A stretch of DNA of 64,000 bases from Chryseobacterium sp. 36-9. GTDB lineage: Bacteria; Bacteroidota; Bacteroidia; Flavobacteriales; Weeksellaceae. The stretch lies in assembly GCA_001898785.1 (NCBI GenBank), contig MKVE01000030.1:7721-71720 (forward strand), read 5' to 3'. Below the pieces are notes generated by a model. That model saw only the letters and a program-made list of their open reading frames with translations. It was not told the DNA's origin and ran no database searches. Numbering within the stretch: position 1 is the stretch's first letter; every line of letters begins with the position of its first letter. Positions 1 through 64,000 of the stretch are shown piece by piece. The translations under genes were made by a program, and so were the position numbers.

Positions 1-1
1 T

Positions 2-2473
2 TTTAATATGTATTTCACGGGACATACACACAAAACTAAGGTTGGCTATACACAAGACCCTGATGGAAAAATGTTCTCTTTTTGTTCTAGCGGAACGCTT
101 GCCAATTCCATAAGAAAGCCTGAAAACAAATATGAAAATGGATTTTCTGTAATTGACTATGATTACAATGAAGGAACTCTTACTAGTACTTTTTATAAAG
201 GGGAATATCCTAAAAAAGAATTTATTCTAAATACATCTATTGGGAATAATGGGGTTTGGGAGACAAAAATACCGGTTGGAGAAGAAGTAGAAAAAATAAT
301 TTTTGAGCAAAATTTAATAAAGCAAATTAATTGTGAAGCTTTGCCACAAATTAATAGCCATTTATTAACATATTCTACAGATACTAACGCCCCTAAAAAT
401 ATTGATGAGATATTTGTAATGCCTAATTTAGTATTCAAGGAGGAGTTTGATGCAGAAAAAACTGATAAATTGGTTGATGATTTAGCTCAAATTATAAATT
501 GTGATAAAAATTATATTTTTTTTGGTACAAAAGAGTCTGGTAAAACAATATTGCTTGATAAAATTTTAATAGAGACAATAAATACTAATAAAACTCATCA
601 TCAAATACCCGCGATAATCGATTTTAGAGATTTGAAAGATAATGTTCTCAAACTTATTAGAGAATATTGGAATAAATCAACGGAGGAAGCAAGTAAAATA
701 TTATCAGAATATAAAGTAATATTATTAATTGATAACATAAGTTTTGAAGATGAAGATGAATACAAATTAAAAACTCTAAAGAACTTTTTAGATGAAAATA
801 GTAACATAAGATTTGTTGCTACATATCAACAATTGTATGATGAGGATTTCCCAATGAATTTGGAGCTACTTTCATTATTCGATTTTGTTAATATTACACT
901 TAAACAATTCAAAACAAGGCAGATTAAAGAGTTAATTCAAAAATGGTTTCCTAACTCAGATAAATATGAGACACCGAGAAAATTGGAAACTTTGACTAAT
1001 GCTTTTCTAGCATTAAATCTTCCTAGGACTCCTTTTGCTGTTTCAATGTTTTTATGGATAATTGAAAAGCAGGAAAACTTTAAACCCATTAATAATTCAA
1101 CTTTAATTGAAAATTTCATCGAACGATTACTTAAAAAACACGACATTCGGGAGTCTTTAAGAGAAAAATTCGGATATGATAATAAAATTTGGATTTTGTC
1201 ATTTATAGCATCTCAGATGCTTGATAGGGATGAGGTTAATTATTCTATTCCATTTGCCGAATTTGTTTCAATCGTTGATAAATATTTAAAAGATAAAAAA
1301 TTTGAAGATTTTAAAACTGATAAAATAGTCGAAACTCTACTTGATTCTGGAATATTTTTACGCGAAAATGGGGATGTTAGGTTCCGATTTACTTGTTTCT
1401 TTGAGTTTTTCTTAATGAAGAGAATGGAAAAAGATGCAAAATTCAAGGAGTATGTAATAGATAAAAAGAATTTTTTACAATTTGTAAATGAAATTGATTA
1501 TTATTCTGGAATAAATAGAGGTGAAACAGATTTGATGAAACTCGTAATTGAACGTTTGGATGAGGGATTTGAGGATTTACAAGAATTAATAAGTAATACC
1601 CAAAGAGAAAGAAAGTATGATAACTACGATGGCTTCTTTATTAGTAAGAATGAAAGAGGTGAAGAAAAACCCTCCCTTGCTAGTCAGTTAAATGAGGAAA
1701 AGGTTGTCGATTTTCTTCCTTCAAATAAACCTACAGAAGAAGATTTGGAAGTTTTAGAAGATGATAAGTTAGAACTTCAACAACAAGAAAAAGGTATTTC
1801 TAAAAAAGAAAAAGGTAATAAAATCAAGGATTTAAGTAAGCTCTTAGTTCTTGCCTTAAAGGTTGTTAAAAACTCTGAAGAAGTTCATGATGAGAAGAAT
1901 CCAAATTTTAAATTAGACAATTATTCTAAAGTAATAGATAAATCAATTCTTTTTGCAATAATCCATAAAGCCATATTTGAAATTTTTCTTGAAAATGAAG
2001 AAAAACTTTCAAAGGAAAAACTTGAAGAGTTTAGACAAATGAATCAGTTTTTGCCCCTATTGCATGAATTGTTTTTATTTGATAATATAGGAACTCAAAA
2101 GTTGACTTCTGTAATTAGAGATAAGATTAATCTAGATAAAAATAAAGACAAAAATATATCAGATTTTGAAAAATCTCTTTCAGTTTTTCTTTATGCTGAT
2201 ATAAGAGGTAAAGATTATGATAAGATAATTTCCGAGTTTATTAAAGGTGTAAAAACAAAATATATCGAAGATATTATATTCTTTAAGTTAATTACATATT
2301 ATTTCTATCGCTCAAAAGATGATGAAACGGATAATTTTTATCTTAATTTAATTGCTGACTTAATGATAAAATCTAAAGGATACCATAAAAGTAAGAAAAG
2401 TGCTATAATGCAAAGCTATAAGAAGAAAAAAATAGAAAGACTTAATCAAGAAAATGTAAAAGTTATAAAGTGA
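2..2473 (+). CDS. Metallophosphatase-STAND NTPase fusion, 5' end outside window
   Basis: The reading frame is open at the left edge, so the true start lies upstream; residues are counted from the first Met in the window (base 8). Residues 1-60 look like the end of a calcineurin-like phosphoesterase, with the metal-ligand motif GHTH at 5-8. A P-loop NTPase follows: Walker A GTKESGKT at 173-180 and Walker B VILLIDN at 237-243, then a mostly helical C-terminal half with a charged linker near 560-610. The architecture (nuclease- or phosphatase-like effector, then STAND/NACHT-like switch, then helical sensor) is that of prokaryotic NLR-like defence proteins. It is the first of three rightward, closely spaced AT-rich genes. 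The phosphatase plus STAND assignment is well supported; the defence role is inferred from architecture. The rest of the phosphatase domain cannot be seen. Confidence 0.75.
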   Translation, partial: FNMYFTGHTHKTKVGYTQDPDGKMFSFCSSGTLANSIRKPENKYENGFSVIDYDYNEGTLTSTFYKGEYPKKEFILNTSIGNNGVWETKIPVGEEVEKIIFEQNLIKQINCEALPQINSHLLTYSTDTNAPKNIDEIFVMPNLVFKEEFDAEKTDKLVDDLAQIINCDKNYIFFGTKESGKTILLDKILIETINTNKTHHQIPAIIDFRDLKDNVLKLIREYWNKSTEEASKILSEYKVILLIDNISFEDEDEYKLKTLKNFLDENSNIRFVATYQQLYDEDFPMNLELLSLFDFVNITLKQFKTRQIKELIQKWFPNSDKYETPRKLETLTNAFLALNLPRTPFAVSMFLWIIEKQENFKPINNSTLIENFIERLLKKHDIRESLREKFGYDNKIWILSFIASQMLDRDEVNYSIPFAEFVSIVDKYLKDKKFEDFKTDKIVETLLDSGIFLRENGDVRFRFTCFFEFFLMKRMEKDAKFKEYVIDKKNFLQFVNEIDYYSGINRGETDLMKLVIERLDEGFEDLQELISNTQRERKYDNYDGFFISKNERGEEKPSLASQLNEEKVVDFLPSNKPTEEDLEVLEDDKLELQQQEKGISKKEKGNKIKDLSKLLVLALKVVKNSEEVHDEKNPNFKLDNYSKVIDKSILFAIIHKAIFEIFLENEEKLSKEKLEEFRQMNQFLPLLHELFLFDNIGTQKLTSVIRDKINLDKNKDKNISDFEKSLSVFLYADIRGKDYDKIISEFIKGVKTKYIEDIIFFKLITYYFYRSKDDETDNFYLNLIADLMIKSKGYHKSKKSAIMQSYKKKKIERLNQENVKVIK

Positions 2474-2516
2474 CATTAATGTTGAATTGATTAGAAAGAC
2501 GAAAAGTTTTAAAAGC

Positions 2517-3557
2517 ATGGCAAAACTAAAAGAAAAGGGACATAATATAAACTTGACCAATATTATAGTTCACAAAATTAACAAAACAAGTGGTAATAAA
2601 GATTCGGTTCTAAAACTTGCAGAAAATGAGTTAAAAGTAAATAAGCAGGAGATTTATTTTATTGCAGATATTAGGGAGTCTTTTAGTAAAAGGTCTGTTC
2701 CTACTTATGGAATTTTTGAAGATGAATTTAGCTTCAATGTTTTTCAACAGTCATTAAAAGATTATAAGGAAAATGCAATTGATTTTTTAGATTTTACTGT
2801 AAAATCAATGGGATATTATAAACGAGTGATTGAAAGTTCCGCTCCCGCATCTGGTGGGTTTATAATCTTTGCTGATTTTAAAATTACAGATAATAATGAT
2901 GAAAGATATATTTTAGTTTTCTCGATAAATAATAAACAGGGATATAACCTAAATGAAGAAGCCTTATCTATTCAACAAATTAAAAATCTCGAATTAAATA
3001 AAATTGACTTGGCATCCTTGATTAATATTACAAGATGGGATTTGTCAATAGCTAATAAAGAAGAAGTCAAAACGTATTTAGCTTTTATAAGAGGAAAGAA
3101 AAAAATATCAGATTATTTTCAAAGCTTTATAGGTTGTGCGGACAAAACGACGGCAACAGAATCTTCAACAAGATTAAAAGATGCTGTTCATTCTTACTGT
3201 ATAGAAAGTGGTTTTGATGATGCTAAAACTAAAGATACAAAAAGAAAGGTTTATGACTACTGTCAAGATTGTAAAAAGAATAAAAAAGAGATACAACTTG
3301 CCCACATTTCTTCAATAATAGATGATGAAAATCCAAATGCTTTTTCTGAGTACGCATCAAACGAAAAATTTTCTGTAAGTGAAATTATTAAGTATGATAG
3401 TAAAATTCTTAGAACACTTAAATTCGTGGAATATCAAAGTGAAGATTTTTCTATTAAATTAAATAAACAGATGATAGGCAAAACGGCAAAAATTAATAAG
3501 GAAAAGAAAACACTTACACTTACCAATATTCCAGATGAACTACTTTCACAATTTTGA
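2517..3557 (+). CDS. NA37/YejK-family nucleoid-associated protein
   Basis: The protein matches the 37-kDa nucleoid-associated family (NdpA/YejK, NA37). It has a GGFIIFADF-like strand in the first half, a segment with IDLASLINITRWD, and the diagnostic DYFQSFIGC motif. Family members bind DNA or the nucleoid. The open frame extends to a TTG at 2487, but the ATG at 2517 (residue 11 of the longer form) is taken as the start, giving 346 residues. It starts 43 bases after the STAND gene and ends 12 bases before the next gene, so the three are probably co-transcribed. NA37 proteins occur both as housekeeping and accessory genes; pairing with a STAND NTPase and a membrane protein suggests it senses or marks DNA for this module. 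That role is inference. Confidence 0.75.
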   Translation: MAKLKEKGHNINLTNIIVHKINKTSGNKDSVLKLAENELKVNKQEIYFIADIRESFSKRSVPTYGIFEDEFSFNVFQQSLKDYKENAIDFLDFTVKSMGYYKRVIESSAPASGGFIIFADFKITDNNDERYILVFSINNKQGYNLNEEALSIQQIKNLELNKIDLASLINITRWDLSIANKEEVKTYLAFIRGKKKISDYFQSFIGCADKTTATESSTRLKDAVHSYCIESGFDDAKTKDTKRKVYDYCQDCKKNKKEIQLAHISSIIDDENPNAFSEYASNEKFSVSEIIKYDSKILRTLKFVEYQSEDFSIKLNKQMIGKTAKINKEKKTLTLTNIPDELLSQF

Positions 3558-3569
3558 TAACTAATTATA

Positions 3570-4796
3570 ATGGATAATTGCCTTGACGATTTAATAAGAT
3601 TACTAAGTGACAGAATTACTGAGGTACAGTCGGATGCAATTATAATCAAGATTAATATTGATGAAGAGTCTCAAAAATTAATTGAGCAATTTAATGATGA
3701 TTTAATAGAGGGTATAAAAGATTCTTTAGGAAATTTAGTCAATATCGATAGTATTTCTAATTCGTCTCAACCTGTTTTGATAGAGTTTGTTACTGCGGAA
3801 TTAAAAAAGAAAGGATTTTATATAACTTTTGCTGATTTCGTTGTAGATAATAGGTTTGAATCTAAGGAGGCTTTTTATATACAAGAATTAAATTATCATA
3901 CCGCCTCAGTTAAGAATGTAGAAAAAATAGAGAAATATAAAATTTTACTAGAGTTAATTCAAAAACTAATTCAAAAGTCAAAGTTTGTAGCGGATGAGGA
4001 TGTTAAAACATTATTTGTATTTCAGGAGAATAAATTTATTGAACTGTCAATAGATAATGAAATTATTTATGAAGATTTTTTGGAATACAATGATATTGAT
4101 TTAGTTAAAAATTATATTGAAAATATTGATTCTTATAAAGAGAAAAGAAGTATTTTTTTACAAGAGCTAATTGGTTTTTTATCGAGTGAAAAAATAAATA
4201 GATTTCAATATTTATTATCAAATTTTAAAGAGTTTTTTGAACGATGTAATACTAGTTTTGAATTTTACTTGTCGAATTTTTCATATAATAAAGTAAAAAT
4301 GGAAGTTGATAATTCTGTTTTAGAGTATTCAAAAAATATCAGAAACATAATTAATGACTCTCAGTCAAAATTAATAGCTATACCAGCAGCTTTTGTCTTA
4401 GTTGCTACACAGATTGACTTTTCAAATACTTTTTCTCTTAAAAATATAATTATAGTCGTTTCATCTTTTATTTTTTCATATATAATTTCAGTCTTTATTC
4501 AGAATCAAAAGAATGCACTTGAGATAGTATCGGATAATGTGAGAAATTATAAAAAGTCATTTCTTCAAACCAGAACAAACGATTTGGAACAAGAACGTGA
4601 ACTTTCTTCAATTTCAGAGTTGTTAAAAAAATCATATAAGAAAATAGAAGCTGAATTAAATCATCAGAAAACAAGACTTTTGATTCTTCAATTTATTGCT
4701 TGGGCTATTTCCGTTGTAATTTTAATATGTCTTTTTGTAATAAAACATAAACTCGAAATAAAATTATTTTTAGAGAGAATAATTTCACAAAATTAA
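3570..4796 (+). CDS. Three-helix membrane protein of the STAND/NA37 operon
   Basis: I recognise no named family. The first 260 residues are soluble, acidic and Ile/Asn/Lys-rich. Three hydrophobic segments follow at about 266-284, 291-310 and 370-391. A charged helical, probably coiled-coil stretch at about 312-368 separates the second from the third. The last dozen residues are a short tail. The gene starts 12 bases after the NA37 gene and is the last of the operon; the next feature is a convergent terminator. In abortive-infection systems a membrane protein downstream of a sensor often acts as the killing effector by permeabilising the inner membrane. That is a possibility here, not something the sequence shows. 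Confidence 0.6.
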   Translation: MDNCLDDLIRLLSDRITEVQSDAIIIKINIDEESQKLIEQFNDDLIEGIKDSLGNLVNIDSISNSSQPVLIEFVTAELKKKGFYITFADFVVDNRFESKEAFYIQELNYHTASVKNVEKIEKYKILLELIQKLIQKSKFVADEDVKTLFVFQENKFIELSIDNEIIYEDFLEYNDIDLVKNYIENIDSYKEKRSIFLQELIGFLSSEKINRFQYLLSNFKEFFERCNTSFEFYLSNFSYNKVKMEVDNSVLEYSKNIRNIINDSQSKLIAIPAAFVLVATQIDFSNTFSLKNIIIVVSSFIFSYIISVFIQNQKNALEIVSDNVRNYKKSFLQTRTNDLEQERELSSISELLKKSYKKIEAELNHQKTRLLILQFIAWAISVVILICLFVIKHKLEIKLFLERIISQN

Positions 4797-4832
4797 ATAG
4801 TCGTACAAAAACAATACAGAAATATAAATAAA

Positions 4833-4871
4833 AAAGTCTTAAACAATTAATATTCAATTATTTAAGACTTT
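4833..4871 (-). terminator. Terminator between the defence-like operon and ssrA
   Basis: AAAGTCTTAAA (4833-4843) and TTTAAGACTTT (4861-4871) form a perfect 11-bp stem with an AT-rich loop. Read leftward it is followed by a T run just after the 3' end of ssrA. It could also stop the rightward operon ending at 4796, since T residues follow on that strand too. Confidence 0.75.
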
Positions 4872-4877
4872 GTTTTG

Positions 4878-5278
4878 TGGAGTTGGAGGGATTCGAACCC
4901 TCGTCCAAACAAGCAATACGCAAGCTTTCTACATGCTTATTTTGCTATTGATTTTCGAGCTCAGGCAGAGAGCAAACACCCAACCTAAACCTTAGCTTCT
5001 AAAAATTTTCGAGTTTTGGTCAAAGCATCCAAAACCTTATTTCCGCATTCCTATATCCCAGGATCCAACGTCGCAGAACAGAACATTGGTGAGACATCTT
5101 GCTTCCTTACTGAAATCTTCGGGAAACGCTTGAATCTACTAAACTTCGATTATTAAGCTGCAAGAGCGAACTCTTCGTTGCCAGTTAAAATGTTGTAGCA
5201 AGGGATTTAAGAGATCGCGCTACGGTTCTCTGCATGCTTACTTACCCATTGGTCTTGCTGTCGAAACCAGTCAACCCC
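4878..5278 (-). ncRNA. ssrA: Transfer-messenger RNA (tmRNA)
   Basis: On the minus strand the 5' end GGGGTTGACTGGTTTCGACA (from 5278) is the tmRNA signature and pairs with CAACTCC near the 3' end, forming the acceptor stem. A T-arm with GGTTCGAATCCC lies at about 4889-4900. The terminal CCA is not encoded. The tag frame reads GNEEFALAA then stop (5182 down to 5153), as expected for degradation tags. tmRNA rescues stalled ribosomes and tags the unfinished peptide. The length is about 401 nt. The 3' end of ssrA is a common island insertion site, and the AT-rich operon at 1-4796 lies on that side. Confidence 0.95.
5153..5182 (-). other. tmRNA tag-peptide reading frame
   Basis: GGC AAC GAA GAG TTC GCT CTT GCA GCT followed by TAA, read on the minus strand inside ssrA, encodes GNEEFALAA. 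The resume codon is taken as GGC; the exact resume position is inferred from the tag pattern. Confidence 0.85.
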
Positions 5279-5357
5279 AATTTTTTTTAAGATAAGACAA
5301 CAAATTTACGCAAAAAAAAACAGTCCAACAAAATCACGTCATTTATCATTTATATTT

Positions 5358-5480
5358 GGGCGTGACCCTCGCCAAAACGTACCAGCCGCTCGGGTCGGGC
5401 TGTCCGTTGCAATCTTTTGGGGATTTTGCAAAATCCCCAAAAGGATTTCCACTACCATCCCTCACGCGCTTCGCAAAAAA
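5358..5480. repeat. Intergenic repeat-like element with a perfect 30-bp palindrome
   Basis: This stretch is much more G+C-rich than its surroundings and is built of palindromic pieces. It begins with GGGCGTGACCC, continues with CGGGTCGGGCTGTCCG, then CTTTTGGGGATTTTG (5414-5428) joined directly to its exact reverse complement (5429-5443). The open frame across it is a by-product. The phrase CGGGTCGGGCT is familiar to me from intergenic repeats in Bacteroidota, which is recollection rather than a search. From about 5480 to 5795 I see no gene or clear signal. Confidence 0.55.
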
Positions 5481-5795
5481 CAAACTTTGTCAATCATTAG
5501 AACCTTTTGAGATAAAAGAAAATCAGCAAAATCCCCCAAAATCAACGAGTGATAAAAATAGCTGAGCAAAGCGCCTTTGCGAACCTTAAAAATATTTCAA
5601 CAATGATAAAAGAAACCTTTGCGTACTTTGGTATCAGCATTCAAAAGCATTCTCAAAATAATTTTAACAAAATCAAAACTTTCAATTTCTAAAAAATTCC
5701 CAAAACAGGTTAAAGTCGGTTAAACTATCTCTTTCAAAACCCTTTCATCACAATATCAGAGCTGATTAAAACTAATTTTGTACAAACTTAATTCT

Positions 5796-6611
5796 GTGAA
5801 AATTAAATTATTATTTCTTCTTATCACATTATTCTCGATAAGAATCTTTTCCCAGTCAGACTATATTTTGGGAAATATTACCAACGAGAGTGGAGACAAG
5901 CTGCCTTTCGCCAGCATTCATAACCTCAGAACAGATCAGATTGTGATGTCTGACAATATGGGAAATTTCGCCATTGCAGCCAAACCTTCGGATGAATTGA
6001 GAATATCCAGGCAAGGTTATGAACGAAGTTTGATTTTATTAACATCCGGGAGTTTCTCAAAGAGTTTAGACGTAAAATTAACAACCATTCCGCAAGAGAT
6101 AGAAGAAGTCAGGCTATCATTCAAGCCAACCGGAATCTTGAAAAAAGACGTTACAAGACTCAATCCGGCACCAAAAGTTGTTGCACTCAACAGCGCAATG
6201 AACAATTATATGAGAACACCCCTCAATGAAGTTGCTCCAAAAGCTTCAACGCCTTCCGCTTTCAAACAGCCGGATTTTGCAGCCGGACAAGTCAATTTGA
6301 TGAAATTAGCCGGTGCGATTAGTGGACTTCTAGGAAAAGCAACATCATCTCCCAAAACAACTGCCGATTATAGCGAAACCCAGGAGTTCTACAAACGGGT
6401 AAAATCTACTATTGATCTGGGCTATTATACACAATATGGCTTAGACGAGTACGATTTCGATATTTTTCTAGCCTATGCAGACCAGGCTTATAATTTGGCA
6501 AAGAACTATAGAAAGAACTTTGACAAGGCTGCGATCGATTCAAAACTTAAAATGGCTTTCTCAGAATATATCAAAACTCACAACTTTTCCAAGAAACAGT
6601 CGGAAGGTTAA
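5796..6611 (+). CDS. Secreted CarboxypepD_reg-like domain protein
   Basis: A signal peptide (residues about 1-20, ending near IFSQS) is followed by a CarboxypepD_reg-like beta domain, recognisable from GNITNESGDKLPFASI, DNMGNF and the following beta pattern at about 20-95. This is the fold used at the N-terminus of TonB-dependent receptors and in many small periplasmic proteins. The remainder, about 100-270, is helical and unassigned. The frame opens at a TTG (5778), but the GTG at 5796 gives a clean signal peptide and is preferred, for 271 residues. The gene stands alone, with no obvious partner, and is probably periplasmic or outer-membrane associated. Its function is unknown. Confidence 0.7.
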   Translation: MKIKLLFLLITLFSIRIFSQSDYILGNITNESGDKLPFASIHNLRTDQIVMSDNMGNFAIAAKPSDELRISRQGYERSLILLTSGSFSKSLDVKLTTIPQEIEEVRLSFKPTGILKKDVTRLNPAPKVVALNSAMNNYMRTPLNEVAPKASTPSAFKQPDFAAGQVNLMKLAGAISGLLGKATSSPKTTADYSETQEFYKRVKSTIDLGYYTQYGLDEYDFDIFLAYADQAYNLAKNYRKNFDKAAIDSKLKMAFSEYIKTHNFSKKQSEG

Positions 6612-6979
6612 AAATTTTAATCATTTTATAAGCATTGCGAAGAAGCAAAGATTTTAAAATTTTATTTGTTTAATATTAAAACACTTTTAGTAATGGTTTT
6701 TATGTAAAATGTTTAAATTGAATTTTGCCTTTTAATAGCCGTAAGAACTTGCTTTCCCTCATAAAATCCCTATTCATAGGACTTTTAACATAATGTGGAA
6801 AACTTTAGCCGATGATTGTCAGTTTTTTGACATTTTTCGGGCTTTCGCTCTTTCATTTGTTGTATTCAATTTCTATTTTTGTGTTACCGCTTTGGGAGAA
6901 AAAGCAATAGATTTAAAGTGCTGATTTCCTATATCCTACCGGTGATTACTCTTATAAAGAAACATTAAAGCATTAAACT
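6612..6979. other. Intergenic region upstream of nrdB, no gene seen
   Basis: These 368 bases hold no convincing ORF. A Bacteroidota-type -7 element TATTTTTG lies at 6874-6881, about 100 bases before nrdB, but no TTG sits at the usual 19-base distance. No NrdR box or cobalamin riboswitch was recognised. A long leader for nrdB is possible. Confidence 0.4.
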
Positions 6980-7954
6980 ATGGGGATTTTTGATAAAAGA
7001 ATAAGTTATAAACCGTTTGAATATCCGGAAGTTTTACAATTTATAGAAGCTATCAACAAGTCCTATTGGGTACATTCGGAGGTGGATTTCACGGCGGATG
7101 TTCAAGATTTCCATTCTCAGTTGGAGCCACACGAGAAAAATGCTGTAAAACATGCACTTTTGGCAATTGCTCAGATCGAGGTCAACGTAAAAACATTTTG
7201 GGGGAATCTCTATCACCATCTTCCAAAACCGGAACTGAATGGCTTGGGAGCAACATTTGCGGAATGCGAATTCCGTCACTCCGAGGCTTATTCCAGATTG
7301 TTGGAAGTGTTGGGTTATAACGATGAGTTCCTGAATGTAATTGACATTCCAGCGGTAAAAAACAGAATCGATTATTTGGGAAAAGTCTTGAAAAATGCCA
7401 ATTCCCAGGATCCGAAATCTTACGTTTCATCATTGTTGCTTTTCAGTATCTTGATAGAAAATGTGTCCCTGTTCAGCCAGTTTGCTATCATTTTGTCTTT
7501 CACAAGATTCAAAGGCTATATGAAAAACGTTTCCAACATTATCGCTTGGACGTCTGTAGATGAACAAATACATGCTAACGGAGGAATCTATTTGATTAAT
7601 AAAATCAGAGAAGAGCAACCTAATTTACTGACTGATGACGATATCGAATCGATTTATGACTTAGTTGATGAGTCTATTGAAATGGAATCCGATATCCTGG
7701 ATTGGATTTTTGAACTAGGCGAAATCGAACACGTTTCCAAGAAAAATCTTTTGGATTTTATGAAATACAGAGTGGACGACTCTTTGAAGAAAATCGGAAT
7801 GAAAACGAGATACAACGTAACGCCGGAAGATTACAGACCAATGGTTTGGTTTGAAGAGGAAGTTTTTGCCAACTCTTTAGATGATTTCTTCGCAAAACGT
7901 CCGGTAGATTATACAAAACACGACAAGTCGATCACGGCGAACGATTTGTTTTAG
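6980..7954 (+). CDS. nrdB: Class Ia ribonucleotide reductase, small subunit
   Basis: NrdB holds the di-iron/tyrosyl-radical cofactor that starts reduction of ribonucleoside diphosphates by NrdA in the cytoplasm. The helix motif FAECEFRHSEAY contains the Glu-x-x-His iron ligands and, four residues after the His, the Tyr in the radical position. The second carboxylate helix is LIENVSLFSQFA and the last ligands are DEQIH. At 324 residues it is of normal length and has no N-terminal ATP cone, unlike some flavobacterial NrdB proteins. The start is ATG after an A-rich stretch. It precedes nrdA, separated by about 600 bases holding a repeat and a small ORF. Confidence 0.95.
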   Translation: MGIFDKRISYKPFEYPEVLQFIEAINKSYWVHSEVDFTADVQDFHSQLEPHEKNAVKHALLAIAQIEVNVKTFWGNLYHHLPKPELNGLGATFAECEFRHSEAYSRLLEVLGYNDEFLNVIDIPAVKNRIDYLGKVLKNANSQDPKSYVSSLLLFSILIENVSLFSQFAIILSFTRFKGYMKNVSNIIAWTSVDEQIHANGGIYLINKIREEQPNLLTDDDIESIYDLVDESIEMESDILDWIFELGEIEHVSKKNLLDFMKYRVDDSLKKIGMKTRYNVTPEDYRPMVWFEEEVFANSLDDFFAKRPVDYTKHDKSITANDLF

Positions 7955-8040
7955 ATTTTTGTTGGAAGTCAGATGTCGGAAGATGGAAGTTTTTTGACGA
8001 CTAGTTTTGAATAAATTAAGTATACGACAAGAACATAATA

Positions 8041-8094
8041 TTGTCATTCCGTAGGAATCTAAACTAAGCTGTCAAGATTCCTCCGGAATGACAA
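8041..8094. repeat. Intergenic inverted repeat, TTGTCATTCC type
   Basis: TTGTCATTCCGTAGGAATCT at 8041-8060 and its near-complement at 8075-8094 form a long imperfect hairpin. The outer arms TTGTCATTC...GAATGACAA resemble those at 63790-63899, suggesting a dispersed family with two copies in this window. Confidence 0.65.
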
Positions 8095-8104
8095 ACTGAA
8101 TAGA

Positions 8105-8137
8105 AACCCTTTCAGAGTTCTGAACTCTGAAAGGGTT
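8105..8137. repeat. 15-bp perfect hairpin downstream of nrdB
   Basis: AACCCTTTCAGAGTT (8105-8119), a 3-base loop, then its exact reverse complement (8123-8137). No long T run follows, so it is more likely part of the intergenic repeat than a simple terminator, though it may slow or stop transcription out of nrdB. Confidence 0.6.
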
Positions 8138-8198
8138 GTGAAAAGAAAATTTTAAGAAATAGTTTACAGATTCTTGGAGTTTTCTTTTTTATGTGATA

Positions 8199-8233
8199 AA
8201 GCCAAGATTAGTCTGAGTCGCTTGGTTTTATTT
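8199..8233 (+). terminator. Possible terminator before the small ORF
   Basis: AAGCCAAG (8199-8206) pairs with CTTGGTTT (8221-8228) with one G-T pair, followed by TATTT. It would separate nrdB from the downstream pair. The signal is weak. Confidence 0.4.
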
Positions 8234-8265
8234 AAATATTAGTCATCAACTAAATTTAAATCAAT

Positions 8266-8514
8266 ATGAACTCAGACATTATTTCAGAAATTGAGCACAG
8301 CAAGTCAGACAATTTCCAATTAGGAGAATACATTTATATGGGAATGGGTTTGACAAAAGGACATAGAGTATGTATGTCCGTAGCCTACAAAATTGACTAT
8401 TGCATCAAAAAAGCAAAGCAGTTTGAAGAGATTAATAATGATGTGACTTTTACACACATCAACAAAGTAAAAATTGGAGAATTGGAACGGAGCAGGAAGA
8501 TACTTTTGAACTAA
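8266..8514 (+). CDS. Small orphan protein between nrdB and nrdA
   Basis: The ORF has 82 codons with an ATG in good A-rich context and ends 45 bases before nrdA. The product is soluble and of mixed charge, with two Cys (C37 and C46, from the MGMGLTKGHRVCMSVAYKIDYC region) and a Lys-rich C-terminus. I recognise no family. A longer antisense frame covers part of it and of nrdA but looks like a shadow. Its position in the nrd cluster makes co-transcription with nrdA likely. A link to nucleotide reduction is only guilt by association. Confidence 0.5.
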   Translation: MNSDIISEIEHSKSDNFQLGEYIYMGMGLTKGHRVCMSVAYKIDYCIKKAKQFEEINNDVTFTHINKVKIGELERSRKILLN

Positions 8515-8559
8515 TTCAGTAAATTTAAAAAGAAAATTAGCAAGCAAAATAATAAAGTT

Positions 8560-10218
8560 ATGATGGACGAGAATATAGATATCTGGTGGCTCAACGAAGA
8601 GTCTGAGCAAATGCTTAACAGAGGTTACCTTCTGAAAGGGGAAACTGTAGAAGGCGCAATCGACAGAATTACAACTGCAGCAGCAAAACGTCTTTACAAA
8701 CCGGAATTGCAACCGGCTTTCAAAGAGATGATTGTGAAGGGCTGGATCAGTTTTTCTTCTCCGGTTTGGGCTAATATGGGAACACAGCGTGGTTTGCCGA
8801 TATCTTGTTTCAACGTTCATATTCCTGATAATATCGAAGGCATTACTCACAAATTGGGTGAAGTGATTATGCAGACGAAAATCGGAGGTGGAACTTCTGG
8901 TTACTTCGGGGAATTGAGAAATAGAGGAACGGCGGTTACAGACAATGGAAAATCTTCCGGAGCAGTTTCTTTTATGAAATTGTATGATACAGCGATGGAT
9001 GTGGTTTCTCAGGGTGGTGTGAGAAGAGGAGCTTTCGCAGCTTATCTTGACATTGACCACGGAGATATCGAAGAATTTTTGAGTATCAAAGATATCGGAA
9101 GTCCAATCCAGAATTTATTCACAGGTGTTTGCGTTCCGGATTACTGGATGCAGGATATGATTGATGGCGATGTTGAAAAGAGAAAAATCTGGGCAAGAGT
9201 TTTGGAAAGCCGTCAGCAAAAAGGTTTGCCTTATATTTTCTTCACAGATAACGTGAACAGAAACAAACCTCAGGTTTATAAAGATGCAGGATTGATGGTG
9301 AATGCAAGTAATCTTTGTTCGGAGATTATGTTGCCTTCAACCGCTAACGAATCTTTCATCTGCTGTCTATCTTCAATGAACCTTGAATTGTATGATGAGT
9401 GGAAAGATACTAACGCAGTGAAATTAGCCATCTATTTCCTAGATGCGGTTCTATCAGAATTTATTGAAAAAACAGAAGGGAATTATTACCTGACTTCAGC
9501 CAGAAACTTTGCAATGCGTCACAGGGCACACGGATTAGGCGTTTTAGGATATCATTCTTATCTTCAAAAAAATATGATTCCTTTCGAGAGTTTCCAGGTA
9601 ACTCAGTTCAATGCGAGGGCGTTCCGTCATATCAAAGAACAAGCTGAAATTGCTTCTAAAGAATTGGCTAACATCTACGGAGAGCCGGATATGCTTAAAG
9701 GTTACGGACTAAGAAATACAACGTTGTTAGCTGTTGCTCCAACCACTTCAAGCTCTGCAATTCTTGGACAAACATCTCCGGGAATTGAACCTTTTGCTTC
9801 TAACTATTACAAAGCAGGTTTGGCAAAAGGAAACTTTATGCGTAAAAACAAATATCTTGCAAAATTGCTAGACGAAAAAGGATTGGACAACGAGGAAACC
9901 TGGAGAACCATTATGCTGAATCACGGTTCTGTTCAGCATCTTGAAGGTTTGACAGATGATGAGAAAGCCGTTTTCAAAACGTTCAGAGAGATTTCTCCGA
10001 TGGAGATTGTTTCCCAGGCTGCTCAAAGACAACAATATATTGACCAGGCTCAATCACTTAACTTGCAGATTCCTTCTACAATGCCAGTGAAAGACGTTAA
10101 CTATGTAATGATAGAAGCTTGGAAAAAAGGCGTAAAAACATTGTACTACCAAAGGAGTTCCTCGGTTTCCAAAGAATTGATGGTGAACTTTGTGACTTGC
10201 TCTGCTTGTGAAGCTTAA
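8560..10218 (+). CDS. nrdA: Class Ia ribonucleotide reductase, large subunit without ATP cone
   Basis: This is the catalytic subunit reducing NDPs to dNDPs. The active-site signature NASNLCSEI holds the Asn-x-Cys-x-Glu triad. The redox Cys pair is in GLPISCFN and in FICCLSSMNL, the radical-transfer tyrosines are in KTLYYQRS, and the C-terminal re-reduction pair is in TCSACEA. At 552 residues it is about 200 shorter than E. coli NrdA because the N-terminal ATP-cone (overall activity site) is absent; the protein begins directly with the ten-helix barrel lead-in. NrdB here also lacks a cone, so dATP feedback must act another way or be missing. The start is ATG at 8560, with a second ATG one codon later. 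A strong terminator follows. Confidence 0.95.
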   Translation: MMDENIDIWWLNEESEQMLNRGYLLKGETVEGAIDRITTAAAKRLYKPELQPAFKEMIVKGWISFSSPVWANMGTQRGLPISCFNVHIPDNIEGITHKLGEVIMQTKIGGGTSGYFGELRNRGTAVTDNGKSSGAVSFMKLYDTAMDVVSQGGVRRGAFAAYLDIDHGDIEEFLSIKDIGSPIQNLFTGVCVPDYWMQDMIDGDVEKRKIWARVLESRQQKGLPYIFFTDNVNRNKPQVYKDAGLMVNASNLCSEIMLPSTANESFICCLSSMNLELYDEWKDTNAVKLAIYFLDAVLSEFIEKTEGNYYLTSARNFAMRHRAHGLGVLGYHSYLQKNMIPFESFQVTQFNARAFRHIKEQAEIASKELANIYGEPDMLKGYGLRNTTLLAVAPTTSSSAILGQTSPGIEPFASNYYKAGLAKGNFMRKNKYLAKLLDEKGLDNEETWRTIMLNHGSVQHLEGLTDDEKAVFKTFREISPMEIVSQAAQRQQYIDQAQSLNLQIPSTMPVKDVNYVMIEAWKKGVKTLYYQRSSSVSKELMVNFVTCSACEA

Positions 10219-10244
10219 ATAGTAGAAACTAATAATTGATAATC

Positions 10245-10273
10245 AAAACCGTAGGATTTTCTACGGTTTTTTT
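10245..10273 (+). terminator. nrdA terminator
   Basis: AAAACCGTAG (10245-10254), a 6-base loop, and CTACGGTTTT (10261-10270) form a perfect stem running into TTT. Confidence 0.9.
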
Positions 10274-10310
10274 GTTAACTTTAAACCTCCAACTAAAACT
10301 TTGAAATCCT

Positions 10311-11198
10311 ATGAAATTCGGACAAGTTGCTGACCCGTCACAAATCGATTTTACTTTACCAAAAGATCATCCTCAAACCAAATTCATTCTCGAGCAGAAT
10401 AAAAAAGGTCTGGATAATATCTCGATTGGTTGCGCCAAGTGGAACAAAACCGACCTCAAAGGTTTCTATCCGAAAGGAACAAAAGATGAGTTGACTTATT
10501 ATGCAACCCAGTTTAATTCGATTGAACTGAACGCCACTTTCTACGGAATGCCAACAGCCGAACAAGTCCAGACCTGGAAGGAAAAAACGCCAAAGGATTT
10601 CAAATTCTTTCCGAAGATTACCAATACCGTTTCACACTTCCGAAGATTATTGAATGTTACGGATGTTGTAACACAATTCGCTTCGGCAGTTCTTAATTTT
10701 GATGATAAACTAGGAATGGTTTTTCTTCAGCTACACGATAATTTCAAACCTAAAGATTACGACCGTTTGGAAAAATTTGTTCAAGATTGGCCAAAAGAAG
10801 TTCCATTAGCCATCGAATTGAGAAATACAGAATGGTTCACCGACGAAGAAGTGTTCAATACTGTTTGTGAATTATTTGAAATGAATCAAATCACCAATAT
10901 TATCGTAGATACAGCAGGGCGGCGGGATATGCTTCATATGAGGCTGACAACGCCTAACGCATTTGTGCGTTATGTCGGAGCTAATGCTGAAAGCGATTAT
11001 GCAAGATTGGATGATTGGTTGGAGAGAATCAAAGTCTGGAAAAAAGAAGGTTTGCAGAATCTTTATTTCTTTGTTCATCAGAATGTTGAAAAGGCATCGC
11101 CATTATTGTCAGCTTATTTTATAGAAAATGTCAACAAGGAATTCGGGACGGATATCCATCTTCCGACAATGGCTTCTGAACAGCCGACACTTTTCTAA
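10311..11198 (+). CDS. DUF72 (YecE-like) family protein
   Basis: A 295-residue TIM-barrel-type protein of the DUF72/YecE family. Typical segments are SIGCAKWN near residue 40, FNSIELNATFYGMPT near 70-85, the FKFFPKI strand, and LAIELRNTEWF near 165. Family members are cytoplasmic and of unknown biochemical function. The usual N-terminal pattern is preceded by about 30 extra residues. It lies between nrdA and the ion-channel gene, with no functional link evident. Confidence 0.85.
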   Translation: MKFGQVADPSQIDFTLPKDHPQTKFILEQNKKGLDNISIGCAKWNKTDLKGFYPKGTKDELTYYATQFNSIELNATFYGMPTAEQVQTWKEKTPKDFKFFPKITNTVSHFRRLLNVTDVVTQFASAVLNFDDKLGMVFLQLHDNFKPKDYDRLEKFVQDWPKEVPLAIELRNTEWFTDEEVFNTVCELFEMNQITNIIVDTAGRRDMLHMRLTTPNAFVRYVGANAESDYARLDDWLERIKVWKKEGLQNLYFFVHQNVEKASPLLSAYFIENVNKEFGTDIHLPTMASEQPTLF

Positions 11199-11227
11199 TC
11201 TTTCTTCTATTAATTAAATATTAATAA

Positions 11228-11899
11228 ATGGAGAATTTAGAGATAAAAACAGATACTCTTAAACCATTCAATGTGATCATAATAGTTCTTTCAATATATG
11301 TATTGATTGAATTGGCACTTAGTACTTTTATAAAACCTCCAAAAGAAGTTGCCCGCGTTTTAGATTATGTGGATGATGTAATTTGTATTTTTTTTCTAAT
11401 AGATTTCTTAATTAGATTCTTCAAAGCTGAAGATAAATTAAAGTTTATGAAATGGGGATGGATAGATTTGATTTCGAGTATTCCTATGGCAAGCTATCTA
11501 CGTGCGGGAAGATTGTTTCGGCTTATAAGACTTTTGAGAGTGGTCCGCGCTTTTCGTTCCACAAAACATTTGGTAAACCATATTTATAAGAATAAAACAC
11601 AGGGAGCATTTACTACAGTTGCGATCATTGCAATATTGATGGTAATCTTTTCATCTACAGCTATTCTGCAAGTAGAAACGTCTCCAGATAGTAATATAAG
11701 AACGGCAGAAGATGCAATTTGGTGGGCATATGTTACTGTTACAACAGTTGGTTATGGAGACAAATATCCTGTTACAACAGAAGGGAGAATAATTGCCGCT
11801 TTGTTAATGACCATCGGAGTTGGACTATTTGGGACTTTTACAGGTTTTCTTGCTTCAATTTTTGTTGAAGATAGAAATGAACAGATTCAAAATAAATAA
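11228..11899 (+). CDS. Voltage-gated-type potassium channel
   Basis: A 223-residue inner-membrane channel with the six-helix plan of Kv-like ion_trans proteins. S1 lies at about 14-34, S2/S3 at about 45-85, and an S4 segment rich in Arg contains RLFRLIRLLRVVRAFRS at about 95-112. A pore helix and selectivity filter TVGYGD follow near 175-180, then S6 (AALLMTIGVGLFGTFTGFL). The TVGYGD filter indicates K+ selectivity. The soluble C-terminus is very short, so no regulatory RCK domain is present. The ATG lies 29 bases after the DUF72 gene. Confidence 0.9.
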   Translation: MENLEIKTDTLKPFNVIIIVLSIYVLIELALSTFIKPPKEVARVLDYVDDVICIFFLIDFLIRFFKAEDKLKFMKWGWIDLISSIPMASYLRAGRLFRLIRLLRVVRAFRSTKHLVNHIYKNKTQGAFTTVAIIAILMVIFSSTAILQVETSPDSNIRTAEDAIWWAYVTVTTVGYGDKYPVTTEGRIIAALLMTIGVGLFGTFTGFLASIFVEDRNEQIQNK

Positions 11900-11955
11900 A
11901 ATTTCTTCTCTTGAAAAGGAATCGATTTCAATTTGATAGTTTAGAGTAGTTGTTG

Positions 11956-12252
11956 TTAAGCCAAAAACTTCAGCTCTTTATCTTTAAATTGATTATTTTC
12001 AACTAATTTTTGCATCGCTTTCATTGTTTTTTTACGAAGCTTTGCAAGGATGCGGACGTTTTTGTCCTCGCTATAATCGAAAATGTCATCCTCGAAAGAA
12101 AATACATCACCTTTTTTGAACTTAATATTGTTTTCTTTCATTTCCTTAAGAAGCATCAGGTTTGTCATTACTCTTAGGGAAGCACTTTCTGCAGCTTCCA
12201 GGTGTTTCAGAGATTTTAAGAGTTCTTTTTTATATTTTTTCTTAGATTTCAT
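11956..12252 (-). CDS. Small basic hypothetical protein
   Basis: 98 codons, with Lys-rich ends (MKSKKKYKKELLK... and ...FKDKELKFLA) and a predicted helix-strand-helix layout. No family is recognised. It is convergent with the channel gene and divergent from glyA. An overlapping plus-strand frame of 66 codons is hydrophobic and less protein-like, so the minus-strand frame is preferred. Confidence 0.55.
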   Translation of the reverse strand: MKSKKKYKKELLKSLKHLEAAESASLRVMTNLMLLKEMKENNIKFKKGDVFSFEDDIFDYSEDKNVRILAKLRKKTMKAMQKLVENNQFKDKELKFLA

Positions 12253-12302
12253 AATGGATAAGGTTAATCATTTAAAGTTATAAAAATATCTTGGGAATTT
12301 CT

Positions 12303-12310
12303 TACTTTTG
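12303..12310 (+). promoter_or_regulatory. Possible -7 element of the glyA promoter
   Basis: TACTTTTG matches the Bacteroidota -7 consensus TAnnTTTG and lies 20 bases before the glyA ATG. No TTG is found at the usual -33 spacing. Confidence 0.4.
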
Positions 12311-12329
12311 GGAAAAATAAATCTAAGAA

Positions 12330-13598
12330 ATGCAAGACCCGATTTTCGAACTAATTGAAAAAGAAAGACAAAGACAAACCCACGGAATTGAACTAATTGC
12401 ATCGGAGAATTTTGTTTCCGAGAATGTGATGAAAGCAATGGGAAGTGTGCTTACCAATAAATATGCAGAAGGTTATCCCGGGCGTAGATATTACGGCGGA
12501 TGCGAAGTGGTGGATGAGGTAGAGCAATTGGCAATCGACAGAGCAAAAGAATTGTTCGGGGTTGATTATGTGAACGTTCAGCCACATTCTGGATCTCAGG
12601 CCAATGCAGCAATTTATCTTTCAGTCCTTAAACCGGGCGATAAAGTGATGGGAATGGATTTGTCTATGGGCGGCCATTTGACACACGGTTCTGCGGTTAA
12701 TTTCTCAGGAATCCAATATCAGGTTTGTTCTTATGGTGTTCAGAAAGAAACAGGCCTGATTGATTATGACCAAATGAGAGATGTAGCTCTAAGAGAAAAG
12801 CCAAAAATGCTGATTGCTGGATTTTCTGCTTATTCCAGAGATTTGGATTATGCTAAATTCCGCGAAGTTGCTGATGAAATTGGAGCAACGCTTTGGGCTG
12901 ATATTGCACATCCGGCAGGATTGGTTGCTAAAGGTCTATTGAATAGTCCATTCGAGCATTGCCACGTGGTGACAACAACGACCCACAAAACATTGAGAGG
13001 TCCAAGAGGAGGAATGATTATGATGGGCGAGGATTTTGAAAATACTTATGGACATAAAACGCCAAAAGGGGAAACCAAGTTAATGAGTGCTGTTTTGGAT
13101 GGTGCCGTTTTCCCAGGAATCCAAGGTGGTCCATTGGAACACGTAATTGGTGCTAAAGCTGTTGCGTTTGCGGAAGCCATCGATTCTAAATTCGAAGTTT
13201 ATGCTAAGCAGGTAAAAGCTAATGCCCAGGCTTTAGCAAAATCGATGATAGACTTAGGCTTCGAAATCGTAAGTGGCGGAACGGATAACCACTTGATGTT
13301 AATTGATTTGAGAAACAAAAACGTTAACGGAAAAGAAACTGAAAAAGCATTAGTAAAGGCTGACATTACTTGTAACAAGAATATGGTTCCTTTTGATGAT
13401 AAATCGCCTTTCACAACTTCAGGGATTCGTCTTGGAACAGCAGCAATTACTACAAGAGGCCTGAAAGAAAGTGATATGGGAACGATTGCAGGTTTAATTT
13501 CTGAAGTCGTGGATGATATCAAGAACGAAGATAGATTAGCTTCTGTTAAAAAGAAAGTTAATGAATTGATGGAAGGAAAAAAGCTTTTCAACTATTAA
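12330..13598 (+). CDS. glyA: Serine hydroxymethyltransferase
   Basis: A PLP enzyme converting serine and tetrahydrofolate to glycine and methylene-tetrahydrofolate, the main one-carbon source. At 422 residues it has family length. The substrate and folate region [13 protein letters not shown] and [15 protein letters not shown] are near the N-terminus. The PLP lysine is in [15 protein letters not shown] near residue 225. The [13 protein letters not shown] motif near 370 is typical. It is monocistronic: its own terminator follows directly and overlaps the upstream alternative start of recX. Confidence 0.97.
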
Positions 13599-13618
13599 TA
13601 GAAAATATAATTATTGAT

Positions 13619-13651
13619 AAGAGGATGAGCTTTCGGGTTCATTCTTTTTTT
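13619..13651 (+). terminator. glyA terminator
   Basis: AAGAGGATGA (13619-13628) pairs with TCATTCTTTT (13639-13648), with two G-T pairs, and is followed by T residues. The hairpin covers the upstream ATG at 13625, arguing against that codon as the recX start. Confidence 0.75.
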
Positions 13652-13657
13652 ATAACA

Positions 13658-14140
13658 ATGGAAAAGAAGTCGTTCACTTTTGATGAGATCAAATTAAAGC
13701 TGGTCAACTATTGTGTTTATCAGGACAGATGCCATTATGAGGTTGAGCAAAAAATGAAAGAATTTGTATTAATCCCTGAAGCTAAGGATGAAATATTTCT
13801 GTATCTCATTAGAGAAAATTACCTTAATGAAGAGCGCTTTACCCGAAGTTATATAAGAGGAAAATTCTACATCAAACACTGGGGAAGGAATAAAATCAAA
13901 ATCAATCTCAGGCAAAAGAAAATTACTGAAAAATTAATTTCCAAATGTATGGATGAGATTGAAGCTGATGACTATGAAAAAATGATACGAAAGATTTATC
14001 AGGAATATTTTTCAAGGCAAAAAGGCTTAAAAGAGTATCAGAAAAAAAGTAAAACAATCCAATATCTTTTATCCAGAGGTTTCGAATATGATGCTATTCT
14101 AGATGTTAATACTGAGTCAGATAATCAAAGATTAACTTAA
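13658..14140 (+). CDS. recX: RecX regulatory protein
   Basis: RecX binds and inhibits RecA filaments. The 160-residue product has the three-helix-repeat layout of the family: YCVYQDRCHYEVEQKM in the first repeat, YLIRENYLNEERFTRSYIRGKFYIKHWGRNKI in the second, and a divergent third repeat with YLLSRGFEYDAI. The ATG at 13658 is chosen over the in-frame ATG at 13625, because the latter lies inside the glyA terminator and would add residues the family lacks. No recA gene is nearby. Confidence 0.88.
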   Translation: MEKKSFTFDEIKLKLVNYCVYQDRCHYEVEQKMKEFVLIPEAKDEIFLYLIRENYLNEERFTRSYIRGKFYIKHWGRNKIKINLRQKKITEKLISKCMDEIEADDYEKMIRKIYQEYFSRQKGLKEYQKKSKTIQYLLSRGFEYDAILDVNTESDNQRLT

Positions 14141-14232
14141 ATTAATATTGAAATTTTTCAAAGAATGTAAATATTTCTGAATAATAAATAAAAAATTCTT
14201 AATTTCGTCCCAAATTTGATCAAACAAAGTTC

Positions 14233-14889
14233 ATGAAAAAATTAGCTATTATATATTCATTAGTATTATTTGGATTTGCAAACGCACAATCTATTAAGTA
14301 TGGAGTTACTGGCAGTGTTCACAAAGGTTCAATAGCGGGTATCCATGGTGTTTCAAAAGGTGATTTTGGAGGAAGTTTAGGTGTTTTTGCAGATTTTTCG
14401 TTAGTGACAAATGATATTTATGATTCTGCTTGGTTATATTTTACACCACAATTAGAAGTTTTTACAATTGGTGAGAAGGGAGATTGGAATGAAGATAAAG
14501 TAGATTATCAAAAGTATAGTAATGTTTATGTTGGAGTTCCTTTATATATTAAATATTTTCTGAAAAATCATGGTTACAAAGGGGATATATATATTATGGC
14601 AGGCCCAAAATTCGAATTTTTAGTGTCTGAAAACACAAAAGAAGATGATGCTGTGAAAGAAGCTGTGTTTACGGGTTATGATCCGTATAAATTTGGATTA
14701 GGTCAAAAAATAAAGAAATTCAGTTATGGTGTTTCTGTTAAAGTTGGGGCAAGAGTTAATGATAAGCTTGAGGCTTTTATAAGATTTGACAGAGGACTTT
14801 CAAAGATATATCCTGATTATACTAAAACCGCTACATATAATAGATTTTTAGGTATTGGCGTTAACTATTATTTAGGAGAAACATATTAA
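14233..14889 (+). CDS. Outer-membrane beta-barrel protein, PorT/porin-like
   Basis: 218 residues with a signal peptide (1-18, cut near NAQS). Alternating beta strands follow, ending in an aromatic strand (GIGVNYYLGETY), as in the outer-membrane beta-barrel family (PF13568-like) of Bacteroidota. It stands 49 bases before the polysaccharide export gene and may be the first gene of that operon. A -7-like TAATTTCG occurs at 14200-14207, suggesting transcription starts just upstream. A specific role in polysaccharide export cannot be shown. Confidence 0.75.
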   Translation: MKKLAIIYSLVLFGFANAQSIKYGVTGSVHKGSIAGIHGVSKGDFGGSLGVFADFSLVTNDIYDSAWLYFTPQLEVFTIGEKGDWNEDKVDYQKYSNVYVGVPLYIKYFLKNHGYKGDIYIMAGPKFEFLVSENTKEDDAVKEAVFTGYDPYKFGLGQKIKKFSYGVSVKVGARVNDKLEAFIRFDRGLSKIYPDYTKTATYNRFLGIGVNYYLGETY

Positions 14890-14937
14890 CGTTAGAATTA
14901 TAGACTGTAGGATTTCTTATTCTTACAGAATGAAAGA

Positions 14938-15717
14938 ATGAAGAAAAAAATATTTTTATTACTTCTGGTTTTTTTAGTTTGTTCTTGTCAGCCTAAAAAA
15001 AATATGATCTATATGAGCAATCATAACTTTGATCAAGAAGTAAGTCAGGCTAGGTATCAGGGATTAAAGATAAAGGAGGGCGATGCGCTTACAATATCTA
15101 TATCTGCTTTTGATGAATTAGCAATAAAACCTTTCAATATCAATACAATGCCATCTACCAATGATCCTGATAAGTCGGATAAAGATGGAACTGGCTCGTA
15201 CATTGTCTCTCCAGATGGCTATATAAAGATGCCGGTTTTAGGAAGGGTTTATTGCTTAGGGATGACTAAAAAACAACTAAAAGAAGATTTAGAAGAAAGA
15301 TTGAAAACATATCTTACGGACCCATTGGTAGATATCAGATTGACTAATTTTAGTATTAGCGTTTTAGGAGAAGTTCAAACTCCGGGGCAAAAGACAAGTA
15401 ATAATGAAAAACTCAATTTATTTCAAGCTTTGGCTTTAGCAGGAGATATGAATCCATCCGCGGATAGAACCAATGTTAAATTATTGAGATTTTCTGAAGA
15501 AACCAAAAAAGATACAGTAATACATCTTGATTTTTCTGAGGCTAATATTGTTAATTCGCCATATTATTACCTGCAACAGAATGATATCTTATATGTAGAG
15601 CCGGATCGTAACAAGCAGATTGCCGCAAATACAACTAACCCAAATAGAGCTTTATTTTTACAATTATTAGCAGTAGGAATTAGTTTGGGATTATTTTTAA
15701 TTCGAGTTACAAATTAA
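14938..15717 (+). CDS. wza: Polysaccharide export lipoprotein, Wza-like
   Basis: An outer-membrane polysaccharide export protein of 259 residues. A lipoprotein signal has the lipobox Cys in LVCSCQ (about residue 17). The Poly_export domain (KIKEGDALTISISAFDE, VSPDGYIKMPVLGRV) covers about 40-130. An SLBB segment (VLGEVQTPGQ, LFQALALAGDMNPSADR) lies at about 140-200, and the protein ends in a hydrophobic helix before a short basic tail. It is the smaller Bacteroidota form. The stop codon shares a base with the wzc start (TAATG), so the two are translationally coupled. Confidence 0.9.
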   Translation: MKKKIFLLLLVFLVCSCQPKKNMIYMSNHNFDQEVSQARYQGLKIKEGDALTISISAFDELAIKPFNINTMPSTNDPDKSDKDGTGSYIVSPDGYIKMPVLGRVYCLGMTKKQLKEDLEERLKTYLTDPLVDIRLTNFSISVLGEVQTPGQKTSNNEKLNLFQALALAGDMNPSADRTNVKLLRFSEETKKDTVIHLDFSEANIVNSPYYYLQQNDILYVEPDRNKQIAANTTNPNRALFLQLLAVGISLGLFLIRVTN

Positions 15718-18038
15718 TGGATTTGTTAGATCAGGACTTAGGTTCAAACAAAAAAATAAGCTTCAAAAAAGAAATTTTTCGTTTTTTGAAATATTGGCCA
15801 TGGATTATTTTGAGCCTAGTTATCTTTTATTTGGGGGCTTATTTTTATCTTAAATATACCCAACCAAAATTTCTGTCAAAGACAACACTGTTATTTCAAG
15901 AATCTAAATCAGGTAAAGGTGCCTTAGGGGATCTTAAGAGCTTAGGTATGGGAATTAGCGGAGATAATGAATTACAAGGTGAAGCGGCTATTATTGTTTC
16001 AAAACCAATACTAAACAAAGTAGTCAAAAACCTAAATCTTGGAGTAAGTTTTTTTATCAAAGGTAAAATTAGAGAAGTAGAGCTATATAATTATTCTCCT
16101 TATACAGGTCGTATTATTAACGAAAAAAAGAATTTTTATTCGGCATCTTATATATTAGAACCTGTAGATAATAAAACATACAGATTAACAGAGGGTGCAT
16201 TATTATCTGATAATAATTTGTTCCGTTATGGATATCCTGCTTCTTTGCCTTTTGGAACAGTAATAATTGAAAAAATCAAAGATAAATCCCCGGATAAAGT
16301 TAAAGTTGTTTTTAAAAGTGAAACAGTTCTTGTAAAAGAATTAGAAGGAGGAATAGTAGTAAAAACCCCATCAGGCCTATTGATGGACCTGACATTAACA
16401 GGCCCTATACCTCAAAAATCCGAAGATATCCTCAATGAGCTTTCCAGACAGTATAATATTGATGGTATCAATGACAAAAATATTGAAGCACAAAATACTG
16501 AGGATTTCATTGATAACAGATTAGGCCTTATATCTGTTGACTTAGAAAAAATAGAAGGGGAAAAAGAAAACTTCAAAAAAACAAATAAAATTACAGACCT
16601 TGATGTACAAGCTGGTATTGCAGTGAACCGCCTTAGTGGTAATGTTGAAAATATCTTTAATCAATCTGTACAATTAGAGGTTTTAAATGCTATTTCCGAT
16701 ATGGTCAATAGCGGAAAAGAACAATTATTTCCTACTGGCCTGGGTTTACCGGGTGCCACAGAGTCTTTGCTGACTCAATATAATGAACTGCTTTTAACAA
16801 AGAAAAGAACGCTGAAACAAGCAACAGTAGTCAATCCTACAATTAAAGCATTTGACATTCAATTAGCAGAATTATTAGTTTCTATTAGAAAAAACATACA
16901 GGAAAGTCGTGAACAACTGCAAAGAAAATTGGGACAGACCAATTTTGAAATGGGTGAAGATAAGGCGGCGATATATAAATATCCAACACAAGAAAAAATT
17001 TTTAGGAATATTGAGCGTCAAAGAAACCTCAAGGAATCATTATATTTATATCTTTTACAAAAGCGAGAAGAAAATGCAATCACCCTTGCAGTTACAGCTC
17101 CAAAAGCTAAGGTGGTAAACCCTGCATATACGGTAGGTGTAGTAAATCCAAACTATAATCAAATCAAAACAGCTTCCCTTATTATGGGGTTACTTTTTCC
17201 TCTGATTATTCTTTTTATTGTTAGGGTTCTGGATACTAAAATTCGTTCAAAAGAAGATATTGAATCGTTGGCGCCACATATACCGGTAATTGCTGAAATT
17301 CCTTTTGATGATAGTGGTAAAACATTGATTGAAAAAAATGATTTTACTATTTTTGCAGAATCTTTTAGAATTCTAATTTCTAATATTAAATTTATTCTTA
17401 GGGCTAAAGAGACTAATGAAGGGGGCGTAATATTAGTAACCTCTTCTGTAAAAGGGGAAGGTAAAACAACAGTTTCAGTCAATACAGCATTGAGCTTGTC
17501 AGGCAGTGGAAAAGTATTATTAATTGGAGCCGATATCAGAAATCCTCAGTTACATCGTTTTATCGACAGAAATAAAAAAGGACTCACCGACTATTTGGTT
17601 TCGGGAAAAACGGATGTACATGAATTTATAACCAATTCGGGTTTAGATAGTAGATTAGATGTCTTATTTAGTGGGGCAAAAGCTCCTAATCCAAATGATC
17701 TTTTGGACATGAAAAAATTTGATGACATGATCGATAGTCTTAAAAAAGAATATGATTATATTATCATGGATTCTGCGCCTGTAATGCTCGTAAGTGATTC
17801 CATGCATTTAATTGATATCGCAGATTTGGTTTTATATACTGTTAAATCGGAATTTTCAGATAATGAGATGATATCATTTGCACAAAATTTCAGAAGAGAT
17901 AATCAGATAGATAATATGGTTTTTGCACTTAATGCTGTAAAACCTGAGTATTCTAAATATGGCTACAAATATGGCTATGGTTACTATTCATACACCAAAC
18001 CAACAAATAGACTTAGAAAGCTTTTTAATAGAAAATAA
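15717..18038 (+). CDS. wzc: Chain-length determinant and tyrosine autokinase, Wzc-like
   Basis: A 773-residue inner-membrane co-polymerase. TM1 lies at about 27-47. A Wzz-type periplasmic region with coiled coil follows to about 480, and TM2 is at about 485-503. The cytoplasmic BY-kinase has Walker A SSVKGEGKTT, Walker A' LIGADIRNPQ and Walker B YIIMDSAP. The tail is a tyrosine cluster (YSKYGYKYGYGYYSY), the autophosphorylation target whose cycling controls Wza-Wzc-driven export and chain length. It is coupled to wza, with the ABC transporter 12 bases downstream. No separate Wzb phosphatase is seen in the window. Confidence 0.93.
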   Translation: MDLLDQDLGSNKKISFKKEIFRFLKYWPWIILSLVIFYLGAYFYLKYTQPKFLSKTTLLFQESKSGKGALGDLKSLGMGISGDNELQGEAAIIVSKPILNKVVKNLNLGVSFFIKGKIREVELYNYSPYTGRIINEKKNFYSASYILEPVDNKTYRLTEGALLSDNNLFRYGYPASLPFGTVIIEKIKDKSPDKVKVVFKSETVLVKELEGGIVVKTPSGLLMDLTLTGPIPQKSEDILNELSRQYNIDGINDKNIEAQNTEDFIDNRLGLISVDLEKIEGEKENFKKTNKITDLDVQAGIAVNRLSGNVENIFNQSVQLEVLNAISDMVNSGKEQLFPTGLGLPGATESLLTQYNELLLTKKRTLKQATVVNPTIKAFDIQLAELLVSIRKNIQESREQLQRKLGQTNFEMGEDKAAIYKYPTQEKIFRNIERQRNLKESLYLYLLQKREENAITLAVTAPKAKVVNPAYTVGVVNPNYNQIKTASLIMGLLFPLIILFIVRVLDTKIRSKEDIESLAPHIPVIAEIPFDDSGKTLIEKNDFTIFAESFRILISNIKFILRAKETNEGGVILVTSSVKGEGKTTVSVNTALSLSGSGKVLLIGADIRNPQLHRFIDRNKKGLTDYLVSGKTDVHEFITNSGLDSRLDVLFSGAKAPNPNDLLDMKKFDDMIDSLKKEYDYIIMDSAPVMLVSDSMHLIDIADLVLYTVKSEFSDNEMISFAQNFRRDNQIDNMVFALNAVKPEYSKYGYKYGYGYYSYTKPTNRLRKLFNRK

Positions 18039-18050
18039 TTATTTCTTATT

Positions 18051-19844
18051 TTGAATAATCTCAAAACAATTTTAGCTTTACGTTTTAAAACTCTTTATTT
18101 TTTTTATCAATATATTGGTTTAAGATTATGGGTTATGCTATTTTGCAATTTTATAATGGCATTGCTTGATGGTGTAGGTCTTACGATGTTTGTTCCATTA
18201 ATCCAGGTTGCAGATGGGGTTAATAGTGTTAAAGGAGATAATAAGCTTATTCATATAGTCTCCGTTTTTTTCAAGTTTATCCATTTGGAAGTCAATGTGA
18301 TAAATATGCTTGTGTTAATTATCATTATCTTTTTATTAAAAGCGGTTTTTTTTTATTTCACACAGTTTTTTCAAACACTAACGCTTCAAAGTTTTGTGAA
18401 AAAAATTCGGGTAGATTTAATTTTTGGACTCCGGGACTTATCGTATAAAGAATTCATCTCAACTGATATTGGAAGGCTGCAAAGTTCTTTGATTGGAGAG
18501 TCAAGTCAAATGGCTCAAGCATGTGCTCAGTATATAGAAAGTATAAAATCTGGCATGGTTGTTTTTATATACTTATGTATGGCTTTTTTTATAGATTGGA
18601 AATTTTCAATATTAATATTAGTTGGCGGATTTTTAACGAATCAAATCTATAACAGATTTTATGTCAAAACGAAAAAATTATCCAGAGAACTCAATAAGAA
18701 TAATCATCAATATGGAGGCATTGTAATTGAGAATGTTAATAATTTTAAATATTTAAAAGCTACAGGTAGAAATATTTTTTTTACTGATCGTATGCTGAAT
18801 ATTCTTTACCAAATGATTGATAAGAATATCTTAGTAGGTAGATTACAAGCCAGATTATCTGCAATGAGAGAGCCTATTATGATCACATTAGTTTGTGTAA
18901 TAATTGGTTTTCAGGTGACAGTAGTAGGAGTAGCATTAAGTTCAATTATGATTATTCTGATGTTATTTTATAGAGCTATGGCGTATCTCATGAGTATGCA
19001 AGGGTCTTGGAATAATTATTTGGCAACTACCGGTTCGATTGAGAATATAAAAGATTATCAAATATATCTTAAAAAGAATGCCGAACCTGAAATTGGAAAA
19101 TCGGGTTTAACAGAAATAAATAAGATTGAACTCAAGAATTTATCAGTCTCATTTGGTGACCGTAAAATATTAAATGATATTAATGTCGAAATTGTAAAAA
19201 ACCAATCAGTTGCATTAGTTGGAGAAAGCGGCTCTGGTAAATCTACTTTAGTAAATATCCTAAGTGGATTATTGAAATATGACACGGGTCAATATCTTGT
19301 AAATGGAATTGATTTTACGACAATTAATAGATTTGATTTTAAAAATAAGATTGGATATATTTCTCAGGAGCCGACAATATTCAATGCGGATATTTTTGAC
19401 AACATAACTTTTTGGGCAGATCGTACGGAAGAAAATATCAACAAGTTTTTTCATGTTGCCAAGCTGTGTAGTATTTATGATTTTATAAACAATCTACCGA
19501 ATGGCTATAATGAACTTTTAGGATATAACGGGATGAACATCTCAGGTGGACAAAAGCAGCGCATTTCTATTGCAAGAGAATTATTCCGTGATGTTCAAAT
19601 ATTAATAATGGATGAAGCTACATCAGCACTCGACTCAGAAACGGAAGCAGAAATCAAACAAAGTATAGACTCTCTCAAAGGTAAAATAACAATTATTTCT
19701 ATTGCACACAGACTATCCACTATTAGAGAAGCGGATAAGATATTTTTGATGAATAACGGAGATTTGGAAATAAGCGGTAATTTTGATGAGCTCAAATCAA
19801 AATCGGATTATTTCCGAAGAATGGCACAACTACAAGGACTTTAA
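18051..19844 (+). CDS. ABC half-transporter, PglK/MsbA-type lipid-linked oligosaccharide flippase candidate
   Basis: A 597-residue fused permease-ATPase: about six TM helices in 1-310, then an ATPase with Walker A GESGSGKST, signature ISGGQKQRISIAREL and Walker B ILIMDEATSALD. The layout is that of PglK/MsbA exporters working as homodimers. A TTG at 18051 is used as start because the N-terminal lead-in fits the family; the first in-frame ATG would cut into TM1. In a cluster with a polymerase but no MATE-type Wzx, it is the best candidate to flip the undecaprenyl-linked repeat unit. The substrate assignment is inference. Confidence 0.8.
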   Translation: MNNLKTILALRFKTLYFFYQYIGLRLWVMLFCNFIMALLDGVGLTMFVPLIQVADGVNSVKGDNKLIHIVSVFFKFIHLEVNVINMLVLIIIIFLLKAVFFYFTQFFQTLTLQSFVKKIRVDLIFGLRDLSYKEFISTDIGRLQSSLIGESSQMAQACAQYIESIKSGMVVFIYLCMAFFIDWKFSILILVGGFLTNQIYNRFYVKTKKLSRELNKNNHQYGGIVIENVNNFKYLKATGRNIFFTDRMLNILYQMIDKNILVGRLQARLSAMREPIMITLVCVIIGFQVTVVGVALSSIMIILMLFYRAMAYLMSMQGSWNNYLATTGSIENIKDYQIYLKKNAEPEIGKSGLTEINKIELKNLSVSFGDRKILNDINVEIVKNQSVALVGESGSGKSTLVNILSGLLKYDTGQYLVNGIDFTTINRFDFKNKIGYISQEPTIFNADIFDNITFWADRTEENINKFFHVAKLCSIYDFINNLPNGYNELLGYNGMNISGGQKQRISIARELFRDVQILIMDEATSALDSETEAEIKQSIDSLKGKITIISIAHRLSTIREADKIFLMNNGDLEISGNFDELKSKSDYFRRMAQLQGL

Positions 19845-19846
19845 AT

Positions 19847-20587
19847 ATGTTAGGAATTATTATTCAAGCTAGATTAGGATCTACAAGACTACCTGCAAAA
19901 ATTCTCAAGCCTTTCCAGTCAAAGACGATACTTTCTTTTCTTGTAGACAAGTTATTACCTCTGAATATTCCTGTGATAATTGCAACTACCATATCTCCTT
20001 CTGATGATGAACTCGTTGATTATCTGGAGAAGAACAATTATAAATATTACAGAGGTAGTGAAAGTAATGTTCTTGAAAGATATATACAATCTGCAGAATT
20101 CTTTGGAATTGATAAAATTGTTAGAATTACATCAGACAATCCTTTCTTAGATACAGATATTTTACAGAAATTAATTGCTAATTTTGAACAAAATCCAGAT
20201 CATGATTATTGGTCTTTTGTTTTAAATAATAAACCGACCGTTTTATCCCACATTGGTATTTTTGCAGAACTGGTTAGTTTGGATGCACTCAGATTTTTAA
20301 GAGATAATTTTAGCGATCCAAGTTATAGTGAACATGTAACTTTTGGGATTTATAATAACCCCGAGAGCTTTAAAATCCATTTTGTGGATATCACAAATGA
20401 ATTTTCAAAATATAATAACATAAGACTTACTATAGATACGCCCGAAGATTATGAAAACACTCAATTGATTGAAAAAGAATTTAAAAACATTTCGAAAACT
20501 AATTTTTTTGAGATTGGAAATTATATACTTTCAAACCAAAAGCTAAAAGAAAGTATGGAGCAAATCATAATTAATAATACAAAATAA
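19847..20587 (+). CDS. Cytidylyltransferase, SpsF/CMP-nonulosonate synthetase type
   Basis: A nucleotidyltransferase of 246 residues. The N-terminal signature MLGIIIQARLGSTRLPAKIL is typical of the CTP_transf_3/SpsF family, and VRITSDNPFLD supplies the metal-binding Asp. The family activates 2-keto-3-deoxy acid sugars as CMP derivatives. It lies 2 bases after the ABC transporter and 1 base before the NeuB-like gene, with a KdsC-like phosphatase close by. Together they suggest synthesis of a CMP-linked nonulosonate or similar acid sugar for the polysaccharide. Confidence 0.8.
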   Translation: MLGIIIQARLGSTRLPAKILKPFQSKTILSFLVDKLLPLNIPVIIATTISPSDDELVDYLEKNNYKYYRGSESNVLERYIQSAEFFGIDKIVRITSDNPFLDTDILQKLIANFEQNPDHDYWSFVLNNKPTVLSHIGIFAELVSLDALRFLRDNFSDPSYSEHVTFGIYNNPESFKIHFVDITNEFSKYNNIRLTIDTPEDYENTQLIEKEFKNISKTNFFEIGNYILSNQKLKESMEQIIINNTK

Positions 20588-20588
20588 G

Positions 20589-21630
20589 ATGCAGAACAAT
20601 ACGTATATTATTGGAGAAATAGGGCAGAATCATAATGGATCACTGGATCTCGCAAAGCTCCTTATAGAAATGGTAGCCAGACCTGTAAAAGAAGAACTAT
20701 TTGGTCTGGATCTTCCTAAAATGGACGCTGTTAAGCTGACAAAAAGAGATCTAAATGCAGAGCTGTCAGATTCTCAAATGAACAAAATCTATGATAATCC
20801 TAACTCTTTTGGAAGAACATATGGCGAGCATAGAGAATTTCTTGAACTTGATGACGAAGAACATTTCGAATGTTATAAGCATGCCAAATTATATGGATTT
20901 GATTTTGTTGAAACTCTATGTGCCATAGGATGTTTATCGCTTCTAAAATTGTTCACACCAGACAGACTGAAGGTTGCTAGCCGCGATCTTACAAATTTAC
21001 CCTTACTAGCTGCAATGGCAGAAACAAAAATCCCGATTATTGTTTCTACAGGAATGGCTGGAAAAAAAGAGTTAGATGAAGCATTGGAAGTGATTACAAA
21101 ATACCACAATGAGATATCTATTTTACACTGTGTTTCAGAATATCCTACAAAACCACAGAATGTTAATCTAAATACAATAAAATACCTTCAGAAAAATTAT
21201 CCGGAATATAAAATCGGATTTTCTGATCATACTATAGGTATTTCGACTCCTGTAAATGCAGTAGCAATGGGAGCCGAGATTATTGAAAAACACATCACGC
21301 TGGACAGAAGAATGAAAGGAACGGACCAGGCAGGATCTCTTGGACCAGATGGCGTTAATAGAATGGTGAGAGACATCAGAGTTTTGGAAATGTCATTCGG
21401 GACAGAGGATCTTTATATCGAACCTGCAGTAATGGCTGCAAAAGTAAAACTGGAAAGATCTATCGCAACTAACAAAGATCTTAAAGCTGGTGATATTGTA
21501 AGAGAAGAAGATCTACATCTGCTTTCTCCTGGAGATGGTTTCAAATGGTCTAGTCGTGAAGAAATTGTAGGCAAGACTTTGCTAACTGATATAGCTGCAA
21601 ACGAAATTATTTATCCAAATGTCATCAAAA

Positions 21631-21638
<8 letters not shown>
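20589..21638 (+). CDS. NeuB-family nonulosonate synthase with SAF domain
   Basis: A 349-residue synthase that condenses phosphoenolpyruvate with a hexose derivative. The barrel starts with IGEIGQNHNGSLDLAKLLI and DAVKLTKRDL, and includes VSTGMAGKKELDEAL, SILHCVSEYPTKPQNVNL and IGFSDHTIGI. EKHITLDRRMKGTDQAGSL is the standard metal and substrate block. A SAF (antifreeze-like) domain fills the last 60 residues. Relative to typical NeuB there is an insert after the first helix (about residues 25-85). Whether it uses a phosphorylated substrate (making Kdn-9-P) or a free one is not visible; the adjacent KdsC-like phosphatase favours the phosphorylated route. Confidence 0.85.
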
Positions 21639-22691
<1,053 letters not shown>

Positions 22692-22730
22692 TTGCTACTC
22701 AAATTAAGTTTTACCAATTATAGGCAAGAA

Positions 22731-24077
22731 ATGTTTCAATCAAGAAAAGAATATGTAGATATTTTGCAAAAGATGTATGAAAAATTATCTTCTGTAGAAT
22801 ATGAGATTGATAAAGTCAATCCTTGGTTTATAGTAAAAATTCAGACAGGCTTTTTTCTTCATTTTATTTTTGGTGGAAAGATAAATGCAGATAAAACAAA
22901 TTCTGATGACATCAAAAAAAATGATAAATTTTCGATTTTAAAATATTACTTCAATACTGCGAGAATAAAGCTAAAGCTGTTTTTTAAGATTAAAAAATTA
23001 AGTCAAGAATTAAATGACAGCTTAGCAGGAAAAACACTTTATTTTGGCAGTTATTCTCACAATGTCAGTGGTAAAGAATATAATCCTTATCTTCATCCTT
23101 TTTATGATAAAGATGATAAAGGATATCTTTTATATTTTGATAAAAAAGCAAAAAGTAACATAGAAAATCTTCTTTCTGCGTTATTCGAATATTATAATTA
23201 TGATTTCAAATATCCTTTTTATAGAAATGAAATCTGCAATGTTGCAAATGAGACTATAACTGAGTTTAAAAGAAACATACAAAAAGAGAGTACTATTCTA
23301 CATGAGGATTTAATTTTCAAGCTTAATTATTTTGTAACTCACAGCAGGGCATTTGAAAAATTTCTTAAAGTTCTCAATCCCGAGAAAATTTTTTGCTACT
23401 GTTATTACAGCAGTCTGACCAATTCATTACTTTATGCGGCCAATGCTCTTAAAATAACAACGATAGAGTATCAACATAGTTCTATTACAGATACTCATTT
23501 TGGTTATGCAAAGTGGAAAAATCCAGACGAGATATTCTTCCATTTTCCACAAATATTTTATGTATGGGAAGAAACAGATAAAAACATCATTTTAAACAAC
23601 TTTTCTGGAGAAAAATATATTCCTCAAGTTGAAGTGGTTGGAAATAAATATTTAAGTCATAATGCAGAGCATGCAGAGAAAACAAAAGATGATGTTGAAA
23701 ATAATATCCTTGTTTGTCTGCAGGGGCAGTGGATTCCATACTTCCTAGAAGATTTTATTTTAGAAGATGAGAAATATAATTGGTATTTTCGTTTACATCC
23801 AAGATATCCACAGGATAAAGAAAAATTATTAGCATTAAAGGCAAAAATAACGGATAAAATTTTTATAGAAGAAGCAAATAATAATGATTTGTATGATGTT
23901 TTTAAGCAAGTGTCTACTCTTATTACATCATTCTCCGGAACCGCTTTAGAAGCAGAAAAATTTGGTAAAAAAGTTATTATCTTTGGTGAAGAAGGTTATA
24001 ATTCTTACGAAAATAAAATAAAGGAGCAGAAATATGCCTTTATTGACAGTTATTCTACAATTCTTAAATGCTTGTAA
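22731..24077 (+). CDS. Putative nonulosonate/sialyltransferase-like glycosyltransferase
   Basis: About 448 residues. The family is not firmly recognised, but two blocks fit bacterial sialyltransferase-type GT-B enzymes: an HP motif in FRLHPRYP, and the downstream Ser-rich nucleotide-binding block [26 protein letters not shown] and the acidic loops before it are also consistent. It directly follows genes that would make a CMP-activated acid sugar, which strengthens the idea. The frame also opens at a TTG (22692) abutting the previous stop; the ATG at 22731 is preferred but uncertain. CDP-glycerol-type or capsule transferases remain alternatives. Confidence 0.55.
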
Positions 24078-24079
24078 TT

Positions 24080-24934
24080 ATGACATTTTTTAAACTTTTA
24101 AATTATAGAATTAAACAAAAATTTTTAAGATTTATAGAAAATCAAAATCTTATTTTTCCTAACACGGTTAATACAAAAAGGCTTGTAATAAAAGGAAGCC
24201 AGATTTTTTCAAAAATTGATTCAAAAGGAAAATCTAAGATTATAAATAGTATTATCAAAGACAATCTATCTATCGGATTTTCATCGGAAATCTCTGATAC
24301 TGTTGTTAAAAGCAAAACAATTGTAGGAGACAATTCTTATATAGAAAATAGTCAGGTCTTTGGAAAGTTACAAATTGGAGACGGATGCAAAATATCCATG
24401 TGTAAAATAATGGGAGAGGTGAAAGTTGATGATTTTTCATCTGTCTGGGGTCCAAATATTAGTTTAATATCGACAGATAAATTTCCAATAGAAATAGGGA
24501 AGTTTTGTTCAATAGCAAGAAATGTTTCTATACAGACATTCAATCATAATCATAATAAATTAACAAGTTATTACATAGGTAAAAACATATTTAATGAAGA
24601 GTGGGAAAATGAACAAATAAGTAATGGTGGTGTAATTATCAAGAACGATGTTTGGATTGGAGCAAGCTGCGTAATACTAGGCGGTGTTACTATTGGTAAC
24701 GGTGCCGTAATTGCAGCCAATAGTTTGGTAAATAAAGATGTTCCTGATTATGCAATTGTTGCTGGTTCTCCTGCAAAAATCATTAAATACCGTTTTCCAG
24801 ATGAGAAAATTAATCAATTGCTTGACCTCAAATGGTGGAATTGGACCATAGAAAAAATAAGAAAGAACAAGTTTATATTTGAAAACGAATTAAAAGATAT
24901 TGATAATTTTTCAGATATTCTTTTTGAATCCTAA
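24080..24934 (+). CDS. CatB-type hexapeptide acetyltransferase
   Basis: About 284 residues. The N-terminal half has irregular beta-helix coils. From about residue 120 it is a xenobiotic/virginiamycin-type acetyltransferase: [29 protein letters not shown] with the catalytic-type His, [20 protein letters not shown], and [15 protein letters not shown] longer form from the ATG at 24068 would overlap the upstream stop; 24080 fits the spacing of this operon better. It probably O- or N-acetylates a sugar of the repeat unit. Confidence 0.8.
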
Positions 24935-24942
24935 AATAACTC

Positions 24943-25809
24943 ATGGAAGATAAGTCAATATTAGTAAGTGTGATAATCCCAACATATAAGGATTGGGATA
25001 GGTTGAAATTATGTCTAGATGCATTATATTCTCAATCTTACGATCAGGAACAATTTGAAATTCTAGTCGTTAATAATGATCCGAATGATAGTTTTAATCA
25101 AAACTTTGCTTTCCTGAATAAGAACGTCACTTTTCTGGATGAGAAGAAAACGGGATCGTACGCTGCAAGAAACAAAGCTTTAACGGTAGCAACAGGTAAA
25201 TATGTAGGCTTTACAGATTCAGATTGTATCCCGGATAAAAACTGGATCAAAAATGCTGTGAAAATTTTTGAAAATAAACCTGAAGTAGATAGAATTGGCG
25301 GAAAAATTAAATTGTTTTATCCGAACAAGAATGTTTCTATAGCAGATCTATATGATGAAACTTATGCATTTCCACAGAAAGATTATGTTGAAGGAGGATT
25401 TGCCGTTACGGGAAATCTTTTTGTTAGAATGAAGGTGCTGGATAACAATTATTTCGATGAAGAACTTGAATCCGGAGGCGATTTGAAATGGGGCTTGAAC
25501 TCAACAAAGAAAGGATTTAGCATTGTATATTCTCCAGATGTATTGATTAATCATCCTACAAGATCGACAGTGGAAGAATTAGTCAGAAAAATGAAACGGG
25601 TAGGGAAAGGATTGAGAAAAGCATCAAATGCAGGAAAACAATATTCATCATTGCATCTAATGTTATTTTATTTAAAAAATTTTTGCTTCAAATACATAAC
25701 AGAAACTGGTCAAAGAAACCCGTCATTAAGTTTAAAAAATAAACTCTTGGTTTCAGCTTTGCATGCATACATTTTATATACCAGAGATAAAGAAAAATAC
25801 AGAAGCTAA
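24943..25809 (+). CDS. GT2 family glycosyltransferase
   Basis: 288 residues of GT-A fold. VSVIIPTYKDWDRLKLCLDAL at the N-terminus binds the nucleotide. YAARNKALTVATGKYVGFTDSDC supplies the acidic metal-binding motif (DSDC) near 100. GGFAVTGNLFVR and the ESGGDLKWG acceptor loop follow. There is no TM segment, so it is a cytoplasmic or peripheral inverting transferase for the lipid-linked repeat unit. It starts 8 bases after the acetyltransferase. Confidence 0.88.
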   Translation: MEDKSILVSVIIPTYKDWDRLKLCLDALYSQSYDQEQFEILVVNNDPNDSFNQNFAFLNKNVTFLDEKKTGSYAARNKALTVATGKYVGFTDSDCIPDKNWIKNAVKIFENKPEVDRIGGKIKLFYPNKNVSIADLYDETYAFPQKDYVEGGFAVTGNLFVRMKVLDNNYFDEELESGGDLKWGLNSTKKGFSIVYSPDVLINHPTRSTVEELVRKMKRVGKGLRKASNAGKQYSSLHLMLFYLKNFCFKYITETGQRNPSLSLKNKLLVSALHAYILYTRDKEKYRS

Positions 25810-26691
25810 ATGATGGCTGATAAAATCACAATTTATATTCCTACAAAAAATCGATTAGAACTTCTAAAGCGTTCTGTTGCATCAGTACTGGGTCAAACTT
25901 ATGATAATTGGGAACTTATTATTGTAAATGATGCCTCTACAGATGGTACAAAAAAATATCTGGATCAACTTTCCTTGGAAAATTCCAAGATTAAAGTCAT
26001 ACATCATACTGAGTCCAAAGGAGCCTGTATTTCCCGCAACGAAGCTATTTTCTCCGCTTCCGGGGAATTCATTACCGGTTTGGACGATGATGACATGTTC
26101 ACCGAGGATAGACTTGCCAAATTTTTGGAGAATTGGACAGAAAATGAGGTTAAAGCACTGTGTGCTTATAAAATAATTGCTGCAAATGATAAATTTTCAA
26201 AAGACGATAATCCTCAGTTAAGATATATTACGAAAGATGATCTTATTTATAGTAATTTGATTGGTAATCAGGTTTTCACTAGGACATCTGTTTTACAGAA
26301 GATAGGAGGCTTTGATGCAGATTTTAAAATGTGGCAAGATTACGATTGTTGGTACAGATTATTAAAATCAGGAGGTCAAGCAAAGAAAATACCCGTTGCT
26401 ACCTATATTTGGGATCATAATGACAGAACGGATAGAATAACAAATAAGCTGAAAGATAAACTGTTAGAAACACATTCCTTATTCGTTTCCAAGCACCAGT
26501 TAAGTAGCAAACAAGCATCTATTATAAAACTCAATTTTTTAGATTATAAAGCCGATAAGCTCAGCTTTTTTTATATTATAAAAATGGCTTTTTCAACAGG
26601 ATTTGATAAAAAGGCCATCGATATCATGGTTAAAAGGAAAATCCTTGATAATAAGTTGTTTGCAGGATTAATTAGAACAATAAAAAAATAA
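25810..26691 (+). CDS. GT2 family glycosyltransferase
   Basis: 293 residues. ITIYIPTKNRLELLKRSVASV, LIIVNDASTDGT, and the DDDD cluster in ITGLDDDDMF (about residue 96) mark a GT-A inverting transferase. The acceptor-side loop has MWQDYDCWYRLL. It starts immediately after the preceding stop, with an ATGATG start. It presumably adds one sugar of the repeat unit. Confidence 0.87.
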   Translation: MMADKITIYIPTKNRLELLKRSVASVLGQTYDNWELIIVNDASTDGTKKYLDQLSLENSKIKVIHHTESKGACISRNEAIFSASGEFITGLDDDDMFTEDRLAKFLENWTENEVKALCAYKIIAANDKFSKDDNPQLRYITKDDLIYSNLIGNQVFTRTSVLQKIGGFDADFKMWQDYDCWYRLLKSGGQAKKIPVATYIWDHNDRTDRITNKLKDKLLETHSLFVSKHQLSSKQASIIKLNFLDYKADKLSFFYIIKMAFSTGFDKKAIDIMVKRKILDNKLFAGLIRTIKK

Positions 26692-26693
26692 AA

Positions 26694-27656
26694 ATGAAAT
26701 CTATTGCTTTTACTCTAGTTAATATAGCTTACCTGCCTGTTGCAAAGACTTTAGCGGATAGTTTTATTTTACATAATCCCGATATACCATTTTACATATG
26801 TCTCTTTGATGACCAAAAAAATATCAAAGATCCGGTGTTTTTAGATTATAATATTTATGATAAAAATAAATTAGATCTAAAAGAATATGACAGTATGAGA
26901 GAAAGGTACAGTAATCTTTCTATGGCTTGCGCTCTGAAACCGTATTTTGCTGAGCAATTGATAAAGGATTCTTCCGCAGAATCAGTAATTTATTTAGATG
27001 CGGATACTAAAGTTTTCGATAAATTAGACACAATAACAGGCATTTTTGATACAGAAGAAAGCTCAATTATATTGACTGGGCATAATTATAAAGTTGTAAA
27101 GGATTCCAGAGAAGTTATTTTTAATGCTTTTACAAGAAAATATGGGATTTTTAATGCCGGTTTTTTTGCTGTGAAAAATACAAAAGCTGGTAATGAGTTT
27201 CTTAATTGGTGGAAACGGATGCTCTTCGAATATTGTGTTCAGGATGAAAAAAAAGGTATTCTATACGACCAGACTTGGCTTGATTTGGCAACTTTGTATT
27301 TTAATAAAGAGCTGCATATTCTGGATCATCTTGGATACAATGTAGCATTTTGGAATCTGAAGGAACGTGAGATTTCCAGAAATGGGAATCGTTATTTTAT
27401 AAATGATAGCATCCCGTTGGTATTTTATCATTTTGCACGATATAATTATTATAACTCAGAATTCGTTGATGGATATTCTCAAAGGTTAGTATCCTATCCA
27501 ATACTCCAGGAGATATTTGAAATATATAGAATAGAATTAAAAGAAAATTTGTTTGAAAATTATATCAAGGAAACTAAAACTACGATCAAGGATATTCCTC
27601 AAAAAATAAAGAATAGAATTAGATTCTATCTGGAGATTTTAACTGATAAATTATAA
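26694..27656 (+). CDS. GT8-like nucleotide-diphospho-sugar transferase
   Basis: 320 residues with a GT-A plan distinct from its GT2 neighbours. It starts IAFTLVNIAYLPVAKTLADS, has the DxD motif in VIYLDADTKVFD near residue 100, then IFNAGFFAVKNTKAGNEFLNWW and DQTWLDL. These blocks are seen in GT8-like and related retaining transferases. It starts 2 bases after the previous gene. Confidence 0.75.
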   Translation: MKSIAFTLVNIAYLPVAKTLADSFILHNPDIPFYICLFDDQKNIKDPVFLDYNIYDKNKLDLKEYDSMRERYSNLSMACALKPYFAEQLIKDSSAESVIYLDADTKVFDKLDTITGIFDTEESSIILTGHNYKVVKDSREVIFNAFTRKYGIFNAGFFAVKNTKAGNEFLNWWKRMLFEYCVQDEKKGILYDQTWLDLATLYFNKELHILDHLGYNVAFWNLKEREISRNGNRYFINDSIPLVFYHFARYNYYNSEFVDGYSQRLVSYPILQEIFEIYRIELKENLFENYIKETKTTIKDIPQKIKNRIRFYLEILTDKL

Positions 27657-27667
27657 ATCATTCTGTT

Positions 27668-28690
27668 ATGGTGATATCGCTAATTGTACCGGTTTATAAT
27701 GTTTCTTTATATCTCAAAAGATGCATAGAATCAATTCTTGTACAAGATTTCAACACTTTTGAATTAATATTAGTGAATGACGGATCCACAGATAATTCTT
27801 TGGATATTTGTAAGCATTATGCTAATCAGGATTCAAGGATAAGAGTAATAGATCAGCCCAATGGAGGAGTTAGTAACGCAAGGAATAAAGGATTAGAAGT
27901 AGCCAATGGAGAATTTATTTGTTTCATTGACTCGGATGACTGGGTAGAACCTAATTATCTGTCAAGCTTTGTTTCTTTTTATCAAACAACATATACTGAT
28001 CTTATAATATCGAATGTCGTTAATCAAAAAAATAACAGCAAAACGAATAACAAACCGTTTGTTGAAAGGTCAATCCAATCAGAATCTTTTGTTCCGGAAG
28101 ATTTTTTTAACGGGAATAATTTTATTTTAGAGAATACGCCATTTGCTAAGCTTTTTAAAAAATCTATTATTGATGACAATAATATAAGATTTAACATTAA
28201 TTTGAAAAATGGCGAGGATTTTATTTTTGTTTTACAGTATGCACTTGTTTGCAAAAAAATAGATTTTATTAACAGTTATACTTACAACTATAATAAAGAA
28301 AGTGATTCCAGCGTCACTCAAAAATATTTCAAGAACTACTATAAACAGGTTAAAGATACTAAAAAAGCATACTTTGATATCGTCCGAAAATATCATGAAA
28401 TTACGGAAGAAGAAGAATTATACCAATACTTCCGAGTTGCTGGAAAATCTGTTTATGAAGAAGGTAAAATTAATAATGGATTGAGCTTTTCTGAGAAGTA
28501 TAAATCAATTTTGCAAATTCTCTCCAAACCGGAAATAAAAAAATATAGGGAAAACTATCGATTAAAAAAAGACTCTTCACCTTTTTTCTATATAATTCAA
28601 AAATTAGTTTTTTACAATCAAGCCTTTTTGTTGACGATTATATTAAATTTGCATTTTAGAATTATCAAATTAAATAACTTATTGAAATAA
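27668..28690 (+). CDS. GT2 family glycosyltransferase
   Basis: 340 residues, beginning VISLIVPVYNVSLYLKRCIESIL with LILVNDGSTDNSL, GGVSNARNKGLEVANGEF and the metal-binding DSDDW near residue 93. NGEDFIFVLQ is the catalytic-base region. A hydrophobic patch near the C-terminus may associate with the membrane. The stop shares a base with the next gene. Confidence 0.88.
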   Translation: MVISLIVPVYNVSLYLKRCIESILVQDFNTFELILVNDGSTDNSLDICKHYANQDSRIRVIDQPNGGVSNARNKGLEVANGEFICFIDSDDWVEPNYLSSFVSFYQTTYTDLIISNVVNQKNNSKTNNKPFVERSIQSESFVPEDFFNGNNFILENTPFAKLFKKSIIDDNNIRFNINLKNGEDFIFVLQYALVCKKIDFINSYTYNYNKESDSSVTQKYFKNYYKQVKDTKKAYFDIVRKYHEITEEEELYQYFRVAGKSVYEEGKINNGLSFSEKYKSILQILSKPEIKKYRENYRLKKDSSPFFYIIQKLVFYNQAFLLTIILNLHFRIIKLNNLLK

Positions 28691-29808
28691 TGGTATTTTT
28701 TTTACTAATTATTATTGTTTTACTTATAATCGTTATTATTAAACCTCTATTCAAAAAAAAGTTTCAGAAAGTAAAAACGATAAAATATAACAATATCCTT
28801 GATCTTAAAGAAAGTTTGACAAAAGCTGCCTTAGAGATGTTATATTCTACAAAATCTTTTATGTCATTTTATGAAGAAGATAATCTATATACTGACCTAG
28901 CAAAACTAAAAACAAAATTGAAAGGGGATAAAAAATTCCAAGATTATACTTACTATAATTTCCCTAAAGCCTTTTTGATGATTGGGATTTTAGATTTGTC
29001 TTCTCATGAGGACTTTTATGAAGATGTGGATAAAATCCTGAAAGAAAAATATGTTGATTCTTCCGGGAATTTAAAATTTTTGTTTGATAAAATTGATCAA
29101 TCTTTATTTGGAGTGGTATTTATTAAGATGTTTGATCTAACAAAAAACAACATCTATCGTATTGCTGCAGATCGTATTTATCAAGAGATTCAAAATTTTA
29201 AAAATGAAAAGGATATATATCTATACAGGAAAAACTCAGATGTTTTATTTATAGATACTTTAGGAATGATAGTTCCATTTCTTACAGAATATTCTAAAAT
29301 TTCGAATAATATTCTTATACAAAAAGAAGCGCATGATCAGCTGTCATATTATATAAAACTTACAACATGCAACAATGAATTTCCTTGTCATGCCTTTGAT
29401 CTTAATAATAATTTAAAATTAGGATCCAATAACTGGTCTCGGGGAATCGCATGGCTGATGATAGGTGTTGCTTATGCGGGAAAAAATAATGTGGATTTAA
29501 AAGATACTTTTGATCAGTATTACAGTAAGCTTTTAGATCTGAGAATAGATAATTATTGGCCTCAATTTTTTTCTCATTCCGATGATAATTCGATAGATGC
29601 TTCTGCTACCCTAATGCTATACTACTCTGCATCAGTAATGGGAATCGATGTTAAAAAAGAGCTTAATATCGCGCTGAAAAATTCTATAGATACAGGCTTT
29701 TTCGTAGAAAATAATTCGGGAGATACTATTTATATTAACAAATATTCAAAAATAAAAGGTAGGTCAGAAGTATCACAAGGGCTACTTTTGTCAATTATAT
29801 CAAATTAA
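28690..29808 (+). CDS. Membrane-anchored GH88/GH105-like (alpha/alpha)6 barrel protein
   Basis: 372 residues. One N-terminal TM helix (2-19) is followed by a domain with landmarks of unsaturated uronyl hydrolases: LFIDTLGMIVPFLTEY, SNNWSRGIAWLMIGVAYAG, DASATLMLYYSAS and SQGLLLSII. The Asp of FIDTLGM and the Asp in DNSIDASATL occupy places where family catalytic residues lie, though identity cannot be proved by eye. Such hydrolases act on oligosaccharides released by lyases, so it may trim or edit the exopolysaccharide. It overlaps the previous gene by one base and is followed 1 base later by the pyruvyltransferase. Confidence 0.7.
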   Translation: MVFFLLIIIVLLIIVIIKPLFKKKFQKVKTIKYNNILDLKESLTKAALEMLYSTKSFMSFYEEDNLYTDLAKLKTKLKGDKKFQDYTYYNFPKAFLMIGILDLSSHEDFYEDVDKILKEKYVDSSGNLKFLFDKIDQSLFGVVFIKMFDLTKNNIYRIAADRIYQEIQNFKNEKDIYLYRKNSDVLFIDTLGMIVPFLTEYSKISNNILIQKEAHDQLSYYIKLTTCNNEFPCHAFDLNNNLKLGSNNWSRGIAWLMIGVAYAGKNNVDLKDTFDQYYSKLLDLRIDNYWPQFFSHSDDNSIDASATLMLYYSASVMGIDVKKELNIALKNSIDTGFFVENNSGDTIYINKYSKIKGRSEVSQGLLLSIISN

Positions 29809-29809
29809 G

Positions 29810-30946
29810 ATGAAGATCGGAATATTAACATTGCCTTTGTGGAATAATTATGGTGGAATTATTCAGGCTTATGCACTACAAGAAACATTAACCAACTTGG
29901 GGCATGCAGTGAGTCTTATAGACTATCATCATCATCAAACTGATTTTGATATTTTAAAGAATAATTTTTTGAGATTTATCAAACATAGAATACTCAAGCT
30001 TGAGAATGCGCCTTATTATCCTAATATTTCTGAAAATACTTACATATCTGTCAACACATTAGATTTTATTAGAAATAATTTTGAGAATAAGACTCGCAAA
30101 GTAACTGATGATGCATCACTGAAAAGAGAAACAGAGCTACTAGATGCTATTATAGTAGGAAGTGATCAGGTCTGGAGACCAAATTATACTCCTGATATTG
30201 CTAATTATTTTTTGAAATTTGCTAAAGATAAACAGCTCAAAATATCATATGCGGCATCTTTCGGGACGGATAATTGGCTTTACAACGATCAGGAAGAAAA
30301 TATCTGTAAGGAATTAATAAAGAGATTTGATGCAGTATCTGTCAGAGAAAACAGTGGTGTGGACTTGGTAAAAAACAAGCTTGATTTTGTAGACGCAGTT
30401 CAACTCATTGATCCCACAATGCTTTTAAATGTAAAAGATTACCAAACTCTGATTTCAAAAAACTCTACTTATGAAAGTAAAGGGACCATATTTACATATA
30501 TTTTGGATCAGAATGAAAATATAAAAAAATTTATAGAGAAAGTAGAAGATGTTACTGACGGGAAAGCTTTCGAAGTAATGCCTAAAACATTTGATAATAA
30601 TTTTAATGATAAGAAAGGGGATTATGTTTTTCCTTCCTTATTGCAGTGGTTGAGATCATTTGATGATGCGGATTATGTTATTGCTGACTCTTTTCATGGA
30701 TGTGTTTTTTCAATTATATTTAATAAACCATTTATAGCAATTGGCAATAAAGAAAGAGGAATGGCCAGATTCATATCTCTATTGGAATTGTTTGATCTTC
30801 AGGATCGTTTGGTTGATATCAATAACCTTGATGTTGAAGTTATAAAGAAACAAATAGACTGGACATCTGTTAATCATAAAATGGCCGCTTTACAACAAGA
30901 TGCAATAACATTTTTAAATAAGTCATTGGATGTTAAACGTGCCTGA
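29810..30946 (+). CDS. Polysaccharide pyruvyl transferase family protein
   Basis: 378 residues of the CsaB/WcaK family, which places pyruvate ketals on sugars using phosphoenolpyruvate, giving acidic polymers. Landmarks are MKIGILTLPLWNNYGGIIQAYAL, DAIIVGSDQVWRPNYTP, KISYAASFGTDNW, VSVRENSGVDLV and DYVIADSFHGCVFSIIFNKPF. All are canonical. The end overlaps the next GT gene by 17 bases. Confidence 0.92.
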   Translation: MKIGILTLPLWNNYGGIIQAYALQETLTNLGHAVSLIDYHHHQTDFDILKNNFLRFIKHRILKLENAPYYPNISENTYISVNTLDFIRNNFENKTRKVTDDASLKRETELLDAIIVGSDQVWRPNYTPDIANYFLKFAKDKQLKISYAASFGTDNWLYNDQEENICKELIKRFDAVSVRENSGVDLVKNKLDFVDAVQLIDPTMLLNVKDYQTLISKNSTYESKGTIFTYILDQNENIKKFIEKVEDVTDGKAFEVMPKTFDNNFNDKKGDYVFPSLLQWLRSFDDADYVIADSFHGCVFSIIFNKPFIAIGNKERGMARFISLLELFDLQDRLVDINNLDVEVIKKQIDWTSVNHKMAALQQDAITFLNKSLDVKRA

Positions 30947-31847
30947 AGTTTCTATAATCATGCCTGTTTATAACGGCGCCAGATATATCGAGCAAACCTT
31001 GGAGTATTTGAAGCAACAGACTTTTGAAAACTTCGAAGTGATTATAATTGATGATCATTCTACAGATGATACAGCAAATGCAGTTAGTCGTTTTTGTGAA
31101 AAAGATACTCGATTTAATTTACATTTTAATATTAAAAAAGGTGTGGCTTCAGCAAGAAATGTCGGGCTTGAAAAAGCAAAAGGAAAGTATATCATCCATT
31201 ATGATTCAGATGACATCATACCTTCTGATGCAATTATGAATATGTATGATGCAATAATTGATAATGCAGATATTGTTATTGGAGATTATATTGTTAAGAC
31301 TGGAGATGTAGAGAATCTGGAACTTCAAAATTATAATACGGCTTCGGATAGAATAATAGAAGGTCTTATTACAAACAAAATACATGGAGGACTTTGGAAT
31401 AAGCTTATTAGAAAAGAATTTTATGAAGATTTGAAATTTGACGAATCGGTAAATTACATGGAGGATAAGTTAATTCTTGTTCAGATATTATTAAGAAAAC
31501 CAAGAGTTATTGTATTAAATAAGGTGGTTTATAAGTATATTCAACATGCAGGATCTATTACAAGTTCTTTGTCAGAAAATTCTTTACAAAGCATAAAGAA
31601 GGTGATATTACAATTAGAAAAAGAATTCGAAAATAAAAATACTTCATTTGATTTAAGTTTTTTGAAGATTTATTATAAGTTATTGGCTTATCTCAATAGA
31701 AAAAGTATAGATAACAAAAAAGATTTTAAGGAAGTTAACTCGAGAATACCTTTCTGTAAAGAATTGTCTATACATCATAGAATTTTACTTTTTCTGAAAG
31801 TATATAGTTTTGGTTTTATTTCAGATTTATTTCTCAAATTGCGTTAA
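30930..31847 (+). CDS. GT2 family glycosyltransferase
   Basis: 305 residues: VSIIMPVYNGARYIEQTLEYL, VIIIDDHSTDDTA, VASARNVGLEKAKGKYI, and DSDDI as metal-binding motif near residue 92. It starts inside the end of the pyruvyltransferase gene and its stop shares a base with the next start, indicating coupled translation. Confidence 0.88.
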   Translation: MLNVPEVSIIMPVYNGARYIEQTLEYLKQQTFENFEVIIIDDHSTDDTANAVSRFCEKDTRFNLHFNIKKGVASARNVGLEKAKGKYIIHYDSDDIIPSDAIMNMYDAIIDNADIVIGDYIVKTGDVENLELQNYNTASDRIIEGLITNKIHGGLWNKLIRKEFYEDLKFDESVNYMEDKLILVQILLRKPRVIVLNKVVYKYIQHAGSITSSLSENSLQSIKKVILQLEKEFENKNTSFDLSFLKIYYKLLAYLNRKSIDNKKDFKEVNSRIPFCKELSIHHRILLFLKVYSFGFISDLFLKLR

Positions 31848-32950
31848 TGGAAAGGATTTTACACATCATTGGAAAAATGGATAGAGCAGGTGCCGAAACA
31901 ATGCTTATGAATCTCTATCGTAATATTAATAGAGATAAGTACCAATTCGATTTTGTTGTATTTACTAATGATAAAGGTGATTATGATGATGAAATTAATG
32001 CATTAGGCGGGAAAATCATCCCAATAATAGAAGCTAATCCCTTTAAACGACTATTGTCACTTGAAAGATTTCTTAAGGCTAATAAAGAATATAAAATAGT
32101 CCATGCACATACTCTTTTCAGTAATGCGTTTCATATTTTGGCTGCCAAACGAGCTAAAGTGCCCTTTAGAATATCTCATTCTCACAATACGGATGATCAG
32201 GCAAGAGGTTTCTTAATTTCTAAAATATATAAAACACTCTCAAAAAAAATAATCGATACATATTCTACTTATAAAATTGCCTGTGGAGAAGAAGCTGCAA
32301 AATGTCTTTTTGTAAAGAAATCTTTGCAAGAGGTTTTGATATTACCAAATGCAATAGACAGTCAATTATTCTATAAAATTGGAACAGAAAATTCTGATTA
32401 TATCAATGAAAACTTTTGTACACAAAAAGATACTCTCAAAATTGTACAGATAGGAAGAATGCTCGAGGTTAAAAATCATTCTTTCTCTATCCAGATTGCT
32501 AAAAAATTAAAGGAAAAGGGAGTTAATTTTAAAATGTTTTTTGTTGGGAGAGGAGAACTCTCAGAAAATATTGAGAATGAGATTAAAATCAATAACCTCC
32601 AGGAACAAGTCCTGATGTTAGGACTCAGAACCGATATACCACTATTAATGGCAGGAGCTGATATAATGATAATGCCATCACTTTTTGAAGGATTTCCGGT
32701 TGTTTTGGTAGAATCTCAATCTACAGGATTACCGGCTTTGATATCTGAAAATATTTCTAAAGAAGTTGATTTAGGATTAAATTTGATCCACTTTGCTGAA
32801 TTAGATATTGATACATGGGTAAAGAAAATTCTTACAATCAGAACACAAGTTGTTAATAAGGATAATATTATACCGAGATTTTATGAGACAGGATTTGATA
32901 TACATGGCTCTGTAAAAATAATAGAAAAAATATATAATAATCTGAACTAA
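31847..32950 (+). CDS. GT4 family glycosyltransferase, EpsF-like
   Basis: 367 residues of GT-B fold. The N-terminal ILHIIGKMDRAGAETMLMNLY loop and VHAHTLFSNAF are typical of EpsF-like GT4 enzymes. The C-terminal donor domain has IVQIGRMLEVKNH, VLMLGLRTDIPLLMAGADI and the E-x7-E block PSLFEGFPVVLVESQ. It is a retaining, probably membrane-peripheral transferase. The EpsG-like polymerase follows 5 bases later, an order also seen in eps loci. Confidence 0.9.
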   Translation: MERILHIIGKMDRAGAETMLMNLYRNINRDKYQFDFVVFTNDKGDYDDEINALGGKIIPIIEANPFKRLLSLERFLKANKEYKIVHAHTLFSNAFHILAAKRAKVPFRISHSHNTDDQARGFLISKIYKTLSKKIIDTYSTYKIACGEEAAKCLFVKKSLQEVLILPNAIDSQLFYKIGTENSDYINENFCTQKDTLKIVQIGRMLEVKNHSFSIQIAKKLKEKGVNFKMFFVGRGELSENIENEIKINNLQEQVLMLGLRTDIPLLMAGADIMIMPSLFEGFPVVLVESQSTGLPALISENISKEVDLGLNLIHFAELDIDTWVKKILTIRTQVVNKDNIIPRFYETGFDIHGSVKIIEKIYNNLN

Positions 32951-32955
32951 ATTAT

Positions 32956-34047
32956 ATGTCTGATCTTATCCCAATACTTCAATACGGACCTTTTTATTAT
33001 CATGCTTTGATGATTATTGCAATTATGATACTATTGCATGGGATGTCATTTGATGTTGCAGATAATAGGAGTGTTTTATTTTTTAATGTATTTGGATATT
33101 TTATTGCCATACTCCTAGTTTTATACATAGGTTTTCGTCCTATCGATGGGATCTTTGTTGATATGAAGATATATGCTCAGGCCTATGAAATGATGCAACA
33201 AGGAACCAATCTCAGTATAGACAATGACTATGCATTCAACTATTTTATGCTTTTCTGTTCAAAGATAATGTCGGTTGAGTTTTTCTTTTTTATTGTTGCT
33301 CTGATTTACATATTGCCCTGTTACTTTTTTTCGAAAATCTACTTCGGAAGATACTGGTTTTATTCATTTTTCATGCTGATAGGATCCTTTTCCTTTTGGG
33401 CATATGGTACAAATGGGATACGAAATGGTGTTGCAACATCAGTTTTCATATTGGCATTGTGTTTTTATAATAATAGAAAAATACTCATGTATTGCTTTTT
33501 TATATTAGCATTCATGATTCATAGCTCTCTTATTATTCCTGTAATGGCCTTTGTATTATCTGGGATATATAAAAATCCTAAGATGTATCTTTATATCTGG
33601 TTGGCAGCAATCCCACTGTCATTAGCTGGTAGCAAGATCTGGCAAGAAATATTTTTTAATCACTTAGGGTTTTCCGATAGAACTACAGGTTACATGGAAG
33701 GTCAAAAAGTTGAAGGATCATTTTCTTCAACGGGCTTTAGATGGGATTTTTTATTTTACAGTTCGTTTGGAATAATTAGTGGGTACTATTATATTTTCGT
33801 AAAGAAAATTTCGGATAGATTTTATAATCACTTGTATGGGATTTTTACCATAGCCAATGCATTTTGGGTATTGGTTATAACCGCTAATTATAGTAATCGT
33901 TTTGCTTATTTGTCTTGGTTTATGATGGCTCCGATTATCTCTTATCCTATGTTCAGATATAAAATTTGGAAAGATCAATATAAAACTTTTGGGATAATAT
34001 TGATGTTGTATTACTTGTTCACCTATCTCATGTTTTTAAAAGGATAA
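32956..34047 (+). CDS. EpsG-family polysaccharide polymerase (Wzy role)
   Basis: 363 residues with about ten hydrophobic helices and short loops. FRPIDGIFVDMKIYAQAYEM and WAYGTNGIRNGVATSVFILAL are hallmarks of the EpsG family of exopolysaccharide polymerases. It is an inner-membrane enzyme joining lipid-linked repeat units in the periplasm. It is the only polymerase in the cluster and sits among glycosyltransferases, between EpsF-like and GT2 genes. Confidence 0.88.
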   Translation: MSDLIPILQYGPFYYHALMIIAIMILLHGMSFDVADNRSVLFFNVFGYFIAILLVLYIGFRPIDGIFVDMKIYAQAYEMMQQGTNLSIDNDYAFNYFMLFCSKIMSVEFFFFIVALIYILPCYFFSKIYFGRYWFYSFFMLIGSFSFWAYGTNGIRNGVATSVFILALCFYNNRKILMYCFFILAFMIHSSLIIPVMAFVLSGIYKNPKMYLYIWLAAIPLSLAGSKIWQEIFFNHLGFSDRTTGYMEGQKVEGSFSSTGFRWDFLFYSSFGIISGYYYIFVKKISDRFYNHLYGIFTIANAFWVLVITANYSNRFAYLSWFMMAPIISYPMFRYKIWKDQYKTFGIILMLYYLFTYLMFLKG

Positions 34048-34054
34048 TTTTATA

Positions 34055-35083
34055 ATGAATCATAAAGTAAGTATAATAATACCTTGTTATAATGTTGAAA
34101 AGTACATCTCACAGTGTATAGAGAGTATTATTAATCAGACTTATAAAAATTTAGAAATCATTTGTATAAATGACGGATCAAGTGATGAAACTCAATTGAT
34201 TTTAGAAAAATATATAAAGTTAGATAGTAGAATAATATTAATTAATCAGTCTAATAAAGGACTTTCTGATAGCCGGAGTTCGGGCGTTGAAATTTCTTCT
34301 GGAGAATATATCTTGTTTGTAGATAGTGATGATTGGTTAGAAACCGATTGTATAGACTTTCTTATGAAGAAACAAATAGATTATGATATTATTTGTTTTT
34401 CTTATTTCAGAGACTTCAAGAATATCAGTCTTCCCAGAAAATTAGGAATCAACGGTATTTTTTCTGCATCATATCTTCAGAGAAGAATTTTGGGGCCTGT
34501 TCAAGATGAGATCAAAAATATTGGAAATCTTGATGCATTAGTTACTGTTTGGGGAAAATTGTACAAATCCGACAAAATAAAAGGTAAAAAATTTGTTGAC
34601 GTAACTAAAATAGGTACTTGGGAAGATGGACTTTTTAATTTTGAAATCTTAGAACAATGTGACAAAGTATTGATCATGGATGAACCTTTTTACCATTATC
34701 GAAAGGATAATATCCAATCCTTTACAAGTAAATCAAAAATAGGATTGTATAAAAAATGGCTCAATAAATTTGAAATCCTGTCGACTTTGATTATAGGAAA
34801 GAATAATGAGTTTCACACAGCATTAAAGAATAGAATAGCAATTTCCTTGCTGGGATTAACGTTAACAGAAGTCGGAAATGAACAATCAATTAATGAAAAA
34901 TTTAAAAATTTAAAAATAATATTGTCAACTCCGCTATACAAAAATGCTATAAATCAACTCGAAATAAGCCTTCTGCCTCTTCATTGGAAACTTTTTTACG
35001 GATTCGCAAAAAGAGAATCAGTTCTTGGGGTTTATAGTCTAGCAAAAGGGATTCAGTTTATACAAAAAATTAAAAATTTATAA
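34055..35083 (+). CDS. GT2 family glycosyltransferase
   Basis: 342 residues: VSIIIPCYNVEKYISQCIESI, IICINDGSSDET, GLSDSRSSGVEISSGEYILFVDSDDW. VWGKLYKSDKIKG and GTWEDGLFNFEIL mark the acceptor/catalytic half. It is cytoplasmic, starts 7 bases after the polymerase, and is followed 4 bases later by another GT2. Confidence 0.88.
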   Translation: MNHKVSIIIPCYNVEKYISQCIESIINQTYKNLEIICINDGSSDETQLILEKYIKLDSRIILINQSNKGLSDSRSSGVEISSGEYILFVDSDDWLETDCIDFLMKKQIDYDIICFSYFRDFKNISLPRKLGINGIFSASYLQRRILGPVQDEIKNIGNLDALVTVWGKLYKSDKIKGKKFVDVTKIGTWEDGLFNFEILEQCDKVLIMDEPFYHYRKDNIQSFTSKSKIGLYKKWLNKFEILSTLIIGKNNEFHTALKNRIAISLLGLTLTEVGNEQSINEKFKNLKIILSTPLYKNAINQLEISLLPLHWKLFYGFAKRESVLGVYSLAKGIQFIQKIKNL

Positions 35084-35087
35084 AATA

Positions 35088-36053
35088 ATGAACATTAGTT
35101 TTATCATTCCCGTTTACAATGTGGAAAAGTATATAGGAAAAGCAATGATGTCCATTATCGACGATAACTGGGGAAAGTATAAATACGAAATTATAGTTGT
35201 TGATGACGAATCGCCTGATAATAGTATTACGGTGGTTAAAGAAATTAAAACTAGACATCCGGATTCAATAATAAAAATTATCTCTCAAAAAAATAAAGGT
35301 CTGGGAGGCGCAAGAAATACGGGATTGGAAAATGCTGAAGGTGACTATATTTTCTTTTTGGATTCTGATGATTATATTCTGAAGAATACATTTCGTAATT
35401 TATTAGAATTAGCCTATGAAAAACAACTGGATGTATTAGAATTTGGAGCCATCAGAGTTGATGAAGAATATAAACAAATAGACGAGATTTTTATTAACAC
35501 AACAAATAATAATATATATACAGGAGAACATTATGTCAATATAATCAACTTTGCTAATTCTGCGTGTAACAAGATTTATAACAGAGAATTCCTGATTAGA
35601 CAAAATATTTTATTTATTGAAAGGGTTTATATTGAAGACGCTCCTTTTAATGTTGAGGTTTTTGCAAAAGCTTCTAATGTTATGGCAATCGATCTTATTG
35701 CGGTAGCATATTTACAAAATGCTTCATCTATAACCAGAAATAAAAGAACCTCAGCCTATCTGCTCAAGTTTATCAAAGATTCTATTCTAGTGACAAACAG
35801 AATCAAAAATCTTGCAGCATTCTATATTGACAGCAATTCTGAAAATACCATTAAGAAAAAAGTAGCATTTTTTGTAACAGGTATTTTATGGATGATCTTA
35901 AAAGGAAACGGATTGGATAAATTACAGAAAAAAGAATTATTAACGCAGCTGAAAGAAAATGGGTTGTTTCCTTATTATCATAAAACAGGATCACTTCCAC
36001 GTACTATAATGTTATTTATACTCAACTTGATTGGAAGTTTACGTATAATTTGA
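35088..36053 (+). CDS. GT2 family glycosyltransferase
   Basis: 321 residues: ISFIIPVYNVEKYIGKAMMSI, IIVVDDESPDNSI, GLGGARNTGLENAEGDYIFFLDSDDY, then SACNKIYNREFL and VYIEDAPFNVEVF. The C-terminal 60 residues are basic and hydrophobic and may attach it to the membrane. A 58-base AT-rich gap separates it from the next gene, the largest inside the operon. Confidence 0.87.
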   Translation: MNISFIIPVYNVEKYIGKAMMSIIDDNWGKYKYEIIVVDDESPDNSITVVKEIKTRHPDSIIKIISQKNKGLGGARNTGLENAEGDYIFFLDSDDYILKNTFRNLLELAYEKQLDVLEFGAIRVDEEYKQIDEIFINTTNNNIYTGEHYVNIINFANSACNKIYNREFLIRQNILFIERVYIEDAPFNVEVFAKASNVMAIDLIAVAYLQNASSITRNKRTSAYLLKFIKDSILVTNRIKNLAAFYIDSNSENTIKKKVAFFVTGILWMILKGNGLDKLQKKELLTQLKENGLFPYYHKTGSLPRTIMLFILNLIGSLRII

Positions 36054-36111
36054 TTTTATAATTTACAATACAAATAATTATAACATTTTATCTTTATAAG
36101 AAATAAATGAT

Positions 36112-37260
36112 ATGCCAAAGATTCTTCGAATATCTACTGTTCCGAGTTCTCTTAATATATTATTAAAAGGGCAATTAAAATTTTTAAATCGATATTTTGA
36201 AATTACTGCTGTTTCCGGAAGCGGTATTGATTTAGAGGAAGTGCAAAAACGAGAAGACGTAAATATCCATGTAATAGATATGCAACGTCAAATATCACCA
36301 TTTAAAGATCTTGTATCTCTTATAAAGCTATACACTTATTTCAGAAAGGTAAAACCAGAACTAATACATTCAATTACACCCAAAGCGGGACTTTTGTCAA
36401 TGTTAGCAGGAAAGTTAGCGGGAGTTCCCGTACGTATACATACATTCACAGGACTTGTTTTTCCATATAAAACTGGAATAATGCAAAAACTGTTGATAAC
36501 AATGGATAAGCTTTTATGTTACTGTGCTACTGATATTTTCCCAGAAGGTAAGGGTGTTATGAATGATCTTATAAAATTTAATATTACAGATAAACCTTTG
36601 AAAATTATTGCTAATGGTAATGTTAATGGGATCGATCTTGATTTTTTTGATCCGGATGTAATATCTTATTCAGAAAAACAAACTTTAAAGACAGCTTTGT
36701 CTATAAAAGAAGATGATTTTGTTTTTCTGTTTGTAGGTCGTCTAGTAAGAGATAAAGGAATAAATGAATTAGTGAGGGCTTTTAACCAACTTAATTCAGA
36801 AGTTGATAATATCAAATTACTTTTGGTAGGTCCCTTTGAAGAAGAACTTGATCCGATTTTGCCTGAAACAAAAAGAAGTATTGAAGAAAATTCAAATATA
36901 ATTTCTGTGGGATTTCAAAAAGATGTTCGACCTTATTTTGCAATTTCTGATATATTTGTTTTTCCTAGTTATAGAGAAGGATTTCCGAATGTGGTATTGC
37001 AATCATTAGCAATGAACGTTCCTGCTATTGTCACCGATATAAGTGGTAGTAATGAAATAATTAATAAACACATTAATGGGATGATTGTTGATGTTAAAAA
37101 TGAACTACAATTACTAGAAGCGATGTGTGAGATTTATAAAAATCCGGCTTTTCTTGAAAAATTGATAAAAAATTCCCGTATAAGTGTGCAAAAATTTGGC
37201 AATAAACTTGTATGGGAAGAAATAAAAGAACTTTATATGAAAAAATTAAATAATTACTAA
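36112..37260 (+). CDS. GT4 family glycosyltransferase, PglA-like
   Basis: 382 residues of GT-B fold. The N-terminal half has IHSITPKAGLLSMLAGKLAGVPVRIHTFTGLVFP, which resembles PglA-type transferases that add a HexNAc to an undecaprenyl-linked sugar. The donor half has FLFVGRLVRDKGINELVRAF and the E-x7-E block PSYREGFPNVVLQSLA. A PglA-like enzyme beside a PglK-like flippase suggests a shared lipid-linked mechanism. Acceptor identity is inference. Confidence 0.85.
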   Translation: MPKILRISTVPSSLNILLKGQLKFLNRYFEITAVSGSGIDLEEVQKREDVNIHVIDMQRQISPFKDLVSLIKLYTYFRKVKPELIHSITPKAGLLSMLAGKLAGVPVRIHTFTGLVFPYKTGIMQKLLITMDKLLCYCATDIFPEGKGVMNDLIKFNITDKPLKIIANGNVNGIDLDFFDPDVISYSEKQTLKTALSIKEDDFVFLFVGRLVRDKGINELVRAFNQLNSEVDNIKLLLVGPFEEELDPILPETKRSIEENSNIISVGFQKDVRPYFAISDIFVFPSYREGFPNVVLQSLAMNVPAIVTDISGSNEIINKHINGMIVDVKNELQLLEAMCEIYKNPAFLEKLIKNSRISVQKFGNKLVWEEIKELYMKKLNNY

Positions 37261-37274
37261 CTTTGCTCAAAATT

Positions 37275-39986
37275 ATGGTTATGGTTAAAAATATATTTTT
37301 TAGATATTTGGGATTACTTATTCTATTTTTTAGTAATGTCACAAATGCACAGATTGCGGAAGAATTTAATAAATGGACATTCAGGTATGAATATGGGAAT
37401 TATAGTCAGACAACCACTGCCGGAGTCTGGAATATGACGAAAGCCGCTGTTTATCCAACTGCAGGTAATGGGATAACCTTGCCAGGATTTGTTGAACTAA
37501 GATTGCCATCCTCATCAACATCTACAGATTATGGATCGTTAACGACACCAAATATTGCTAAAGGAGGAGCAAAAAGTGTATATATTGTGGCTGCTGTCAG
37601 AGCTGCTAATGTAAACTATACAGAATTAACCAAATTTACTCTTCAAAAAAGCATCAATGAGGGAGCGTGGCAAGATGTACAACAATTAAGTATTACAACA
37701 ACTCCAACATTTGTAGTTAATACATTTACTGTTAACATTAATGATTTTAGTGATAATATTAAGCTGAGAATTATTAATCAGTCGGGGAAGCCTCTGTTTA
37801 TAGATAAATTTGTTTTAGGCCATTCTTTTGTATTGTCATCCAACAGTGAAAATGTATGTCCTAATACTCCTGTTATATTAACGGCCCAGAGTTCAGCTCC
37901 ATTCAGTTATACCTGGACTAGCACAGAAGGTGGTAATCTTACCCAAACTGCAGGAGCATCAGTAACTGCAAACCCTTCACAAAATGCAACCTATACAGCT
38001 GTCGGAACTTATACTAATTCTTTTGGTACATTTACAGATACAAAAACAATCTCAGTTACTACAAAAACGGCACCGACAGCAACATTGACAGGTGGAGGAA
38101 CCATTGATACTGAGCCTGGTTCTGTAAATCTCCAAGTTGCACTTACAGGAACAGCACCATGGTCAATAACTTATTCTGCAAATGGTATCAACCCTCAAAC
38201 AGTTACAGGGATTACTAGTTCACCATATACATTAACAGTTTCTCCCGAAGTTAATAGTAATTTTACACTGACTTCTGTAGCAGACGATGTTTGCCCTAAT
38301 GGTACTACCGTGGGAATAGCATCTGTATTGGTAAATAAAACTGTATGGAGAGAAAAAGACAATGTAATTAGCTGGTCAAATGGAATACCGAACGCTAATC
38401 AAAATACATATATATATGAACCTTATGTAACAAATACCGATGGTTCTTTTATTGCTAAAAATCTTACTATATCCAATAATGGGTCTTTAACTGTTAGTCC
38501 AAACACTGTAATTACTGCAGATCAGTATATCAATAATAATACACCGGATAAGTTTGTTGTAGAAAGTAATGCTAATCTTATGCAAAGCTCCGAACTTACC
38601 AATACGGGTAGTATTACGGTGAACAGGGTTGCCAATATGGCAAAGATGCATTATACTTTTTGGAGTTCGCCTGTTTCTAACCAGAATTTATACTCATTCT
38701 CGGATGGAGGTCTTGTTGGAGGAACGCCTAAGAACAGATTTTATGTCTATAATGAATCTAATGATTATTTTGTAATAACAGGACTTAATGATGCCTATAC
38801 TTTTAGAATAGGTCAGGGATATGCTATCAGAGGAAAAGATAGTTATAATGCAGATTTTAATAGTCCGGCGCCTTACACATTTACTTTTACAGGCTTACCT
38901 AACAATGGAAACTTAGCTTATCAGAACCTAAAATGGACCAATGCCGATCACGGATTTAACCTGGTAGGTAACCCTTATCCATCTAATCTGGATTTTGATG
39001 CGCTTTATGATGCAAATAGTTCATTGATATATGGAACAGCCTTCTTCTGGACAAATCAGCAATATATCCCGGGACAGCAAGGGTCTGATTATGCAGGATC
39101 CAATTATGCTATCTACAACAGAAGTGGTGGAGTGCCATCAACATTTCAGGACGGAGTATCTTCACCAATCCCAACACAATATATAAAAGTTGGACAAGGA
39201 TTCTTAGTTCAAAGTATGGCGGGATCAAATAATCAGCCGCTGCAATTCAATAACTCAATGAGAAGTTATAGTCCGTCAAGTATCTTCTTTAATAAGCAAC
39301 AAGATCAGAAAGCTTCCAAAGACAGATTTTGGTTGAATCTGAAATCCCCTTCGAATATCAATAATACAATATTAGTTTCTTATGTTCCTGGAGCAACAGA
39401 CGGATACGAAAGATTGTATGATGCGGATCTTATAGTTCTGGGTTCAGATGCTTTTTATTCTATTAATGGTTCCGCCAAGTTAGCGATACAAGGCAGAAGA
39501 TATCCGTTGAATACTAATGACATTGTAACTCTTGGAACCAAATATTATGAAACAGGAGATTACACCATTACATTAGGAGAGAAAGAAGGATTATTCAATA
39601 GTGGGCAGGCTGTTTATTTAAAAGATAAGAAACTGAACCAGATTGTTAATCTAACAGAACAAGGCTTATACAGGTTTGCAGCGAGCAAAGGAATTGATGA
39701 AACCAGATTTGAAATCATTTATCAGGATTTATCCTCCTTCGAAACTGCCGGCAAAAATGTTGGAACTGTTAGTGTAATCAAGGATGAATCAGAATTGATC
39801 GTTATTGATACTAAAGAGAATATTACTGCGGTAGATGTGTTCGATGCTTCAGGTAAGCTGATTGCTTCACTGTCAGGTAACAAATCGAAAGAAGTTAAAT
39901 TAAGTACCATAGGCTTTGTAAAAGGTGTTTATATCTTAAAGATAACCTCTGAAAAAGGGACTACAACCAAGAAGGTTATTTTGTAA
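37275..39986 (+). CDS. T9SS type A sorting-domain protein
   Basis: About 903 residues. A signal peptide lies at 1-26 (cut near NAQ). Ig-like and PKD-like beta domains rich in Thr/Asn occur in the first half, with a Cys-containing region near CPNTPVILTAQ and again near DVCPNG. A middle block follows with GFNLVGNPYPSNLDFDAL, common to large Bacteroidota surface proteins. The C-terminus is a type A sorting domain (VDVFDASGKLIASLSG and GVYILKITSEKGTTTKKVIL). It is predicted to be secreted by the type IX system and surface-attached. It starts 14 bases after the last glycosyltransferase and is probably co-transcribed. An upstream TTG (37263) is an alternative start. Confidence 0.88.
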   Translation: MVMVKNIFFRYLGLLILFFSNVTNAQIAEEFNKWTFRYEYGNYSQTTTAGVWNMTKAAVYPTAGNGITLPGFVELRLPSSSTSTDYGSLTTPNIAKGGAKSVYIVAAVRAANVNYTELTKFTLQKSINEGAWQDVQQLSITTTPTFVVNTFTVNINDFSDNIKLRIINQSGKPLFIDKFVLGHSFVLSSNSENVCPNTPVILTAQSSAPFSYTWTSTEGGNLTQTAGASVTANPSQNATYTAVGTYTNSFGTFTDTKTISVTTKTAPTATLTGGGTIDTEPGSVNLQVALTGTAPWSITYSANGINPQTVTGITSSPYTLTVSPEVNSNFTLTSVADDVCPNGTTVGIASVLVNKTVWREKDNVISWSNGIPNANQNTYIYEPYVTNTDGSFIAKNLTISNNGSLTVSPNTVITADQYINNNTPDKFVVESNANLMQSSELTNTGSITVNRVANMAKMHYTFWSSPVSNQNLYSFSDGGLVGGTPKNRFYVYNESNDYFVITGLNDAYTFRIGQGYAIRGKDSYNADFNSPAPYTFTFTGLPNNGNLAYQNLKWTNADHGFNLVGNPYPSNLDFDALYDANSSLIYGTAFFWTNQQYIPGQQGSDYAGSNYAIYNRSGGVPSTFQDGVSSPIPTQYIKVGQGFLVQSMAGSNNQPLQFNNSMRSYSPSSIFFNKQQDQKASKDRFWLNLKSPSNINNTILVSYVPGATDGYERLYDADLIVLGSDAFYSINGSAKLAIQGRRYPLNTNDIVTLGTKYYETGDYTITLGEKEGLFNSGQAVYLKDKKLNQIVNLTEQGLYRFAASKGIDETRFEIIYQDLSSFETAGKNVGTVSVIKDESELIVIDTKENITAVDVFDASGKLIASLSGNKSKEVKLSTIGFVKGVYILKITSEKGTTTKKVIL

Positions 39987-40010
39987 TAACAATTTCAAAT
40001 TATAAACTAA

Positions 40011-40038
40011 AGCCGATCTGAAAAGATTGGCTTTTTTA
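40011..40038 (+). terminator. Terminator after the polysaccharide/T9SS operon
   Basis: AGCCGATCT (40011-40019) and AGATTGGCT (40024-40032) pair with one G-T, and a T run follows. Confidence 0.88.
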
Positions 40039-40192
40039 TTTTAATGATGAAATGATTTTATTTTTAAATATTTTATTTCTTATTAAATTTTCAAAACCGC
40101 ATATTTCTGACTGTTTTACAAAGGCTTTTTACTGAATGGCATAGCGTTTGTAAAATGTTAAAAATATAATTTTAAACGAAAAATTTAAACAT

Positions 40193-40783
40193 ATGAAAAA
40201 AATATTTTTTGGAGCAATTGTAGCCATAGGAGGATTATTCTCGACTGCAAATGCTCAGATACAAGAAGGTAATTGGATGGTTGGAAGTAGCTTAATTTCA
40301 AGTAACTTCGGTCTTAATACAGGAGGTGGTTATAACATTGCTTTACAACCAAAAGCGGCATATTTTATAAAAGATAATGTTGCATTAGGTGGTTATGTTA
40401 ATTTAGGATTTAGTAAGACAACAAGTGGTTCACCATCAAGATTTGATTATGGAGTAGGTGCTTTGGGACGTTATTTTATATCTCCGGGTGAGGCAGGTGT
40501 TGATAATCTTCTTAACCATGGACGTTGGTTTTTTGAGGGTAATGTAGGTGTCGGTGGCGCATCTGTAGAAAATGGCAATTCTACTACCGGATTGGATTTT
40601 GGGGTTGGTCCTGGTTATTCTTATTTTATTACTCCAAATATAGGTGTAGAAGGTCTTGTGAAGTATGTAGGACAAGCAGGCTTTGGAAACGAAGGACTTA
40701 ATTCAGCAATTACTTTCAATGTAGGATTTAGTATTTATTTGCCTACTTCTCATGCTAAGAGAATTGCTAATGAAATGAAATAA
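40193..40783 (+). CDS. Outer-membrane beta-barrel protein
   Basis: 196 residues with a signal peptide (1-22, ANAQ). About eight amphipathic beta strands follow, with Gly/aromatic alternation (GWSLISSNFGLNTGGG-like and FDYGVGALGRYFI). The protein ends in a short charged tail, as in the small OmpA-barrel/OmpW-like family. It is monocistronic: terminators precede and follow it. Its role is unknown. Confidence 0.78.
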   Translation: MKKIFFGAIVAIGGLFSTANAQIQEGNWMVGSSLISSNFGLNTGGGYNIALQPKAAYFIKDNVALGGYVNLGFSKTTSGSPSRFDYGVGALGRYFISPGEAGVDNLLNHGRWFFEGNVGVGGASVENGNSTTGLDFGVGPGYSYFITPNIGVEGLVKYVGQAGFGNEGLNSAITFNVGFSIYLPTSHAKRIANEMK

Positions 40784-40807
40784 TAACTATATTTGATAGA
40801 TAAATAT

Positions 40808-40831
40808 AACCGGCTTTAGGTCGGTTTTTTT
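40808..40831 (+). terminator. Terminator after the beta-barrel gene
   Basis: AACCGGC and GTCGGTT form a 7-bp stem with one G-T pair around a 5-base loop, followed by a T run. Confidence 0.85.
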
Positions 40832-40847
40832 ATTAAAAGAAACGATT

Positions 40848-41717
40848 ATGGAATATTTACATACAGTTTATGCAGTATTGCAAAGATGGTATATTAGTTT
40901 TGCTGAATTAACGCCAAGATTGGTTGTTGGGATTTTAGTATTTTTATTTTTCCTTACTACAAGTACATATCTCAGTCGCTGGTCTGTAAAATTATTTCAC
41001 AACCTTTTTCCAAAAACCAAAAATGATTCTGTAGTTACACTGATTACGGTGTTCAAATTCTTAATCATTCTCATGGGGACCTTTATAGCTTTGGAGATTA
41101 TGGGATTCAGTGGGTTTTTTCTCAAGTTCTTAGGAAGTTTGGGTGTTGCTGGGGTAATTGCCGGGGTTGCATTGAAGGATTTGGTATCAAGTATGTTTTC
41201 CGGAATGCTGGTTGGTATTGATAAATCGTTTAAAATTGGTGATTATGTGACAATTGGAGGGAATTCCGGAACAGTTCAGGATATTGGATTATTGACCACA
41301 AAACTGATTACTGACGATGGTAAAAAAGTTTATATACCCAATCAGGTTATTTTTAATGCGCCATTCTTTAACATTACGGCTTCTCCTCAGCGAAGAATCA
41401 TCATGGATTTTGAGATCCCTATTGGTGAAGATATTACCAAGGCCAAGCAGGCTGTTCTTGATGAGATAAAATCTTTGGAGCATGTAGATAAAACCGATTC
41501 AGTTAATGTTATTTTCACATCTGCAAAGCAGGGAATGTTTACAATGCAGGTTAATTTTTGGCTGGAAATAGGTGCCGACTTTGGACAGCTGAAGAGCCAG
41601 GCAATTATGAAAATCAATGAAAGACTTGCAGAAGAAGGTATTAGTCTTGTAACCCCAACAAGCATAAATATTACTAATACTGAGAATCTTTCTGAAAATA
41701 AAACAACGCAACAATAA
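40848..41717 (+). CDS. Small-conductance mechanosensitive channel, MscS family
   Basis: 289 residues. Three TM helices lie in 1-105, of which the pore helix carries the Gly/Ala pattern FLGSLGVAGVIAGVALKDLVSSMFSGMLVG. The beta domain has FKIGDYVTIGGNSGTVQDIGLLTTKL and VYIPNQVIFNAPFFN. The C-terminal alpha/beta domain ends near residue 275. It releases solutes on hypo-osmotic shock. It is single-gene, with its own terminator, and is the last chromosomal gene before the mobile element. Confidence 0.93.
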   Translation: MEYLHTVYAVLQRWYISFAELTPRLVVGILVFLFFLTTSTYLSRWSVKLFHNLFPKTKNDSVVTLITVFKFLIILMGTFIALEIMGFSGFFLKFLGSLGVAGVIAGVALKDLVSSMFSGMLVGIDKSFKIGDYVTIGGNSGTVQDIGLLTTKLITDDGKKVYIPNQVIFNAPFFNITASPQRRIIMDFEIPIGEDITKAKQAVLDEIKSLEHVDKTDSVNVIFTSAKQGMFTMQVNFWLEIGADFGQLKSQAIMKINERLAEEGISLVTPTSINITNTENLSENKTTQQ

Positions 41718-41720
41718 TAA

Positions 41721-41750
41721 AAAAGCCGATCCATTGGATCGGCTTTTTTA
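41721..41750 (+). terminator. mscS terminator
   Basis: AAAAGCCGATCC, a 3-base loop and GGATCGGCTTTT form a perfect 12-bp stem running into T residues. Confidence 0.92.
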
Positions 41751-41821
41751 TTTTAAAGTTTTTAGGTAAAAGCTGTATCGGCTGAATACTAAGCTTTTAT
41801 AAGGATAATCAAAGAAGTTAG

Positions 41822-41837
41822 GTAACGATTTGGTAAC
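41822..41837 (+). repeat. Left-end paired GTAAC motif (possible integrase arm site)
   Basis: GTAACGATTTGGTAAC contains two GTAAC units 11 bases apart. Nearly the same arrangement occurs at the right end (56137-56152) in the same orientation. Arm-type binding sites for the integrase are the likely explanation. Confidence 0.45.
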
Positions 41838-41864
41838 GGTGCTTATTGCTTTGCTTTTCAACGT

Positions 41865-41882
41865 GTTTCCGTTAGCTCATAG
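41865..41882 (-). repeat. Left-end copy of a short inverted end motif
   Basis: Read on the minus strand this is CTATGAGCTAACGGAAAC. The plus strand at 56053-56070 reads CTATGTGAGCTACGGAAC, so the two element ends share an imperfect inverted repeat. Confidence 0.4.
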
Positions 41883-42010
41883 CAAATATACAAAATTTAA
41901 GTTTTGATGTTAACTATCTAAATAATTATAAAAAACTTCTAAATATCAAAATGATTAATCTTCACTTTTAGCTGGTATTATCGAATGGCATATTTACTCC
42001 AATTTAGAAA

Positions 42011-43768
42011 CTACGTCCTAAATCCAATACTCGGTCTATCATTAGTGTTACTACTTTCTCCTTCCATTTTTGCTTTAATTACTAAATAGTTGTTTAACTC
42101 CTGCAAAGAGATTGATGGTTTATTGTTTCGGATTGTCTCCAAAACAACGGTTTTTGTAATTCGTGTATTTTCTTTCAATGCTTTTCGTGATGCTTCATCG
42201 CATAGAAATTTGATATCACTTGAGACATAGTTTTCGGTTGCTTTGGCTAATTCTTCGTAATTCAAACCAATTTCTGTCGGACGCTTTTTTAAGTACAATT
42301 CAAACATCAATTTACGGGCTTCAAAATCAGGTGGTGGCAAGTAAATATGTTTATCCAATCTCCCTGAACGCAAAATTGCTGGGTCAATAGCATTTGGTCT
42401 ATTAGTAGCACCAACAATAAAAATCCCGTCTTCTCCGCAATTATTCATCTGTGCTAAAAATTCATTGACTGCACTTGTGTTCATATGACTGATGTTGGAT
42501 GTGTCCCGACTAGGTACAAGTGCATCCAATTCGTCTATAAAAATTATACTCGGTGCGTTCTGCCTTGCTTCATCAAATAAATTCTTGATGTTTTCCTGTG
42601 AAGCATTGACGAATTTACTTTGAATGTCTGACGGTTTTATCTGGTAAAAATTAAATCCAATTTCTTCTGACATTTTCTCAGCAAAAAAAGTTTTACCGCA
42701 ACCAGGCGGACCATACAATAACATTCCGTTAGGAATAGTTAAACCATATTCTGCATATCGTTCTTTATCGTTCAAGGCGTCTATTACGTCTAATTGTATA
42801 GTGTCTTTCAATTCTTGCATTCCTGCAATTGCTGAAAATCCTTTGCCTTTTTTCTTTTCTTTTGGCTGAATTTTTGTGGTTTTTTCTTCTGGAATTGAAA
42901 ATTCAATTTCTAATTCTCCGTTTAATGTTTGAATAAATTCTTTTACAGACTTGAAACGGTTCCCCGCTTTTGATTGCAATGCTTTTCGGATTATGCTCTG
43001 CGTTTCTTCGTCTATTTTATCCGAAAATTTTAAAGGTTTTTTGCGTTCGTCTAAAATAACTTCCTCTAATTGTATTTTGTCAGATTTGTATTTGGATATT
43101 TCTACAAAGTAAGGCGGTAAACCTGTCAATAAATGGAAATATAAAGCACCGACCGAATAAATATCGCTTTGAGCAGAAAATACTTTATTAAACGTTTCAG
43201 TAGCTGTGTAAAACAAATTCAAACCATCTTTCAAAAAATCTTTGTTGGATTGTTGCAGAAAACGAGCATAACCAAAATCTATGATTTTAGGAATGGCGAT
43301 CTTACCTGATAAATCCAGCATTATATTTTGGTTGGTAATATCGTTATGAATGATTTGTTTGTTGTGCAGATAATTCAAACCATTTAAAACACTCAAAATG
43401 ATACTTTTTGCTTCATACGGATTGAGTGTATTTTCACGTTTCATTCTGTCGGCTAAAGTTTCTCCACTTACAAAATCCAAAACTACATAAGCATATTTAT
43501 GGCTGTCAATAATAGCATTTCCGCTATTGTTGTACTTTACCAAATTGGGATGCTTGATTTGTTTTAGCATTTCGATTTCCAAAATCTCCCCACTTTCCGT
43601 AAACTGTGTACGATGCAATTTTGCGAAGTCAAAAAGTTTTAGAAATTTGGTTGCTTTCGCTTCATTTTGTGCACGATAGGTCTCGGCATAACTTCCTTTT
43701 TTCAGAAAGAAGCTAACTGAATATTTATTGTCAATAGTTTGACCTTTGGATAATACGGATTTACTCAT
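42011..43768 (-). CDS. Ser/Thr protein kinase-AAA+ ATPase fusion
   Basis: 585 residues. The kinase domain covers about 15-285: Gly-rich loop FLKKGSYAET, candidate ATP Lys near 44, HPNLVKY, catalytic loop HNDITNQN (141-148, with HRD replaced by HND), DFG at 164-166 and SDIYSVGALYFHLLTG. A Lys-rich linker (about 295-310) leads to a Cdc48/FtsH/spastin-type AAA+ module: Walker A GPPGCGKT (353-360), Walker B IIFIDE (408-413), sensor Asn in GATNRP, and Arg fingers in LRSGRLD (467 and 470). All catalytic residues seem present. It probably phosphorylates partners and remodels proteins. It is the last gene of the six-gene leftward operon, with its ATG overlapping the upstream stop (ATGA). No TM segment is present. 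Confidence 0.88.
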   Translation of the reverse strand: MSKSVLSKGQTIDNKYSVSFFLKKGSYAETYRAQNEAKATKFLKLFDFAKLHRTQFTESGEILEIEMLKQIKHPNLVKYNNSGNAIIDSHKYAYVVLDFVSGETLADRMKRENTLNPYEAKSIILSVLNGLNYLHNKQIIHNDITNQNIMLDLSGKIAIPKIIDFGYARFLQQSNKDFLKDGLNLFYTATETFNKVFSAQSDIYSVGALYFHLLTGLPPYFVEISKYKSDKIQLEEVILDERKKPLKFSDKIDEETQSIIRKALQSKAGNRFKSVKEFIQTLNGELEIEFSIPEEKTTKIQPKEKKKGKGFSAIAGMQELKDTIQLDVIDALNDKERYAEYGLTIPNGMLLYGPPGCGKTFFAEKMSEEIGFNFYQIKPSDIQSKFVNASQENIKNLFDEARQNAPSIIFIDELDALVPSRDTSNISHMNTSAVNEFLAQMNNCGEDGIFIVGATNRPNAIDPAILRSGRLDKHIYLPPPDFEARKLMFELYLKKRPTEIGLNYEELAKATENYVSSDIKFLCDEASRKALKENTRITKTVVLETIRNNKPSISLQELNNYLVIKAKMEGESSNTNDRPSIGFRT

Positions 43769-44055
43769 TTTTTATTTTTTTTCGCCAAACTTACCAACAA
43801 TCCAACGCCAACAATCACATCTACAATATTCCACAATTCTCGTCCTAATGCAATTTTGAAAAATGGTTGAAATAGCAATGCTAATGCTCCATAGATAAAC
43901 ATTTCAGTTTGTCTACTTTGTTGATTAGCTTGATAAGCCAACACGCCAAAACCAATTAACGCTATAAAACGAACCAGTTGATAATAACCATAAGGCATAT
44001 CCAAAAGGCAACCAAACATTAAAACCGCTAAGCCTATTTTTATGATTTTTTCCAT
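43765..44055 (-). CDS. Small three-helix membrane protein (DUF6804-like)
   Basis: 96 residues from the ATG at 44055, one base after the lipoprotein stop; a longer frame from 44103 would overlap that gene and adds a polar lead. Three to four hydrophobic stretches and the phrase MPYGYYQLVRFIALIGFGVLAYQA are reminiscent of the small DUF6804 membrane family; that match is from memory. The stop overlaps the kinase-AAA start, so translation is coupled. The role is unknown; it could anchor or regulate the complex at the inner membrane. Confidence 0.65.
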   Translation of the reverse strand: MEKIIKIGLAVLMFGCLLDMPYGYYQLVRFIALIGFGVLAYQANQQSRQTEMFIYGALALLFQPFFKIALGRELWNIVDVIVGVGLLVSLAKKNKK

Positions 44056-44056
44056 T

Positions 44057-44698
44057 CTATAATGCTTCTTCGGGATTGCTTGGGCGAGTACTGAAATTTC
44101 CATTTTGTTGTAAAATCAATTCGTATTCTAACACATTATTATAAAGCGATTGTGGTTCGTCTTTCCCAAAATCTTCATTTGTAATGAATCCACCTTTTAT
44201 TTCGCCACCTTTCATCTCCTTTTCAGGATTCCAACCTTTTCCATAATAGAAAAAAGCTTGATAAGTACCATTTGGGAAAGAGAAAGTATAACCGTCACCT
44301 GCTTGAATAAAAGCGTGTCTTACAACTTTGTCATTTTTCTTGATAATTACTAAAACATCTGAATTGCTTGTTCGTACCTTTATTTGCGAACATCCATAAT
44401 CGCTACAAGTAGAGTTACTTCCATAATATCTGGAATAAGGAGTTGAACCAGTAAGCAAAGAATTAGAAATATACATATCGTAAAGTTCTTTTTCTTTTCG
44501 TTCTTTTTCTAGTTGAGCCTCTCTTTCTATACGGTCGGCTTCTTCTTGTTCAATGCGTACTTTTTCTAAACGAATAGCTTCCGCTTTTTCTGTTTCATTT
44601 TGCTTTTGCTCGAATTCAATACGCTCTTTTCTTGCTTGTTTCGATTCGCAAGAAGTTAAAAGAGCAACAATTAAAAAGATAGTTAATAGTTTTTTCAT
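44057..44698 (-). CDS. Lipoprotein with charged coiled coil
   Basis: 213 residues. The signal sequence ends with the lipobox LLTSC (Cys at about 17). Residues 20-72 are a highly charged Glu/Lys/Arg helix, likely a coiled coil. A C-terminal beta-rich domain (about 90-205) has DVLVIIKKNDKVVRHAFIQAGDG and aromatic FFYYGKGWNP. The two Cys in TCSDYGC may form a disulphide. It would face the periplasm, so the operon spans cytoplasm and envelope. It starts 11 bases after the Hsp70 stop. The family is not recognised. Confidence 0.7.
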   Translation of the reverse strand: MKKLLTIFLIVALLTSCESKQARKERIEFEQKQNETEKAEAIRLEKVRIEQEEADRIEREAQLEKERKEKELYDMYISNSLLTGSTPYSRYYGSNSTCSDYGCSQIKVRTSNSDVLVIIKKNDKVVRHAFIQAGDGYTFSFPNGTYQAFFYYGKGWNPEKEMKGGEIKGGFITNEDFGKDEPQSLYNNVLEYELILQQNGNFSTRPSNPEEAL

Positions 44699-44709
44699 AG
44701 TTTAGAATG

Positions 44710-47193
44710 TTAGCCCACCAAAATACCATCGCCATCACTAGGTCTTTCTGTAACCGGTAATAAATTAATTAACTCAATTACAATCGGATGCAAATCATCT
44801 GTATTTGGGTTTTCACCGATTTGTTGTAAACCTTCGTTCAATAATTGTCTTGCCCTGTGACTATCCGTCCAATGGAATTGTGAGAAATTCTGATTATGCT
44901 GTCTGATGAAACTAATAAGTTGATATACTAATGTCATTTGGAAAAATACTGAATGGATTTCCTCTGCCAATGTCTTACCTAATTTGATATCTTGTGATTT
45001 CAAAACCTCTTCCAATTGGTTTCGCAATTGATTTACAACTTGAGTAGATTGGTCGTTTCCTAAATCTTTATTGGCTTTCTCTAATCTATAAAATTCCTCT
45101 TTAAGCTCTTCTTCTAATTTTGGCCATTCTGCATCGCTCTCCAATTTATCAATAGTTTGAGCTACTTTTTGTAGTTCAGACCTTGCCTCCAATCTGCCTG
45201 ATTCTGTTTTGTTTGATTCAAATATTTTTTCAACTCTTTCTAAATCATCATTTATTTCGTTTCTTTTATTTTCATCAATCGTGTCAGATACTTCTCTATA
45301 ATTGGCTTTTACTTCTTGAATCTGTCTTTCTAACCATTCTGGTTTTACATCAGATTCATTTGATCCAACTTCAAATGGAAATTCAAAATCTATATCAATA
45401 AAACTTGCTACTCCTGTCATTATATTTGACCTGTCAATATCAATTTTAAGATTTATAATACTTCCTTCGGGCAATAGTGCTGGTAAATCATTTCCAGAAA
45501 TTTTGATTGTAGAAACGTGATTATTTATTACAGGCTTAGTGTTGGGCTCACCTTGATATATCGGTATTTCAATAGTATCATCCATTCCTGGTCTGATTTG
45601 TTTTTGTGTTTTCAAATCGTTGTAAATTCCAAATGATGGTAAAGTTTTATTCTTCTCTAAACCAATCAGTGGTTTTATAATATTCTTTCCTGTTACTTTG
45701 TCCATTACTTCTATACAAATAGCGTGAGGTAATGGTGCTCCGCCTGGTACAGATCCTTCTCTTATATCAAATAACTTAGGTTCGCAATCTAATCTGTTTC
45801 CTTTTTCATCGTAAGCTATAATTTCAAAGCCGTTATTATTTCCCTCAACCAGTTGTAATTCTATGACTTCTCCTATCTCATTTAGCTCAACTCTTTCACT
45901 CTTGAAAGCTTCATCTGTTCTTGAAATTTCAATAAAAACTGTTTTGTCTTTTTGATTTTCTCTTAATTTCAACGTAACATAAGTTTCTGTTCCTACAACC
46001 ATTGATTCATAATCAACTTTCAATTGAACTACAGAATTATCAATGCTATTATTGTCGCTTTCTACAGGATTGTTAATTGAAGAAGCATAAATTGCAGCAC
46101 CTTGTGCAACAACAGTCATCGGGTCAATACTTGTGTTTGGCGTTTTGATTTGCTCGGTAATCATTTCTCTTACAATAGGCGAAAGCGTTGGTCCTCCAAC
46201 TAAAATCAGTTCATCTAATTTACCTCCATCCAAGTTGTTTCTTTGTAATAATGTCTTACAGTAATCAATAGCTTTTTGGATAAATGGACTTATTATTTCT
46301 TTGAGTTTTGCTCGGGTAATAGTCAATTCGATTTCAAATTCTTCCCCGTTGTCATCTTCTCCATATTCATCATAAAGATTGGTCAGTATCGAATATTCTT
46401 CTTTGTAGGACAATTGATTTTTAGCATCCTCTGCTAAGGGCTTCCACATCTCTTTAAAAGCATTGAACCTCGCTGTAACTTCTAAAATAGAATCGATTGT
46501 ATATTTATTTTTTAGGTATGGAATAAATATTTCGTTCACGATTGCTTCATCTAGATTTTTTCCACCTAAAAAATTATCTCCTTCTGTATCTATTACTTTG
46601 ATGATTCCATCAGAGACTTTTACGAGTGCGGAATCAAATGTACCTCCTCCAAAATCGAACACTAACCAATATCCATTTTTGTTTGAAGATGAAACACCAT
46701 AAGCAATAGCAGCTGCGTAAGGCTCTTGCACCAATTCTACATATTCAATTCCTGCTAATTCAGCAGCTTTTTTCGTGGCGTTAATTTGATTCATTTCAAA
46801 TGCCGCTGGAATTGTTATAATTGCCGATTTTACATTTTCGGTATCTACAAAAGACTTTAATCTTTTCAATACTTCTGATGAAAGATCTTCCGAAGACAAT
46901 TCAATGCCTTTATCTGTTGTATAGACTTCGGAATTACCCATAGTTCTTTTGAATTCTATGAATATATTTGATTTGAAGTCCGATTCGTTAAATGCTTTCT
47001 TCTTATCTTTAGGAAGCTGGCCGTAAGCTTTATCACCAACGAGGCTACTCTTAGGTGTAACAAGCACACAAGATGGTAATGTGTCTCTTTGTGTGTCCGT
47101 TCTGAATAGTTTAGGTTTACCATTATCTATTACAGCAATTGCTGAATTGGTAGTTCCCAAGTCAATGCCGAAATCTATTTTTAATCTTGCCAT
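44710..47193 (-). CDS. Hsp70-family ATPase, divergent
   Basis: 827 residues, compared with about 640 for DnaK. The nucleotide-binding domain is intact: phosphate-1 DFGIDLGTTNSAIAV (about 7-21), ITIPAAFEMNQINATKKAAELAG, phosphate-2 VFDFGGGTFD (178-187) and adenosine LVGGPTLSPIVREM (331-344). The region after 390 is only loosely DnaK-like: a beta domain to about 640, then about 150 residues of charged helices and coiled coil, ending without an EEVD-type tail. It is thus closer to accessory Hsp70s than to housekeeping DnaK. It lies between the GrpE-like and lipoprotein genes in one operon, so a dedicated co-chaperone set is likely. The client is unknown. Confidence 0.92.
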   Translation of the reverse strand: MARLKIDFGIDLGTTNSAIAVIDNGKPKLFRTDTQRDTLPSCVLVTPKSSLVGDKAYGQLPKDKKKAFNESDFKSNIFIEFKRTMGNSEVYTTDKGIELSSEDLSSEVLKRLKSFVDTENVKSAIITIPAAFEMNQINATKKAAELAGIEYVELVQEPYAAAIAYGVSSSNKNGYWLVFDFGGGTFDSALVKVSDGIIKVIDTEGDNFLGGKNLDEAIVNEIFIPYLKNKYTIDSILEVTARFNAFKEMWKPLAEDAKNQLSYKEEYSILTNLYDEYGEDDNGEEFEIELTITRAKLKEIISPFIQKAIDYCKTLLQRNNLDGGKLDELILVGGPTLSPIVREMITEQIKTPNTSIDPMTVVAQGAAIYASSINNPVESDNNSIDNSVVQLKVDYESMVVGTETYVTLKLRENQKDKTVFIEISRTDEAFKSERVELNEIGEVIELQLVEGNNNGFEIIAYDEKGNRLDCEPKLFDIREGSVPGGAPLPHAICIEVMDKVTGKNIIKPLIGLEKNKTLPSFGIYNDLKTQKQIRPGMDDTIEIPIYQGEPNTKPVINNHVSTIKISGNDLPALLPEGSIINLKIDIDRSNIMTGVASFIDIDFEFPFEVGSNESDVKPEWLERQIQEVKANYREVSDTIDENKRNEINDDLERVEKIFESNKTESGRLEARSELQKVAQTIDKLESDAEWPKLEEELKEEFYRLEKANKDLGNDQSTQVVNQLRNQLEEVLKSQDIKLGKTLAEEIHSVFFQMTLVYQLISFIRQHNQNFSQFHWTDSHRARQLLNEGLQQIGENPNTDDLHPIVIELINLLPVTERPSDGDGILVG

Positions 47194-47206
47194 TTTTTAA
47201 TCAGTT

Positions 47207-48106
47207 TTATTCGTTAAAGGCAACAATTACCTTTGCTGCTTGTATCATTTTGTGGTTATAATTAACTTGGGGTTTTATAATGCGTTTTATGACTTGTTTT
47301 CCTTGTTCAATATTTTCATCAAATTCTAAAGTTGCAACCATATTAAGCCCTTGACTATAAGGTTGACCCATCAGAACAGGAATTTCGTATCCATACGCTT
47401 TTAAATTGTCCAAAATGGATTCAGAATATTTTTTTAGATGTTTATATCCTCTTATTTCTTTATCCATTACTTCCAGATTCATTAAAATTCGAGTTACTTC
47501 ATCAGCTACTTTAAGCACTAAAGAATGGTCTTTTTCGTCCGCTTCTTTGGTTGGAGCTTTTTCCTCTTGTTTTAACTTCAACTGTGATTCCAAAACTTCT
47601 ACCAGTTTGCTGTCCAATTTGATGCTTTCTTCTTCCAAAGCTGTTTTTGTGTTTTTTATTTGAGTTTCCACATCGGTTTTGCTGTTAGCAATACGTTTTC
47701 CTAATAGCCAATAGATAACTCCGCCTAAAAGTAATGTTGCCAATGTCGCAATTATCCAGTACAGCCGATTTTTACTAACATCTTGATCTAATTTAGAAAT
47801 GCTGTCTTTAGCAGAAGTTTCTGTCTGTTGGATTTTTGTACCCAAATCGTCTGCAATCGATTTAATATTTTCAACATTTTGACCTGTCTCCGTTTTAAGG
47901 CTGTCAATTTGTTTTTCTTGATTTGCAGTTTTTGAAGAAAGATTCTCCAATTCTGTTTTTTGCTGATTGATTACAGATTGTTGATTGTTTAATTTTTGTT
48001 TTAAAACAGAAATCTCCTGCTGTTGCTTTTGGAGTTCTGTATTTTGTTCTTGTGCAAAAAGTGTTGTTGCACAAAATAGTATTGGAATGAGTAGAGTTTT
48101 TTTCAT
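47207..48106 (-). CDS. Membrane-anchored coiled-coil protein with GrpE-like C-terminus
   Basis: 299 residues. A cleavable-type N-terminal signal (1-18, FAQ) is followed by a long Gln/Lys-rich coiled coil (about 20-110), one TM helix (about 115-135), a second coiled coil (140-185) and a C-terminal domain at 195-297. That domain follows the GrpE pattern: long helix, then GYEIPVLMGQPYSQGLNMV, EFDENIEQGKQVIKRIIKP and QAAKVIVAF, comparable to GrpE's hinge, beta domain and final strand. A nucleotide-exchange role for the adjacent Hsp70 is inferred. The topology would place the coiled coil in the periplasm and the GrpE-like part in the cytoplasm. The start abuts the upstream stop. Confidence 0.72.
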   Translation of the reverse strand: MKKTLLIPILFCATTLFAQEQNTELQKQQQEISVLKQKLNNQQSVINQQKTELENLSSKTANQEKQIDSLKTETGQNVENIKSIADDLGTKIQQTETSAKDSISKLDQDVSKNRLYWIIATLATLLLGGVIYWLLGKRIANSKTDVETQIKNTKTALEEESIKLDSKLVEVLESQLKLKQEEKAPTKEADEKDHSLVLKVADEVTRILMNLEVMDKEIRGYKHLKKYSESILDNLKAYGYEIPVLMGQPYSQGLNMVATLEFDENIEQGKQVIKRIIKPQVNYNHKMIQAAKVIVAFNE

Positions 48107-50014
48107 TTATTTATTCATTAATGTTTGCTTAACTTTTTTAATTTTATCCTGAACAGTTTTCACTTCTCTCTGTTTAGTTTCAGAAGCCCTAAACCATTGG
48201 AATTTTTCAACCTCTCTCAATTCGTTTTCCAACAATTGAATACTTCTTGTTAATTCGGCTTTCTTCTTTGGTGACCAATCAACTTTAAAAGTTTTAGTGT
48301 AAACCTTATAATGTTCTACATATATTTCAATTTTGTGTTCACCAACCATATAATTACATTCTTTTGCATTACCATAACCTTCAAGGTCAATTATTTTGGT
48401 CATAGGTGTAATTGTGAAATCTTTTGAAGTGGAATAATTTTTAGGTGAAGATTTATCATTTCTCTTAATTGTTCCATCTGGGTTTAAGTACTTTTTGTAA
48501 ATAGTAACCTTTTGTGTTCCTGTTGAATGAACTTTTATTTTTATTCCAACATACCTAATATCTTCAACATAAAATGGATTCTCGATATGTTTTGAATTAG
48601 AATCTGTATTTGTAATTTCTCCTGAAAGAATTTCAAAACATAAGTTTGGAACAATTTTTTTGTAGTTCTCAATTATGCGTGAAATTGTGGCAGACTTTAA
48701 TGAGTTATTTTCTGTCCAATTGATTAATTCCCAAAACTCTTTTTTAATTTCCGACTTATCACTTTCTTTAATTTTCTTTAAATTCTTATCTGTTAAGATT
48801 CCAGATACTAAATCATTTACATTTCCCCAATTAATTGAATTTCTAATATTTTCCTCTACCGCACTCCAATTAATGGTCTTATGACCCATTCTTAAAAGAA
48901 AGTCAGTTTCTTCCATTTTTTTCACTTCCTGCCTTATTTTTCTTTCATTTTCAGCATATGCTTCTTTAACAGAATTTAGAAACATCACTATTTCTGAAAT
49001 CTCTCTATCTTTCATTCCTTCAAGTGTACTGATATTTTCTTTTACTTTGTTTTTGGTTGCATCATTTACCGCTATGCTTTCGGCTAATTTTGCCAGTTTC
49101 ATAGCCTCTTCAAGATAATTGTTGCTTTTTTCTTGCTTTTGGCTTTCATTGAAATAATCAACAGAACATTGTAATATTTCTTTAGCTACATTGTCAGCCA
49201 ACATCTTGTATTGTAGATTAGCATTACCTACAATAGATTTTAAAAGAGTTAATTCGCTTTTGGTATTACTGTATAAATCAGTTGCACACTTATAAACATT
49301 GATTTTATCTTTTGTGCGTTTTTTGGTGCATTGTTCAATTTGTGTTTCAATTTTATGAATAGGCTCTTCGGTAAACTTTTTGGAAAGATATTTTTGAGTA
49401 GTTCCGTTACAATTGCTGAACAACTCCATTGTTTCTGAAGTTGAATATTTGCCTTTGAATTGCGCTAGTAATTCATCAATCAATAGTTCAATTTGCTTTG
49501 GTGTATCAATAGAAAAAGTCTCGTCAGCAACTATATGAACAAAATCTTTAAAATTTTCCGATTCAATTAGTTTTATTTTGGTAGTAATTCCTCGTTTTAA
49601 ATCTTCTTTGGAATGTCCCGACAAATAAAGCGTACTGATATTATTGAAAGCTGAATAATTTTTTGAGTTAACCTCTTTCTCATTGCTTAATTTTTCCCAA
49701 ATTTCAGAAGCTTTTTCTTTGTTTCCGCTTATCAGATGCTGGATTGCCGTATTATCAATGGGATTGAGATTGAGAAACCAAAATAGGGAATAGAAAACTT
49801 TATTCTGATTTTGTTCGATGTCAGAAAAAGCCTTGTCAATAATGGTACTACTCCTTTGTAAAGAGGATAGAAAAGGAAAATCATATTCAGAAGAGATTTC
49901 TTTACCTACTTCGCTGAATCTCTTGACTTTACTTTTTTGTTTCAGAATATCTTTCTCGGAACTGTTAGCGAGAATTCCTGCAATTCTATAGGGATTATTT
50001 ATAACTGATTTCAT
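48107..50014 (-). CDS. Large protein with J-like N-terminus, first gene of the chaperone operon
   Basis: 635 residues from the ATG at 50014; a longer frame starts at 50062. The N-terminus, NNPYRIAGILANSSEKDILK followed by a basic helix, resembles helices I-II of a J domain (NPY-x-x-LG-x5-S-x2-EI). The HPD signature is not seen. Helical, possibly TPR-like segments follow to about 440, then a beta domain (about 480-580) with YVGIKIKVHSTGTQKVTIYKKYL, and a C-terminal coiled coil. No TM segment is present. It is the promoter-proximal gene next to GrpE-like and Hsp70 genes, so a substrate-recruiting co-chaperone is a reasonable guess. The J-like call is tentative. Confidence 0.6.
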   Translation of the reverse strand: MKSVINNPYRIAGILANSSEKDILKQKSKVKRFSEVGKEISSEYDFPFLSSLQRSSTIIDKAFSDIEQNQNKVFYSLFWFLNLNPIDNTAIQHLISGNKEKASEIWEKLSNEKEVNSKNYSAFNNISTLYLSGHSKEDLKRGITTKIKLIESENFKDFVHIVADETFSIDTPKQIELLIDELLAQFKGKYSTSETMELFSNCNGTTQKYLSKKFTEEPIHKIETQIEQCTKKRTKDKINVYKCATDLYSNTKSELTLLKSIVGNANLQYKMLADNVAKEILQCSVDYFNESQKQEKSNNYLEEAMKLAKLAESIAVNDATKNKVKENISTLEGMKDREISEIVMFLNSVKEAYAENERKIRQEVKKMEETDFLLRMGHKTINWSAVEENIRNSINWGNVNDLVSGILTDKNLKKIKESDKSEIKKEFWELINWTENNSLKSATISRIIENYKKIVPNLCFEILSGEITNTDSNSKHIENPFYVEDIRYVGIKIKVHSTGTQKVTIYKKYLNPDGTIKRNDKSSPKNYSTSKDFTITPMTKIIDLEGYGNAKECNYMVGEHKIEIYVEHYKVYTKTFKVDWSPKKKAELTRSIQLLENELREVEKFQWFRASETKQREVKTVQDKIKKVKQTLMNK

Positions 50015-50100
50015 TGTAATTTCTACGGTCTGGCAATTTATATGCTTTTTTTTATTATTCACTACGGTTTTCCGTAAAAAACAAAAAAATAACGTGAGCT

Positions 50101-50238
50101 AATTCCCCTTGTTCGTATCTGCGGTGGTCGAATACCGATAGCACAAAGCAAAAAGGAACGCCCACGCTTTACCGTAGGCGTTTCCACTTTTACTTTCCTG
50201 TGCTATTTGAAATTTTCGACCTTTCAGATACAGGAATT
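50101..50238. repeat. Nested 138-bp inverted repeat in the leader of the chaperone operon
   Basis: Five arms pair in order: AATTCC (50101) with GGAATT (50233), GTATCTG (50115) with CAGATAC (50225), GGTCGAA (50126) with TTCGACC (50215), ATAGCACA (50138) with TGTGCTAT (50199), and GGAACGCC (50155) with GGCGTTTCC (50177). The loop is 14 bases. It lies between the relaxase stop and the first cargo gene, both leftward. It could be an mRNA leader structure, a terminator-attenuator or a protein-binding cruciform. Confidence 0.7.
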
Positions 50239-50314
50239 TATAAAGCGAAACGCTATATTTTTATATATCTATTTTTCTTTGTTTTAACTCATTGAAACTT
50301 CTTTTGTTCTCCTG

Positions 50315-50322
50315 CAAATATA
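50315..50322 (-). promoter_or_regulatory. Possible -7 element for the cargo operon
   Basis: On the minus strand TATATTTG matches TAnnTTTG, about 50 bases downstream of the relaxase stop in transcription order. No well-spaced -33 TTG is seen. If used, the transcript would carry the nested inverted repeat in its 5' leader. Confidence 0.35.
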
Positions 50323-50370
50323 TGAAAAATACGTCAAGGATTTCATCTGTAGGACATTTCAAAGTCTATT

Positions 50371-51636
50371 CTACAATTTTCTCCCTTTCTTCTTTTTCTT
50401 CATCCGATTAGCAAACTGTTCTTCTTCGTAATCCTCGCCTTGTGCATCGGATAGCAGGCTAAACAATCCCAAATCGGTATTAGGCGAATGTTCCTGTGAG
50501 AGAAACTCAAAAAGGTCTTTTGTAGGTGGTAGGTTGTCTATTTCATTTGCTTTAGAAACAGGGTTATCTTGTATCTTCAATTCGGGTTTATTTCCATTGT
50601 TCCACCAATCATTGAATACGTTTGCCGACAAGTTTCTGTCCAAAGACGAACCGTTCCAAACGATACGGCTTTCGTGGTCGATAAAGGTCATACCGTAAAT
50701 TCGTCCTTCACTATTACGTCTTACAACTGTATTAATACCCTGCTCAGTCAACTGCTTTTTAAAATCTGTTTCATTGCTTGTGGTATGTATGGCAAGCCCC
50801 ACCGTATTTTTCAGAACAGACCTTACAGGCGTGGTTTTCATTTTTTCTTTGGACTGCTCAAAATGCTTTTGTAATTGTGCAACGCCTGCATCTTTTCCGA
50901 AAAGTGATGCTTTGAACGGATTGCTTGCCTTGTTTCCGTTTTCATCCAATGCCACATACACCAATCCGTTTACAGTTTGACCGTTCCGCTCGCCTTTGAC
51001 TTCTTCCGCTGTGATGTTGAAAAGCGACAGTAATGCATTATAGCTTCCCATAGTTGAGAATCTATAATATTTCGGCAGGTGTCTAACAACCGAAGCTATC
51101 TGGCTTTTGATATCGCCAGTTTGATAATTTACAGGTTTGAAAATCTTATCATTCTGCTTTTGTTCTACTTCTGTTGCTTGCTTGAGGTTGTATTTCTGCT
51201 CCAAATCCCGACAGATTGCCATTGATCGTGCGTGGTCGTAATCATCGGGGATTTTCTTTCCGTCTATACCCACGCAGGTTGAAACGATATGGATATGTGA
51301 TCGGTCAATATCCGTATGCTTGAAAACAATATAGGGCTGATTGCCATAGCCCATACGCTCCATATAAACGCGAGCCATTTCGGCAAACTGTTCATCGCTG
51401 ACCTTATCCGTAGGATCTGGGTTCAGCGATATATGGCGCACTGTCTTTTCTGTTTTGATATTTGCCGATAGGTAAGGTTCAAAACACTGATTAAAATACG
51501 AAGCAGAATACCTGCCGTCCATTGTATCGGCTATCTTGTTCAGCAACAAAACCGCTCCATTTTCCTTGTCCACTTTCTGCTGATTGTACAGGATAGCACC
51601 GTACATATTGCTTCCCTTCCCGATTTTTGCAATCAT
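50371..51636 (-). CDS. Relaxase/mobilization nuclease (MobB type)
   Basis: 421 residues. This is the relaxase that nicks oriT and pilots the transferred strand. The N-terminus MIAKIGKGSNMYGAILYN is typical of Bacteroidota MobB relaxases. The three-His metal motif is in FKHTDIDRSHIHIVS (about 105-120), and the candidate nicking Tyr lies in the N-terminal third. The tail is a Lys-rich basic stretch. The gene follows mobA by 4 bases. Downstream, where related conjugative elements have the coupling protein mobC, the cargo operon begins instead. Confidence 0.9.
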   Translation of the reverse strand: MIAKIGKGSNMYGAILYNQQKVDKENGAVLLLNKIADTMDGRYSASYFNQCFEPYLSANIKTEKTVRHISLNPDPTDKVSDEQFAEMARVYMERMGYGNQPYIVFKHTDIDRSHIHIVSTCVGIDGKKIPDDYDHARSMAICRDLEQKYNLKQATEVEQKQNDKIFKPVNYQTGDIKSQIASVVRHLPKYYRFSTMGSYNALLSLFNITAEEVKGERNGQTVNGLVYVALDENGNKASNPFKASLFGKDAGVAQLQKHFEQSKEKMKTTPVRSVLKNTVGLAIHTTSNETDFKKQLTEQGINTVVRRNSEGRIYGMTFIDHESRIVWNGSSLDRNLSANVFNDWWNNGNKPELKIQDNPVSKANEIDNLPPTKDLFEFLSQEHSPNTDLGLFSLLSDAQGEDYEEEQFANRMKKKKKGRKL

Positions 51637-51640
51637 TTTT

Positions 51641-52075
51641 CTACTCTTTTTTCAGGTATTTCTTTTCAAATTCTGTGGTTAGGGCAACAACCTTCAGCAA
51701 CAGTTCTTTCATTTCTTCCGTTTGTTTTTCCAACTTATAGAGGTATGCCGATGCCTTTTTATCTGAAAAATTAGAGTTCAACAGCTTTACAATCTGATTG
51801 TAATTGGTTGCGATCCCTCTGAATTGGCTAAAAAATCTGGTCAATCCTTCGTGGTATTCTACTGCATCCATATTAATTTTGACGGTCTTTACGGTCTTCT
51901 GAAAGATGCAAGCCGTAATAAAATGAGCTATTACTTTCATTCCCGATTGGTCAAAGAGGGCAAGGAACTTGGCATTGTCTTCTGCATTCAGGTTAATGGA
52001 ATACCGATTGACAGCAGGGTCGTTCTTCGGTTTTCTTCCTGTTTTACTAATCTTTTTTCTGTCTTTCTCTTCCAT
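51641..52075 (-). CDS. Mobilization accessory protein MobA
   Basis: 144 residues. Basic N-terminus (KISKTGRKPKNDPAVNRYSI) with a ribbon-helix-helix-like start (NRYSINLNAEDNAKFLALFDQSG), a middle helical region with FFSQFRGIATNYNQIVKLLN, and a C-terminal coiled coil. It matches the small MobA proteins next to MobB in CTnDOT-type elements, which bind oriT and help the relaxase. Start ATG at 52075; the intergenic region upstream probably contains oriT. Confidence 0.85.
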   Translation of the reverse strand: MEEKDRKKISKTGRKPKNDPAVNRYSINLNAEDNAKFLALFDQSGMKVIAHFITACIFQKTVKTVKINMDAVEYHEGLTRFFSQFRGIATNYNQIVKLLNSNFSDKKASAYLYKLEKQTEEMKELLLKVVALTTEFEKKYLKKE

Positions 52076-52139
52076 AATAAATCCATTTTAATTTTTAATA
52101 AATGAGCGACTTCGGAGCCGTTTCCAGCCCCCAGCAAGG

Positions 52140-52235
52140 GCAAGTGCTTTTGAGGTGCCGAAATTCATTTCGAGTACCTCAAAAGATAACTTGCTCTGAA
52201 CAAGGGTTCAGAAAAATCCGTTTTGCAAACGGATT
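52140..52235. other. Candidate oriT: two hairpins upstream of mobA
   Basis: The first hairpin has GCAAGT/ACTTGC (52140, 52189) around CTTTTGAGGT (52147-52156)/ACCTCAAAAG (52176-52185), with inner CGAAAT/ATTTCG. The second is a perfect 9-bp stem, AATCCGTTT (52215-52223)/AAACGGATT (52227-52235). Paired hairpins next to mob genes are typical of transfer origins. The nick site cannot be assigned by eye. The rest of 52076-52613 holds no clear gene. Confidence 0.45.
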
Positions 52236-52322
52236 GTAGTTAGCAGGGAAAACCCATAGCTTCCATTACAAATTTCGGTAAGACTATTTGAATACCAGCT
52301 ATTTACAACAATGAAAATGAAC

Positions 52323-52336
52323 GCCAAATGATGCCA
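52323..52336 (+). promoter_or_regulatory. Copy 1 of the GCCAAATRMYGCCA motif
   Basis: GCCAAATGATGCCA, about 280 bases before the DUF3408 gene. Two more copies of the same 14-mer pattern lie at 53548 and 54012, all in intergenic DNA of the mobile element and in the same orientation. Confidence 0.5.
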
Positions 52337-52613
52337 CTGAATACCACCTTAAAGCAGATTGGGACTGCTTTTATTTCCTTTGTATATGGCTAGCTAGCTG
52401 ATTGGTTATATCCTTAATGAAGTAACTAAACAGCATAAATCCCGACAGCAAATCTGCGTGATTGAATGCAGACGAATTGCAGATTTTTGGGTTAATGAAC
52501 TAACCAATTAAGGGTATGCAGGTGCTTAGGTAGATAGGTAGTTACATAGATACAACAGTATATACAGCTGATTGCTTAGTTAACCAAACAGCTAATTGGA
52601 TATAATATTAAAA

Positions 52614-53117
52614 ATGATAGATATGATACACGAAGAAAACAAAGATCAGCAACCCGAAAAAGAGGATTTCTCTATTGAAAATTTCATAACTGATGAAAAT
52701 AAACAATCTTTCACGGAACAACAGGTAGTAACACATCGGGAAGATTTTGTCAAACCCAAAGTAGATGAGGAAGCTATTATGCGTGTAATGGCAGGCGAAG
52801 AACCTTCGGAAACTGAAACGGAAAACACAAAAACACCTGCGAGTAATACAAAAAGGATGATTTACAAGCCAAAGAAGCTGACCAAAGAGGACTACTGCGG
52901 ACGGTTCTTCAAAATTCCCACGACAACGGCAAGCAGGGGGAAATCAGTGTATGTACGGCAGGAACACCACGAAACATTTAACAGACTTACAAACATTATG
53001 GGCATCGACAAACTGACGATTTATGCGTATCTGGACAACATTATCGAATACCACTTTCAGGAGTTCGGGGAATTGATTAGGGAAATCTATGACGAGAAAC
53101 ACAAACCGTTGTTTTGA
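52614..53117 (+). CDS. DUF3408 family mobile-element protein
   Basis: 167 residues. The acidic, low-complexity N-terminal half is followed by a conserved C-terminal domain (YCGRFFKIPTTTASRGKSVYV, RQEHHETFNRLTNIMG, LTIYAYLDNIIEYHFQEF) typical of DUF3408. These proteins accompany transfer and mobilization genes of Bacteroidota conjugative transposons and may bind DNA via a ribbon-helix-helix-like fold. The frame opens at a TTG (52596). ATG 52614 is chosen; 52623 is also possible. It is divergent from mobA. Confidence 0.85.
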   Translation: MIDMIHEENKDQQPEKEDFSIENFITDENKQSFTEQQVVTHREDFVKPKVDEEAIMRVMAGEEPSETETENTKTPASNTKRMIYKPKKLTKEDYCGRFFKIPTTTASRGKSVYVRQEHHETFNRLTNIMGIDKLTIYAYLDNIIEYHFQEFGELIREIYDEKHKPLF

Positions 53118-53624
53118 TAACTATACGTGGTGGGTGGTACGTTTCTACCTCTTAAAATTATTTTCCAAAAGAAAAAAACAGAAAAAAAAGAAAGCCATTT
53201 TAACAAGGGGACAGGCGGAAAAACCAAAAGGAAACGGAATAAGTCCCGAAGGGTGGCAGGGCACACAACAAACTCGGCGAAGCCACCATATTTGCCCTGC
53301 CATTATGCCGTAGTCTTTTGGTTGGGTGGTGCGGTGGCTGTCCACCTTATCTTTGCTCCCTTTTTTATTCTTTTTTTAATCAATTCCAATCAAAGAAAGA
53401 GTATAAAAAACACGTAAGGGCTAAGGATAGGGTGTTTTTTGTATGCTTTCCTTTATCCTTACAAAACTCTTTAAATGTATGAGGGCTTTGCGAGGAAAAT
53501 TTAAAGTGTTTTGAGGATTACTTTCTATTCATGTTGTGCCAACATAAGCCAAATACTGCCACATAATGCCAAATGAAAACAATACATTCCCTTGTGTTCT
53601 ATATTGGGTGCAAATTTTGAACCT
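53118..53624. other. Intergenic stretch with a G+C-rich hairpin
   Basis: About 500 bases without a convincing gene; several short frames overlap here in both directions and look spurious. GGCAGGGCA (53255-53263) pairs with TGCCCTGCC (53293-53301), with a small inner GGC-GAA-GCC hairpin. It may be a regulatory or transfer-related structure. Confidence 0.5.
53548..53561 (+). promoter_or_regulatory. Copy 2 of the GCCAAATRMYGCCA motif
   Basis: GCCAAATACTGCCA, followed by a further half copy GCCAAAT at 53568-53574, about 65 bases before the ATG of the next gene. Confidence 0.5.
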
Positions 53625-53990
53625 ATGGCACAAAAAGTAATACCTGACAAAGAGCAGAAAGAGAAAGAACATAGTCCTTTGATACAGGTTGATAAGCAGA
53701 GTGACCCGATTTCTAATTTCATCGCTAATTTAAAACGTCAGTTCAGGGAAGCAAAAGGCTTAATAGATTGGAACAGGCTATTCGGGGGAAAACGTACTGA
53801 ACAACAAAAGCAGACTTCCGAACCTGAAAGCATAATAGGTGCGACAAAAACGCTTATCCGTTCGGACTTCAAAAATGAAGAAAAAAATCAGGCTATACAG
53901 ACCAATAAAAAGCCTGCTTTAAAAATGGACAATACAATCATAACGCAACAGTCTCGTCCTAAAAGTAAGAAACCAAAGTTAGGATTATAG
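53625..53990 (+). CDS. Hypothetical mobile-element protein
   Basis: 121 residues from the ATG at 53625; an in-frame ATG at 53592 would add 11 residues overlapping the presumed control region. The product is hydrophilic, Lys/Gln-rich and largely disordered in appearance, with one helical patch (SNFIANLKRQFREAKGLIDWNRLFGG) and a basic end. No family recognised. Its place between DUF3408 and the HTH genes is typical for such small accessory genes. Confidence 0.6.
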   Translation: MAQKVIPDKEQKEKEHSPLIQVDKQSDPISNFIANLKRQFREAKGLIDWNRLFGGKRTEQQKQTSEPESIIGATKTLIRSDFKNEEKNQAIQTNKKPALKMDNTIITQQSRPKSKKPKLGL

Positions 53991-54011
53991 CCTAGTATTT
54001 GGCAACTGTAC

Positions 54012-54025
54012 GCCAAATACCGCCA
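54012..54025 (+). promoter_or_regulatory. Copy 3 of the GCCAAATRMYGCCA motif with an inverted half site
   Basis: GCCAAATACCGCCA lies 17 bases before the HTH gene start. It is preceded by ATTTGGC at 53997-54003, which makes a dyad ATTTGGC-N8-GCCAAAT. The dyad suggests a dimeric regulator, possibly one of the adjacent HTH proteins. Confidence 0.55.
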
Positions 54026-54042
54026 TCGGATGCAACATTAAA

Positions 54043-54387
54043 ATGACCTATGTGAATAGCTTTTATTTTAGAGGTTTAAATGATGCAGATATGGAAATAA
54101 CAGTTTTAGACATTCAGATTTTGAAAGCATTGCATAGGGAAGTTAAGGAAGTTTCCAATTTGATAGCGGAAATGACTACACCCTACAAAGCACTGCAACA
54201 GGCAACGAAATGGCTCGACCAGCAGGAAGCCTGTCAACTGCTCAACATCAGCAAACGAACATTGCAGACTTACAGGTCAAAAGGTATTCTTGGGGCAACG
54301 CAAATCAATCGTAAGACTTATTTCAGATTATCCGAAGTGGAGTTACTTATGCAGGGAGAGCGACCATTAAAAAAGCAAAAGAAATGA
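54043..54387 (+). CDS. Excisionase-like helix-turn-helix protein
   Basis: 114 residues. A C-terminal MerR/excisionase-type winged HTH: WLDQQEACQLLNISKRTLQT then YRSKGILGATQINRKTYFRLSEVELLM. Such proteins act in excision and gene control of Bacteroidota conjugative transposons. ATG 54043 is used; an internal ATG (54091) is possible. The stop overlaps the next start (ATGA), and the two products are clearly paralogous. Confidence 0.82.
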   Translation: MTYVNSFYFRGLNDADMEITVLDIQILKALHREVKEVSNLIAEMTTPYKALQQATKWLDQQEACQLLNISKRTLQTYRSKGILGATQINRKTYFRLSEVELLMQGERPLKKQKK

Positions 54388-54665
54388 AACAGATTGGAGA
54401 TTCAAACGAAGATATGCTTGCCTTGCTCGAAGCTGTGGTAGGCATCAAAAATGAACTGCTGTATATCAGAGAATATTTCCACCCATTACTAAAAGGGGAA
54501 ATCTATCTGTCAGGTGAACAGGTTTGCGAGATGTTACACATCAGCAAACGGACATTGCAACAGTACAGGGATGACGGACTGATACCTTTTATCAAGCTCG
54601 AACGAAAAATCCTTTTCCGTGAAAGCGATATTATCAAGGTATTGGAAGATAACTATCAGCGTTAG
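54384..54665 (+). CDS. Second excisionase-like helix-turn-helix protein
   Basis: 93 residues with the same winged HTH as its upstream neighbour (GEQVCEMLHISKRTLQQYRD, DGLIPFIKLERKILFRESDI), so the pair arose by tandem duplication. It is translationally coupled to the first. It is likely a recombination directionality factor or regulator for the adjacent integrase. A terminator follows within about 50 bases. Confidence 0.82.
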   Translation: MKQIGDSNEDMLALLEAVVGIKNELLYIREYFHPLLKGEIYLSGEQVCEMLHISKRTLQQYRDDGLIPFIKLERKILFRESDIIKVLEDNYQR

Positions 54666-54716
54666 CTGATTAAATGAATGCTTTGAAACTGTAACCCGTA
54701 TCGGTCAATTAAAGAA

Positions 54717-54753
54717 ACAGCCCACTGCTTAAAGCGGTGGGCTGTGTTGTTTT
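54717..54753. terminator. Strong bidirectional terminator between HTH pair and integrase
   Basis: ACAGCCCACTGC (54717-54728) pairs with GCGGTGGGCTGT (54734-54745) through 12 bp with one G-T. It is flanked by T residues on the right; A residues on the left would serve the converging integrase gene. Confidence 0.85.
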
Positions 54754-54772
54754 AAAAAATTGTGACATAATG

Positions 54773-56029
54773 TTATAGGCTTGAAACAAAGGACTCCTCC
54801 ATACCCTTAAATTTATGCGATACCTTTTGCATATCCTTTCCGACTTTCTCGTTGAGTATCTTAGCATAAATCTGAGTAGTGGCAATGTTTTTATGTCCTA
54901 ACATCTTGCTCAAACTCTCCAACGGAACACCCTCGCTTAAAAATAGCGTAGCAAACGTATGACGTGCCAAATGAAAGGTTACTTTCTTTTCTACAAGGCA
55001 GTCAATCAGTTGAGATATTCTCTTTAAACTGTCATTACAAATCGTATTTGATGGTACAGGAAATACCTTTCCGTCCTTTGACAATCCTGCATATTTTTCA
55101 ATAATCATTTTTGGAATATCTAAGAGCATTACGTTTGATGATGTAGCTGTTTTCTTTCTTCGCACAATAATCCACCTGTTACCGTCAAAAAAATCTTGGA
55201 TATTGCTATTTTTAAGTCCTTTCATATCTGAATAGGAAAGACCTGTAAAGCAACTGAAAACAAACAGGTCTTTAACTAATTCGTCTTTCTTTTTATCGCA
55301 GTTGAACGTTACGAGCTGTTCCAATTCATTACGCAATAGATAACCACGGTCTTTATCCTTTTTGGTATTCTTGTATTCGTTGAATGGATTAAAAGCAAGA
55401 TGCTTTCTGCTCATTGCCAATCGGCAAAGCGTAGTAAATCCAATCATATACAGCCAAATGGTGTTGTGTGTTAAACTTTGGTCGTCACGCAGGTAGTAAT
55501 CAAAGTCCTGCACAAAATCAGGTGTAAGGTCGTTAAAGGACACATCGGAATAGCCGTATTTTGTAAGTGCAAAATTTCGAAGATGTTTCAAAAGTATTTT
55601 GTATTTACTGCGTGTGCCATTTACCCGAAGTCCACTATTAACCTTTTTCTCATAGTCGGATAGGAACTGTTCATAGAATTTGAAAAAGGTTAGTTCTCCA
55701 CTTTCCATCCCAAGAACGGCATTTTTAAGTTTAGCACTGTTTACAGCCCCCTCATTCTTCAGAATTTTGGAATAGCATTCCTCAATATCCGAACGAATTT
55801 TGTCAAGTTTCCTGTTTGTGTCTTGTGCTTCTCGGCTTTTACCTAAAACCCTGCCGTACTTCAAATCCCAATTTGTTGCGGAAATATCCAGCTTTGTACT
55901 GAATGCAGACTGTTTGCCGTTTACGGTAATCCTGCACATAACCGTAACTTTTCCGTTTTTCTTTGGGGCGTTCTTTTTAAGGTAGAACAATACCTTAAAC
56001 GTTGATTTTTTTGTCGTTTCCATACTCAC
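54773..56029 (-). CDS. Tyrosine recombinase (IntDOT-like integrase)
   Basis: 418 residues. An N-terminal arm-binding domain is followed by a SAM-like core-binding domain (about 110-210) and the catalytic domain. HLARHTFATLFLSEGVPLES gives His-x-x-Arg, LGHKNIATTQIYAKIL gives the third His and the nucleophilic Tyr. At the position of the first catalytic Arg the sequence is CFTGLSYSDMKGL, with Ser instead of Arg, as I recall for IntDOT of CTnDOT. This points to the Bacteroidota integrase group that tolerates limited heterology in the crossover. It sits at the right end of the element, transcribed inward. Confidence 0.93.
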   Translation of the reverse strand: MSMETTKKSTFKVLFYLKKNAPKKNGKVTVMCRITVNGKQSAFSTKLDISATNWDLKYGRVLGKSREAQDTNRKLDKIRSDIEECYSKILKNEGAVNSAKLKNAVLGMESGELTFFKFYEQFLSDYEKKVNSGLRVNGTRSKYKILLKHLRNFALTKYGYSDVSFNDLTPDFVQDFDYYLRDDQSLTHNTIWLYMIGFTTLCRLAMSRKHLAFNPFNEYKNTKKDKDRGYLLRNELEQLVTFNCDKKKDELVKDLFVFSCFTGLSYSDMKGLKNSNIQDFFDGNRWIIVRRKKTATSSNVMLLDIPKMIIEKYAGLSKDGKVFPVPSNTICNDSLKRISQLIDCLVEKKVTFHLARHTFATLFLSEGVPLESLSKMLGHKNIATTQIYAKILNEKVGKDMQKVSHKFKGMEESFVSSL

Positions 56030-56052
56030 AATTCTTAATGATAAAATTAAAC

Positions 56053-56070
56053 CTATGTGAGCTACGGAAC
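56053..56070 (+). repeat. Right-end copy of the short inverted end motif
   Basis: CTATGTGAGCTACGGAAC is the imperfect inverted counterpart of the sequence at 41865-41882. Confidence 0.4.
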
Positions 56071-56136
56071 AATATGAAAAACTATGCAGAAAGCTGAAAT
56101 ACAGTATTTTAAAACGATTGTTTCTAATATTTAAAA

Positions 56137-56152
56137 GTAACGTTTTAGTAAC
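56137..56152 (+). repeat. Right-end paired GTAAC motif (possible integrase arm site)
   Basis: GTAACGTTTTAGTAAC has the same 11-base spacing of two GTAAC units as 41822-41837. Just outside, TTACTTTTGC (56154-56163) is one base from GTAnnTTTGC, the CTnDOT target motif as I recall it. Confidence 0.45.
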
Positions 56153-56208
56153 CTTACTTTTGCCAAACCTCGCTTTTTACTGCTTTTTACCTCATTACCA
56201 AAAATCAT

Positions 56209-56243
56209 AAAACGGCTGTAAGGTCTTTATTTACAACCGTTTT
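56209..56243 (-). terminator. sucC terminator
   Basis: AAAACGGCTGTAA (56209-56221) and TTACAACCGTTTT (56231-56243) form a 13-bp stem with one mismatch. Read leftward, after sucC, it is followed by T-rich sequence. It marks the chromosomal side of the element boundary. Confidence 0.75.
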
Positions 56244-56299
56244 GCCTGTTGTTAATCTTTGATGTATTTTTACTGAAACTTTATTTTAAAATCTTAGTC

Positions 56300-57490
56300 T
56301 TAAGCTAAAACTTCTTTTACTTTATTTGCCGCTTCTTCAAGAGTGATTGCGGAATGGATCGGTAATCCGGCTTCATCAATTAATTGTTTAGCTTCAACAG
56401 CATTAGTTCCCTGTAATCTTACGATCAATGGAACAGGAAGACTTCCCATAGCATTGTAAGCGTCAACAACACCCTGAGCAACTCTGTCACATCTTACGAT
56501 TCCGCCGAAGATGTTGATTAGGATAGCTTTTACGTTCGGATCTCTAAGGATGATTCCGAAAGCAGTCTGAACTCTTTGTGCATCAGCAGTTCCACCAACA
56601 TCCAGGAAGTTAGCAGGATTTCCACCGGATAATTTGATGATATCCATCGTTGCCATTGCAAGACCAGCTCCATTTACCATACAAGCAACATTCCCGTCTA
56701 ACTTCACGAAGTTAAGACCGGCTTCACCAGCTTCAACATCCAATGGATCCTCTTCTCTTGTATCTCTTAGGGCAGCAAGATCTTTATGACGGAACAACGA
56801 ATTGTCATCCAGAGTTACTTTTGCATCTACAGCAATGATTTTGTCATCAGAAGTTTTCAAAACAGGATTGATCTCAAAAAGAGAAGCGTCAATTCCTATA
56901 TACGCATTATATAATGACGTGATGAATTTTGTAAATTCCTTAAAAGCATTACCCGAAAGACCTAGATTGAAAGCGATTTTTCTAGCCTGGAAAGGCTGAA
57001 GACCATAAGCTGCATCAATCACTTCTTTGTGGATCAGGTGCGGAGTTACTTCAGCAACATGCTCGATATCCATACCACCTTCGGTCGAATATACTACTGT
57101 ATTTTTTCCAAGAGCTCTGTCCAGAAGAATAGAAACATAAAATTCTTTAGTTTCAGATTCTCCAGGATAATATACATCTTCAGCTATCAAAACAGAGTTT
57201 ACTTTTTTACCTTCAGCAGAAGTTTGTGGAGTTACCAACTGCATTCCGATAATGTTGCCGGCATTTTCTTTAAGTTTGTCCATATTCGGAGAGAACTTAA
57301 CACCGCCACCTTTACCACGTCCGCCAGCGTGGATCTGAGCTTTTACAACCCAACCTTGTGCACCGGTTTCAGCAGTTAGTTTTTCGGCAGCAGCAACTGC
57401 CTCATCTACGTTGTTTGCAACAAAACCACGTTGGATATTAACCCCGTATTTTGCTAAAATCTCTTTTGATTGATACTCGTGAAGATTCAT
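56300..57490 (-). CDS. sucC: Succinate-CoA ligase (ADP-forming), beta subunit
   Basis: 396 residues of the TCA-cycle enzyme making ATP from succinyl-CoA. The ATP-grasp domain starts MNLHEYQSKEILAKYGV, with WVVKAQIHAGGRGKGGG and the metal ligands in LFEINPVLKT and VDAKVTLDDN. The CoA-ligase half has NGAGLAMATMDIIKLSGG, NIFGGIVRCDRVA and VRLQGTNAVEAKQLI. Length is standard. sucD is not adjacent. A -7 element TAAATTTG occurs on the minus strand at 57536-57529, about 40 bases before the ATG. Confidence 0.97.
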   Translation of the reverse strand: MNLHEYQSKEILAKYGVNIQRGFVANNVDEAVAAAEKLTAETGAQGWVVKAQIHAGGRGKGGGVKFSPNMDKLKENAGNIIGMQLVTPQTSAEGKKVNSVLIAEDVYYPGESETKEFYVSILLDRALGKNTVVYSTEGGMDIEHVAEVTPHLIHKEVIDAAYGLQPFQARKIAFNLGLSGNAFKEFTKFITSLYNAYIGIDASLFEINPVLKTSDDKIIAVDAKVTLDDNSLFRHKDLAALRDTREEDPLDVEAGEAGLNFVKLDGNVACMVNGAGLAMATMDIIKLSGGNPANFLDVGGTADAQRVQTAFGIILRDPNVKAILINIFGGIVRCDRVAQGVVDAYNAMGSLPVPLIVRLQGTNAVEAKQLIDEAGLPIHSAITLEEAANKVKEVLA

Positions 57491-57708
57491 AATATGTTTT
57501 GATTAATTTTTAAATTTTATAAGATTGACAAATTTAAGAAAAAGTGACGAATTACATTATATAATTGTCTGATTGAAATCAGTTTTCAAAATAATCTGAG
57601 TGTGACACTTATCAGTAGTTCTTATAGCCGGTAAAGTCGCTATCATTATTATGATTTGGAGAATTTATTCCGGATCTTACAATCATTATTCATATGGTTG
57701 CTGCCTCG

Positions 57709-57969
57709 TCAGTATGTTTTGCCAACTTCCTTACAAATATCCAAATATTCTTTCGGCATTTCTGATGAGAAATAATTGGTTTCAAAATACTCGTCGGAAT
57801 GTGGAATATAGATACTGTACTTTTTACTGAATGGAAATATCGGGATGAAAAACAACTCAAAATAATTTTTATAAACCGATACGATTGCGTTCATCATAAA
57901 ACCACTTTTCAGGACTTTACGCTGTTGTTGACCTACCAATTTGGTTTTGATTCCAAAAATGAAAAACAT
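57709..57969 (-). CDS. Zinc-ribbon-family-like small protein lacking the cysteines
   Basis: 86 residues. The start MFFIFGIKTK and the middle YFELFFIPIFPFSKKYSIYIP follow the pattern of the small zinc_ribbon_15-type proteins (MFFIFG, then LFFIPI-P, then YxxxCP), but the paired cysteines expected after the start and near the end are missing; the only Cys is near the C-terminus in LDICKEVG. It is either a derived member that lost zinc or a diverging pseudogene. It stands alone, downstream of the HMG-CoA reductase operon and in the same orientation. Confidence 0.6.
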   Translation of the reverse strand: MFFIFGIKTKLVGQQQRKVLKSGFMMNAIVSVYKNYFELFFIPIFPFSKKYSIYIPHSDEYFETNYFSSEMPKEYLDICKEVGKTY

Positions 57970-57979
57970 GTATTTCAGA

Positions 57980-58366
57980 TTAAAACTTTGTCTTCGTAAA
58001 ATAAAAAATCAGCATTCCCCAGCTTAGAATCATCAGTAAGCCTCCAAGCGGAGTGATCGGTCCTAAAAACTTGAGGTTGGCTCCCAAATAATCCTGCATG
58101 CTTAATCCATAGATACTGAAAGAAAACAGCATCGTCCCGAAAATCATCAGCCAGGAAATCCAGTTTTCTGTCTTGGTCTCAAACTTTAAAATGTAGCCTA
58201 CAATTAATAGGAAAAATGCAGCATACATTTGATATCTTACCCCTGTTTCAAAACTTTCCAGTCTTTCCACAGACAATATTTTCTTTAAAGCGTGCGCTCC
58301 GAAAGCTCCCAAAATTACAGAAAGCGTTCCGTAAGCAGCACCAAAGATCAACGTAATTGTTTTCAT
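57980..58366 (-). CDS. DUF423 family membrane protein
   Basis: 128 residues with four TM helices. LIFGAAYGTLSVILGAFGAHALKK at the N-terminus and the internal FETGVRYQMYAAFFLLIVG are the family hallmarks, as is GPITPLGGLLMILSW near the C-terminus. Inner-membrane protein of unknown function. Its ATG overlaps the stop of a 51-codon membrane ORF (ATGA), itself coupled to HMG-CoA reductase, so all three are one operon. Confidence 0.9.
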   Translation of the reverse strand: MKTITLIFGAAYGTLSVILGAFGAHALKKILSVERLESFETGVRYQMYAAFFLLIVGYILKFETKTENWISWLMIFGTMLFSFSIYGLSMQDYLGANLKFLGPITPLGGLLMILSWGMLIFYFTKTKF

Positions 58367-58518
58367 TTATAATTTAAAATCTTGAATATTAATGATATTG
58401 CTCCAATAGCAATGAAAATCCACGCGAATTTTTTATTTTGAGCAAAGCCCGGATTTTTCGTCAGTTTCAGAAAAATTCCGAAAGCCAGCATAAAAGCCGC
58501 CACAATAATTCCGAACAT
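58363..58518 (-). CDS. 51-residue membrane protein coupled to HMG-CoA reductase and DUF423
   Basis: A short ORF filling the gap between two genes. The ATG (58518-58516) shares its A with the TAA of the reductase gene, and its TGA overlaps the ATG of the DUF423 gene. The product has two hydrophobic helices (FGIIVAAFMLAFGIFLKL and FAWIFIAIGAISLIFKIL) around a polar turn with KNPGFAQNKK, a typical helical hairpin. The overlaps at both ends argue strongly that it is real. No function known. Confidence 0.75.
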   Translation of the reverse strand: MFGIIVAAFMLAFGIFLKLTKNPGFAQNKKFAWIFIAIGAISLIFKILNYK

Positions 58519-59846
58519 TACTGACCTCTCATTCTGTTAAACTCATTGATCACTTCGTGATGACTCACCGTTTTATCTTTGAAGTAGGTTACAAAATGCT
58601 GTTTTTCTTCTTCCGTTGCCCCCAATTGATTCAAAATATTCAATAAATGCATTTTCATATGACCTTTCTGAATTCCTGTGGTTACCAAAGAACGCAATGC
58701 TCCAAAATTCTGAGCAAGACCGGAAACCGCCAGAATGCTCATCAATTCCTGGGCAGAAGGCTTTCCAAGCAACGCTAAAGAGAATTTAACCAACGGATGA
58801 AGATTTGTCAAACCTCCTACAACACCAACAGAAATCGGAAGATCGATCCAGAATCTGAAAATTCCATTGTCGGTTGTACAGTGCGTTAAAGAAGAATATT
58901 TTCCGCTTCTCGCCGCATAAGCGTGCGCGCAGGCTTCCGTAGCCCTAAAATCATTTCCGGTAGCAATAACAACAGCGTCTACACCGTTCATAATTCCTTT
59001 ATTGTGAGTGGTAGCGCGGAAAGGTTCAATTTCAGCAATAGTTACCGCCTGCTTGAATTTCCAGGCAAATTCTTCATTGGAAATTCCGCTGTCATCTTTT
59101 AAATCTTCAATTTTACAGGAAACCTCAGCTCTTACGATACAATCCGGCGTAAAATTGGAAAGAATATTCATCACGATCTGCAAAGAATTCTTCTCTTCCT
59201 GCGAAAAATCTTCGCTTATCGCTACTTCCTGCTTCAATGTTTTCCCGAATTGTTCCAGACAGGAATTGATAAAATTGGCTCCCATAGAATCTACCGTATC
59301 AAAACTAGCTTTCAGCTGATAATAATTCGGCATTTCGGAAGTTTTGTCGACTAATTTTATATCTAAAATTCCGCCACCGCGGTTTCTCATATTCGCAGTA
59401 ATGTCGTTGGTAGCCTCAATTAGTTTCTTCTTTAAATTAAAGTTGAAAAAATGAAGCAGTTTATGAGGTTCAACATTAAAAATAAAGTGCGTATGACCTA
59501 ATTTTTCGTTGTTAATAATCGTTGTTTTAAAACCGCCTTTATCGATCCAGAATTTGGCAGCTTTGGAAGCCGCTGCAACAACTGAACTTTCTTCAACAGC
59601 CATTGGAAGCGCCAGAAGTTTTCCATCAATCAGGAAATTGGGGGCAATTCCGTAAGGCATATAAAAATTGGAAATCGTATTTTCCGAGAACTCTTCGTGA
59701 AGTTTTTGCAGATCGTGGTTGTTATTCCAATATTGTTGCAAAATCTGCTCGTAACTTCTGTCATTACTCAGGTATTCTGAAATAAGCCAGTCGATTTTTC
59801 TTTGTTTGGAAAGTTTTGAAAACCCTTCAACAGGTTGATGATTCAT
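58518..59846 (-). CDS. Hydroxymethylglutaryl-CoA reductase, degradative (class II) type
   Basis: 442 residues. Class II HMG-CoA reductase of the mevalonate route. The ENVIG-like active-site segment appears as PMAVEESSVVAAASKAAKFW near 85. MRNRGGGILDIKL, ANFINSCLEQF, and TTHNKGIMNGVDAVVIATGNDFRATEACAHAYA (substrate and cofactor region with catalytic Lys) follow. In flavobacteria, which use the mevalonate pathway, this class works in biosynthesis despite the name degradative. No other mevalonate genes are in the window. First gene of a three-gene leftward operon. Confidence 0.93.
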   Translation of the reverse strand: MNHQPVEGFSKLSKQRKIDWLISEYLSNDRSYEQILQQYWNNNHDLQKLHEEFSENTISNFYMPYGIAPNFLIDGKLLALPMAVEESSVVAAASKAAKFWIDKGGFKTTIINNEKLGHTHFIFNVEPHKLLHFFNFNLKKKLIEATNDITANMRNRGGGILDIKLVDKTSEMPNYYQLKASFDTVDSMGANFINSCLEQFGKTLKQEVAISEDFSQEEKNSLQIVMNILSNFTPDCIVRAEVSCKIEDLKDDSGISNEEFAWKFKQAVTIAEIEPFRATTHNKGIMNGVDAVVIATGNDFRATEACAHAYAARSGKYSSLTHCTTDNGIFRFWIDLPISVGVVGGLTNLHPLVKFSLALLGKPSAQELMSILAVSGLAQNFGALRSLVTTGIQKGHMKMHLLNILNQLGATEEEKQHFVTYFKDKTVSHHEVINEFNRMRGQ

Positions 59847-59915
59847 AGCAAAAATTTATGTTGGTAAAGATATAAATTTTAACACATTTTGTTGATAACT
59901 TAAGATATATAACTA

Positions 59916-59945
59916 TTGATTTTCGCATTAATGGAATTATTTTTG
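59916..59945 (+). promoter_or_regulatory. Bacteroidota-type promoter of the radical SAM operon
   Basis: TTG at 59916-59918, 19 bases, then TATTTTTG at 59938-59945 match TTG-N19-TAnnTTTG exactly, 47 bases before the ATG at 59992. Confidence 0.7.
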
Positions 59946-59991
59946 ACATTAATTTCTAAATTAATTCTACTCAAAAAACAACCCTCCAAAT

Positions 59992-61248
59992 ATGAACTTC
60001 GACCGCATAAAAGAAAAGCTCGAAATACTTGCAGATGCTGCTAAGTATGACGTTTCGTGTTCTTCCAGCGGCGGAAAAAGAAAGAATAATGGTGGTTTGG
60101 GTGACAGCTCAGCCAGCGGGATTTGTCACACTTATACGGAAGACGGACGTTGTGTCTCACTTCTCAAAATTCTTTTGACCAATCATTGTATTTACGATTG
60201 CATCTATTGTGTTTCCAGAAAATCCAATGATATCAAACGTGCAGCTTTTACAGTTGAAGAGGTTGTAGATTTAACTATTAGTTTTTACAGACGAAATTAT
60301 ATCGAAGGCTTATTTCTGAGTTCCGGAATTTTCAAAGATGCCGATACGACGATGGAACGTTTGGTTCGGGTGGCAAAAAAACTGAGAACTGAACATAACT
60401 TCAATGGTTATATTCATCTCAAATCGATTCCCGGAGCGAGTGACGATTTGATGAATGAAGCTGCACTTTACGCTGATCGACTTTCCGTAAACTTAGAAAT
60501 TCCAACTGAATCAGGGTTAAAATTATTGGCTCCTGATAAAAATCGCGAAGATATGCTTCAACCTATGCGAATTGTTCAGAAAGGAATTCAGCAATATAAA
60601 GATGAGAAGAAGATCATCAGAAGCACGCCAAAATTTGCTCCAGCCGGACAATCAACTCAAATGATTGTGGGCGCAACCAACGAAAATGACTTACAAATCA
60701 TCAAAGTGGCTGATCATTTTTATAAAAACTACGGAATGAAACGGGTTTATTACTCAGGTTATATTCCTGTGACTGTCGACAATCGCTTACCTGCTATTAC
60801 GGCCGAAGTTCCTGTTTTGAGAGAAAACCGTTTGTATCAATCAGATTGGCTGATGCGGTTCTATGGATTTAAAGCGGATGAAATTTTAGATTTCAATATG
60901 CCTTTTTTAGATTTGGAAGTTGATCCAAAATTAAGCTGGGCGTTGCGGCATCTCGACCAATTTCCTGTTAATCTTCAAACCGCAGATTATAAAATGATTC
61001 TCAGAATTCCGGGAATTGGTGTGAAAACAGCACAGAAAATTTTAAGCGCAAGACAATTTCAGGTTTTGACAATTGACCACCTTAAAAAACTCGGAGCAGC
61101 GGTCAACCGTGCTAAATATTTTATTGATTTTACATATGGAAATCCATTTCTGAAACACTTAACTGATTTGAATTTGAGAAAATTAATTCTCAGTGGCAGT
61201 CAGTCAAAATTTCAGAATCAGTTTTCTCAGCAATTGACTTTGTTTTAA
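59992..61248 (+). CDS. Putative DNA modification/repair radical SAM protein (TIGR03916 type)
   Basis: 418 residues. The radical SAM cluster motif is CIYDCIYC (Cys-x3-Cys-x2-Cys) near residue 62-70 in LLTNHCIYDCIYCVSRKSND. A barrel follows with GLFLSSGIFKDADTTMERL and IPTESGLKLLAPDKNREDML. A C-terminal helix-hairpin-helix DNA-binding segment (ILRIPGIGVKTAQKILSARQ) lies near 340-360. It is found next to a TIGR03915 protein, as here, 5 bases downstream. The exact reaction is unknown; a nucleic-acid substrate is inferred from the HhH. Confidence 0.92.
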   Translation: MNFDRIKEKLEILADAAKYDVSCSSSGGKRKNNGGLGDSSASGICHTYTEDGRCVSLLKILLTNHCIYDCIYCVSRKSNDIKRAAFTVEEVVDLTISFYRRNYIEGLFLSSGIFKDADTTMERLVRVAKKLRTEHNFNGYIHLKSIPGASDDLMNEAALYADRLSVNLEIPTESGLKLLAPDKNREDMLQPMRIVQKGIQQYKDEKKIIRSTPKFAPAGQSTQMIVGATNENDLQIIKVADHFYKNYGMKRVYYSGYIPVTVDNRLPAITAEVPVLRENRLYQSDWLMRFYGFKADEILDFNMPFLDLEVDPKLSWALRHLDQFPVNLQTADYKMILRIPGIGVKTAQKILSARQFQVLTIDHLKKLGAAVNRAKYFIDFTYGNPFLKHLTDLNLRKLILSGSQSKFQNQFSQQLTLF

Positions 61249-61253
61249 TTAAA

Positions 61254-62018
61254 ATGACAACACTTCTCTACGACGGAACTTTCGACGGACTTTTCACTGC
61301 GATATTCGAAGTGTTTGAATATCGTTATCAGGATGCGGAAATCAGAAACAGAGAAAATTTCCAGCAGGAAAATATGTTTGCGGAGATTCACGAAGTTGTT
61401 ACCCAACAGGAAAAATCGGAAAGAGTTCTCAATAAATTAGAAAAAAGCATTGGAAAGTCTGGAATTAATGATTTGCTGAGAGTTTATCTTTCCGAAGATT
61501 TAGAATTAGAACAATTGATTTTTTCTGCCGTAAAACAATCCATCAAACATCCAAACGAAAACATTCTTCAAAATTTTGCCAACGATGATATTCTGAAAAT
61601 CGCTAAAATCTGCAAATCCGTCAGTCGGGAAAGACACAGGATGACAGCTTTTATAAGGTTCGAGAAAATGCAGGATGATATTTATTTCGCGAAGATTGAC
61701 CCGGATTTCAATGTTTTGCCATTGATTCGGAAACATTTCAAAGACCGATATGCAGACCAAAAATGGATGATTTATGACCTGAGAAGACATTACGGATTGT
61801 TCTACGATTTGGAAAACTGCGACTTTTTTTATCCCGACGAAAAACTGAATCTCAACTTGTACCAAGAAAAATTCCACGACGAGGAGAAGAGATACCAAAC
61901 GCTGTGGCAAAGCTATTTTACAAAAACCAACATCAGGGAACGGAAAAATGCAAAGCTCCACATCCAGCACGTCCCGAAACGTTATTGGAAATATTTAACC
62001 GAGAAATACAATTCTTAA
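61254..62018 (+). CDS. TIGR03915 family putative DNA repair protein
   Basis: 254 residues, starting TTLLYDGTFDGLFTAIFEVFEY, the family signature. VSRERHRMTAFIRFEKMQDDIYFAKIDPDFNVLP and FKDRYADQKWMIYDLRRHYGLFYD are its conserved core, and the end has HIQHVPKRYWKYLTEK. It is co-transcribed with the radical SAM gene. In other genomes the pair may be joined by a uracil-DNA-glycosylase-like domain; here that domain is absent from this 254-residue form. Confidence 0.9.
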   Translation: MTTLLYDGTFDGLFTAIFEVFEYRYQDAEIRNRENFQQENMFAEIHEVVTQQEKSERVLNKLEKSIGKSGINDLLRVYLSEDLELEQLIFSAVKQSIKHPNENILQNFANDDILKIAKICKSVSRERHRMTAFIRFEKMQDDIYFAKIDPDFNVLPLIRKHFKDRYADQKWMIYDLRRHYGLFYDLENCDFFYPDEKLNLNLYQEKFHDEEKRYQTLWQSYFTKTNIRERKNAKLHIQHVPKRYWKYLTEKYNS

Positions 62019-62058
62019 CTTACATCAATGTGAGAAGAATGTAAGTGGTCTAAATTTG
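62018..62058 (+). promoter_or_regulatory. YceI promoter with palindromic operator
   Basis: ACTTACAT (62018-62025) and ATGTAAGT (62039-62046) form an 8-bp dyad with a 13-base spacer. The -7 element TAAATTTG starts 5 bases later at 62051. The operator would thus cover the -33 region. ACTTACA-type half sites resemble those of HxlR-type repressors, as far as I recall. Confidence 0.5.
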
Positions 62059-62089
62059 CATCATAATTAACAACAAAATATTAAAAATT

Positions 62090-62599
62090 ATGGCAACTAA
62101 ATGGTTATTGGACCCAACGCATAGCGAAATCACTTTCAAAGTAAAACACTTGATGATTTCCAACGTAAAAGGAGAATTCACAACTTTCAACGCAGAGATT
62201 GATGCGGAAGATGATACTTTCGCCAACGCAAAAGTTACAGCTTTCATTGATACGGATTCTATTTTCACCAACAACACAGACCGTGACAATCACCTGAAAT
62301 CAGCAGATTTCTTCAATGCAGAAGCCAACCCGAAAATCACTTTCGAAGCTTCTACTTTGAACGGCGATGTAACAGGAAACCTGACATTGAACGGCATCAC
62401 TAAAGAAATCACTTTGGACGTAGATTTCGGTGGTGTGAATGTTGACCCTTGGGGAAATACCAAAGCAGGTTTCTCTTTCGAAGGGAAAATCAAAAGAAGC
62501 GACTTCGGTTTGACCTGGAATGCAGCTTTGGAAACAGGCGGTGTAATGGTAAGCGAAGAAGTAAAAATTGCAGGCGAATTGCAGTTTGTAAAACAATAA
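62090..62599 (+). CDS. YceI family lipocalin-like protein, cytoplasmic form
   Basis: 169 residues forming an antiparallel beta barrel that binds isoprenoid-type lipids in characterised members. It begins ATKWLLDPTHSEITFKVKHLMISNVKG, has DRDNHLKSADFFNAEANPKITF in the middle and ends with the family strand GVMVSEEVKIAGELQFVK. No signal peptide is present, unlike periplasmic YceI. It is a single gene with a well-placed operator upstream and a terminator downstream. Confidence 0.93.
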   Translation: MATKWLLDPTHSEITFKVKHLMISNVKGEFTTFNAEIDAEDDTFANAKVTAFIDTDSIFTNNTDRDNHLKSADFFNAEANPKITFEASTLNGDVTGNLTLNGITKEITLDVDFGGVNVDPWGNTKAGFSFEGKIKRSDFGLTWNAALETGGVMVSEEVKIAGELQFVKQ

Positions 62600-62633
62600 A
62601 AGAATACAATAGTATTTATAGTTTGAGTTTTTT

Positions 62634-62668
62634 AAAGTATAAACAGAGTTCGCTTTGTTTATACTTTT
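62634..62668 (+). terminator. yceI-like gene terminator
   Basis: AAAGTATAAACA (62634-62645) and TGTTTATACTTT (62656-62667) form a 12-bp stem and run into T residues. Confidence 0.88.
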
Positions 62669-62690
62669 TTTGATTTTGAGAATAATTATT

Positions 62691-62771
62691 TGGGCAGCTT
62701 TATCCGTCCTCCGTTCCCGCTTTTTTCTTTTTTGATAAAAAAAGAAAAAGAGCTCCACTCAGGCCGGGCTG
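62691..62771. repeat. Intergenic repeat-like element with poly-T/poly-A hairpin
   Basis: A G+C-rich frame (GGGCAGC ... GGGCTGC) surrounds a hairpin whose arms are almost pure T then almost pure A (about 62719-62750). It resembles, from memory, intergenic elements common in Chryseobacterium. Between 62772 and 62947 I see only the leader of the next gene. Confidence 0.45.
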
Positions 62772-62947
62772 CAGATTCAACATAAAAACAACATTTGCCA
62801 AAAAAATCGGAGATTTAAAAACTTAATTGTCCTTATGTGACTTTTGTGGTTTAAAACAATCAACCTAAGTGTGAAAAGAACAGCTCAATCAGCCAAATCT
62901 GCGAGAAATTAAAATACTTTTTACAATATACATTAATACATTTCACA

Positions 62948-63775
62948 ATGAATCTCAACGACCTTTCAAAAATATCTGACAACTTCCTAACCACAGAAAA
63001 AATGCCGGTTCTGTTTTTAGGACACGGCTCCCCTATGAATGCTATCGAAGAGAATGTTTTTGTTCAGGGATTCAGGAATATCAGCAAAGAAATCCCAAAA
63101 CCCAATGCAATCATTTGTATTTCTGCGCATTGGTTTACGAACGGAACTTTTGTAACAGCGATGGATATGCCGAAAACAATTCACGATTTTTACGGTTTCC
63201 CAAAAGAACTGTTCGACGTACAATACCCGGCAAAAGGAAGTCCCGAATTGGCTAAAGAAACTTCGGAACTACTCGCTCCGGTTTTGGTGGAAGAAGACCA
63301 TAATTGGGGATTGGACCACGGTGCCTGGTCGGTTCTCAGACATCTTTATCCCGATGCGGATATTCCGGTTATCCAGTTGAGTATCGATTATACAAAACCA
63401 CCTCAATATCATTTTGATTTGGCAAAAAAATTATCCAGACTTCGTGAGAAAGGAATCCTGATTATCGGGAGCGGAAACATTGTCCATAATCTACGATTGA
63501 TTGACTGGAAAAATATTGATACAGTTGGTGCAGGCTGGGATTGGGCGATAGAGGCAAGAGAAAAGACCAACAATTGGCTTTTGGACGGCGATTTTCAAAA
63601 ATTGATTGATTATCAAAAACAAGGTTCGTTTTTGCAATATGCGGTTCCGACACCAGACCATTTTCTACCAATGATTTATAATCTCGGACTGAAAGAAAAA
63701 TCGGAAGAATTATCATTATTCAATGACTCGCTGATTGGTGGTTCATTGAGTATGACATCGATAAGGATTGGTTGA
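62948..63775 (+). CDS. Extradiol dioxygenase, YgiD/DOPA 4,5-dioxygenase type
   Basis: 275 residues of the class III extradiol ring-cleavage (LigB) fold. The metal-binding His residues are in FLGHGSPMNAI (about 25-35), ISAHWFTNGTFV (near 60) and in the C-terminal VPTPDHFLP region. GLDHGAWSVLRHLYPDADIPV and LIIGSGNIVHNL are conserved family blocks. It cleaves catechols such as DOPA in the characterised E. coli and plant members; the natural substrate here is unknown. No partner gene is adjacent. Confidence 0.9.
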   Translation: MNLNDLSKISDNFLTTEKMPVLFLGHGSPMNAIEENVFVQGFRNISKEIPKPNAIICISAHWFTNGTFVTAMDMPKTIHDFYGFPKELFDVQYPAKGSPELAKETSELLAPVLVEEDHNWGLDHGAWSVLRHLYPDADIPVIQLSIDYTKPPQYHFDLAKKLSRLREKGILIIGSGNIVHNLRLIDWKNIDTVGAGWDWAIEAREKTNNWLLDGDFQKLIDYQKQGSFLQYAVPTPDHFLPMIYNLGLKEKSEELSLFNDSLIGGSLSMTSIRIG

Positions 63776-63789
63776 TTTAAATTTCAGAG

Positions 63790-63899
63790 TTTGTCATTTT
63801 GAGCGAAAGGAAGTGAAGCCGAAAAATCTCTAATTTCTAAATTTTCAAAAGATTCTTCATTACATAATGCTTTGCAAAATTCCAATCAGAATGACAAAA
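63790..63899. repeat. Intergenic repeat with TTTGTCATT / AATGACAAA ends
   Basis: The element begins GTTTGTCATTTTGAGCG and ends AGAATGACAAA, with AAAAATCTC and AGATTCTTC inside as secondary arms. This layout is common between genes in Bacteroidota (recollection). It shares its ends with the element at 8041-8094. The last 100 bases of the window show no gene. Confidence 0.6.
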
Positions 63900-64000
63900 C
63901 ATTAAATAAATTTAAGTAAGCTTTAAATAACTCCTTTTTATAACTAAAAAATTAGTAATATTGTTTTGATGAAATCACTATAAGTATAAAGCGACAAAAA

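What the first reader, a model, noticed from the sequence alone, without database searches (positions are those of the whole stretch)
42011..50062. Chaperone-kinase cargo operon: J-like, GrpE-like, Hsp70, lipoprotein, small membrane protein, kinase-AAA+
Six leftward genes with gaps of 13 bases or less and two start/stop overlaps form one operon on a mobilizable element. Three products map to the Hsp70 cycle: an accessory 827-residue Hsp70, a GrpE-like exchange factor on a membrane anchor, and a protein with a J-like N-terminus. A Ser/Thr kinase fused to an AAA+ unfoldase completes it, with a lipoprotein and a small membrane protein. I know of no described defence, stress or transfer system with this set. 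Plausible roles are anti-phage sensing by misfolded or viral proteins, envelope stress response, or stabilising the element.
Basis: partly seen in the sequence, partly recalled or inferred. Interest (0 to 1): 0.92.

Follow-up and report, generated by a model that had tools for sequence, protein, structure and literature searches.

The report
Mobile membrane-linked Hsp70 chaperone operon
A mobile DNA element carries a conserved, undescribed set of genes for what looks like a membrane-tethered protein-remodelling machine (a special Hsp70, its helpers and an unfolding motor), found patchily across Bacteroidota and perhaps used to sense and counter attacks on the cell envelope.

Summary
The six-gene operon is real and recurs. 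One scan of GTDB genomes with its J-like protein gave 79 loci; J-like, GrpE-like, Hsp70 and kinase-AAA genes lie in that order in 67, and the other 12 are cut by a contig end. TerB (54), DUF6804 (44) and a lipoprotein family (16) accompany them.

Parts were re-identified. The GrpE-like protein has a GrpE fold behind a signal-like segment, a coiled coil and a membrane helix. The J-like N-terminus weakly resembles a J domain, lacks HPD (77 of 77) and carries an exchangeable C-terminus, often a membrane anchor. The AAA part is Cdc48/p97-like; the fused kinase keeps its catalytic Asp in only 34 of 65. In seven loci the J-like protein is fused, beyond a hydrophobic stretch, to the domain of a secreted partner.

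My reading: a mobile Hsp70-Cdc48 remodelling machine wired to the envelope, probably for defence. It is patchy and horizontally moved, and lies beside Ssp, restriction or BREX genes in a few loci; but my small control showed no clear defence enrichment. Ten literature searches found no description; nearest is the predicted GAP1-N2 HSP70/GrpE theme.

The parts
48107..50014 (-). J-like protein, 635 aa from ATG 50014 (ORF open to 50062): HPD-less J-like N-terminus, helical middle, beta-sandwich and coiled coil at the C-terminus
47207..48106 (-). Membrane GrpE: signal-like N-terminus, coiled coil, one membrane helix, GrpE domain (about residues 189-298)
44710..47193 (-). Hsp70, 827 aa: DnaK-type ATPase domain with intact catalytic residues and a long divergent C-terminal half
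44057..44698 (-). Lipoprotein with lipobox, charged coil and C-terminal domain that is fused to the J-like protein in four other loci
43765..44055 (-). DUF6804 small hydrophobic membrane protein (ORF open to 44103)
42011..43768 (-). Kinase-like domain (HND instead of HRD) fused to a single Cdc48/p97-type AAA domain
50015..50300 (-). Operon leader: terminator-like hairpin at 50157-50182 and a palindrome ACGG-N4-CCGT at 50064-50075
50371..52075 (-). Relaxase (50371-51636) and MobC (51641-52075) of the carrier element; a cargo slot lies behind the relaxase in related elements
54773..56029 (-). Tyrosine integrase of the carrier element
41703..56280 (.). Approximate extent of the insertion between an mscS-like gene and sucC (gene names by my reading)

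Best explanation
The operon encodes an accessory Hsp70-AAA remodelling machine tethered to the inner membrane and connected to the outside of the cell at both control points of the Hsp70 cycle. Shown by sequence or structure prediction: a conserved four-gene core; an Hsp70 with an intact ATPase site; a GrpE domain behind a membrane helix and an N-terminal coiled coil; an HPD-less J-like protein, often with a membrane anchor and in seven loci fused to a domain of secreted partner proteins; a Cdc48/p97-type AAA domain with an intact ATPase site and an aromatic pore loop, joined to a kinase-like domain whose catalytic Asp is missing in about half the members. Inferred: the lipoprotein (or its counterparts) and the coiled coil sense an event in the envelope, such as phage entry or a contact toxin; the signal changes J-like docking and GrpE-driven nucleotide exchange; Hsp70 then captures a client and hands it to the AAA ring, which unfolds or extracts it, as in DnaK-ClpB or Cdc48 systems; the kinase-like domain serves mainly as an ATP-binding or docking module. 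The most likely use is defence against invaders.
For: Gene order kept in 67 of 67 loci not cut by a contig end and correlated distances of the four proteins over 64 loci, r 0.69-0.90. GrpE fold: the 12 best Foldseek matches are GrpE; membrane helix in 77 of 77. Fusions of the J-like protein to lipoprotein or SH3-type domains behind a hydrophobic stretch in seven loci. AAA: Walker Lys, Walker Glu, sensor Asn and an Arg finger in 65 of 65, pore-loop aromatic in 65 of 65. Hsp70: five catalytic positions unchanged in 46 of 46. Accessory and mobile: 3 of 148 relatives, 7-8 of 394 in the phylum sample, the same element at 92.9% in Myroides, empty sites. J-like C-terminal class changes at least 20 times on the Hsp70 tree. 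Defence context: BREX, Ssp and type I restriction; related elements carry restriction systems in the same cargo slot.
Against: No function was tested. PADLOC control: 83 control proteins matched 99 families, against 122 (74 proteins) and 115 (83 proteins) near the operon, and the control held a CBASS-like set. Other elements carry non-defence cargo in the same slot. GrpE by Pfam in only 5 of 66, fewer than the coiled-coil family EssA, 18 of 66. The topology is not clear-cut: K/R counts favour the GrpE end inside in 51 of 77, a tie in the window. J-domain similarity is weak (probability 43%), and no J domain is in the fold lists. J-like dN/dS is about 0.23, so no positive selection. Not all parts recur: the lipoprotein family in 16 of 79, TerB absent here.
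Confidence: 0.5

Rival explanations
1. Envelope protein quality control: an accessory, ERAD-like machine that extracts misfolded or jammed inner-membrane proteins under stress, spread as an adaptive trait and not aimed at invaders.
For: Same anatomy. DjlA, a membrane J protein with a TerB-like domain, works with DnaK and GrpE on the Rcs envelope pathway (PMC11709261, passages), and TerB is in 54 of 79 loci here. The cargo slot also holds genes outside defence.
Against: Patchy occurrence, rapid exchange of the J-like C-terminus and neighbours such as Ssp, restriction and BREX fit defence better, but are not decisive.
Confidence: 0.3
2. A function for the carrier element itself, such as transfer, entry exclusion or maintenance.
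For: In the window the operon lies directly behind the relaxase, as does a divergent copy in L188.
Against: Among scanned neighbours a relaxase was listed for 2 of 83 in one set and is absent from the capped list of the other 74; related elements have unrelated cargo in the slot.
Confidence: 0.06
3. A general-purpose duplicate of the DnaK system that merely adds folding capacity.
For: Intact Hsp70 ATPase site; simpler pairs of a mini-GrpE and a long Hsp70 without the kinase-AAA gene exist in other genomes.
Against: Membrane GrpE, fusions to secreted domains, absence of HPD and a Cdc48-type partner are unlike the DnaK system.
Confidence: 0.07

Closest known systems
HSP70/GrpE theme of the predicted GAP1-N2 GTPase-centric conflict systems (PMC7159879, passages read)
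   Same: HSP70 and GrpE genes, a DnaJ domain fused to a repeat protein, a role near the membrane with extracellular domains
   Different: Those centre on DO-GTPases, GAP1 and FNIII proteins, mainly in actinobacteria and firmicutes; the window operon has no GTPase by Pfam but a Cdc48-type AAA with a kinase-like domain and a membrane GrpE
DjlA-DnaK-GrpE acting on the Rcs envelope phosphorelay (PMC11709261, passages read)
   Same: Membrane-anchored J protein, TerB-like domain, DnaK and GrpE acting on envelope signalling
   Different: DjlA has a functional J domain and uses the housekeeping DnaK and GrpE; here all parts are dedicated, the J-like domain lacks HPD, and an AAA motor is added
DnaK-ClpB disaggregase (recalled)
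   Same: Hsp70 cycle coupled to a threading AAA+ ring
   Different: AAA of Cdc48 type with a kinase-like domain; membrane-tethered co-factors
Mitochondrial import motor PAM: mtHsp70, Pam18/Pam16, Mge1 (recalled; search listing)
   Same: J and J-like proteins at a membrane and a GrpE drive an Hsp70; Pam16 is a J-like protein without HPD (recalled)
   Different: No AAA partner there; here the GrpE itself crosses the membrane and the system is accessory and mobile
bNACHT25 with host DnaJ (PMC12169576, abstract and outline read)
   Same: Chaperone-dependent sensing of phage
   Different: Uses the host DnaJ and a NACHT effector; none of these is in the operon

Membership tests
Hsp70 (DnaK) | Hsp70 ATPase domain with catalytic residues | tested here: met
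   PF00012 E 1e-69; five catalytic positions unchanged in 46 of 46
Hsp70 (DnaK) | Substrate-binding domain and lid | tested here: inconclusive
   Only a weak second match, i-Evalue 47, to DnaK residues 440-499; no model was made of this half
GrpE | GrpE fold (helices and beta domain) | tested here: met
   12 best Foldseek hits are GrpE, best E 2.6e-5; VIA Z 8.4, rmsd 3.5, 104 residues to 1dkg_B, with BAG-domain chains at 8.0-8.9 on the helices
GrpE | Pfam GrpE gathering score | tested here: not met
   Window 18.3 against 25.8 bits; 5 of 66 members reach E 0.01, best 7.3e-7
J-domain proteins | HPD motif | tested here: not met
   0 of 77 in residues 21-60
J-domain proteins | J-domain profile or fold | tested here: inconclusive
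   HHalign score 24.7, probability 43%, helices I-II, best of 99 controls 15.65; no Pfam DnaJ in 52 members; no J domain in the fold lists
Active Ser/Thr kinase | HRD and DFG catalytic residues | tested here: inconclusive
   Window HND and DFG present; over the family the catalytic Asp in 34 of 65, DFG Asp in 61 of 65
Cdc48/p97-type AAA | Cdc48-type AAA domain with Walker motifs, Arg finger and aromatic pore loop | tested here: met
   Best PDB matches Cdc48/VAT, E 3e-128; motifs
Cdc48/p97-type AAA | Full Cdc48 architecture (NCBIfam TIGR01243 cut-off) | tested here: not met
   192.5 bits against 802.65; a single AAA domain
GAP1-N2 HSP70-theme conflict systems | DO-GTPase, GAP1 and FNIII proteins | tested here: not met
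   No such family among the six window proteins by Pfam; the other loci were not tested for it
Known defence systems in PADLOC-DB (MADS, PD-T4-6, IetAS and others) | Whole-protein match to a system component | tested here: not met
   Kinase-AAA matches only through its separate kinase or AAA part; the J-like, lipoprotein and DUF6804 proteins have no match and the Hsp70 and GrpE-like ones only weak ones, E 0.0036 or worse; MAD6 140.9 of 460 bits, IteA 105.9 of 510

The most novel reading that the evidence does not exclude
A new class of bacterial immune machine in which the Hsp70 cycle itself is the signal transducer: an extracytoplasmic sensor acts through a membrane J-like protein and a transmembrane GrpE, so that Hsp70 loads invader proteins, or host proteins whose loss stops the infection, into a Cdc48-like unfoldase, while exchangeable J-like C-termini diversify localisation or target choice.
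Probability: 0.35. Interest if true: 0.95.

Novelty: categorically new. Interest (0 to 1): 0.82.

Why it matters
Chaperones are usually host factors that other systems borrow. An accessory, horizontally moved operon that brings its own Hsp70, a membrane GrpE and a Cdc48-type motor, wired to the envelope, would be a new way for a cell to sense and act, and a bacterial parallel to membrane-tethered Hsp70 motors and to Cdc48 extraction. It makes it testable whether nucleotide exchange on an Hsp70 can be controlled from outside the cell. With 79 loci in 34 named genera, a tractable host can be chosen.

Tried and rejected
Chance clustering: rejected (67 of 79). Phage-borne origin: a scan of viral contigs matched 100 stretches, none a relative of the J-like protein; 37 phage records match the Hsp70, none over 80% of it. 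Wide spread in Pseudomonadota: 1 of 299 genomes, the Psychrobacter bin used as centre. Plasmids: one record of 72,556.

Defence enrichment: undecided. I gave 157 of 165 near neighbours to Pfam and PADLOC; only the first 25 families of each answer are shown. Control: 83 of 118 ORFs from 17 regions. Ten neighbours were then scanned singly: 2 are Ssp, 1 a type I restriction subunit, 1 UvrD-like, 1 matches mad3, 5 have nothing. N6_Mtase positions in 44 genomes were not used as a count, because contig numbers could not be matched to most loci.

Also without result: Rfam on 41500-56400; a clear att pair among direct repeats; sigma-70-type promoters, 29 found against 35.0 in shuffles. Fold matches of the J-like model to helical repeats and Ig-like domains were taken as common arrangements.
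Full report
What is there. The six minus-strand ORFs are as described. They lie behind a relaxase and MobC on an insert that also has a tyrosine integrase. Of 23 same-genus genomes (own included) 21 have each flank. Of the 20 relatives with both flanks, 17 have them on one contig: 8 at most 118 bp apart, 2 about 588 bp apart, 7 with 4.2-9.2 kb between them; the window's insert is about 14.6 kb. The operon is cargo in an insertion hotspot. An element 92.9% identical over 10.5 kb is in Myroides sp. N17-2 (L081).

Recurrence. The J-like protein was found in 3 of 148 relatives, own genome included. In the phylum sample 20 of 394 genomes matched: 7 (own included) along the J-like core at E 1e-34 or better, 1 at its N-terminus only, and 12 only in the C-terminal part. 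On plasmids it occurs once, in Haliscomenobacter hydrossis pHALHY02, with GrpE-like, Hsp70, AAA and TerB genes behind it and BREX genes next to it. The GTDB scan gave 226 pattern matches and 79 loci; by record title 76 are Bacteroidota, 2 Pseudomonadota and 1 unranked, in 34 named genera. With a profile for each part, all four core genes are present in order in 67, in a few as pieces; the 12 others lack a gene only where the locus ends 0-182 bases behind the last hit. TerB is in 54, DUF6804 in 44, the lipoprotein family in 16. The window's arrangement (lipoprotein and DUF6804 between Hsp70 and kinase-AAA, no TerB) is that of 4 of the 79 (L054, L056, L081, L088). Over the 64 loci with all four proteins complete, distances correlate at r 0.69-0.90, with 0 of 500 permutations as high.

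The GrpE-like protein. The AlphaFold2 model (66 sequences, mean pLDDT 81.9, pTM 0.45) is a 174-residue helix, two further helices and a beta domain. The 12 best Foldseek matches are GrpE chains, best E 2.6e-5. VIA aligns residues 189-298 to 1dkg_B with Z 8.4, rmsd 3.5, 104 residues; BAG-domain chains score 8.0-8.9 on the helices. By sequence 5 of 66 members match Pfam GrpE at E 0.01, best 7.3e-7, while 18 match the coiled-coil family EssA. A hydropathy script finds an N-terminal hydrophobic stretch in 76 of 77 and a membrane helix in 77 of 77; K/R counts favour the GrpE end inside in 51 of 77, with a tie in the window. I infer signal peptide, periplasmic coiled coil, membrane helix and cytoplasmic GrpE.

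The J-like protein. In 52 members no Pfam family matches more than one, and DnaJ none. HHalign of the first 85 residues against 27 J domains gives score 24.7 (probability 43%) over helices I-II; the best of 99 control windows is 15.65. HPD is absent in 77 of 77. The model (52 sequences, mean pLDDT 87.4, pTM 0.53) is helical with a beta-sandwich and coiled coil at the end; no J domain is in the fold lists. Median pairwise identity is 34% over residues 1-350 and 17% beyond. Of 77 proteins, 42 have a hydrophobic segment beyond residue 300, at least 15 a CFI-box (2 have both), and 22 neither by these simple tests. On the 64-locus Hsp70 tree the C-terminal class (TM 34, coil 17, CFI 13) needs 20 changes; shuffles need 26.2 on average and none of 200 as few, the possible minimum is 2. 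The C-terminus is thus an often exchanged module with some clustering.

Link to the outside. A simple lipobox pattern fits 15 of 17 lipoproteins. The lipoprotein's C-terminal domain is found inside the J-like protein, behind a hydrophobic stretch, in L071, L083, L094 and L117 (E 2e-10 to 4e-17); the C-terminal domain of a second secreted family (SH3-like by my reading) in L106, L107 and L111 (E 2e-6 to 4e-9). No separate full-length copy of either gene was found in these seven stretches, though L071 and L083 hold pieces of the SH3 family and L117 ends inside Hsp70. Gene fusions of this kind are the best evidence that the J-like protein works with an extracytoplasmic partner.

The kinase-AAA protein. 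The profile's best PDB matches are Cdc48/VAT, E 3e-128. Walker Lys, Walker Glu, sensor Asn and one Arg finger are kept in 65 of 65, a pore-loop F, Y or W in 65 of 65. In the kinase part the beta-3 Lys is kept in 63 and the DFG Asp in 61 of 65, but the catalytic Asp is Asp in 34, Glu in 27 and other or missing in 4, and the Arg of HRD is Asn in 60. The window has HND. Catalysis cannot be a general requirement.

The Hsp70. The ATPase domain is clear and five catalytic positions are unchanged in 46 of 46. The C-terminal half matches DnaK only weakly (i-Evalue 47).

Mosaic evolution. Between window and L081 dS rises along the operon: 0.017 (kinase-AAA), 0.034, 0.040, 0.165, 0.285, 0.42 (J-like); protein identity is 99.3, 100, 96.7, 97.7, 92.0 and 82.8%. 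I read this as recombination at the J-like end. J-like dN/dS is about 0.23.

Is it defence? For: patchiness, mobility, module exchange, BREX beside pHALHY02, SspB and SspC beside L071, a type I restriction subunit beside L117. Among 157 neighbours PADLOC also listed methyltransferases, DISARM, Cas1 and PDC models, nearly all with one member. Relatives of the carrier: of 25 other places with 78-85% identity to relaxase and MobC I fetched 20. Behind the relaxase L188 holds a divergent copy of the same operon (Hsp70 42%, kinase-AAA 54%, lipoprotein 76% identical to the window's), L182 a type IIG restriction enzyme with PDC-S06 and PDC-S05 (same gene lengths in L192), and L187 type I restriction genes (L190 has the same HsdM start; L194 and L195 similar gene lengths). 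Against: 10 proteins from 6 of the 20 were scanned, and L180, L181 and L193 gave no PADLOC match while L198 gave a regulator. The PADLOC control (83 proteins, 99 families matched, a CBASS-like set among them) is close to the neighbours (122 families in 74 proteins and 115 in 83). Defence is my most likely use, not a shown one.

Known or new. Ten searches of an open-licence library without preprints found no description of this set. The nearest is the HSP70/GrpE/DnaJ theme of GAP1-N2 GTPase systems (PMC7159879, passages), whose GTPase and GAP1 the window operon lacks. The nearest tested pathway is DjlA with DnaK and GrpE acting on Rcs (PMC11709261, passages). A precedent for chaperone-based phage sensing is bNACHT25 with DnaJ (PMC12169576, abstract and outline). 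I rate the architecture categorically new; its parts belong to known families.

Noticed in passing
L178:7697-10487, L179:8163-10970, L177:1982-4769: A simpler relative: a mini-GrpE of 95-97 aa next to a long Hsp70 of about 830 aa, without the kinase-AAA gene; in L178 it lies beside genes that look like gldKLMN by my reading.
   Followed up: partly
L176:2041-5655 and L035:5974-12042: Variants without the kinase-AAA gene in the stretch held: mini-GrpE, Hsp70, TerB and DUF6804 (L176), and a 941-aa protein with a J-like part upstream of a long Hsp70 (L035).
   Followed up: partly
window 50064-50075, and 61-68 nt upstream of the J-like gene in other loci: A palindrome ACGG-N3..6-CCGT lies there in 12 of 73 loci; the background is 0.011 per 300 nt. 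It looks like an operator; no regulator is known to me.
   Followed up: partly
window 41703-56280: The mscS-sucC gap is an insertion hotspot in the genus: 7 of 17 relatives with both flanks on one contig hold 4.2-9.2 kb there.
   Followed up: partly
window 56040-56290: About 250 bp beside the integrase recur at 76-98% identity elsewhere in this and other genomes of the genus, probably a shared end of related elements.
   Followed up: no
L188 (G915:C45:41850-51849): A related carrier element holds a distant lineage of the same operon in the same slot, as if the slot had captured it twice.
   Followed up: partly
L042, L072, L091 (two Hsp70 genes); L043, L102, L107 (two J-like genes): Tandem extra copies of Hsp70 or J-like genes occur within the operon.
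   Followed up: no
L096:10001-11489: The J-like gene appears split into three ORFs while the other core genes are whole.
   Followed up: no
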